From NCBI RefSeq assembly GCF_951230135.1, contig NZ_CATNVC010000020.1, forward strand, positions 1-33,451: a DNA stretch of 33,451 nucleotides. The letters run 5' to 3'. The first letter of the stretch is position 1. The number at the start of each line of letters is the position of its first letter. Below, one piece after another: positions 1 through 33,451 of this stretch. The position numbers and the translations under genes are program-made. The DNA comes from Butyricicoccus sp. Marseille-Q5471. GTDB taxonomy: Bacteria; Bacillota; Clostridia; Oscillospirales; Butyricicoccaceae. The notes beneath the pieces are model-generated. The model had not been told where the DNA came from. It saw only the letters and a list, made by a program, of their open reading frames with translations, and made no database searches.

Positions 1-116
1 CGGTCACCATTCCTGAGACGCTCGACGGCGTGCGCGCCGCGCTGTGCATGCAGGACACCATGGAGGAAGCCACCAAGAAGACCAACGACTATCTGGGGAT
101 GGGCAAATGGAAATAA
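1..116 (+). CDS. Type II glyceraldehyde-3-phosphate dehydrogenase, C-terminal end (partial)
   Basis: Only the last 37 codons are present, with codons starting at base 3 and TAA at 114-116. The visible end, VTIPETLDGVRAAL followed by a short EEATKKTNDYLG segment, resembles the C-terminus of archaeal-type (type II) GAPDH, which typically ends with a P-E-N-I-D-A-I-R-A segment and a T-N-E-S-L-G segment. The family oxidises glyceraldehyde 3-phosphate in glycolysis or gluconeogenesis. The gene directly downstream overlaps it and encodes a divergent phosphoglycerate kinase, the next enzyme of the pathway, which strongly supports the call from such a short piece. The gene is cut by the window edge, not broken. 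Confidence 0.7.
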   Translation, partial: VTIPETLDGVRAALCMQDTMEEATKKTNDYLGMGKWK

Positions 117-1360
117 AAATGAACGCCCTCAAGGGGCTTGATATTGCGGGAAAGAAGATTCTCTTCCGCCCGGACATCAACTCTCCGATTGATCCGGAAA
201 CCAAGAAGATTGTCAACGACAATCGGCTGAAAAAGAACGCCGCCACCCTGCAATACATGCTGGATAACGGCGCGGCGGTTGCGCTGATTGCCCATCAGGG
301 CGACACGCAGGACTATCAAAACCTGATTCCGCTGGCTGAGCACGCCGAAAAGCTGAGCATGCTCACAGGGCATAAGGTGTCCTATATTGACGATGTGTGC
401 GGCCCTGCCGCACAGGCCGCCGTGCGCGACCTGCCCGCGGGTGAGTGCGTGATCCTCGGCAACCTGCGTTATCTGGGCGAGGAGCTGTCCACGTTTGGCA
501 ACTTCGTAAAGCTCACGCCCGAGCAGGCAAAGCATGTCTGGCACGTGCGCACGCTCGCGCCGCTGTTTGACCTGTATGTCAACGACGCGTTCTCCGCCGC
601 GCACCGCGACGCACCCTCGATGGTTGCGTTCCCGGCGCTGCTGCCCTCCGCCGCCGGCTTCCAGTTCTTCACCGAGTATGAGGCGCTCTCGAACGTGCTT
701 AACGGCGCAGAGCACCCCTCGATGTTCGTGCTGGGCGGCGCGAAGATTTCCGACGCGTTCGGCATGATGGAGCCCGTGCTCAAAAACGGCACGGCGGACA
801 AAATTCTGACCACCGGCGTGACCGGCATTATCATGCACCTTGCGCGCGGTGTGAAATTTGGCGAAAAGCAGATGCAGTTCCTGAAGGATCGCGATATGCT
901 GACCTTCGTCGAGCCCGCGAAAAAATATCTTGAGATGTTCTCGGACAGCTTCGAGCTGCCGCGCGACCTCGCTTTTGAAAAGGACGGCGCACGCCATGAG
1001 GTCATGGTGACCGCCGAAATGCCCGACGAGCTGTTCTGCGACGTAGGCGCGCAGACGATTGCGGACTACCGTGCTCTGCTCGCGACCGCCAAGACGATTT
1101 TCGCCAACGGCCCTGCGGGCATGTACGAAAATGCGGTGTTTGAAAACGGCACCAAGGGTGTCTGGCAGGCGATTGCGGATTCGGATGCGTACTCGGTCAT
1201 CGGCGGCGGCGACACGGTCACCTCGGCGACCAAGTTTGTCGGCAAAGAAAAGTTTGGCTATGTCTGCACGGCAGGCGGCGCGATGGTGCGCTTCATGTCC
1301 GGCAAAAAACTGCCCCTGATCGCGGCGATGGAGCAATCCTACGAACGCTGCAAGCTATAA
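107..1360 (+). CDS. pgk: Phosphoglycerate kinase-like protein (divergent)
   Basis: About 417 residues. PGK landmarks appear in order: RPDINSP near the N-terminus (family RxDxNxP), NDNRLKKN, IAHQGD (cf. SHxGRP), LGNLRYLGEE, VNDAFSAAHRDAPS, LGGAKISDAFG, GPAGMYE, IGGGDTVT and TAGGAMVRF. It therefore keeps the two-lobed ATP/3-phosphoglycerate fold, but the loops differ from ordinary bacterial PGK. The enzyme transfers phosphate between 1,3-bisphosphoglycerate and ADP in the cytoplasm. ATG 107 overlaps the GAPDH stop and follows a GGGG stretch; ATG 119 is an alternative that matches the usual family start equally well. The overlap implies one operon with the type II GAPDH. A second, canonical pgk may exist elsewhere in the genome; this cannot be seen here. 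Confidence 0.88.
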   Translation: MEIKMNALKGLDIAGKKILFRPDINSPIDPETKKIVNDNRLKKNAATLQYMLDNGAAVALIAHQGDTQDYQNLIPLAEHAEKLSMLTGHKVSYIDDVCGPAAQAAVRDLPAGECVILGNLRYLGEELSTFGNFVKLTPEQAKHVWHVRTLAPLFDLYVNDAFSAAHRDAPSMVAFPALLPSAAGFQFFTEYEALSNVLNGAEHPSMFVLGGAKISDAFGMMEPVLKNGTADKILTTGVTGIIMHLARGVKFGEKQMQFLKDRDMLTFVEPAKKYLEMFSDSFELPRDLAFEKDGARHEVMVTAEMPDELFCDVGAQTIADYRALLATAKTIFANGPAGMYENAVFENGTKGVWQAIADSDAYSVIGGGDTVTSATKFVGKEKFGYVCTAGGAMVRFMSGKKLPLIAAMEQSYERCKL

Positions 1361-1364
1361 ATTT

Positions 1365-1387
1365 CAATTAAAACTACGTTTTAATTG
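1365..1387. repeat. Perfect 10-bp AT-rich inverted repeat after the pgk-like gene
   Basis: CAATTAAAAC and GTTTTAATTG flank a 3-base loop, beginning 4 bp after the stop codon. No T-run follows, so it is a weak terminator at best; it could stabilise the mRNA 3' end. The rest of 1388-1621 shows no credible gene. Confidence 0.5.
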
Positions 1388-1621
1388 ATGGATTCTGCGG
1401 CCAGAGATTTGTGCCGCCTAACTTAACCCTCTTCCCATACTTCATGTCTCATTTATATCCGGATAATACCACATCATTGCGGCTTCGGTGTCTTACGAAA
1501 AATTTGCATCATCATTTCGTTGCTATTTCTTGCAATCCATCAAGGATTGCTGCAAAATCGCGCGTTATTCTGACGTAAATTTTTTCGAAATCCACTCTCG
1601 CCCAATAATGCGGTATTATCC

Positions 1622-1664
1622 AAGAAAACGCCTGTCGGGGTTCGAAGCCCCGGCAGGCGTTTTC
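1622..1664. terminator. Strong bidirectional terminator
   Basis: A 16-bp stem (1625-1640 with 1648-1663, one G-T pair) encloses a 7-base loop, with A-tract and T-tract on either side. It lies just beyond the feoB stop codon on the minus strand and can also stop plus-strand transcription from the GAPDH-PGK operon. Confidence 0.9.
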
Positions 1665-1669
1665 TCATG

Positions 1670-2399
1670 TTAAAGAAAGAGCTTCGCGAAGCTCGCAAAG
1701 ACAAAACAGGACGCAAGACCGAGCACTGTCGGAATCACAAGCGCCAATACCGTCCATTTCCAGCTGCCCGTTTCCTTTTTGATGGTCAGCAGCGTGGTCG
1801 AGCACGGCCAGTGCATCAGCGAAAACAGCATGGTGCTGATGGCGGTCACCCACGTCCAGCCGTTGGCGACAAACAAATCGTGCATCGCGGCAAGGCTGTC
1901 GAGTTCAAGGATGCTGCCCTGCGCCATGTATGCCATGATGATGATAGGCACGACGATTTCGTTTGCGGGCAGACCGAGGATGAAGGCGATCAGAATCACG
2001 CCGTCCAGCCCGAGCAGCTTTGCGAAGGGGTCGAGAAATGCCGCGCAGTGGCCGAGCAGGCTCAAATCGCCGACCATGACGTTGGCCATCACCCAAATCA
2101 GCAGTCCCGCCGGCGCGGCGACGACAACCGCGCGCCCGAGCACGAATAGCGTGCGGTCAAAAATTGACCGTACAATCACGCGTCCGATTTGCGGCTTGCG
2201 GTAGGGCGGCAGCTCCAGCGTGAAGGAGGAGGGCATGCCCTTGAGCAGTGTGGCCGACAGCAGGCGGGTAACGGCGAAGGTCATCAGCACGCCCAGAAGA
2301 ATGACCAGCGTCAGCAGTCCCGCTGAAAGCAGCGACGACATCGCCCCGCCGGACACGCCGACAAAGAACATGGTCAATATTGCAATCAGCGTTGGAAAT
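1670..2399 (-). pseudogene. feoB: feoB 3' fragment (ferrous iron transporter B, C-terminal membrane part)
   Basis: The reading frame from the core leftwards encodes FPTLIAILTMFFVG, several hydrophobic helices, LPPYRKP (a hallmark of the FeoB permease), GLPANEIVVP and MHWPCSTTLLTIKKETGSWKW, ending KLFL. FeoB is normally 600-800 residues with an N-terminal G domain; only about 240 C-terminal residues remain here. An apparent TTG start at 2413 uses codons that belong to the inserted element, so no functional start is likely. The adjacent upstream portion of the same gene is found 12.7 kb away at 15084-15209 on the same strand. The 3' end itself looks intact, with a good terminator after it. Confidence 0.9.
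2393..2399. other. Attachment-site core, left end
   Basis: TGGAAAT, identical to the copy at 15084-15090. To the left is feoB coding sequence; to the right is element DNA including CCACCA at 2403-2408, one arm of the reconstructed symmetric attP. Confidence 0.8.
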
Positions 2400-2422
2400 G
2401 CGCCACCAAACAAAGGGCAAAT

Positions 2423-4027
2423 TCAGTCTTCGCTGTAAACATAAATGTGAAGCGTTTCTCCGTCCCATTCGCATTTTTCAACGAGCAGACGGATAAAATC
2501 ACGCTTTTCCTGCACGGAAAACAAATTAAAACTCTCGCCAAACGACGCGAGCGCCGTGCCGCGCCGCCGCCAATCCTCGGCTGCTGCGGCGTTTTGTGCG
2601 GCCTGCGCACGGCGCTCCTCCTCATGCAGCCGTGCCAAATCGGCTTCGAGCACTTGCATGCGCTCGTTGACCCGCGTGAGCAGGGCATCACTCACGTCGC
2701 CGCGCGCCAGAACATCGACCAGATGCTCGGTTTCGTTTTGGCAGGCGGCGATGCGCTGCCGCAAATCGGCGGCGGCATCCGGACTCGTCCGAAGCGCCTG
2801 CTGCAGCTGCTTGAGTAGGGGAACGAGAGCGCCGTCCGGGTGCAGATAGGGGCGCAGTCGTTGGGCGACCAAATCGTCCGCCGTTTGACCGTGCAGATTC
2901 TGACAGTCACATTTCCGTGTGCCGAACTGCAGCTTGCTTTGGCAGATGTAGTCGAAGGCGTTGTCCGCCCGCTGCCCCGAGCGGGGCTTGGCAAACATGC
3001 GCTTGCCGCATCGGCTGCAAATAATCAGGCCGGAGAGCAGCGAGTAGTCGTTATTCGCGTGTGCCGCGGGGCATGCGCGCCGCGCGAGCAGGTGCTGCAC
3101 ACGCACCCAGTCCTTGCCGGACACCAATCCGGCGTGCCGTCCGACGGCGATAATCCACTTTTCGATGCTGTTTCGCGGGGCATGCCCCTTGGTGTAATCG
3201 CGCTTATTATAGGAAAGCAGACCGCGTCCCGCGCCGCAGTCGCCCTCATCAAAGCAAACGTCCGCTTTTTTTTCGCGAAAATAGGCGAGCGCGTCCAAAT
3301 CCGCCGTGCAGTAGACCGGGTTTTGCAGGATTTCCTTGATGCCGAGCAGAGAATAATCGCCGCCCGTGCGGGAGGTGATGCCCTCGACGGCGAGGTGCTG
3401 CTGCACGCCGCGCACGCTTTGCAGCGCGAGAAACTGCGCAAACATATTGGAAACAATCTGAATTTCGCGCGGTTCGGGGCGCAGTCTGCACGAGGTTTTG
3501 ATTTTGCCGTCCAGAATGACCTCCTGCTGTTTTTCCGATATATAGCCGGTCGGCGTTGTGCCGCCGAGCCAGCGTCCGAGCTTTGCGAGCATCAGCATGT
3601 TGTCGCGCACGCGCTCGGCAATCGTTTCGCGCTCGAGCTGCGCAAATACGCTCGCAATGTACATCATCGCCTTGCCCATCGGCGTGGTGGTGTCGAATTT
3701 CTCGCGGATGCAGACAAAGGCGATGCCGTGGGCGTTGAACCGCTCAATCAGGGCGGCGAAGTCGCCCACATTGCGGCTGATACGGTCGAGCCGGTAGCAG
3801 ACCACGCAGTCCGGCCTGTGGCGGTCGATATCGCGCAGCATGCTCTGGAACTGCGGCCGCTCCAGATTTTTGCCCGAAAAGCCTTCATCCTCATAAACAA
3901 CCAGCTCATGCGGTGCGGTATCGGGATAATTTGCCGCAATATAGGCCTTGCAAAGCTCAATTTGGTTTTCAACCGACTCCCCTTTGCCGGTGTAGACCGA
4001 CTTGCGGCTGTAAATCGCAAACTTCAA
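2423..4027 (-). CDS. Large serine recombinase (site-specific integrase)
   Basis: 534 residues. The N-terminal resolvase domain (about 1-145) has YSRKS with catalytic Ser10, YEDEGFSGKNLERP, CYRLDRISRN and FAQLERETIAERV. A recombinase domain follows (about 150-265). Next is a zinc ribbon (ICSRCGKRM, then CQSKLQFGTRKCDC) near residues 335-380, then an Ala/Arg/Glu-rich coiled coil (about 400-480). This is the full architecture of large serine integrases, which integrate and excise DNA between short att sites through a Ser-linked intermediate. Translation probably starts at TTG 4027 after a GGAAGGTGAG ribosome site; no ATG is well placed. The gene lies at the very end of the element it probably moved, and its reading frame is intact. 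Its stop codon is in the same frame as the feoB fragment that follows. Confidence 0.95.
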   Translation of the reverse strand: MKFAIYSRKSVYTGKGESVENQIELCKAYIAANYPDTAPHELVVYEDEGFSGKNLERPQFQSMLRDIDRHRPDCVVCYRLDRISRNVGDFAALIERFNAHGIAFVCIREKFDTTTPMGKAMMYIASVFAQLERETIAERVRDNMLMLAKLGRWLGGTTPTGYISEKQQEVILDGKIKTSCRLRPEPREIQIVSNMFAQFLALQSVRGVQQHLAVEGITSRTGGDYSLLGIKEILQNPVYCTADLDALAYFREKKADVCFDEGDCGAGRGLLSYNKRDYTKGHAPRNSIEKWIIAVGRHAGLVSGKDWVRVQHLLARRACPAAHANNDYSLLSGLIICSRCGKRMFAKPRSGQRADNAFDYICQSKLQFGTRKCDCQNLHGQTADDLVAQRLRPYLHPDGALVPLLKQLQQALRTSPDAAADLRQRIAACQNETEHLVDVLARGDVSDALLTRVNERMQVLEADLARLHEEERRAQAAQNAAAAEDWRRRGTALASFGESFNLFSVQEKRDFIRLLVEKCEWDGETLHIYVYSED

Positions 4028-4050
4028 CGATGCTCACCTTCCTCGGGCCT

Positions 4051-4073
4051 ATTATAGCATAGTGCACTGTGCA
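4051..4073 (-). promoter_or_regulatory. Recombinase promoter -10 and adjacent palindrome
   Basis: TATAAT on the minus strand (4051-4056) lies upstream of the recombinase. Next to it is the 11-bp palindrome TGCACTGTGCA (4063-4073), positioned where a repressor could block the promoter. No good -35 is seen. Confidence 0.5.
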
Positions 4074-4083
4074 AAAAAGCGAG

Positions 4084-4114
4084 ATACCGTCGGCGAAAGG
4101 TCGGCGGTATTTTT
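4084..4114 (+). terminator. Terminator-like hairpin upstream of xylF
   Basis: ATACCG pairs with CGGTAT, with further inner pairs, followed by TTTTTAT on the plus strand. No plus-strand gene ends here, so it could insulate the operon from read-through. Confidence 0.45.
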
Positions 4115-4479
4115 ATCGAGAAAGCAGGGAAAACGAGCATTGTAAAAAATGCAAGTAAAAACTTGTGCAATATGCCGAATGACGTATTTTGAGCAAAAAA
4201 CAGGCCGTTCACAAGAATGCGAATAACGCATTCAAAAAAGGCCGCGAAAACGCCGAAATCAGCCGCAAATGTCCGCAAGAAAAATATAGAAAGCATTTGG
4301 AAAATCCGTATAATTAACAGTACCGATTCAAGTTCAGATTGTCAATGTGACCAAAAAGCGCAGTATTCCGCATCTCTTCCCACGCAGAAACCCAAAGAAA
4401 GACCGGCAGATGTGTGCCGTTCCCAATGGTATAGACCGCAAGAAGCGGTTTATGATACACAAACTGAGGAGGATGAAAA
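4115..4479 (+). promoter_or_regulatory. Leader and promoter region of the xylFGH operon
   Basis: No gene is supported here. TATAAT at 4309-4314 is a candidate -10 with a poor -35, which suggests an activated promoter. A perfect inverted repeat, GAATGCG-AATAA-CGCATTC, lies at about 4214-4232 and could be an operator. The ribosome site GAGGAGG sits just before ATG 4480. Confidence 0.4.
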
Positions 4480-5607
4480 ATGAAAAAGAGATTACTTGCT
4501 TTGATGATGGCAGCAACCATGGCATTTTCCCTGACCGCGTGCACAACCACCGGCAGCGAAGCGACCGGTGACCAGGGCGGCGCAACCGCTTCCGAGGATG
4601 CCGGCGGCGCGAAGGATATCAAGGATATCGTAGTCGGCCTGTCCGTTGGTAACACCACGGAGGAACGCTGGAACCGTGAAATTCAAATGTTTGAGGACTA
4701 TGCCAAGGAAAAAGGCTTTACCCTCAACAAGCAGATTGCAAACAACGATGCAAATAAGCAGGTTTCCCAGTGCGAAAACCTGATCAATCAGGGCGTAGAC
4801 GTGCTGATTGTCCAGTCGCTCGACGCCGAAGCCGCAAGCCCGATTGTAGAGGCAGCGCATGACGCAGGCATCAAGGTCATCGGATATGATCGCTTTATCA
4901 TGAATGCCGATCTGGATTACTATGTCACTTTTGACTCCTACAAGGTAGGTCAGGTTGAGGCTGAATTTGTTGTAAAATCCGCTCCAAAGGGCAACTACAT
5001 CTGGCTTAAGGGCGCACCGGAGGACAACAATGCGCATCTGGTAGCCGCAGGCCAGGAGGATGTGCTCAAGTCTTATATTGACAGCGGCGACATCAAGATT
5101 GTCCTCGACCAGTGGTGCAAGGGTTGGGATCCCAACGAAGCGCTCAAGCATGCCGAGAACGGCCTGACGCTTGCCAATAACGACGTGCAGGGCATCATCG
5201 CCTCCAACGACGGCACCTGCGGCGGCGCGGTGCAGGCACTCGAAGCACAGGGTCTGGCAGGTCAGGTGCCGATTTGCGGACAGGATGCCGATTTGGCGGC
5301 CTGCCAGCGCATTGTAGAGGGCACGCAGACGGGCACGGTATACAAGCCTCTGGCGCCGCTCAACCGCGCAGCTTGTGAACTGGCCGTTGCCATTGCAACC
5401 GGAGCCGACCCGCAGAGCAGCGTAGATTCTACTCTGGGCACCTGGCAGCAGCTGAACAACAACCAGAAGGATGTTGATTCCTTTACGGTTGACGTGGAAG
5501 CGGTAGATAAGGACAATATTTACGATATCATCGTCAAGCGCGATGCATTCCACACCCTAGAAGAAGTCTACGCAAACGTTCCGAAGGATCAGTGGCCGCA
5601 GGCATAA
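4480..5607 (+). CDS. xylF: XylF-type sugar ABC transporter substrate-binding lipoprotein
   Basis: 375 residues with a lipoprotein signal peptide: positive MKKR, a hydrophobic core and the lipobox LTAC with Cys21, so it is anchored outside the membrane. The mature part is a type I periplasmic-binding fold with signatures of the xylose-binding branch: QSLDAEAASPIVEAAHDAG, IGYDRFI, DYYVTFDSYKVG, GWDPNEAL, IIASNDGTCGGAVQAL and CGQDADLAAC. It would capture a monosaccharide or polyol and deliver it to XylH. It is the first gene of a five-gene operon. Downstream genes encode an inositol-dehydrogenase-like enzyme rather than xylose isomerase or xylulokinase, so the true ligand may be a cyclitol or other sugar instead of xylose. 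Confidence 0.88.
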   Translation: MKKRLLALMMAATMAFSLTACTTTGSEATGDQGGATASEDAGGAKDIKDIVVGLSVGNTTEERWNREIQMFEDYAKEKGFTLNKQIANNDANKQVSQCENLINQGVDVLIVQSLDAEAASPIVEAAHDAGIKVIGYDRFIMNADLDYYVTFDSYKVGQVEAEFVVKSAPKGNYIWLKGAPEDNNAHLVAAGQEDVLKSYIDSGDIKIVLDQWCKGWDPNEALKHAENGLTLANNDVQGIIASNDGTCGGAVQALEAQGLAGQVPICGQDADLAACQRIVEGTQTGTVYKPLAPLNRAACELAVAIATGADPQSSVDSTLGTWQQLNNNQKDVDSFTVDVEAVDKDNIYDIIVKRDAFHTLEEVYANVPKDQWPQA

Positions 5608-5630
5608 CTGAGAAACCAATGGTTTGATGC

Positions 5631-5685
5631 AAAAAAGAGCGGGATGTACGGCTGCGGCCTGCAACGCACACCCCACTCTTTTTGC
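5631..5685 (+). terminator. Intra-operon attenuator hairpin between xylF and xylG
   Basis: A long imperfect stem (AAAAAGAGCGGG at the left, CCCACTCTTTTT at the right) ends in a T-run. Partial termination here would give more binding protein than membrane and ATPase subunits, a common arrangement for ABC importers. Confidence 0.65.
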
Positions 5686-5745
5686 CCCAAAAATTTGTGC
5701 TCCGCATAGGAGCGTCCGAATCCGTATCAATTTGGGGGTGTTGTT

Positions 5746-7263
5746 ATGCCGGATTATATCCTGCAACTGCAAAATATTACGAAAATTTTCCCCGGCGTCA
5801 AGGCGCTGAGCGATGTTTCCTTTGGCGTTCAGCGCGGTCACGTGCATGCCCTGGTCGGCGAGAACGGCGCGGGTAAATCCACGCTGATTAAGATTATCAG
5901 CGGCGTTTATCCGTTCGGTACTTATGAAGGCAAGGTCCTGTTTGACGGACAGGAGTGTAAATTTCGAAACATACGCGACGTGGAGAAAACCGGTATCGCC
6001 TGTATCCATCAGGAGCTGAATCTGGTGCCGGATATGAGCGTCAGCGAGAATATTTTCATCAACAATCAGCCGAATAAGTTCGGCGTCATCGATTTTAACG
6101 AGCTGTTTGTCCGCACATCCAAGCTGCTGGGCCGTGTCGGACTGGATACCAACCCGAATGAGCTCATCCGCAACCTCGGCACCGGCAAGCAGCAGCTGGT
6201 CGAGATTGCAAAGGCGCTGTCGCGCGACGTCAAGCTCCTGCTGCTCGACGAGCCGACCTCGTCCCTGACCGAGGCCGAGGTGGATATCCTGCTCGAGCTG
6301 GTGGATAAGCTGCGGCAGCAGGGCGTTACCTGTATTTACATTTCGCACCGTCTGGACGAAATTATGCGTCTGTGCGACGACATTACCGTGCTGCGCGACG
6401 GCCAGACCATCGAAACGCGTGCACGCCGCGACATGGACAAGGATACCATGATTTCGCTCATGGTTGGCCGCGAAATGACCAACTTGTTTCCCCGCGTTCC
6501 GCATACTCGGGGTGAGGTGGGCTTTGAAATCAAGAATTTTACCGTGCCGCATCCTGAAATTTCGGGACGAGATTTGCTCAGCAACATCAGTCTGAAGGCA
6601 TACAAGGGTGAGATTCTGGGCGTCAGCGGCCTGATGGGCGCGGGACGTACCGAGCTGTTCACCGCGGTTTACGGCGCATTCCGCACCAAGGGCACGGGCG
6701 AAGTCTATATCGACGGGAAACAGGTCAGCCTGAACAGTCCGATGGACGCGCTGAAGGAAGGCTATTTTCTGGTCACGGAGGATCGCAAGAAGCTGGGTCT
6801 CAACCTGATTATGAGTATCAAGGAAAACACGACGCTCGCTTCCCTCGACAAGGTTTCAAAGTACGGCATCCTCAATGAGGACGCGGAGGTCGCCTACACG
6901 ACTAAGTATGTCGAGGAAATTCACACCAAGACCCCGAGCATCGAGGTGGCGGTCAACACACTGTCGGGCGGCAACCAGCAAAAGGTCGTACTGGCCAAGG
7001 CGCTGATGAGCGAGCCAAAGGTGATGATTCTCGACGAGCCGACACGCGGCATCGACGTAGGCGCAAAATATGAAATTTATAAAATTATGAACGAACTGGT
7101 GGAAAAAGGCGTGGTTATCATCATGATTTCCTCCGAAATGGAAGAAATTCTGGGTATGAGCGACCGCATCATCACCATCGCGGGCGGCGAGGTCACCGGT
7201 GAGTTCGAGATCGCGGAAGCGACGCAGGAGATTCTCATGCGTGCGGCAGTAGGGAGGGGCTAA
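5746..7263 (+). CDS. xylG: XylG-type sugar ABC transporter ATP-binding protein (double ABC domain)
   Basis: 505 residues with two ABC domains. The first has Walker A GENGAGKST (38-46), HQELNL, the signature-like LGTGKQQLVEIAKAL and Walker B LLLLDEPTSSL. The second has a degenerate Walker A (GLMGAGRTE), a canonical signature LSGGNQQKVVLAKAL and Walker B VMILDEPTRGID. One good and one degenerate nucleotide site is normal for the carbohydrate uptake CUT2 family. The GTYEGKV insertion after Walker A is typical of the xylose branch. It powers import through XylH. ATG 5746 follows GGGGGTG; the next gene begins 3 bp after its stop codon. Confidence 0.93.
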   Translation: MPDYILQLQNITKIFPGVKALSDVSFGVQRGHVHALVGENGAGKSTLIKIISGVYPFGTYEGKVLFDGQECKFRNIRDVEKTGIACIHQELNLVPDMSVSENIFINNQPNKFGVIDFNELFVRTSKLLGRVGLDTNPNELIRNLGTGKQQLVEIAKALSRDVKLLLLDEPTSSLTEAEVDILLELVDKLRQQGVTCIYISHRLDEIMRLCDDITVLRDGQTIETRARRDMDKDTMISLMVGREMTNLFPRVPHTRGEVGFEIKNFTVPHPEISGRDLLSNISLKAYKGEILGVSGLMGAGRTELFTAVYGAFRTKGTGEVYIDGKQVSLNSPMDALKEGYFLVTEDRKKLGLNLIMSIKENTTLASLDKVSKYGILNEDAEVAYTTKYVEEIHTKTPSIEVAVNTLSGGNQQKVVLAKALMSEPKVMILDEPTRGIDVGAKYEIYKIMNELVEKGVVIIMISSEMEEILGMSDRIITIAGGEVTGEFEIAEATQEILMRAAVGRG

Positions 7264-7266
7264 GCT

Positions 7267-8424
7267 ATGTCAAAGACAGAAGGCGTAAAAAAAGCCGGCG
7301 GCAAGAAAATCGACATTCGTACCTTGACGATGGTCATTGTATTGGTCGTGCTGTGGATTGGCTTTACAGCGGCAACCGGCGGTAACTTTATCAGCACCAG
7401 AAACCTGTCCAACCTGATTCGTCAGGCGGCATTCACCGGCATTATGGGCGTTGGCATGACGCTTGTCATCGTAACCGGCGGTATCGACCTGTCGGCCGGT
7501 ATGGTCATGGGCTTCATCGGCTGCATCATGGCGGCCTGTCAGGTGTGGTTCGGCATGTCGACCGCTGCGACCATCGCAATCGGTCTGGTGCTCGGCGCAG
7601 TCATCGGTCTGATGGAGGGCGGCCTGATTGCCTACACCGGCATCGCACCGTTCATCGTTACCCTGGGCGCTCAGCTCATTTTCCGCGGCGGTATGCTGGC
7701 GGTTACGGGCGGACAGACGGTCGCGCCGTTTCAGGAATCGTACAAGTTCTGGGGCACGGCATACGTCACGCCGATGTGGGGCTGGATTCTGGGCATCATC
7801 GCCTGTGCGCTGCTGCTGGTGAGCGAGCTCAACCGCCGCCGTGCCAAGAAAAAGTACAACAGCCTGAGCGAAAGCATGGGCGAAATGCTGGTGCGCTGGG
7901 TGCTGTTCTCCGCGCTGATTATTGCGGGCGTGTTCGTTCTCAATTCCTTTAAGGGCATCCCGATTCCGGTGCTGGTGATGGCGATTGTAGTCGTTATCTT
8001 TACCTTTATTTCGCAGAAAACCACCTTCGGTCGCGGCGTTTACGCAATCGGCGGCAATATTTCCGCGGCGCGTTATGCCGGCATCAATGTAAAGAAAAAC
8101 CTGACGCTGGTCTACTGCCTCAACGGTCTGCTGTGCGCGGTGGCGGCTGTCATTTACACGGCGCGCCTCAACGGCGGCACGGCGCAGGCGGCAAACGGCA
8201 ACTATGAGCTGGATGCCATCGCGGCAGCCGTTATCGGCGGCACCTCAATGACGGGCGGCGTGGGCAAGGTCGCGGGCGCGATTCTCGGCGCGGTTATCAT
8301 GATGTCAATCGACAACGGTATGTCCATGATGAACCTTGACGCGTACTGGCAGTTCATCGTAAAGGGCCTGATTTTGGTCGCGGCGGTCTGGTTTGACACG
8401 CAGACACAGAAGAAGGGCAAGTAA
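7267..8424 (+). CDS. xylH: XylH-type sugar ABC transporter permease
   Basis: 385 residues with about ten hydrophobic segments. CUT2 permease motifs include GMTLVIVTGGIDLSAG, APFIVTLGAQLIFRG, FGRGVYAIGGN, AARYAGINV and AAVIGGTSMTGGVGKVAGA. It forms the membrane channel for the binding protein XylF and the ATPase XylG. The hydrophilic stretch around residues 185-210 (RRRAKKKYNS) and overall length fit XylH better than the shorter RbsC. It starts 3 bp after the xylG stop, with the ribosome site inside the end of xylG. Confidence 0.92.
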   Translation: MSKTEGVKKAGGKKIDIRTLTMVIVLVVLWIGFTAATGGNFISTRNLSNLIRQAAFTGIMGVGMTLVIVTGGIDLSAGMVMGFIGCIMAACQVWFGMSTAATIAIGLVLGAVIGLMEGGLIAYTGIAPFIVTLGAQLIFRGGMLAVTGGQTVAPFQESYKFWGTAYVTPMWGWILGIIACALLLVSELNRRRAKKKYNSLSESMGEMLVRWVLFSALIIAGVFVLNSFKGIPIPVLVMAIVVVIFTFISQKTTFGRGVYAIGGNISAARYAGINVKKNLTLVYCLNGLLCAVAAVIYTARLNGGTAQAANGNYELDAIAAAVIGGTSMTGGVGKVAGAILGAVIMMSIDNGMSMMNLDAYWQFIVKGLILVAAVWFDTQTQKKGK

Positions 8425-8449
8425 AAACACGCGGAAAGAGGGAGTACCA

Positions 8450-9283
8450 ATGCTGACGCTTGGATTCAACGAAGCCACCTGCAAGGAAAACTCATCGGTC
8501 GAGCGGGATTTGGAGCTGTGCGAAAAATACGGGTATGATGCAATTGAATTGCGTCTTGATATGCTCAAGGAGTACCTCAAAACGCATACGATTGGGGATT
8601 TACAGCAGTTTTTTGCAAGCAGCCATCTGAAACCCTTTGCGCTCAATTCCATTGAGGACATCAATTTTAACACGCCCGAGCAGTGGGAAAAGCTGCTTGA
8701 GCTGTTCCGCTTCGGCTGCGAGGTCGCGCGGGACATCGGCAATCCCTACCTCATCGTCGTGCCCACCATGGGGCCAGACATGGACCGCAAAACCGAAGCC
8801 GAGGTGTTTGAGGATTCGGTCAAGGTGCTCGGCGAGCTGGCCGATATTGCGGAGTCCTATGGCGTAAAGCTCTCCTTTGAGCCAATCGGCGACCGTCGCT
8901 GGTGCTGCAACTCCGTGCGGCAGGCATGGGAAATCGTGCAGGCGGTGAACCGTGACAGCGTGGGTCTGACCATCGACTGCATCAATTTCTATATGCATGA
9001 CAAGTGCTCGGATTTGGAATACCTGCGCAAAATTCCGGCGGAAAAGATCTTTGTCTACCACATCAACGACTGCGAGGATTTGCCCCTGCGCGTGCTTGAC
9101 CACTGTGACCGCATCATGCCGGGCAAGGGTTGTATTCCGATTGCGGATATCTCGCGCGTGCTGCGTGAGGTCGGCTACGATGGCCCTGCCTGTCTTGAGC
9201 TGTTCCGCCCCGAATACTGGCGGATGGATGCGGAAGAGATCATTCAAATGGGAGCGGCGTGCTGTGCGCCCTATCTCGGATAA
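8450..9283 (+). CDS. Sugar phosphate isomerase/epimerase-like TIM-barrel protein
   Basis: 277 residues of the AP endonuclease 2 / xylose-isomerase-like barrel. Candidate metal ligands are seen in order: LSFEPIG (Glu), LTIDCINF (Asp), VYHINDC (His) and ACLELF (Glu). The family includes inosose dehydratase and isomerase (IolE, IolI), tagatose/psicose epimerases and 3-keto-sugar enzymes, so the exact reaction is not assigned. ATG 8450 is preceded by GAGGGAG; an earlier in-frame ATG at 8393 lies inside xylH and is unlikely. It sits between the permease and an inositol-dehydrogenase-like gene, which suggests it acts on the imported or oxidised substrate. Confidence 0.85.
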   Translation: MLTLGFNEATCKENSSVERDLELCEKYGYDAIELRLDMLKEYLKTHTIGDLQQFFASSHLKPFALNSIEDINFNTPEQWEKLLELFRFGCEVARDIGNPYLIVVPTMGPDMDRKTEAEVFEDSVKVLGELADIAESYGVKLSFEPIGDRRWCCNSVRQAWEIVQAVNRDSVGLTIDCINFYMHDKCSDLEYLRKIPAEKIFVYHINDCEDLPLRVLDHCDRIMPGKGCIPIADISRVLREVGYDGPACLELFRPEYWRMDAEEIIQMGAACCAPYLG

Positions 9284-9311
9284 ACCATGGTGAAAACAGG
9301 AGGAAACAGCA

Positions 9312-10331
9312 ATGAAGAAAGTTAGAATCGGCGTGCTCGGTGCGGGACGCATCGGCAAGCTGCATATTACAAATCTGGTGCAGTCGGTGCCGAACGCCGA
9401 GGTCGCCGCAATCGCCGACCCGTTTTTAAACGAGGAAACGGTTGCGTTTGCGGAAAGCCTGGGCATTACCAAATGCTCCAAGGATCCGCAGGACATTTTT
9501 TCGGATGACACGATTGACGCGGTGTTCGTCTGCACCTCAACCGATGCGCATGCGGAAATGATCATGCGCGCGGCGGCAGTGGGCAAGCATGTGTTCTGTG
9601 AAAAGCCGATCCACACCGATTTGGCCAAAATCCGGGGCGCAATCGCGGCGGTTGAGCAGGCGGGCGTCAAGCTGCAGGTCGGCTTTGTGCGCCGCTTTGA
9701 CCACAACCACAAAAAAGTGCACGACGTGGTCGCATCGGGTCGGTTGGGCAAGCCGCACATCATCAAGGTATGCTCGCGCGACCCCGATCATCAGCCGATG
9801 TCCTATATTGCCACCTCGGGCGGTATCTTTATGGATATGACCATCCACGATTTTGATATGGTGCGCTACCTGTCGGGCAGCGAGGTCGTCGAGGTCTGCG
9901 CGTTCGGCGCAGCGCTTTCGGGCGCGGGCTATGAGCAGTATGACGATGCGGACACCGCGGTTATCATGCTCCGGTTTGAAAACGGCGCAATCGGCGTGAT
10001 TGACAACAGCCGCGCTTCGCATTACGGCTACGACCAGCGCACCGAGGTACACTGCGACAAGGGCTGCGTGCAGGTCTCCAACGATTTGGACGATCAGGCG
10101 ATGATTTCCTCCGCCGAGGGTGTAGAGGTTGCAAAACCGACCTGGTTCTTCCTGGAACGCTATAATAACGCGTTCATTCAGGAGACAAAGGACTTCGTGG
10201 ACGCCATTCAAAACGATACCGACACGCTGGTCGGTGCAAAGGACGGCCTGATGCCGGTTGCAATCGCCATGGCCGCGGCAAAATCCTACCGCGAGGGCCG
10301 CACCGTCCGTCTGGACGAAGTGCTGGGCTAA
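9312..10331 (+). CDS. iolG: Gfo/Idh/MocA oxidoreductase, inositol 2-dehydrogenase-like
   Basis: 339 residues. The N-terminal Rossmann fold has GVLGAGRIGKLH (8-18). The catalytic-lysine motif CEKPI has Lys98. RRFDHNH and the FMDMTIHDFDMVRYL segment (about 172-186, Asp/His pair) match IolG-type myo-inositol dehydrogenases. Such enzymes oxidise one ring hydroxyl with NAD(P). Other members act on scyllo-inositol, on glucosides at C3, or on sugar acids, so specificity is inferred only. It is the last gene of the operon, with AGGAGG upstream of the ATG and a strong terminator about 95 bp after the stop. A paralogue lies at 22206-23240. Confidence 0.85.
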   Translation: MKKVRIGVLGAGRIGKLHITNLVQSVPNAEVAAIADPFLNEETVAFAESLGITKCSKDPQDIFSDDTIDAVFVCTSTDAHAEMIMRAAAVGKHVFCEKPIHTDLAKIRGAIAAVEQAGVKLQVGFVRRFDHNHKKVHDVVASGRLGKPHIIKVCSRDPDHQPMSYIATSGGIFMDMTIHDFDMVRYLSGSEVVEVCAFGAALSGAGYEQYDDADTAVIMLRFENGAIGVIDNSRASHYGYDQRTEVHCDKGCVQVSNDLDDQAMISSAEGVEVAKPTWFFLERYNNAFIQETKDFVDAIQNDTDTLVGAKDGLMPVAIAMAAAKSYREGRTVRLDEVLG

Positions 10332-10423
10332 GAAAATATTGTTCGGATACCGCACAGGTAACAGCTGTATGGTATCTTCTGCATGCGGGGTGCTGCGGAA
10401 TCTGGAAAACCCGTTTTTGCATA

Positions 10424-10464
10424 AAAAAACAGGGCGAACGGTTTTTCCGTTCGCCCTGTTTTGC
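10424..10464. terminator. Bidirectional terminator between iolG and the DUF3892 gene
   Basis: A perfect 16-bp stem (AAAACAGGGCGAACGG and its complement) with a T5 loop, flanked by A and T tracts. It ends both converging transcripts. Confidence 0.93.
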
Positions 10465-10465
10465 G

Positions 10466-10771
10466 TTACGAAATATCAGCGGGGGAAATCGAAGGCAGAT
10501 TGCTCAGATTGTTGTTTTCCGTGCCGTCGGGAATCGATTTGAGATATTCGGTATCGCCCCGATGCGCGATGCCGACGCCCGCAATCCCGCCCTGCCGCGC
10601 AAGCTCCACAGCCTGCGCTTTTTCAAGCACCGTGTTGTCCGAAAGCTGATAACCCGTCACCTTGCCGCTCGTCTTTACCAGTGCCGTGATGCTGCGGGCG
10701 CTGGGTGCGGCATCCGGGATTTGATCGAGCGTGTTCTGCGCCAGTGCGCTTTGCAGCGAATCGTGTTCCAA
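10466..10771 (-). CDS. DUF3892 family protein
   Basis: 101 residues. The C-terminal 65-70 residues match the DUF3892 pattern: ITALVKTSGKVTGYQL, a short acidic link, ELARQGGIAGVGIAHR, EYLKSIPDGTENNNL and SNLP. No catalytic residues are recognised and the function is unknown. I chose TTG at 10771 because AAAGGAGG lies 8 bases upstream; the in-frame extension to 10804 reads through that ribosome site. It is monocistronic, convergent with the sugar operon, and divergent from the c-di-GMP gene. Confidence 0.75.
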   Translation of the reverse strand: MEHDSLQSALAQNTLDQIPDAAPSARSITALVKTSGKVTGYQLSDNTVLEKAQAVELARQGGIAGVGIAHRGDTEYLKSIPDGTENNNLSNLPSISPADIS

Positions 10772-10951
10772 ACAAAATTCCTCCTTTTCGGTTTCGGGCA
10801 GCACCGCGCAATTGCCTCTTCGGTGCTGTCTTTGCTTATTTTGCGCAGTTCGACTCGTTTCATCATCTTAAAATCTGGTAAGCAAGGAGAAGTAGATTTT
10901 TCAAAGTACTATAATTTTCCTAAATTACGGCGGGTGTCGCCGTGATAAAGG

Positions 10952-10980
10952 TTGAATGTTGTCGAGCGATTCGCTATACT
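10952..10980 (+). promoter_or_regulatory. Sigma-A-type promoter of the c-di-GMP gene
   Basis: TTGAAT (10952-10957) and TATACT (10975-10980) with exact 17-bp spacing, about 75 bp before ATG 11053. Confidence 0.75.
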
Positions 10981-11052
10981 GTAATTAATTCCAATGCTAA
11001 AACGTTTACGCGCAGAGCGGCGTCTATCATAGATCAATACAGGAGCGATTTT

Positions 11053-14040
11053 ATGCCATCCGATAAAACCATTCTCATTGTTGAGGATAACAGTGTCAAC
11101 AGACAGATTTTGTGCAATATTTTGCGCGAGGAATACCAAATCCTTGAGGCGGAAAACGGTCAGCAGGCGCTTGCGCTGTTGCAGGAAAAAACGGATGCGA
11201 TCGCGGTCGTGCTGCTGGACATCCTCATGCCGGTGATGGATGGATATGCGCTTCTGCATCAAATGCACAAGGATCGCGCGCTCGCCAACATTCCGGTGCT
11301 TGTCGCCAGCGGGCAGGAGGATGCGATGGCGGAGGTAAAGGCACTCGCCCTCGGTGCAAACGACTATATCACAAAGCCCTATAAACCGGACGTGATTCGC
11401 CACAAGGTCGCCAACACGATTTTGCTCCGAGAAACCGCGTCGGTCGTGAATGCAGCCCATACGGATGTGCTCACCGGCCTGTATACCAAGGAGTATTTTT
11501 ACCAGTGCGCTGCGGAGCTAATCAGACAAAATCCGGAGCAAAAATTTGATGTCATCTGCTGCGATATCGAACGCTTCAAGCTGGTAAACGACCTGTACGG
11601 CGTGCAGGAGGGCGACGCGCTGCTGCGGCACTTATCCGGCATCGTAAAAGCCAAGGTGCAGGGACACGGTATTTGCTGCCGCATGAGCGGGGACATATTT
11701 TATCTGATGATTAAGCGCCCCAAGGAATATCTGGCGGAGGAGTTTTCCAGCCATGTGGAATACACCAATCAGTACGATATGCATCTCAGAAGCGTCATCA
11801 AATACGGCATTTACCAAATTGATGATGTACGCCTGCCCATTAGCATCATGTGTGACCGCGCCTATCTCGCCGTGGAGTCGGTAAAGGGGAAATTCGATGT
11901 TTACTATGCGTTTTACGACGAATCCATCCGGCGAAAGCTGCTAGAGGAGCAGTTCGTTTTAAGCAATATGGAGTCCGCGCTCAAAAACGGCGAATTTCAG
12001 GTGTATTATCAGCCCAAATATGATTTGCTGTCCCGCACCATCACCAGTGCGGAAGCGTTGGTTCGATGGATTCATCCCGAAAAAGGCCTGATTCCGCCGG
12101 ATCGTTTCATTCCCATCATTGAAAAAAACGGGTTTATCACACAGCTGGACATTTTTGTATGGGAAGAGGTCTGCAAAACCATCCGCGGGTGGATGGACGC
12201 AGGGCAGCCGGTCGTTCCCATCTCGGTCAATATGTCCCGTGCGGACATCTATAATCCGAATATCGATCAGATTTTGATTGCGCTTGTCAAAAAATATCGT
12301 CTTAGTCCCCAGTATCTGTTTCTGGAAATCACCGAAACGGCCTATATGGAAAATGTGGAACAGCTGACGCTTTCGACACACAAGCTGAAAAAACTTGGCT
12401 TTATCATTGAAATGGACGACTTCGGCAGCGGATATTCCTCGCTGAACATGCTGGCGGAGCTGCCGATTGATATTTTGAAGCTCGATATTCGCTTTGTGCA
12501 GGGCGATCAACTCAGCAACAACCGCAAAAGCATTTTGAGCTTTATCATCAGTCTGGCCAAATGGCTCGACCTGCGCATTGTTGCGGAGGGCGTGGAAACG
12601 GAGGATCAGGTCAAGCTGCTGACCAATTTAGGCTGCGAGCGGGCGCAGGGTTACTATTTTTCCAAACCGCTGCCGGTCGATCAGTTTGAAAGACTGCTGC
12701 TGCAAAGCTGCGACAGGCAGAAGGAAGAGTGTGTGGCCGCGTCCACCATCGAGGACGGTGCGTTGCATGGGGAGCAGAGCAGCCTGCTGCTGCTTGATGC
12801 TGAAGCTTCCGACCTTGCCGCGTTTGAGCAGGCATTTGCCGACCAATACCACGTCATCAAGACGGACAGCATGGAAACGAGCTTGGTCATCGTGCAGAAA
12901 TTCCCCACAAGACTCTCCGCAGTGGTGCTGTCCCTGACCGGGGAGACGCAGATGGATGAGATTGCGCAGATGGCCGAGCAGTGCAATGACCGGCAGATTC
13001 CGGTGATTACCCTGCACACATCGGACGCGCTGATTCCGGAATGCCAATCCCACGGCGTTGCGGGCTGCATCCTCAAACCCTATCGGGCGGATTCGCTGGT
13101 GTATCAGGTGCAAAATGTGATTCTGCGCACGCGGATTGCCCATTTGGAGAGAGAAAAGGAAATCAACGCCGCAATCACCGAAATGAAAAAGCGGGCGGAG
13201 GAGGACGCACTCACCGGCCTGCTCAACCGCGCCGAGTTCCAAATTCGGGTTCAGGACTTCTTCCATTACAATAAAATGCCGGAAGGCATTTTCATCATGA
13301 TTGATGTGGATCATTTCAAAAAGGTGAACGATGCTTTCGGGCATATCTCGGGCGATAATGTGCTGCGCGAGATTTCGAAAATGCTCACAAGCTTGTTCCC
13401 GGAAACGAACATCATCAGCCGTTTTGGCGGCGATGAATTTGCGCTTTTCATTCCGTATACTATCGAACAGACGGAACTGGAAGCCAAGCTGCAGGCGCTG
13501 TGCCAAACCATGACCATTGAAGAAAATCACCTGCAGGTGGCGTGCTCGGCGGGCGTCTGCTTTGCGCCGGAGTACGGCATGGACTATGAGCAGCTGTATT
13601 ATAATGCGGATATTGCGCTGCTGAATGCAAAGCATGCAGGCAAGAGCCGCTATGTCATTTTTGAGCATGGACTGAGCGCACCGCTCTATTCTCAGCTGGA
13701 ACAGCGCGCCACTGCGCTGCTCAACGATGTGTCGGACGCGATGTTCGTCTGCGACGGAGAATCCAACGAAATCATCTACGTAAATAATACGGCCTGCCAG
13801 TTGGTCAACAAGAGCAGAAGCAAGTGCATGGGCGCAAGGTGCTATGAAATCTTCTGGGACAGCTGCCAAAATTGCTCGCGCTGTCTGGATATCGACAGGC
13901 ATAAGGACAGCTATTATGAGGAAGACACTGTGCTGAAGGACGGCAAAACGCCGGTGCATGTCAAAGCAAAGCTCGGGGAATGGGACGGAAAAACCGTCAA
14001 AATTCATTACCTGCAGGGCATTCAGCCCCAATCGTTGTGA
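11053..14040 (+). CDS. Multidomain c-di-GMP protein: REC-GGDEF*-EAL-REC*-GGDEF-PAS
   Basis: 995 residues. REC domain (about 4-122) with acidic pocket EDN, phospho-acceptor Asp56 (LLDILMP) and Lys108. First GGDEF (about 130-290) degenerate, SGDIF in place of GGDEF near residue 213. EAL domain (about 299-555) with EALVRW, SVNMSR, ETAY, DDFGSGYSS, LKLD and EGVE, so probably an active c-di-GMP phosphodiesterase. A second REC-like domain (about 576-692) lacks the acceptor Asp (VVLSLTG) but keeps KPY. Second GGDEF (about 715-870) has DALTGLLNR, DVDHFKKVND and RFGGDEF intact, so likely a diguanylate cyclase. A Cys-rich PAS-like tail ends the protein. ATG 11053 follows CAGGAGCG; the upstream in-frame ATG at 10942 precedes the promoter and is rejected. 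No membrane segments are seen. Confidence 0.9.
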   Translation: MPSDKTILIVEDNSVNRQILCNILREEYQILEAENGQQALALLQEKTDAIAVVLLDILMPVMDGYALLHQMHKDRALANIPVLVASGQEDAMAEVKALALGANDYITKPYKPDVIRHKVANTILLRETASVVNAAHTDVLTGLYTKEYFYQCAAELIRQNPEQKFDVICCDIERFKLVNDLYGVQEGDALLRHLSGIVKAKVQGHGICCRMSGDIFYLMIKRPKEYLAEEFSSHVEYTNQYDMHLRSVIKYGIYQIDDVRLPISIMCDRAYLAVESVKGKFDVYYAFYDESIRRKLLEEQFVLSNMESALKNGEFQVYYQPKYDLLSRTITSAEALVRWIHPEKGLIPPDRFIPIIEKNGFITQLDIFVWEEVCKTIRGWMDAGQPVVPISVNMSRADIYNPNIDQILIALVKKYRLSPQYLFLEITETAYMENVEQLTLSTHKLKKLGFIIEMDDFGSGYSSLNMLAELPIDILKLDIRFVQGDQLSNNRKSILSFIISLAKWLDLRIVAEGVETEDQVKLLTNLGCERAQGYYFSKPLPVDQFERLLLQSCDRQKEECVAASTIEDGALHGEQSSLLLLDAEASDLAAFEQAFADQYHVIKTDSMETSLVIVQKFPTRLSAVVLSLTGETQMDEIAQMAEQCNDRQIPVITLHTSDALIPECQSHGVAGCILKPYRADSLVYQVQNVILRTRIAHLEREKEINAAITEMKKRAEEDALTGLLNRAEFQIRVQDFFHYNKMPEGIFIMIDVDHFKKVNDAFGHISGDNVLREISKMLTSLFPETNIISRFGGDEFALFIPYTIEQTELEAKLQALCQTMTIEENHLQVACSAGVCFAPEYGMDYEQLYYNADIALLNAKHAGKSRYVIFEHGLSAPLYSQLEQRATALLNDVSDAMFVCDGESNEIIYVNNTACQLVNKSRSKCMGARCYEIFWDSCQNCSRCLDIDRHKDSYYEEDTVLKDGKTPVHVKAKLGEWDGKTVKIHYLQGIQPQSL

Positions 14041-14052
14041 TTCTGAACATGT

Positions 14053-14097
14053 AAAAAGAGGAACAGACCGTTTTTGTCGGTTTGTTCCTCTTTTTTC
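14053..14097. terminator. Bidirectional terminator
   Basis: AAAAAGAGGAACA...TGTTCCTCTTTTTT forms an about 18-bp stem with one mismatch and a T-rich loop. It serves the c-di-GMP gene and the convergent PAS-GGDEF remnant. Confidence 0.9.
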
Positions 14098-14099
14098 GT

Positions 14100-14656
14100 G
14101 AAAATGCGTGCGCGGAGCATCACGGCGGCTGCCGTTTTGCAGGATGCTGCGTCGGCATGATTCAATACAATCAGGAACTCATCTCCGCCGATGCGAATCA
14201 CGTCGTCGACCTCCGCGGTGTTGCGGGTCAGAATCTGTGCACTTTGGTCAGCAGATCAAGCATGCACTTTTCGCGATAAAACTCGCGCAGCATGACCAGC
14301 TCGGTTACATCAATGACCGTGCCGACCAAGCCGACAACCTCACCGCTATGGTCGAATAAAGGCTCTCGGGCAATTTCGTAATAGTACGCTTTATCGCCGA
14401 ACTGCATCCGTTCAATATATTTATAAGGCGTTTTTTCACGTATTACGCGCAAATCATCGGCTAAGAATTTCTTGCCAAGGGCCTTATAGGGCTGAATATC
14501 CACATCGGTCTTTCCAATCAGGTCGATGCCGCTGAGGTGAGAGCAACCATTGCTCGCCAGCAGATAACGGCATTCCGTGTCCTTGCATAACAGCTTGACG
14601 GGTGCTTGCCGCACGAGCTACAACAGTTGCTTCTTGTCAATCGCCGCAATGTCCAT
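14100..14656 (-). pseudogene. Broken PAS-GGDEF (diguanylate cyclase) gene
   Basis: A start ATG at 14656 with GGAGGTG upstream gives MDIAAIDKKQLL, then a TAG (14618-14620). The frame continues after it as LVRQAPVKLLCKDTECRY through a PAS domain (IGKTDVDI, GLVGTVIDVTEL) into the beginning of a GGDEF domain (MLDLLTKV). The frame stops at 14228. Most of the cyclase domain is missing; a shifted frame then shows VIRIGGDEFLIVL, the GGDEF active-site loop. The gene therefore carries a nonsense codon plus an internal deletion or frameshift. Its promoter still looks good. If any product is made, it would be the PAS piece alone from GTG 14614, for which no ribosome site is evident. Confidence 0.8.
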
Positions 14657-14705
14657 GGCACACCTCCGGTAGATTGATTCGAACTGAATTAATCCTATAT
14701 TTAAC

Positions 14706-14734
14706 AGTATATTTGATAGATTTGTTTGTGTAAA
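14706..14734 (-). promoter_or_regulatory. Promoter of the PAS-GGDEF remnant
   Basis: On the minus strand TTTACA and TATACT are spaced 17 bp apart, about 50 bp upstream of ATG 14656. Confidence 0.7.
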
Positions 14735-14828
14735 CCTTCTTGTGGGAATCCTGCCGGCTGTGTTGTGTGCATATCGGGACGGACCGCACAATAAGCTAAT
14801 ATCAGTACGGGCAAGGGGGAGGGAGGAG

Positions 14829-15020
14829 GTGCCGCCTATTGCGAAAAATAAGCCAAAGCAGGTCGTTTTACATACTGCCGCCCGCCGGGAGCCTGCGCAG
14901 GACAGCATCAGCGAACTATATGTGCGCTTCCTCAAACGAAAACTGGCGGAGGAGCACCTGACCGGCATGCAGGCGAGCGCTGTCCTTGACGGCATCTTAG
15001 ACGCATTGCAGCATCTGTAA
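14829..15020 (+). CDS. Small basic protein next to the right att site (unknown function)
   Basis: 63 codons if started at GTG 14829, which follows the purine-rich AAGGGGGAGGG at 14813-14823. The frame is open from 14742, but no better start is seen. The N-terminal third is basic and the C-terminal half ([20 protein letters not shown], then a short leucine-rich tail) is probably amphipathic helix. I do not recognise a family. It has its own terminator and lies 63 bp from the right attachment core, between the cargo and the element end. That is a position where a recombination directionality factor could sit; this is only a suggestion. Confidence 0.5.
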
Positions 15021-15031
15021 CACAAAACGAT

Positions 15032-15067
15032 TGCCACACCCATTTTGAAGGGCGCGGCAGTTTTTTT
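15032..15067 (+). terminator. Terminator after the small ORF
   Basis: TGCCACACCC pairs with GGGCGCGGCA (two mismatches), followed by seven T residues. Confidence 0.7.
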
Positions 15068-15083
15068 GCCATAACGATGGTGG

Positions 15084-15090
15084 TGGAAAT
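15084..15090. other. Attachment-site core, right end
   Basis: TGGAAAT, the second copy of the left core. TGG triplets precede it (15078-15086) and form the other arm of the reconstructed attP. To its right feoB coding sequence resumes. Confidence 0.8.
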
Positions 15091-15209
15091 CGCCCGTTGC
15101 AGGGCACAAAGCTGTTGGTTAAAATGGCGAGCAGCCGCTCGCGCGGTGAGTCGATGATGCGGCAGCCAATCACGCCTGCTGCGTTGCAGCCGAACCCCAT
15201 CGACATGCT
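15084..15209 (-). pseudogene. feoB: feoB internal fragment
   Basis: The minus strand encodes, in frame, [27 protein letters not shown] and FVPCNGRFP, the conserved stretch of FeoB that immediately precedes the fragment at 1670-2399. At the core it joins that fragment in frame. At its other end the similarity stops near 15209 (codon for Ser before MSMGFGC), where unrelated DNA begins. The N-terminal G domain of FeoB is not found anywhere in the rest of the window. So feoB has been disrupted twice, or the second insertion or deletion extends beyond this window. Confidence 0.85.
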
Positions 15210-15481
15210 TGGGTAAAAAGTGGATGCCAAAATGGAAGGGCCAGTGGGAGGGCGTAGAACCACATTCGGCAACAGCAGAAAATTTGAGTTATTTTGTATA
15301 TTATATCGTTATTTTAGCTGTTTGTCAAAAGAACGACTGCCTTTTTGCATTCTATTATATGTCCTGTTTCCCAAGTCAACTTACAAAATGAATCGGCTCT
15401 CAACAAGGTTATAGAGGGGTTAAACAATGAATTTTCATAATTCAGTTTTTCTCCAACCTGTGACAATGGAGGAGATTCATC
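15210..15481 (+). other. Left junction of second mobile region; non-coding
   Basis: AT-rich sequence with no supported gene. Base composition drops relative to the feoB side, consistent with foreign DNA starting near 15210. The ribosome site GGAGGAG precedes the helicase start at 15482. Confidence 0.45.
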
Positions 15482-16660
15482 ATGAGAGAAACCATAAAGA
15501 AAGATTGGCTGGAAAAAGCAACGAAGGCATTCGGTGTCAAGAGACTGAAGCCGTTCCAGAAGGAAGTGTGTGATGACCTGTTGGATGGACATGATGTCAT
15601 TGGCATTGCCAAAACATCTCATGGCAAGTCCCTGTGCTTTCAGATACAAGCTTATTGTCATCCGGATCAGCTGATGCTGGTGATTACCCCCACCACTTCG
15701 CTGATGCGCAATCAAATGAAGAATTGGTGTGGGAGTAACCTCACGGCTGCGTGTCTGTATCGCGACAATCCGGATAATGAAGAGACCTATCGACTGCTCA
15801 AAGCGCAGAAGCTTAATGTGCTGTACATTTCACCGGAAAGATTAGATAACCCCAGATTTCGTAACGCATTAAAGGGCAATACCATTCACACGGTTGTAGT
15901 CGATGAAGTTCATTGTCTGATTGAATGGGGAAATGAGTTTCGACCCATGTATCGTCAGATTGGTAAGTTTATTGATACATTAAAGCCTCGGCCTGTTATT
16001 GCTGCCTTCAGCGCCACTGTGGCCAAGCGGGATGTTAACATTATAGCCAATTCCCTTGGGATACAGAGCTGTCGCTTACATATTGGTCAACTCCGCAGAG
16101 AGAATCTAATTCTCAAAAAGATGTGGGTTAAGACAGAGGCGGAACGATACAAAGAAATACAGAAAGCTGTCCGGAAGTACATCAATAAGGGGAAAATTGT
16201 CGTCTACTGCACCACGATTTGTGATGTGGAAGATCTGCAGGAGTATCTACTCGACGAATGTGATTTCTTCTCAAAAGACATTACCATTTGTCACAGCAAG
16301 CTGAAAAACAGGAGAACCGAGGAAGCGCGGTTTCAGACTGGAGACGCAAAGATTATGGTTGCTACTTCGGCATTTGGCATGGGCATTGATATCCCGGATA
16401 TTCGTCTGGTTATTATATCCCAGATGCCGTTCAGCATTGAGTCCTATTATCAGATGGTCGGACGGGCAGGCCGTGACGGAAAGAAGGCGCATGGTCTGCT
16501 CCTCTATAACGATGGCGACTATTACAGGAATCTGGACATCATCAGCAGTACCGATGAGCGGGCACTTGACGCGGCAGATGATATGTGGCACCTGTGCGAG
16601 TCGAGTGCAGATATTCAGGAGCAAGTCATGGCGTACCTTGATGGGGAGGTGCAGTCATGA
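15482..16660 (+). CDS. Short RecQ-like DNA helicase
   Basis: 392 residues containing the whole SF2 motor and little else. Motif I is AKTSHGKSLCFQ (RecQ: PTGGGKSLCYQ), Ia VITPTTSLMRNQ, then YISPERL, motif II VVVDEVHCLIEWG, III AFSATVAK, IV VVYCTT, V VATSAFGMGIDIPDIR and VI QMVGRAGRDG. The zinc-binding RQC and HRDC domains of cellular RecQ (usually about 600 residues) are absent. Such a motor unwinds DNA 3' to 5'. Its stop codon overlaps the start of the next gene (ATGA), so the two are translationally coupled. It may serve replication or transfer of the element rather than general repair. Confidence 0.88.
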   Translation: MRETIKKDWLEKATKAFGVKRLKPFQKEVCDDLLDGHDVIGIAKTSHGKSLCFQIQAYCHPDQLMLVITPTTSLMRNQMKNWCGSNLTAACLYRDNPDNEETYRLLKAQKLNVLYISPERLDNPRFRNALKGNTIHTVVVDEVHCLIEWGNEFRPMYRQIGKFIDTLKPRPVIAAFSATVAKRDVNIIANSLGIQSCRLHIGQLRRENLILKKMWVKTEAERYKEIQKAVRKYINKGKIVVYCTTICDVEDLQEYLLDECDFFSKDITICHSKLKNRRTEEARFQTGDAKIMVATSAFGMGIDIPDIRLVIISQMPFSIESYYQMVGRAGRDGKKAHGLLLYNDGDYYRNLDIISSTDERALDAADDMWHLCESSADIQEQVMAYLDGEVQS

Positions 16661-17724
16661 AAATTCGTTATGGTATCCACACCGTGCTGATGACGCTGCT
16701 GCTGTCGCGGAAGTGGTATAATCAGCTGTTTCAGACGCTGATGCAGAGGAGGGCGAAGGGTGCGTTCTATCGGGACGAGACTTATCAGACAGACAACGGC
16801 ATGGAGAAGTACATATGCACCTATTACTGTGATATGGGCGTTGTGCTATATCTGTACAAACAGAAGAAGCATAAGAATAAGACCAACCGCAACACTCCCT
16901 GCTTTATGCAGTTCCGCGTCAATCCGCTCACGCTGATTCGAGGGTACTATTCCCCCACGGAGGTGTTTCAGGCGAAGAAGGAGCAAACCATCCAGTTGGA
17001 AGCGGGTATGAATCAACTGCTGAAGGAACTGGAACTGGATAAGACTTTTGAAGAACTGAAGCTGTCGCGTGTCGACTGCTGTCTGGACTGGTTTCCGAAG
17101 AATCAGGCCTGCTGTGATGAGCTACTGCGGATTGTCCGGCGTAGTCCCTATACGAGATCTTACCGCGAAATGAAGTTCCCGAATAATGATCCACGCCATA
17201 AGCAGAAGAATGAACATTCGTGGCGGATTCAGTGTAAAACTGTCACTTTGACGGTCTACGACAAGGCTTTTCAGCTTTTGGAGGAGGAGTTGATTGAGGA
17301 GCCAACGGATCCAATGCTGCGCATTGAGGTATCACGGAGCAGCGCAAGCTTTAAAAGAGGGCTATCTGATGAGGTCAAGGGTAGTAACTGCAAGATCCTG
17401 AAAACCATCATGGATGAGTCGGAAACAACAATTGCGAAATATCTGAAATCAGTCAATACGGGAGCACGTTATGTGAAGTATGAGCATTGTCTGAACTTAA
17501 TTGATTCTGAGGTGAAAAACGTCCATACTCGCGGGCATATGAAGCAGTTCGCGGAAAAGCTGTCGAAGTGCAAGAGTTATGCACAAGCTGTGGAGAACTC
17601 CGGCTTGAGTGAATCGCAGATTAAGACTGTGCGTGGACAGTTTCGGAAGTTTGGGATTAGTCCAATCACGCTCAGGAACAATGCAGAGGTGGAAAAACTG
17701 CATTTTCCGGGCATGAAATGGTAG
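16657..17724 (+). CDS. Putative plasmid/phage-type replication initiation protein
   Basis: 355 residues. Segments resemble rolling-circle or filamentous-phage style initiators: QFRVNPLTLIRG, LSRVDCCLDWFP, LTVYDKAFQLLEEE and MLRIEVSRS, followed by a helical C-terminal region. In that superfamily the R-x-D, Y-D-K and R-I-E segments are conserved. I do not see a clear HUH pair; YTRSYREM (about residues 167-174) could hold nicking tyrosines. The recognition is therefore of moderate strength. It starts inside the stop codon of the helicase, which fits an initiator-helicase pair. Alternatives are a relaxase-like or other mobile-element protein of unknown role. Confidence 0.5.
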   Translation: MKIRYGIHTVLMTLLLSRKWYNQLFQTLMQRRAKGAFYRDETYQTDNGMEKYICTYYCDMGVVLYLYKQKKHKNKTNRNTPCFMQFRVNPLTLIRGYYSPTEVFQAKKEQTIQLEAGMNQLLKELELDKTFEELKLSRVDCCLDWFPKNQACCDELLRIVRRSPYTRSYREMKFPNNDPRHKQKNEHSWRIQCKTVTLTVYDKAFQLLEEELIEEPTDPMLRIEVSRSSASFKRGLSDEVKGSNCKILKTIMDESETTIAKYLKSVNTGARYVKYEHCLNLIDSEVKNVHTRGHMKQFAEKLSKCKSYAQAVENSGLSESQIKTVRGQFRKFGISPITLRNNAEVEKLHFPGMKW

Positions 17725-17874
17725 GGAAATGATATGGGTGCTTTGAAGTGAACACTTTTTGTGATGAGTTTACTAACATAATAATAAGTTAGCGAGAAAT
17801 GCGGTGAGTTACGATGCTTCCCGTGCCTGCCGCATTCTTAAAACTTAATTCACTACAAAGAGAGGTAAGTCACG

Positions 17875-18135
17875 ATGAAATATATCGACTACAGAAACAT
17901 GAAAGAATTTTATACGATTGACGAGATATGTCGTCTGTTCGAACTGGACAAGTCTGAACTGCGCCAGTACTGCAACAAGTATGACATTCAGCCGCAGGAA
18001 GATCAGTATGGCAACTGGGGATTACGTACCATGTTTGTGCGCAAGCTTCACAATTTCATCTATAAGGAACAGCGTAACGCAGGTGTAAATCAAAATGCAG
18101 CGCCGCAGAGAAGGGATAGCAACCCATGGGCATAA
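17875..18135 (+). CDS. Small putative DNA-binding protein
   Basis: 86 residues. FYTIDEICRLFELDKSELRQY looks like a helix-turn-helix, followed by a basic helical region and an Asn/Gln-rich tail. The ribosome site AGAGAGG precedes ATG 17875. It overlaps the following excisionase-like gene by 10 bp, so the pair is probably co-transcribed. Comparable small HTH genes often precede an excisionase in Clostridial elements. The 150 bp before it hold a short inverted repeat (CTAAC...GTTAG) and a repeated GGTRAGTYACGATG motif, possibly regulatory. Confidence 0.6.
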   Translation: MKYIDYRNMKEFYTIDEICRLFELDKSELRQYCNKYDIQPQEDQYGNWGLRTMFVRKLHNFIYKEQRNAGVNQNAAPQRRDSNPWA

Positions 18136-18293
18136 GCGAGATTTTGACCGTAAAAGAGGTTGCGTATCTGCTCAAGACCACCTGCCAGCAGGTGCGGAAA
18201 ATGATAGCAAACCAAGAACTCCCGGCCGTAAAAGTCGGTCGGGAGTGGAGGGTGACGATGGAAGCACTGGCGGAGTTTCTGGAATCGCAATAA
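18126..18293 (+). CDS. Excisionase-like helix-turn-helix protein
   Basis: 55 residues: ILTVKEVAYLLKTTCQQVRK, then LPAVKVGREWRVT and LAEFLESQ. This is the MerR-like HTH_17 / excisionase pattern, in which the helix-turn-helix and a K-V-G-R-x-W-R wing bind DNA. Such proteins usually act as Xis or as small regulators next to an integrase gene, but no intact integrase follows here. The ATG lies inside the end of the upstream gene in another frame. Confidence 0.75.
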   Translation: MGISEILTVKEVAYLLKTTCQQVRKMIANQELPAVKVGREWRVTMEALAEFLESQ

Positions 18294-18448
18294 GGAATAG
18301 TATGATTTCACTACTGCTATGTTGATACAAATGCATCCTCGTCGATAAATATTACATCCGTTCTTGTGGGGAATGTTTTTTTCTTAACCTTCTCGGAATT
18401 GAGAGAAATAAGGTGCATACAAATCCCCCGCCCATAAGTGTGAATCAC

Positions 18449-18967
18449 TTAGTGTTCGGGCAAGGCGATTATTTGCTTTGGAGAAAAACAGCTCCCCTCC
18501 AATATGATTCGATTGTCTTTCGTCATCGTTTTTATGGCGCTGCGGATGGTCTTGGGTTCAAAACCACGCTCCAATAGCTGGCGTCTGATTTCGGCTCTTT
18601 GCATTGCAGGTGGATTTTCTGATAAAAGGCACAGTATGGTTTGGGTACAAGGCGGTCGCTTGGGGTTGGGGTCATCTCCCGCTTGTTGCAGTACCAGATT
18701 CCATACAGCTGTACTGGTTTTCGTCTTCATCAGACAAATCTTGATGCCGTTGCGACTATAATCGTGCCGCCCACTACACGAAATGTTTAACTGGTTAAGA
18801 TCTTCTTCGTTTATATAGCCCATTACATAATAGCGGCCGGTCGACTCGTTGTAACCTCCAGTCCGATTATCCCAGTGAAGTCCGCCCACTTCTGACAATT
18901 GAATATAATCGCCGTCGTCTCCATGCGGGCTACGCTTGATAAAAACAAGTGCTTGATCATTCTCCAT
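18449..18967 (-). CDS. Uncharacterised 172-aa protein with C-terminal winged-helix-like segment
   Basis: I do not recognise a family. The N-terminal half (VFIKRSPHGDDGDYIQL, then GGLHWDNRTGGYN and YYVMGYINEEDLN) is rich in aromatic and polar residues. The C-terminal part (TILCLLSENPPAMQRAEIR, then ERGFEPKTIRSAIKTM and RIILEG) looks like a winged-helix DNA-binding domain. The ribosome site AGGAGG is well placed before ATG 18967, and a strong promoter with a palindrome lies upstream. It is the only gene of this region on the minus strand. Autoregulation is a reasonable guess. Confidence 0.65.
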   Translation of the reverse strand: MENDQALVFIKRSPHGDDGDYIQLSEVGGLHWDNRTGGYNESTGRYYVMGYINEEDLNQLNISCSGRHDYSRNGIKICLMKTKTSTAVWNLVLQQAGDDPNPKRPPCTQTILCLLSENPPAMQRAEIRRQLLERGFEPKTIRSAIKTMTKDNRIILEGSCFSPKQIIALPEH

Positions 18968-19023
18968 TACCGACGCCTCCTACATAATCAGTTAACGAAG
19001 TGTTTTACAGATTGATTGATAAT

Positions 19024-19052
19024 AGTATACTGCATTGAACTGATTGGTTCAA
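19024..19052 (-). promoter_or_regulatory. Promoter with palindromic operator for the 172-aa protein gene
   Basis: Minus strand TTGAAC and TATACT at exact 17-bp spacing. The -35 lies inside the 18-bp inverted repeat 19035-19052 (TTGAAC-6-GTTCAA), a likely repressor site. Confidence 0.7.
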
Positions 19053-19380
19053 TAACCTAGGTGGAAAGCAAAGAGCAAATTAATACATAATCAGATGCAA
19101 GACTTTTCGAGTACGTCCATCCTGAATATGCATGTGGACAACTCTCTTTCTGATCTCATTCGTAATACGCTGGATATAATATCTGTTAGGTGGCTGCGTT
19201 ACAAATTCAATATACCACTACACTATACCATGTATGATTTAAGAAGTCTACAACATATTCCATTAACACATTGGTGGGGATATACTGTAGCTTGGGTTGT
19301 GATAAGGCTAAACAATACCAAGGGTCTTAGAATCCATTCTTTGTGACCAGCCGTTCATTCTCATATCTGTCAGTTTAGTT
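19053..19380. other. Non-coding stretch before the IS110 element
   Basis: No convincing gene: an 83-codon open frame at 19095-19346 has no ribosome site and unlikely composition. It contains GGGTCTTAGAATCCAT at 19322-19337, repeated exactly at 19391-19406 at the left end of the IS. Confidence 0.5.
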
Positions 19381-20810
19381 TTAGATGGTCGGGTCTTAGA
19401 ATCCATATAAACCGCATGATCAGACACAGGTGTGTGGAATGTTCCAACCGAAAATAAAAGAGAGGAGCGATGTTTTTGCAATATTGTCTTGCAATTGATG
19501 TTGCCTGTGGAAAATCTATGTTTTGTATTCTATCCGAAGCCGGAGAACTGGTGCTGAAACCCACTGAGTATCAGCATACCATATCAGGCTTTGGTGATGT
19601 GCTTTCAGAACTCGTTAAATTGAATAGCAACGATATACATATCATCATGGAATCCACTTCAGTCTACCATTTGCCGGTAGAACGCTACTTCAGAGAAAAT
19701 ACTGGGTATGAAACCATCGTCTTGAACCCCATCATATCCAAGGAAAATAAGCGTAATCTTCGTAAAACTAAAACGGACAAAGAGGATTGTCTTAATTTGG
19801 CTAACATTTTCTTCCGCCATGATTACAATGAACAAACAGTTCACGAGGATATATTCAAGGACATGCAGTTTCTTTCCCGCCAGTTAGAACATCTTCAAGA
19901 CGGTCAAATTCGTACCAAAAACAGGTTTCGACAGTTACTAACGCTAACTTGTCCCCAATATTCCGAGGTCTTTGTAGCCAATTTCATGTATAGCTCTACA
20001 GCACTACATTTTATTGCGTGTTACCCGCATTGCGACATGGTTAAACACGAAAGCATAGCTACGCTGGCTGTCTGCCTTGGTGCGGCACATAACCGCTCGC
20101 CTAAGCATTATTTAAAAATGGCTTCCAAAATTAAAGAGGTGCTACAGGACAGTTATCCGGCCGTTCCCATCGAAAGCGAGACGGTTACCTGTCTGGTTGA
20201 AACTGTCCGAAAGGTCATAGACCAAGCAACGGAGATTGAGGCTTTGAAGAGTCGGCTAATCGCTTTAGCACAAACATCTGCATTATACCCGATTTACAAT
20301 TCAATACCGGGTATTGGCCCGATTACTGCTGCATTGCTTATTGCGGAGCTAAAGGACATTCGCAGATTTACCAATGTCAAGAAGCTTACAGCCAGCTGTG
20401 GTTTAGATCCTACTATCGTGCAGTCAGGTAAGTCCATTAACTACCATGGTCCCATCTCCAAGCGAGGAAATCGAAGCGCACGTCATATTCTATTTTATGC
20501 AGTAATGTCCATCCTCATGGTGACGAAACGAACAGCCCCACAAAACTCTATTTTGCTTTATTATGAGAAAATATGAGAAAAAGCGTGGCGAAGGCAAACA
20601 TCACCACGCTTGTGTAGTCGCCTGTTGCACCAAGCTTCTACGCATTCTTCTTGCGATGAGCAAACAAAATACTCTGTATTGTTAGAATAGAATATCTTTA
20701 TTTAATTTGCAATAGTCTTTCAATTTTTACCTTTGAAAGGCTTTATTTTGTGTGCCCTTTTTTCAATGCTTTTGGTTAAGAACTTTTTTCTTGACAAATC
20801 TTAGATGGTC
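19381..20810 (+). mobile_element. IS110-family insertion sequence
   Basis: An identical 10-mer TTAGATGGTC lies at 19381-19390 and 20801-20810, bracketing a single DEDD transposase with about 80 bp before and 115 bp after the gene. The size (about 1.42 kb), lack of terminal inverted repeats and short flanking core fit IS110. One copy of the 10-mer is probably the recombined target or donor core. Non-coding ends of these elements can encode a bridge RNA; none is demonstrated here. Confidence 0.8.
19470..20685 (+). pseudogene. IS110-family DEDD transposase, frameshifted near the C-terminus
   Basis: The N-terminal RuvC-like DEDD domain has AIDVACGKS (Asp10), MESTSVYH and KTKTDKEDC. The C-terminal Tnp_IS116/110/902 domain has IPGIGPITAALLIAEL, ASCGLDP, a Ser in QSGKS and SKRGNRSARH. 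The first frame ends at TGA 20574-20576 after YYEKI. A shifted frame continues directly as KKRGEGKHHHACVVACCTKL to TAG 20685, the usual C-terminal tail of the family. A 2-base gain (or -1 slip) in GAGAAAATATGAGAAAAAG explains this. It is a damaged copy unless frameshifting is programmed. ATG 19470 follows GAGAGGAG. Confidence 0.85.
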
Positions 20811-20850
20811 AGAACAGTACTAAGGCGCTGTAAAGACCCAAAAGTTTATA

Positions 20851-20892
20851 GAGAAAAAGCATGCATTGATTCTTCGGTGCATGCTTTTTCTA
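20851..20892. terminator. Terminator of the AraC-1 gene
   Basis: A perfect 14-bp stem AGAAAAAGCATGCA / TGCATGCTTTTTCT with a 12-base loop, about 20 bp beyond the stop of the minus-strand regulator. Confidence 0.9.
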
Positions 20893-20911
20893 GGTCTGTT
20901 GCCCGGGATCT

Positions 20912-21805
20912 TCAGGTATTTTCCGTGTGCAGCGTTCGTTGACGATATTCTCGCGGTGTGTTGCCGACATGCTGTTTGAAACTGCGGATAAAGTGTTGTG
21001 TGCTGTTAAAGCCGCAGGCCTCTCCAATTCGTTCGACTGCCTGCCCTGTTGAGGCGAGCAATTGACGGGCAAGCGTGACACGCAAGTGAACTTGATACGC
21101 ATGCGGGGACATATTGGTGAATTTACGGAAAAGGCGGCTGAAATAAAACGGACTGAGGTTCACGACTTCGGCAAGATCCTCGACCGTAAGAACTTCGGTA
21201 AAATGCTGCTCCAAGTAGGAGATCGCCTGCGCAATAACGGTATCCTGCGGATTGTAGGCGGATGCAGATTGTGCGGCAAGCTCGCTCAGGATGATGTGGA
21301 TTTGGGCGGAAATCTTGTGTTCATTCAGCTGTCCGTCATATGCCAACCCGACCAAGGTGTTCATTGCGCTTTCGATGGCAATTTGTTTGGCCGGATGCAT
21401 TAAATATCCATAGCGTTCGGTAAGAATTTCATAAAACGCCTCGCTGCTGCTGCCCTCAAAATGAAAGTAGCGGAACGAGAGCGGCGTAAGCGCACGGTAT
21501 ACATGCGGTTTTTTGCAGTCGATAAAGACAATGTCGCGTGCATGGGCGACGAAGGTTTGGCCGTTGAATTGCACTTGCAGTTCGCCGGTATCTACCAAAA
21601 GCAGCAAATAGTAATCATAATTATCGCGGCTAATGGCGTATGCCGGCGTGCAGAAGAAATGACCGACATAGGGCGCGTAATACAGCGCCTTCTTGGCAAA
21701 GGCAGAAGGTAAATGCAGATACATCTGTGAGCTTGGAAGCACGCCGGTATCTGATTCCGGCAGGCTGCATGCCGTAGACATGGGGTTGGGTTTGGCGAAT
21801 TCCAT
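20912..21805 (-). CDS. AraC-family transcriptional regulator 1
   Basis: 297 residues. The N-terminal cupin-like sensor region (about 25-170) includes LLLVDTGELQVQFNG and DIVFIDCKKPHVY. The C-terminal double helix-turn-helix (about 195-297) includes VEDLAEVVNLSPFYFSRLF, SPHAYQ, RIGEACGFNSTQHFIRSF and TPREYRQ. I chose ATG 21805 because AAGGAGGAG lies at the right distance; an in-frame start at 21826 has no such site. It is divergent from the iolG-like gene it probably controls in response to a sugar or cyclitol. It is a paralogue of the regulator at 30173-31018. Confidence 0.9.
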   Translation of the reverse strand: MEFAKPNPMSTACSLPESDTGVLPSSQMYLHLPSAFAKKALYYAPYVGHFFCTPAYAISRDNYDYYLLLLVDTGELQVQFNGQTFVAHARDIVFIDCKKPHVYRALTPLSFRYFHFEGSSSEAFYEILTERYGYLMHPAKQIAIESAMNTLVGLAYDGQLNEHKISAQIHIILSELAAQSASAYNPQDTVIAQAISYLEQHFTEVLTVEDLAEVVNLSPFYFSRLFRKFTNMSPHAYQVHLRVTLARQLLASTGQAVERIGEACGFNSTQHFIRSFKQHVGNTPREYRQRTLHTENT

Positions 21806-21842
21806 GTGATGCTCCTCCTTGTGCAATTCATCTATTTTTCTC

Positions 21843-21873
21843 AGTATAGCATTGTACGGTGTGCTATGTAAAG
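21843..21873 (-). promoter_or_regulatory. Promoter of AraC-1
   Basis: Minus strand TTTACA (21868-21873) and TATACT (21843-21848), 18-bp spacing. Confidence 0.6.
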
Positions 21874-21883
21874 AGAAAAACAG

Positions 21884-21947
21884 AGCAGGAAATGTTCATT
21901 TTAGAGCAAGGAAGAGAATTGTTAGTACCGCGCAAAAGATGCATAAT
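21884..21947 (+). promoter_or_regulatory. Activated promoter of the iolG-2 operon with shared AraC-type operator
   Basis: -35 TTGTTA (21919-21924) and -10 CATAAT (21942-21947), 17-bp spacing. The 35 bp just upstream (21884-21918) match 31105-31139 at 28 positions, including AATGTTCATT and GCAAGGA, at the same distance from -35. Confidence 0.7.
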
Positions 21948-22120
21948 GATTACAGAAAACAGATTGATACATACGAGGACAGCAAGACATGAGTTGCTTG
22001 TTCAGGCAAAATTGATTTGTCTAAGTGTCATATTTATCACAATAGATTTGAGGTAAGGAATATTTCAAGACATTGCAAATGATATGCACAAGGCAGCTTT
22101 TGACCGAAAAGAATTTCTAA

Positions 22121-22160
22121 GTGCATCCTTTGAGAATCAATCTGAATCAGATGCATTTTT
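22121..22160 (+). promoter_or_regulatory. Terminator-like hairpin in the long iolG-2 leader
   Basis: GTGCATC (22121-22127) pairs with GATGCAT (22150-22156), followed by TTTTT. It lies about 45 bp before ATG 22206, inside a leader of roughly 250 bases. It could attenuate transcription; the stem is short. Confidence 0.35.
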
Positions 22161-22205
22161 CCTGTAGTTGGCAGGAAATGAGAAGTACCCAAGGAGGAAA
22201 GTAAT

Positions 22206-23240
22206 ATGGAAAAGACCGTAATCGGCGTGATTGGCGGCGGTAACGTCGGCCGCATTCACGTGAAGGACATCGTGACCTCGGTGCCGGAAGCAGAGCTGCG
22301 TTATGTGGCCGACGCATACCCGGAAGGTTACAACAAATGGGCAGAAGAGACCGGCTGCCCGAAGGCGATTGCAGACTATAAGGCAATTATGCAGGATCCG
22401 GAGGTCAAGGCGGTGCTCATCTGCGCACCGGCGGCGCTGCATGCCGACCTCATCATGGAGGCAGCCCGTGCAGGTAAGCATGTATTCTGCGAGAAGCCGA
22501 TCGACTACAACGTCGGCAAAATCAAGCAAGCGATGCAGGTTGCGGCAGAATGCGGCATCAAGCTGCAGCTGGGCTACAACCGTCGTTTCGATCATAACCA
22601 CGCGACCGCACACCGGATGGTTGCAGAGGGCAAAATCGGCGAGGTTCGCCAGATTAAAATTACATCTCGCGACCCGCTGCCTCCCCCGCCGGAGTACTTC
22701 GCAGCTGTCGGCGGCAGCGCAGGCGGCATGTTCCTCGATACGTCAATTCACGATTTTGACATGGCGCGCTTTATGGCAAACGGTGCAGAGGTTGTTGAAA
22801 TGTATGCAACCGGCGCGGCAATGATCAACAAGGATCAGCAGACCACCGGCGGTGTGGATACCACCTCGGTCATCCTGAAGTTCGATACCGGCGCAATGGC
22901 CATCATCGACAACTGCTGGCAGTGTGCCTATGGTTACGACCAGCGCATTGAGATTTTTGGCTCCAAGGGTGCGCTCAATGTACAGAACGATACGCCGAGC
23001 ACCGTTGTACTCGCAGATGAAAACGGTCAAACTGCCGAGAAGCCGCTGTTCTTCTATGTAAACCGTTATATCGCGTCCTATACCGAAGAAATCCACGAGT
23101 TCCTCGATGCGATTGTCAACGATAAGGACGTGCCGGTAAACGCTAAGGACGGATACTATTCCTTCCTGATTGCCAAGGGCTGCGATTTGTCCCTCAAGGA
23201 AAACCGTGTTGTCACCATGGCTGAACTGCTTGAACTGTGA
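22206..23240 (+). CDS. iolG: Gfo/Idh/MocA oxidoreductase, inositol 2-dehydrogenase-like (second copy)
   Basis: 344 residues. GVIGGGNVGRIH forms the NAD(P)-binding loop (7-18) and CEKPID carries the catalytic Lys97. RRFDHNH and FLDTSIHDFDMARFM (Asp/His pair, about residues 178-192) follow. It has the same organisation as the enzyme at 9312-10331, but the two are clearly diverged paralogues. The likely reaction is oxidation of a ring hydroxyl of inositol or a related sugar to a keto form. It is first in an operon with the downstream isomerase/dehydratase (14-bp gap). AGGAGG precedes the ATG. Control by the divergent AraC-1 is likely. Confidence 0.87.
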   Translation: MEKTVIGVIGGGNVGRIHVKDIVTSVPEAELRYVADAYPEGYNKWAEETGCPKAIADYKAIMQDPEVKAVLICAPAALHADLIMEAARAGKHVFCEKPIDYNVGKIKQAMQVAAECGIKLQLGYNRRFDHNHATAHRMVAEGKIGEVRQIKITSRDPLPPPPEYFAAVGGSAGGMFLDTSIHDFDMARFMANGAEVVEMYATGAAMINKDQQTTGGVDTTSVILKFDTGAMAIIDNCWQCAYGYDQRIEIFGSKGALNVQNDTPSTVVLADENGQTAEKPLFFYVNRYIASYTEEIHEFLDAIVNDKDVPVNAKDGYYSFLIAKGCDLSLKENRVVTMAELLEL

Positions 23241-23253
23241 GGAGGAGAACAGG

Positions 23254-24132
23254 ATGGCTATTAAAGTAGGCATTGCGCCTGATTCGTGGGGCGTATGGTT
23301 TCCAAACCACGAAAAGCAGACCCCGTGGAGCCGCTGCATGGACGAAATGCGTCTGGCCGGTTACGACGGCGTGGAGCTTGGCCCCTGGGGCTACTTTCCG
23401 AACGAAAATCCGGCGCTGAAGGATGCCCTTGCGGCACGTTCACTGGAACTGGTTGCCGGCACGGTCGGCGGTGATTTTCTGGATGATGCTTCGATTGATG
23501 CAATGTGCGGAACCATTGACGAGATTGCGGCGCTGCTGCAGGATTTTCCGACTGCAAAGTACATTGTCCTGCTGCCCGCCATGTATACCGATCTGGAAAC
23601 AGGCGAGCAGGTGTGTGATCCGAACCTGACCGATGCGCAGTGGAACACCTACTGCAAGAATGTGCAGCGCGCAGCAGACCGCGTTGCATCGCACGGCCTG
23701 ATCGGCGCGTTCCATCCGCATGTGGACTGCCACGTGCAGACCGAGGCGCAGATTGAGCGTCTGCTTGCAGATACCGATGTGCAGTTGTGCTTCGATACCG
23801 GCCATCATGTCTACGGCGGCGGCGAACCGATTTCCTTCTATCGGAAGCATGCGGATCGTATTCCCTATATCCATCTGAAGGACTGCGACCTTGCGGTCAA
23901 GGCAAAGATGGACGAAAACAAGTGGTCGTTTGCCAAGGCAGTGACGGAGGATATCATGGTCGAGCCGGGCAAGGGCAGCATTGACTTCGCCAAGCTCCAT
24001 GACGCCTTGGTGGAAAAGGGCTATGACGGATGGTGTGTCGTGGAACAGGATTTGTTCCCGGTGAAATCGTTTGATTTGCCCCTTCCGATTGCGAAACGCG
24101 GCCGTGATAACCTTGCGAAGGCCGGCTTTTAA
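23254..24132 (+). CDS. IolE-like TIM-barrel dehydratase/isomerase
   Basis: 292 residues. KVGIAPDSWGVWFP at the start, AGYDGVELGPWGYFP, GAFHPHVDCHVQT, LCFDTGHHVYGGG, IPYIHLKD and CVVEQDL are typical of the inosose dehydratase / sugar phosphate isomerase barrel. His, Asp, His and Glu candidates for a divalent metal site are present. It may dehydrate the keto-inositol made by the preceding dehydrogenase; IolB, IolC, IolD and IolJ are not in this window, so a full inositol pathway is not shown. ATG 23254 follows GGAGGAGAACAGG. The gene ends before a strong terminator shared with the convergent gene. Confidence 0.85.
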   Translation: MAIKVGIAPDSWGVWFPNHEKQTPWSRCMDEMRLAGYDGVELGPWGYFPNENPALKDALAARSLELVAGTVGGDFLDDASIDAMCGTIDEIAALLQDFPTAKYIVLLPAMYTDLETGEQVCDPNLTDAQWNTYCKNVQRAADRVASHGLIGAFHPHVDCHVQTEAQIERLLADTDVQLCFDTGHHVYGGGEPISFYRKHADRIPYIHLKDCDLAVKAKMDENKWSFAKAVTEDIMVEPGKGSIDFAKLHDALVEKGYDGWCVVEQDLFPVKSFDLPLPIAKRGRDNLAKAGF

Positions 24133-24154
24133 AGTCGGCTGATACCCTACAATC

Positions 24155-24189
24155 AAAAAGAGCCGGCGCATTAACGTCGGCTCTTTTTT
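24155..24189. terminator. Bidirectional terminator
   Basis: AAAAAGAGCCGGCG pairs with CGTCGGCTCTTTTT (one G-T) around CATTAA, with T-runs on both strands. It separates convergent genes. Confidence 0.92.
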
Positions 24190-24206
24190 CAAAAGATTTA
24201 ATATGG

Positions 24207-25154
24207 TCAGTTAAAGGGACGCGGCATGACCTCGTGCAGTAGGGCAATGGATTTTTTGATTGCGGCCAGTGCGGGCATGGTTTTGTCCTCAATCTCGAGC
24301 GAGACCGGGCCGTCATAACCCATCATACTCAGCACGGCAAAGAATTCCTTCCACCATTCGGCGCTCTCTCCAAATCCGAGCGCAACGTAGTTCCAGGTGC
24401 GGTGGTTGTAATCGTCGAAAAATTTAGTCTCCAACCCGCCGTTTGCGGCAAAACGGCCGCGTTCGCGGCGCAAATCCTTCGCATGCACGTGGTGGATTGC
24501 GTCCGCACCCAGGGCCTTGGCCATCTCGATGCCGTCTCCGCCCATCCACATATGGTGGCTTGGGTCGAGGTTCATGCCGACCAGCGGGCCAACCTCTTTG
24601 CGCAGGCGAAGCAGTGTTTCGGCGTTGTAAACGCACTGCGCACCGTGGTTTTCCAGCGCAATCGAGGTAATGCCATGCTGTTCCGCGGTTTTAACGGTCT
24701 GTGCCCAATAGGGGATGAGAACCTCTTCCCACTGGTAGCGCAGGATATCCTGACAGCTTATCGGCCAGCAGGTTGTGACCCAGTTGGCGGTGGTATCGGC
24801 GGCGTTTCCGCCCGGCAGCCCGCTCATCATGACGATGTTCCGGACACCGAGCAACTCTGCGAGCTGAAATGTCTTTTCCACCACCGCTTGATGTGCGCGG
24901 CCGGTTTCGTTTGGCTCCAGTTGATTGCCGGAGCAGTTCAGGGCCTCGAGCACCAGTCCGTGACGCTCGATGGTGTCCAGATACGCCTGCCGTGCAGATA
25001 CGCTGGCGAGCAGGGTATCCAAATCCAGATGCGGGGCGCTCGACCAGTTGCCGCACGCGATTTCAAGTGACTCGATGCCGATTTCAGCCGCGGTTTTCAC
25101 CATGTCTTCAAAGGACAGATGGCCGAGTCCATCCGTATTTAAGCATAATCTCAT
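24207..25154 (-). CDS. Sugar phosphate isomerase/epimerase-like TIM-barrel protein
   Basis: 315 residues. MRLCLNTDGLGHLSFEDMV, then EIGIESLEIACGNWSS, IALENHGAQ (Glu), GMNLDPSHHMWMG (Asp/His), IHHVHAKDL (His) and VSLEIED (Glu) give the four metal-ligand positions of AP endonuclease 2-type barrels. It is a different subgroup from the two other barrel proteins in this window. ATG 25154 fits AAAGGAGC at 9 bases; an in-frame start at 25178 lies upstream of that site. It is transcribed alone toward the iolE-like gene and divergent from the ABC transporter. Substrate unknown. Confidence 0.83.
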   Translation of the reverse strand: MRLCLNTDGLGHLSFEDMVKTAAEIGIESLEIACGNWSSAPHLDLDTLLASVSARQAYLDTIERHGLVLEALNCSGNQLEPNETGRAHQAVVEKTFQLAELLGVRNIVMMSGLPGGNAADTTANWVTTCWPISCQDILRYQWEEVLIPYWAQTVKTAEQHGITSIALENHGAQCVYNAETLLRLRKEVGPLVGMNLDPSHHMWMGGDGIEMAKALGADAIHHVHAKDLRRERGRFAANGGLETKFFDDYNHRTWNYVALGFGESAEWWKEFFAVLSMMGYDGPVSLEIEDKTMPALAAIKKSIALLHEVMPRPFN

Positions 25155-25533
25155 TTTTTCAGTAGCTCCTTTAACCATTTATCGTAGCGTATTGCCTGAT
25201 TCTAGTTTGACGGATTGGGCAAAGGGAATCAATCTCCGTTTTGGAATCAAAAACAATCAAAAGTTGCTGTCAGCAGATCCGCTTGGGTGCATTTCGGATA
25301 CGCATAAATCAATGAATATCTTGTGCGGTGATTTTATCATTCAAAGCAGAGAAACAATCGTGCAGGTATACTGGGATTCACAAAAGGCAAGGGCAATTTT
25401 TGAACATTAAACAGCAAACAGGAAGATAACAATTCGTAAATGTATATGCGATACTGTATTTAGCAACGGAAAACCAGACGAGACAGGTGAGCCGCAGGCG
25501 GCAAACCACTGGAGAGATCAGGGAGGTGCAAGG
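25155..25533. promoter_or_regulatory. Divergent intergenic region between isomerase and ABC transporter
   Basis: No gene is supported. TATACT at about 25370 is a candidate -10. AAAGCAGA and GGCAAGG, short words of the shared AraC block, occur but not in matching phase. The ribosome site AGGGAGGTG precedes GTG 25534. Confidence 0.35.
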
Positions 25534-27042
25534 GTGTCTGGACAAAACAACAGCGAATATGTCCTGGAACTAAGGGGAATCTCAAAGTCCTTTCCCGGCG
25601 TAAAAGCACTGGACAAGGTCGATTTGAGGCTGCGCCCCGGCAGTGTTCATGCGCTATGCGGTGAAAACGGCGCGGGGAAATCCACACTGATGAAGATCAT
25701 CAACGGTATTTACACCATGGATGAAGGGGAAATTTGGTATAAAGGGGAGAAAATCACCCCGCAAAGTCCCAAGGCCATGCTGGAAATGGGCGTGGCGACC
25801 ATTCATCAGGAGCTGAGTCCGATTTTGGACATGACCATTGGGGAGAACATTTTCCTCGGGCGTGAGCCAATGAATGGGATGAAAATGATTGACTGGAAGC
25901 GGCTGTGGGATGACACGCAGAAGCTGCTGGATGAATTTAAGCTGTCATATGATCCCAAGGCGGTTATGCGCAGCCTGACGGTGTCGGACATTGCGCTCAT
26001 TGAGATTGTTAAGGCAATTTCGCGTGACGCTTCGGTGGTCATCATGGATGAACCCACCTCGTCTATCACCGATTCCGAGGTGCACATTCTGTTTGAAAAC
26101 GTGCAGCGGCTCAAGGAGAAGGGCGTTGGCATCATCTATATTTCGCATAAGATGGATGAAATTTTTGAAATCTGCGATGAAGTTACCATTTTTCGTGACG
26201 GCCAATGGATACATAGCTGCCCGATTGAGCAGATCGACAAAAACGGCATCATCAAAACGATGGTCGGGCGCGAAATTACCGATCAGTTCCCCAAAACCAC
26301 AGCGCCGGTCGGTGAGACTGTGCTGGAGCTGAGCGGTTTTACGGGAGATCGTTTTCAAAATATTAACTTCAGTCTCCGCGCAGGCGAGATTGTCGGCTTT
26401 GCCGGACTGGTCGGCGCAGGACGCAGCGAGCTGTTCCGAGCGGTGTTCGGATTGGATCGCAAGCAGTCTGGGCAGATGAAGCTGGAGGGCAAAACGGTAT
26501 CTTTCCACAACGCACAGCAGGCAATTGACGCAGGTGTGCTGATGGCAAGTGAGGATCGCAAGAGCGAGGGCGTGGTGCTTTGCCGTTCCATTCGTGAAAA
26601 TATCACGCTGTCAAGCCTGAAAAACATCGAAACGGGCGGTTTCCTGAGCCTGAAAAAGGAAAAGGAAAACGTCGAGGCAATGGTCAAAAAGCTGTCAATT
26701 AAGATTGCCTCTCCGGAGTCGCCGGTCTCCTCACTTTCGGGCGGCAACCAGCAAAAGGTTGTGTTGGCCAAATGGCTGCTGCGCTCACCCAAGGTGCTGA
26801 TTCTGGACGAACCGACCCGCGGCATTGATGTGGGTGCGAAATATGAAATCTACAAGCTGATGTGTGAACTTGCAGAGCAGGGCGTTGCAATTATCATGAT
26901 TTCGTCCGAAATGCCCGAGATTCTCGGCATGAGTGACCGTGTGGCCGTCATGTCGCAGGGCAGGCTGACCGGCGAGATGAATCGCCGGGATGCAACGCAG
27001 GAAAACATCATGGAGCTTGCAGTGAAAGGATTTGGACAATGA
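25534..27042 (+). CDS. RbsA-type sugar ABC transporter ATP-binding protein (double ABC domain)
   Basis: 502 residues. First domain: GENGAGKST Walker A, HQELSP, LTVSDIALIEIVKAI in the signature position, VIMDEPTSSI Walker B. Second domain: degenerate GLVGAGRSE, canonical LSGGNQQKVVLAKWL and LILDEPTRGID. It is the CUT2 family energising subunit and lacks the extra GTYEGK insertion of the XylG-type paralogue at 5746-7263. The GTG start at 25534 follows AGGGAGGTGCAAGG. The stop overlaps the permease start (ATGA), so the two are coupled. The substrate is probably the sugar or cyclitol handled by the neighbouring enzymes. Confidence 0.92.
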   Translation: MSGQNNSEYVLELRGISKSFPGVKALDKVDLRLRPGSVHALCGENGAGKSTLMKIINGIYTMDEGEIWYKGEKITPQSPKAMLEMGVATIHQELSPILDMTIGENIFLGREPMNGMKMIDWKRLWDDTQKLLDEFKLSYDPKAVMRSLTVSDIALIEIVKAISRDASVVIMDEPTSSITDSEVHILFENVQRLKEKGVGIIYISHKMDEIFEICDEVTIFRDGQWIHSCPIEQIDKNGIIKTMVGREITDQFPKTTAPVGETVLELSGFTGDRFQNINFSLRAGEIVGFAGLVGAGRSELFRAVFGLDRKQSGQMKLEGKTVSFHNAQQAIDAGVLMASEDRKSEGVVLCRSIRENITLSSLKNIETGGFLSLKKEKENVEAMVKKLSIKIASPESPVSSLSGGNQQKVVLAKWLLRSPKVLILDEPTRGIDVGAKYEIYKLMCELAEQGVAIIMISSEMPEILGMSDRVAVMSQGRLTGEMNRRDATQENIMELAVKGFGQ

Positions 27043-27998
27043 AGACGAAAGAAAAGAAATTCAACCTTGCTGAGCTATACAGCAAATACGGTATTTTTAT
27101 CATTCTGCTTGTGGCGGTCGTCATTGCCTCTCTGCTGAGCGACACCTTTTTGACGCCCCGCAACATCAGCAATATCATCCGGCAGAACGCAGTCGTTATG
27201 ATTATCGCGTTCGGCGCACAGATGGTGCTCATCACGGGCGAGGTCGACCTGTCTCCGGGTTCGGTCTGCGCGTTCGCGGGCGTTATGTCCACGGTTGTCA
27301 TGCTCCATACCGGCAGCCCAGTGCTTGCCCTGCTGGCAGGTATCCTGTGCGGCGCAATTTTTGGCTTCCTCAATGGTTGGGTCATCACGGCTTGCGGCAT
27401 TCCCTCTTTTATTATGACGCTTGCTTCCCAGTTCATCGGCCGCGGTGCAATTCTGGCGTTTACCAGTGCGCAGCCAGTCAATGGGTTTGACAAGAGCTTT
27501 GCGGTTTTCGGTCAGGGACGTATCGGTGCGCTGCCGATTCCGATTCTGATTATGGTAATCGTACTGATTGTCTACTGGGTGCTGATGAACCGCAGACGCT
27601 TTGGTCGTTATGTGTATGCGGTAGGCGGCAACGAGGATGCAGCCAAGGCTTCCGGCATCAATACGAAAATGGTTAAAATCAAGGCATTTCTGTTCGCAGG
27701 CGCAACAGCCGGTCTGGCAGGCGTGATTCTGATGAGCCGACTCAACTCCGGGCAGCCAAACGGCGGCGAGCAGTACGAGTTTGATGCGATCACGGCAGCG
27801 ATTATCGGCGGCACCTCGATGTCGGGCGGCGTGGGCAAGGTCTATGGCACGGTAGTTGGCGCACTGTTCGTCGGCGTGCTGCTCAATATCATGACACAGC
27901 TGAACGTTTCAGCCTATTATCAGAAGATCGTCAAGGGTGCAATCATTGCACTGGCGGTTATTATTGATGCGCAGGTGCGCCGCAACAAAAAAGCGTAA
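27039..27998 (+). CDS. RbsC-type sugar ABC transporter permease
   Basis: 319 residues, about eight to ten hydrophobic segments. Motifs: ISNIIRQNAVVMIIAFG, LITGEVDLSPGS, IPSFIMTLASQFIGRG, FGRYVYAVGGN, AAKASGIN and AAIIGGTSMSGGVGKVYGT. It forms the membrane channel with the ATPase upstream. The start codon overlaps the ATPase stop. Its length is that of RbsC, shorter than the XylH-type permease at 7267-8424. Confidence 0.92.
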   Translation: MKTKEKKFNLAELYSKYGIFIILLVAVVIASLLSDTFLTPRNISNIIRQNAVVMIIAFGAQMVLITGEVDLSPGSVCAFAGVMSTVVMLHTGSPVLALLAGILCGAIFGFLNGWVITACGIPSFIMTLASQFIGRGAILAFTSAQPVNGFDKSFAVFGQGRIGALPIPILIMVIVLIVYWVLMNRRRFGRYVYAVGGNEDAAKASGINTKMVKIKAFLFAGATAGLAGVILMSRLNSGQPNGGEQYEFDAITAAIIGGTSMSGGVGKVYGTVVGALFVGVLLNIMTQLNVSAYYQKIVKGAIIALAVIIDAQVRRNKKA

Positions 27999-28046
27999 AC
28001 CCGTAGGAATAGAAACAATCTGGATACGAATTATGGAGGTAGTATG

Positions 28047-29054
28047 ATGAAAAAGCGTTTTATGGCTCTGTTAATGGCATCCGCACTTTGTTTGACCGCC
28101 TTGACCGGCTGCGGTGTCGAGACCGATTCTCCCTCAAATCAAAACGGCACATCCGCGGAGGGCGCGGGCGAAAACGTGTATCGGGTAGGCTTTGTCAATA
28201 TTGATAACGCTGACCCAAACTGCTATGCGGCGATGCAGAACTTCGTCAAGGCAGTTGAAAGCGACGAGTTCAAGGCGGCTGTTGGCGCGGAAAAGGTTGA
28301 GGCGCTGACGGCGGACTCGGCGAAGGATATTGAAAAGCAGACCACTAATGTTGAAACGCTGCTGAACAAGGGCGTTGACATGATGTTCATCATCGGCGTA
28401 GACACCAGCGGTAATACAATGTCGGTTGAGGCCTGCAATCAGGAAGGCGTTCCGGTATTTATGGTCGGCACCGAGGCGACGGGCGGTGACTGGAAGTTCG
28501 TTGGCTTCAACGAGGTCGAGCTGGGCAAGAAGCAGGGCGCATGGTGCGCGGCAAATCTGCCGGAGAACACGAATATCTGCTATCTGGAAGGCACGCCCGG
28601 CCGTGAAGCGGCTGTTATGCGCAAGCAGGGCTTTGAGGAAGGCATTTCTTCTCGCTCCGACCTGAAGATTCTGTCCAGCCAGACCGGTGAATTTGAGACT
28701 GCGGCTGCCATGCAGGTAACCGAGGACTGGATTCAGACCTATGGCGATAAAATCGGCTGCATTGTCTCCGCTGATTCGATGATGATTATCGGCGCGGCCG
28801 AGGCGCTCAAAGCTGCCGGCATGAACGAACAGGTCACGACCTGCGGCGTTATGCATCTGGGCAAAGAAGATGGTTACATGATTGCTGACGGCGATGAAAC
28901 CTATGCCGTATTTGTCAGCTGGCCGAGCATCGGCACGCTGTGTGCGGACATTGCGCAGCGCATTTACGCGGGCGAAACCATTGACCAGCAGACCTATATT
29001 GAGCTGACCGACGTAACCAGTGAAAACTACGATGCGATTGTGGCAGCACAGTAA
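28047..29054 (+). CDS. Sugar ABC transporter substrate-binding lipoprotein
   Basis: 335 residues with a lipoprotein signal: MKKRFMALLM, then LTALTGC with Cys22. The mature domain is a type I periplasmic-binding fold: VDMMFIIGVDTSG, NQEGVPVFMVGTEATGG, GKKQGAW, LEGTPGREAAVMRKQGFEEG and IVSADSMMIIGAAEAL. ATG 28047 gives the better spacing from GGAGG than ATG 28044. It follows its ATPase and permease, the reverse order of the xylF operon. It is quite distinct from XylF, so the two importers probably take different ligands. Confidence 0.88.
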   Translation: MKKRFMALLMASALCLTALTGCGVETDSPSNQNGTSAEGAGENVYRVGFVNIDNADPNCYAAMQNFVKAVESDEFKAAVGAEKVEALTADSAKDIEKQTTNVETLLNKGVDMMFIIGVDTSGNTMSVEACNQEGVPVFMVGTEATGGDWKFVGFNEVELGKKQGAWCAANLPENTNICYLEGTPGREAAVMRKQGFEEGISSRSDLKILSSQTGEFETAAAMQVTEDWIQTYGDKIGCIVSADSMMIIGAAEALKAAGMNEQVTTCGVMHLGKEDGYMIADGDETYAVFVSWPSIGTLCADIAQRIYAGETIDQQTYIELTDVTSENYDAIVAAQ

Positions 29055-29083
29055 TAAACCATACACTCTCTTTTCTTCTCTCT

Positions 29084-29116
29084 TACCCGGCGGAGCAATT
29101 GCTCCGCCGGGTTCTT
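29084..29116 (+). terminator. Terminator of the second ABC operon
   Basis: A perfect 12-bp GC-rich stem ACCCGGCGGAGC / GCTCCGCCGGGT around AATT. Confidence 0.85.
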
Positions 29117-29139
29117 CGTGCCCGAGCGGGACTGAAATA

Positions 29140-29170
29140 TAAAAGGTCCGCTGTTAATACAGCGGACCTT
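29140..29170 (-). terminator. Terminator of the short-chain dehydrogenase gene
   Basis: A perfect 11-bp stem AAGGTCCGCTG / CAGCGGACCTT. On the minus strand it is followed by TTTT, 13 bp beyond the stop. Confidence 0.85.
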
Positions 29171-29182
29171 GGTATGAACTGT

Positions 29183-29977
29183 TCAGATGAGCGTCTTGCC
29201 GCCTGCAATGGTTACGGTGACGCCGGTGATGTAGTTTGCGCGGCCGCCGGCGAGAAAGGCCATCAAATCGGCCACCTCCTCTGGTTCGCACATGCGTCCC
29301 ATCGGCACTGAGCCGGTGAGAGTCTTTTCGTATTCTGCGGGGGTCATACCCTCGAGCGGGGCACGCGTTTGAAAGACCTCCTGTACCATTTCGGTATTCA
29401 CATAACCCGGGCAGACGGCCGAAACCGAAATGCCGTGCTCGGCGTATTCCAAACCGAGCACCTGCGTCAGCGAGTTGATTCCGGCTTTGGAAACCGAGTA
29501 CACACCGTTGCCGTATTCACCGATTTTAGAGGCCTGCGAGGAGATGGAGACGATATTGCCTTGCTTTTTGCCTGCAGCAATTAACTGCTTGGCAAATAAT
29601 TGGCTGAGGTACCAGATGGCGCGCAGGTCAACGTTGACGACGCGCTCCCAGTCTGCCGGCGTGACATCAAGCAGGCATTTTGAAACGGTGATGCCGGCGC
29701 AATTTGCGAGTACATTCACCGTACCGACCTGCTCTTTGATCTCCCGCATCAGGCCGTCACAGGCATCGGTGCTGGAAAGATCGACAGCGAAAGGCGTTGC
29801 CTTACACCCGTAAGCCTGCGCGATTTCCTGCGCCGCCTGCTCAACTACCTGTCGGTTGATATCAATCAGAATCACATCCGCGCCGTATTCGGCGAACTTT
29901 TTAGCGCATGCCTTGCCGATGCCGCGTGCGGCGCCGGTCACAAGGCACACCTTACCCTGATAATTTTCACCCATCAT
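29183..29977 (-). CDS. Short-chain dehydrogenase/reductase (SDR)
   Basis: About 264 residues. Cofactor loop TGAARGIG, acidic DIN after the second strand (suggesting NAD preference), NCAG, catalytic Ser in VSISSQAS, YSVSK (Tyr and Lys) and CPGYVNTEM: a classical SDR with a complete active site. It would oxidise or reduce a hydroxyl/keto group of a sugar, polyol or sugar acid. ATG 29977 is placed after AAAGGAG; a longer in-frame start at 30007 reads through that site. It is divergent from AraC-2 and probably part of the same catabolic locus. Confidence 0.9.
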   Translation of the reverse strand: MMGENYQGKVCLVTGAARGIGKACAKKFAEYGADVILIDINRQVVEQAAQEIAQAYGCKATPFAVDLSSTDACDGLMREIKEQVGTVNVLANCAGITVSKCLLDVTPADWERVVNVDLRAIWYLSQLFAKQLIAAGKKQGNIVSISSQASKIGEYGNGVYSVSKAGINSLTQVLGLEYAEHGISVSAVCPGYVNTEMVQEVFQTRAPLEGMTPAEYEKTLTGSVPMGRMCEPEEVADLMAFLAGGRANYITGVTVTIAGGKTLI

Positions 29978-30077
29978 AGAAGACTCCTTTTTACTGCTGA
30001 TTTTCAATTCTTGTGCAGTGATTAAACATTGGTTTCTGGTTTAAAACGGAAAAACGGATGCAATCACGGCTGTATTA

Positions 30078-30106
30078 TTGAGTACGTCCTAATTATGTGC
30101 TATGCT
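30078..30106 (+). promoter_or_regulatory. Promoter of AraC-2
   Basis: TTGAGT (30078-30083) and TATGCT (30101-30106), 17-bp spacing, 67 bp before ATG 30173. Confidence 0.65.
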
Positions 30107-30172
30107 GAATAAAAATTCAATTTCGCTGTTTGCCTAGAAATATTCAAATAAAGCTCTGAACGGAGGCGTGCG

Positions 30173-31018
30173 ATGCATATCTTGGAAGACGGAATTTTGG
30201 AGCCATCACAGATTTATTTTTTGATGCCCTCCGAGTTTGCAATGCAAACGTTGTATTGCCTGCAGCATATCGGCGTATTTTACTGCGACGCGCGATATGT
30301 GGTGACCCACCCTTACTGGGAATCCATTTTGATGCTGTTTATTGAGGAAGGAGAGCTGGAGGTGGCCGTTGGCTCGCAGCTCTTCACGGCACACGTAGGG
30401 GACGTGGTAATTATTGATTGTCGCGAGGAACACAGTTATCACGCATGGGACGGTCTGAAATTTCACTATTTTCACTTTGCCGGCACGGGAAGTGTCGACT
30501 ATATTCAGCGGCTGTATCAACTGAATCATGGCGCGCTGATACAAAATGCCAAAAGTCCGATGCTCGAGAATGCTTTCGGCAATCTACTTCGTCTGGCGCA
30601 GGCACAGGCCAGCATGCAGAACGAACACCGCATTTCGGTCTATCTGCATATGATTCTTTGCGAGCTGGTCGAGACCTGTTCCGGCATCCCACCAGTCACC
30701 AATGTCTCGATTGACAAGGCCATTGGCTACATGGAAGCGCATATCACACAAAACATTTCACTTGATGACCTGGCGCAGCACGTCAATTTGAGCAAGTTTT
30801 ACTTTACTCGTTATTTTCGCAAGCATCTGGGTATGACGCCGCACCAATATTTTGTCAACATGAGGATTCAGTATGCCAAGCGCCTGTTGGCAACTACGCA
30901 TGACTCGGTGGAGTCTGTCGCCGAGCAGTGCGGATTTGATAATGTATCGAATTTTATTCGTGTGTTCAAGCAGCGATCCGGGATGACGCCGACTGCATTT
31001 CGGAAGATTCCATTCTAA
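30173..31018 (+). CDS. AraC-family transcriptional regulator 2
   Basis: 281 residues. The N-terminal cupin-like sensor region includes FIEEGELEVAVG, DVVIIDCREEHSYH and FHYFHFAG. The C-terminal double HTH includes LDDLAQHVNLSKFYFTRYF, TPHQYFVNMR, SVAEQCGFDNVSNFIRVF and TPTAFRK. It is paralogous to AraC-1 (20912-21805), with alignable sensor segments such as IDCxxxHxY. ATG 30173 follows CGGAGG. It sits between the divergent SDR and the sodium symporter gene, and probably activates one or both. Confidence 0.9.
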   Translation: MHILEDGILEPSQIYFLMPSEFAMQTLYCLQHIGVFYCDARYVVTHPYWESILMLFIEEGELEVAVGSQLFTAHVGDVVIIDCREEHSYHAWDGLKFHYFHFAGTGSVDYIQRLYQLNHGALIQNAKSPMLENAFGNLLRLAQAQASMQNEHRISVYLHMILCELVETCSGIPPVTNVSIDKAIGYMEAHITQNISLDDLAQHVNLSKFYFTRYFRKHLGMTPHQYFVNMRIQYAKRLLATTHDSVESVAEQCGFDNVSNFIRVFKQRSGMTPTAFRKIPF

Positions 31019-31028
31019 AGGGCTGAAA

Positions 31029-31058
31029 AGAAGAACCACGGCACGGTTCTTCTTTTTC
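31029..31058 (+). terminator. Terminator of AraC-2
   Basis: AGAAGAACC pairs with GGTTCTTCT around ACGGCAC, followed by TTTTCTTTT. Confidence 0.85.
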
Positions 31059-31104
31059 TTTTCTGTCTGTCGGTGAGACCAAGCTGCTTTGTACGAATTA
31101 TTAA

Positions 31105-31168
31105 AGCAGAAAATGTTCATTAGAAGGCAAGGATGTGAATTGATGCGAAAGAAGCTAAAGTGCATAAT
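31105..31168 (+). promoter_or_regulatory. Activated promoter of the symporter gene with shared AraC-type operator
   Basis: -35 TTGATG (31140-31145), -10 CATAAT (31163-31168), 17-bp spacing. The 35 bp upstream match the block at 21884-21918 with identical phasing. Confidence 0.7.
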
Positions 31169-31295
31169 ATAGAATATAGGTCATGCTATTCAAAATGAGA
31201 AGGAGGAGTATAAAAATAGCAAAAGGCAAGAAATGAAGTATCCGGTTATCGCAAAAGAGAAAATGAAAGATTGAATATTAAAGGGGGAATACGAT

Positions 31296-32900
31296 ATGAA
31301 ACTGCTTATGCTGGTAACCTTCATTGGGTTTACCGCGTTGGTCGCACTAATCTCGTATTTGAAAACAAGAGGTGACGATACCTCAACGAAGGATGGTTAT
31401 TTTCTGGCGGGACGAGGCCTTCCGGGCATTGTCATTTGCGGTTCGCTGATGATGACCAATATTTCTGCGGAGCAGTTGGTTGGACAAAACGGTCAAAGCT
31501 ATATCGGTAGTATGGGTGTCATGGGATGGGAGTTGTTCGCGGGTGCGTCGCTTGCCATTTTTGCACTGTTTATGCTGCCGCGCTTTCTTAAATGCAACAT
31601 CACAACCATTCCGGAGTTTTTGGAGAACCGTTACGGCTCGTCTATCCGCAGATTAGTTGCCATTATTTTTATGGCGGCATACATTATAACCATGCTGCCG
31701 CTCATTCTTTACGCAGGATCGGTTGTGCTGGAGCAGCTGTTTGACGTATCCGGTATGCTGGGCATTTCTCGCTTTGCTGCAATTGCAATTTGCTGCGTAT
31801 CCATCGGCATTATCGGATCGATTTATGCCATTTTCGGCGGCTTGCGTGCCGTTGCGGTATCAGATACCATCAACGGCATCGGCCTGATGCTTGGCTGTGC
31901 AATCATCGTGCCGGCACTGGCGTTTACCGCGCTGGGGGACGGCAGCTTTCTGGAGGGTGTCAAAGCATTCGTTGGTGCGGGAGAAAAGCTGAACGCGCTC
32001 GCCCCTGCTAACGCGCTTGCGCCCAGTATCCCGTGGCCGCTGCTGCTGACGGGTATGATTATCAACGGCTTGTCCTACTGGGCAACCAACCAATCTATCA
32101 TTCAACGCACTTTTGCTGCGAAAAACCTGGCTGAAGCGCAAAAGGGTGCGCTGTGGACGGGTTTTCTCAAGTGTTTTTCTCCACTGTTTACTGTCGTGCC
32201 TGGCATTATCGCGTTCCTGATGTTCGGCGGAGGACTTGAGAACCAGGATCTTGCGTATCCGCAGCTCATTCTGACGGTCATGCCCAAGTGGTTGCTGGGC
32301 TTTTTTGCAGCGGTCATGTTTGGTGCGATTCTATCATCCTTCAATTCAGTGCTCAATTCCGCATCCACGATTTTCACGTTGGATTTTTACCGTCCGATTT
32401 TCAACCCAAACGCAAGCGATGCGCAGCTGGTGCATACCGGAAAGGTATTCGGCACGGTCATTGCGGCAGTTGCAATCGCCATTTCGCCCTTTATCCTGTT
32501 CGCGGGACAAGGCGTACAGGCGTTTTTGAACGAATGCTGGGGATATTACGGAACTCCGCTACTGATTATGGTTATTTTCGCGCTGACGAAACTACCGGTT
32601 CCTGCAAAAGCCTGCTGGATCATGTCCGGCGTGCATGTGGCGCTGTATGCGATCGGACTAAACACGTTGTCCCCGCATTACTGCCACTATCTTTACATAA
32701 CGACCACGGTCTTTGTGGTGGACACACTGATTATGCTTGCTTTTTCTAAATTTGCTCCGGCGAAGCAAACGGCAGTGGCGGTCGATGCACCGCAGGTTGA
32801 CATGACGCCTTGGCGGCACAGCAAAGGTTTTGCCATCGGCGTGGTCATTCTGATGGTGGTGCTTTATCTCGTGTTCTCGCCGCTGATTTTGGGACGTTGA
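31296..32900 (+). CDS. Sodium:solute symporter (SSS/SGLT family)
   Basis: 534 residues with about 13 hydrophobic segments. DGYFLAGRGLPG, LMMTNISAEQLVGQNGQSY, TIPEFLENRYG, AIFGGLRAVAVSD, LSYWATNQSIIQR and AAVMFGAILSSFNSVLNS are SSS family landmarks (the last forms a conserved Na+-site helix). It imports a sugar, polyol or carboxylate with sodium. The promoter carries the operator block shared with the iolG-2 operon, so it may be a second uptake route for the same compound, independent of ATP. Confidence 0.93.
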   Translation: MKLLMLVTFIGFTALVALISYLKTRGDDTSTKDGYFLAGRGLPGIVICGSLMMTNISAEQLVGQNGQSYIGSMGVMGWELFAGASLAIFALFMLPRFLKCNITTIPEFLENRYGSSIRRLVAIIFMAAYIITMLPLILYAGSVVLEQLFDVSGMLGISRFAAIAICCVSIGIIGSIYAIFGGLRAVAVSDTINGIGLMLGCAIIVPALAFTALGDGSFLEGVKAFVGAGEKLNALAPANALAPSIPWPLLLTGMIINGLSYWATNQSIIQRTFAAKNLAEAQKGALWTGFLKCFSPLFTVVPGIIAFLMFGGGLENQDLAYPQLILTVMPKWLLGFFAAVMFGAILSSFNSVLNSASTIFTLDFYRPIFNPNASDAQLVHTGKVFGTVIAAVAIAISPFILFAGQGVQAFLNECWGYYGTPLLIMVIFALTKLPVPAKACWIMSGVHVALYAIGLNTLSPHYCHYLYITTTVFVVDTLIMLAFSKFAPAKQTAVAVDAPQVDMTPWRHSKGFAIGVVILMVVLYLVFSPLILGR

Positions 32901-33340
32901 TAGCCGTATCAACAGAAAATACACGGAGTATGAAGTAGAAAAGCTGCGCAGTTTACAGGTGCTTGTTGGCTGCGCAAAATTGGTCTTGACGCTGACTGCT
33001 GCACGATTAAAATTTTCCGCCCCGCGTACTACAAAATGACGCAGGAGAAAAACGTCAAAAAGTCGGCTGAGGTCACCCGCACGCATGGCGAAAAATACCG
33101 CTGAACACGGAATCGAAAAGAAGAATATTACATAGCAAACCTAAAAATCACCGTTGTTGGCTGCGGGCGCAACGGCGGCGCGTGGGTCGAAGTGCCCGCA
33201 CAGGCTTAATCTTTGCCGCAATATGAAGCTGATCGGGCTTGAGACCGCTGACTGACTGGGGTATCGCAAAAGGGCACGCAAATTTTAATAACACGAACTG
33301 GAAAATGCAGTGAAAAACGGGGGATGTAAGCAGTCAAGTA
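32901..33340 (+). other. Decayed coding remnants, no intact gene
   Basis: About 45 codons from 32976 end at 33104 (IGLDADCCTIKIFRPAYYK, then VTRTHGEKYR) with no start or ribosome site. A second piece ending at TAA 33209 (KITVVGCGRNGG) resembles the first strand of a Rossmann fold. Both look like fragments; I cannot name the parent genes. Confidence 0.4.
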
Positions 33341-33343
33341 AAG

Positions 33344-33378
33344 TGCACACTTTTTCGCCAGCAAATGCACACTTTTTC
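33344..33378 (+). repeat. Direct repeat TGCACACTTTTTC, possible insertion-sequence end
   Basis: Two exact copies at 33344-33356 and 33366-33378, 22 bp apart, close to CCAG words. Multiple short direct repeats near the end are a feature of IS21-like elements; the transposase would lie beyond the window. Confidence 0.4.
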
Positions 33379-33451
33379 AGCGCCAGTTTTTTAGCCGGTA
33401 ATGGACTGGTGGTGAGCTAAACGGTAGCTGTTACCAGTCATGTTAATAATC

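Follow-up and report, generated by a model that had tools for sequence, protein, structure and literature searches.

The window (the whole stretch of 33,451 nucleotides that was analysed) carries two pieces of the ferrous-iron transporter gene feoB, between which a 12.7-kb island is inserted at one exact spot within the gene. Its features are as follows.

1670..2413, minus strand: C-terminal part of feoB, about residues 475-717 of intact FeoB (Pfam Gate 1.9e-15, FeoB_C 1.6e-14; tblastn 71% to the FeoB of locus L004)
2393..2399: left junction core TGGAAAT (site A); the attP arm of the element runs on to about 2421 and is common to other site-A elements
2423..4027, minus strand: large serine recombinase (LSR), 534 aa (Resolvase 8e-36, Recombinase 2.3e-13, Zn_ribbon_recom 2.2e-10)
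4480..5607, plus strand: sugar-type periplasmic-binding protein (Peripla_BP_4 3.4e-62; xylF model below cut-off)
5746..7263, plus strand: sugar-type ABC transporter ATPase (ABC_tran 1.7e-53)
7267..8424, plus strand: sugar-type ABC transporter permease (BPD_transp_2 6.8e-30)
8456..9283, plus strand: TIM-barrel isomerase/epimerase-like protein (AP_endonuc_2 2.7e-37; NCBIfam matches all below cut-off)
9312..10331, plus strand: inositol 2-dehydrogenase (IolG) family protein (TIGR04380 423 bits, cut-off 355)
10466..10804, minus strand: DUF3892 protein (PF13031 1.2e-17)
10942..14040, plus strand: receiver, GGDEF, EAL, GGDEF and PAS protein for c-di-GMP turnover (matches to Response_reg, GGDEF in two stretches, EAL and PAS)
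14228..14614, minus strand: PAS-domain ORF, probably a remnant as judged by eye (PAS_4 1.3e-10)
14829..15020, plus strand: small ORF, conserved and directed towards the right junction; a candidate for the recombination directionality factor (profile matches, two-helix model; start codon uncertain)
15084..15090: right junction core TGGAAAT (site A), from sequence; similar arms in other elements
15084..15209, minus strand: middle piece of feoB, about residues 438-479 (79% over 42 residues to L004 FeoB)
15201..15227: second insertion junction (site B), core and arm CTTGGGTAAAAAGTGGATGC of a different LSR element; the arm recurs in congeners and, following the feoB N-part, on contig C4

The two pieces of feoB are neighbouring segments of one FeoB, since the intact FeoB of L004 was matched at 438-479 by the right piece and at 475-717 by the left. 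Site A lies at feoB codon ~478 and site B at codon ~440. The sequence-only reading had the pieces rejoining across the island; the L004 alignment bears this out insofar as they are adjacent and in frame, but the right piece comprises only ~42 codons and stops at the second insertion site. The core TGGAAAT is indeed present at both ends of the element, and the coordinates agree with a recombinase gene ending 24 bp from the left core. Contrary to the refuting condition of the sequence-only reading, empty sites exist in related genomes: site A is unbroken in every other genome of the genus that has feoB (22, from 25 searched), and neither site is interrupted, both running through, in 111 of the 127 listed genomes of the order, as counted by eye among the genomes listed, with the site assigned from match ranges and the loci L296-L300 and L016 inspected.

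The Resolvase, Recombinase and zinc-ribbon domains were all matched in the one LSR near the left end of the island, in line with the earlier claim of a single large serine recombinase. The reconstructed attP is an inverted repeat over 16 of 28 arm positions, a value reached by 0.08% of 20,000 random pairs, and it shares a short core with attB. Arms resembling attP recur in relatives of the element, and both window junction arms keep the family pattern. In the mechanism that we propose, the LSR would have recombined a palindromic attP, with family arms TTGCCCTTTG..TGGTGGCGCA / TGCGCCACCA..CAAAGGGCAA, with an attB lying within feoB at codons that specify GRFP|TLIA, and crossover would take place at the central TT. 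We rejected a phage or plasmid origin of this LSR, the best match among those listed being 37% for phage and 43% for plasmid LSRs; 25 of 26 viral contigs matched it at 34-39%, and the one that matched at 55% (L267) is itself flanked by feoB.

The split in the window feoB is not due to chance, because relatives of this LSR adjoin a feoB split at the same codon: among LSRs at least 44% identical to it, feoB was split at site A in 53 of 58 loci, as against a site-A feoB piece in 1 of 22 loci with LSRs below 44% identity. Altogether, of the 80 named loci fetched with this LSR, 54 contain a stretch of feoB with one end at site A (50 with the C-part, 4 with the N-part only), so that the earlier description of insertion into a ferrous-iron transporter as unusual needs rewording. 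The C-part starts at most 340 nt from the LSR end in 46 of the 50 C-part loci. Many of the family loci are metagenome bins, although Lacrimispora amygdalina, Flavonifractor sp. An10 and Neobittarella massiliensis are among the cultured carriers, and related recombinases mark islands at the same feoB spot in dozens of other species. Cargo differs across site-A elements, which carry sugar genes, malate and lysine enzymes or a CBASS-like pair.

Comparison of recombinases with their host genes argues for movement between genomes among the relatives, though not for the window element itself. Recombinase copies can be far more alike than the feoB genes that harbour them: the LSRs of L152, L153 and L154 are 98-99% identical while their FeoB C-parts are 59-60% identical, and the 94% DNA match between L152 and L154 ends at the junction. 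L150 and L154 have only 2.6 kb in common, over LSR and feoB, and L174, L176 and L178 share the LSR-feoB end plus a stretch of ~300 bp at the small ORF. The case for movement rests on such identity contrasts, since topology tests of LSR versus FeoB were not significant (p 0.243, 0.141, 0.428 and 0.076) and LSR identity remains correlated with FeoB identity (rho 0.48, 1275 pairs).

Domain and NCBIfam matches agree with the cargo as first read, an import-plus-oxidation operon followed by a DUF3892 gene and a c-di-GMP protein, and its substrate is probably a cyclitol or sugar. The usual phage or conjugation set is missing, as had also been stated: among the scanned ORFs of 2423-15083, Pfam recognised no relaxase, coupling or conjugation gene and no prophage structural or packaging gene (capsid, terminase). 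Nor is this cargo tied to the locus, for the operon also occurs outside feoB in two other genomes, G010 and G024, at 82% DNA identity; the window operon is without the kinase, DUF4867 and isomerase that the G010 operon has. We rejected the possibility that other site-A elements carry the window cargo, the whole operon having no match in the 80 loci fetched with the recombinase. L213, a locus not at feoB, shows distant matches (27-40%) to the transporter genes. The phosphoketolase that adjoins the G010 operon has no match in the source genome, a result uninformative on the original chromosomal place of the operon.

At the opposite end from the recombinase, the small ORF is a candidate recombination directionality factor. 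Its profile gave 39 matches, in LSR-A loci, and 0 in 33,374 shuffled segments, and its predicted structure consists of two helices (pLDDT 83.7). No copy of it was found in L184, L186 or L215, three elements that are complete, and it gave no significant family match and no match at E <= 0.001 in a fold search.

A second LSR element, belonging to another recombinase family, entered the same feoB ~40 codons upstream of site A. The N-terminal remainder of the window feoB lies on the other contig, at C4:210874-212184, and, if the two contigs adjoin, the site-B element would take up at least 34.8 kb of C4 and another 18.2 kb of the window contig. Within the genus, feoB is split at site B in 18 of 23 feoB-bearing members. 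Removal of the window island would not restore feoB, because the N-part is cut off by the second element; we therefore rejected excision of the window island alone as a source of intact feoB. The source genome has two other full-length feoB frames (729 aa on C5 and 709 aa on C6), and together with the cut at site B these leave unsupported the suggestion that the insertion trades a nutrient route for feoB. A search for the attP pattern of an excised site-B circle in the 25 genus genomes found none, and neither an excised circle nor a rejoined site was observed.

We consider it highly probable that window positions 2393-15083 are a site-specifically integrated, mobile, cargo-swapping LSR island, one of a feoB-specific family. 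The recombinase and the small two-helix protein, a candidate directionality factor, would occupy opposite ends of such an island and enclose exchangeable cargo, here putative cyclitol/sugar uptake and oxidation genes plus c-di-GMP genes; the family, mostly of Clostridia, appears to move between species. The island may excise, and its transfer probably uses outside help, since the scan recognised neither conjugation nor phage genes in it (relatives were only partly scanned). That it is instead a static remnant, an old LSR island no longer able to move whose cargo is simply resident, is unlikely: the adjoining second insertion, the remnant-like PAS frame (by eye) and the genes lacking relative to the G010 operon would fit such decay, but the full-length LSR has each of its three domains, both junction arms retain the family pattern and the small ORF is open. 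Very improbable is a larger conjugative element or prophage of which the 12.7 kb is one visible segment. The size of the neighbouring site-B element, an FtsK/HerA-like gene near the recombinase in L154 and 40 site-A loci with the N-part out of view, in which either the element therefore extends beyond the flank or the contig stops first, point that way; against it, the 12.7-kb element has two defined junctions, the 10 relatives for which both ends could be seen measure 2.7-10.7 kb (flanks limited to 10 kb), relaxase, coupling, capsid and terminase matches are absent among the scanned ORFs, and phage and plasmid LSR matches reach at most 43% among those listed. Although the source genome is in 43 contigs with feoB across two, an assembly artefact or gene rearrangement is scarcely credible, as the same junction, orientation and arms recur across many separate assemblies, isolates included.

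The skin element (SpoIVCA; sigK) and the cyanobacterial fdxN element (XisF) are serine recombinase elements that split a gene and undergo programmed excision, and the window LSR matches the XisF model, at 118.9 bits, below the NCBIfam equivalog cut-off of 375. A comparable programmed or phase-variable switch, kept to turn feoB off and on through excision, would explain why the frame is open in all 50 site-A C-parts from residue 482 to their own stop (228-240 aa) and why the matched stretches of 14 site-A N-parts are free of stops. For the site-B elements of the genus, LSR distance increases with FeoB distance (rho 0.83 for the N-part and 0.75 for the C-part, 66 pairs), 23 of 24 listed pairs have an LSR dS above that of both feoB halves, and in listed pairs with dS > 0.3 the halves have dN/dS values of 0.04-0.29, no higher than the 0.16-0.31 of intact pairs; persistence by descent is compatible with these values. 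At site A, LSR dS is above feoB dS in 4 of the 8 pairs tested but below it in the other 4 (for example 0.10 versus 1.88), and the near-identical LSRs of L152-L154 sit in feoB genes only 59-60% alike. Site-A insertions can thus be recent, and intact feoB halves therefore need no switch. Moreover, the window feoB is cut twice in a genome with two other full-length frames, and neither insertion is present in most of the genomes listed for the order (111 of 127). The feoB islands also differ from skin and fdxN in their variable cargo and signs of between-species movement, developmental excision being the feature of the latter. We regard a switch as rather improbable, and retain the mobile, cargo-swapping island as the preferred reading.

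Among other known systems, SCC cassettes use Ccr serine recombinases to place exchangeable cargo at one codon of rlmH. The feoB islands resemble them as serine recombinase cassettes with swappable cargo at one codon, but differ in their target, feoB, and the window LSR scores 109 bits against a CcrB model cut-off of 900. The serine-recombinase integrative and mobilizable elements of Firmicutes, as described in the main text of PMC5704250, are alike in having a single site-specific serine recombinase, short core repeats and insertion within a dispensable protein gene; the window island differs in being without a recognised relaxase and in targeting feoB, a word absent from that main text. Likewise, the main text of Durrant et al. 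2022 (PMC10083194) groups LSRs by one conserved target gene and takes att sites from junctions, as was done for LSRs with predicted single-gene targets; feoB, ferrous and iron transport are absent from it, and its supplementary tables may list these LSRs. Among the open-licence papers that literature searches listed, none deals, as judged from title and abstract, with a serine recombinase in feoB.

In a wider reading, which we offer tentatively as possible but doubtful, feoB would be a shared docking gene of Clostridia with two codon-exact sites ~40 codons apart, and perhaps with another site upstream of these, on which several distinct families of serine recombinase act; turnover of the islands would be quick enough to keep feoB under selection, and iron-uptake status and swappable cargo would be exchanged together, possibly reversibly within a population. 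For the feoB islands themselves, a family of compact elements with a fixed address, deducible attB and attP and a candidate directionality factor may serve as a model for the movement of metabolic and defence cargo among Clostridia, and by the same features might supply integrases for use in strains that have few genetic tools. Where feoB is found split in a genome or metagenome bin, decay should not be assumed at once; an island at codon ~440 or 478 should be looked for.

The sequence-only reading had described a feoB gene split in two by a serine-recombinase island. We found TGGAAAT at both ends of this island, and the positions of the two copies give an element of 12,691 bp:

2393-2399: left copy of TGGAAAT
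2423-4027, minus strand: serine recombinase with all three domains typical of the large serine recombinases
14829-15020, plus strand: small ORF at the end opposite the recombinase
15084-15090: right copy of TGGAAAT

On the left, the element abuts the C-terminal part of FeoB, with Gate and FeoB_C domains (Pfam); numbered against the intact FeoB of locus L004, the left flank covers residues 475-717 and the right flank residues 438-479. The core repeats, FeoB flanks and recombinase domains uphold the split itself, but the two-piece picture did not stand, since the right piece is only ~42 codons long and feoB lies in three pieces. The source genome (G000) comprises 43 contigs, with the window making up all of C20, and the N-terminal part of feoB (residues 5-442, ending ..TMCMG) is found on contig C4. 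Both cut ends, on the right piece in the window and on the C4 N-part, carry the arms of a different attP with the GGATGC/GCATCC ends known from congeners. Together with the short right piece and the N-part on C4, these arms place the cuts at site A (codon ~478, where the 12.7-kb island sits) and site B (codon ~440). If C4 and C20 adjoin, the second element would comprise no less than 34.8 kb from C4 plus 18.2 kb from the window. Features on this side are:

C4:210874-212184: feoB N-terminal part
C4:224611-228336: three genes beyond the N-part resembling the [FeFe]-hydrogenase maturases HydE, HydG and HydF (by eye), the third having FeoB_N as its sole model match
C4:230866-232497: site-B-type recombinase, 62% identical to that of the congener G012
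window 15482-17724: RecQ-like helicase (DEAD and Helicase_C; DpdF-like matches in PADLOC), overlapped by a 355-aa protein without significant family match
window 19470-20576: IS110-family transposase
window 20912-32900: second sugar/inositol-type operon (partly by eye), with AraC-type regulators, Gfo/Idh and TIM-barrel-like proteins, an ABC transporter, an SDR and a sodium:solute symporter

Site B is split in 18 of the 25 genus genomes searched, G000 included; both halves were seen in 17 of these and the C-part alone in G013. The site is uninterrupted in five (G007, G009, G015, G017, G021), and this feoB type was not found in two (G019, G020). Inspected by eye, 15 of the 18 split genomes have GCATCC-type arms, and G008 and the pair G010/G024 have different ones at the same core. 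Recombinase distance tracks FeoB distance (rho 0.83 for the N-part and 0.75 for the C-part; 66 pairs, 12 genomes), and among the listed pairs the split halves show dN/dS no higher than intact pairs. These sequence comparisons are compatible with long residence and with a feoB still in use.

Scanning named genomes with the window recombinase gave 112 confirmed relatives; the loci of 80 were retained. Fifty carry the FeoB C-part from site A onward, four others the N-part alone, and 26 neither piece by the criterion used. At a recombinase identity of at least 44%, a site-A piece is present in 53 of 58 loci; below it, in 1 of 22 (L220). Among the five misses, the sequence of L168, L177 and L202 stops no further than 125 nt from the recombinase and L185 holds a partial FeoB (residues 618-715); the fifth is L163. 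In 46 of the 50 loci no more than 340 nt separate the recombinase end from the start of the C-part; the C-part lies 3.4-5.3 kb away in L167, L173 and L216, and the layout is mirrored in L182. All 50 C-parts are open from residue 482 to the stop, the single stop inside the FeoB match of L165 preceding the junction, and the matched stretches of 14 N-parts contain no stops. Where both junctions could be seen, in ten site-A elements, the length ranges from 2.7 to 10.7 kb, a visible size limited by the 10-kb flanks. In L147, the locus of the nearest relative, two housekeeping-type genes directly adjoin the recombinase (7734-9824), one for a hexapeptide-transferase, perhaps CysE, and one for a cysteinyl-tRNA synthetase.

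In L152, L153 and L154 the recombinases are 98-99% identical, as against 59-60% for the adjacent FeoB C-parts, and the sequence that L152 and L154 share at 94% breaks off at the junction. Of eight pairs compared, four have a lower dS for the recombinase than for feoB (L150/L169, L174/L179, L184/L186 and L149/L151, the last at 0.10 versus 1.88) and four a higher one (L151/L156, L166/L167, L157/L158 and L155/L156, the last at 1.75 versus 0.22). Topology tests of the recombinase and FeoB trees were not significant (p 0.243, 0.141, 0.428, 0.076), and recombinase identity correlates with FeoB identity (rho 0.48, 1275 pairs). Taken together, these contrasts show movement between species in some cases of the site-A family, and others may reflect longer residence.

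From the family arms we read the attP by eye as TTGCCCTTTGnnTGGTGGCGCA-TT-TGCGCCACCAnnCAAAGGGCAA. The window arms pair at 16 of 28 positions, a level attained by 0.08% of 20,000 random pairs. A profile of the small ORF gave 39 matches, 38 in the 80 named loci and one in the window, with none in the examined site-B and viral-contig loci or in 33,374 shuffled segments. The ORF mostly sits at the far end of the element, facing outward: of the 11 elements whose two junctions are both visible (the ten above and the window), seven (L155, L157, L164, L170, L182, L221, window) have it no more than 140 nt from the junction and L171 has it 2.4 kb away, and the profile did not find it in L184, L186 and L215. 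Its predicted structure is two helices (pLDDT 83.7, pTM 0.53). Place, size and conservation make it a candidate directionality factor.

Cargo of the window island and of complete site-A elements
Window: sugar-type ABC import, TIM-barrel protein, inositol 2-dehydrogenase, DUF3892, c-di-GMP protein
L157: malate dehydrogenase and malic enzyme
L155: GH42, binding protein, histidine kinase
L215: lysine-pathway genes
L171: CoA transferase

In line with the first reading, none of the island ORFs scanned matched a relaxase, a conjugation gene or a phage structural gene. The import and oxidation operon of the window has a counterpart outside feoB in G010 and G024 (82% DNA identity); the G010 copy, which was the one scanned, is divided into two halves by a kinase, DUF4867 and a fucose-isomerase-like gene. 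The region adjoining the L154 recombinase, 94% shared with L152, encodes a SMODS cyclase and SLATT effector, a CBASS-like pair; in this Eisenbergiella porci locus, 3561-9665 also holds a HerA/FtsK-like protein and a reverse transcriptase. L150 and L154 have only 2.6 kb in common, over the recombinase and feoB; among L174, L176 and L178 the similarity covers the recombinase-feoB end and ~300 bp at the small ORF, plus one 830-bp stretch between L174 and L178. Judged from these alignments, elements with like ends differ inside.

L267, a contig of 4,998 bp filed in a viral collection, carries at 208-3647 FeoB residues 435-478 between two recombinases of different families, a 55% relative of the window recombinase and then, beyond the FeoB stretch, a site-B-type enzyme 47-48% identical to those of G012 and G004; by gene order this double occupation is the same arrangement as in the window. 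We also searched 295 genomes of the order; among the 127 rows listed down to G000, counted by eye, the match runs through both sites in 111 genomes and not in 16. By match range, 11 of the latter break at site B, three at site A and G000 at both, and G114 is cut short by a contig end. In G041, one of the 111, FeoB (L016, 1501-3723) is uninterrupted at both sites, its match starts at residue 398 and another serine recombinase lies ~340 nt upstream; this break is perhaps a third insertion site. In L296, L297 and L298 (G121, G155, G308) feoB ends at site A, and the examined stretches yielded no relative of the window recombinase, the contig ending within ~350 nt in the last two.

Among the titles and abstracts listed by literature searches we found no paper on a serine recombinase in feoB, and a word search for "feoB" drew a blank in the main texts of PMC10083194, PMC12884075 and PMC5704250. 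In summary, the window island is genuine and belongs to a widespread, mobile family of feoB-specific serine recombinase islands, and its host feoB holds a second element. This kind of element is already known; its target, the double occupation of two sites, cargo that differs between elements with like ends and a candidate small partner set this one apart.
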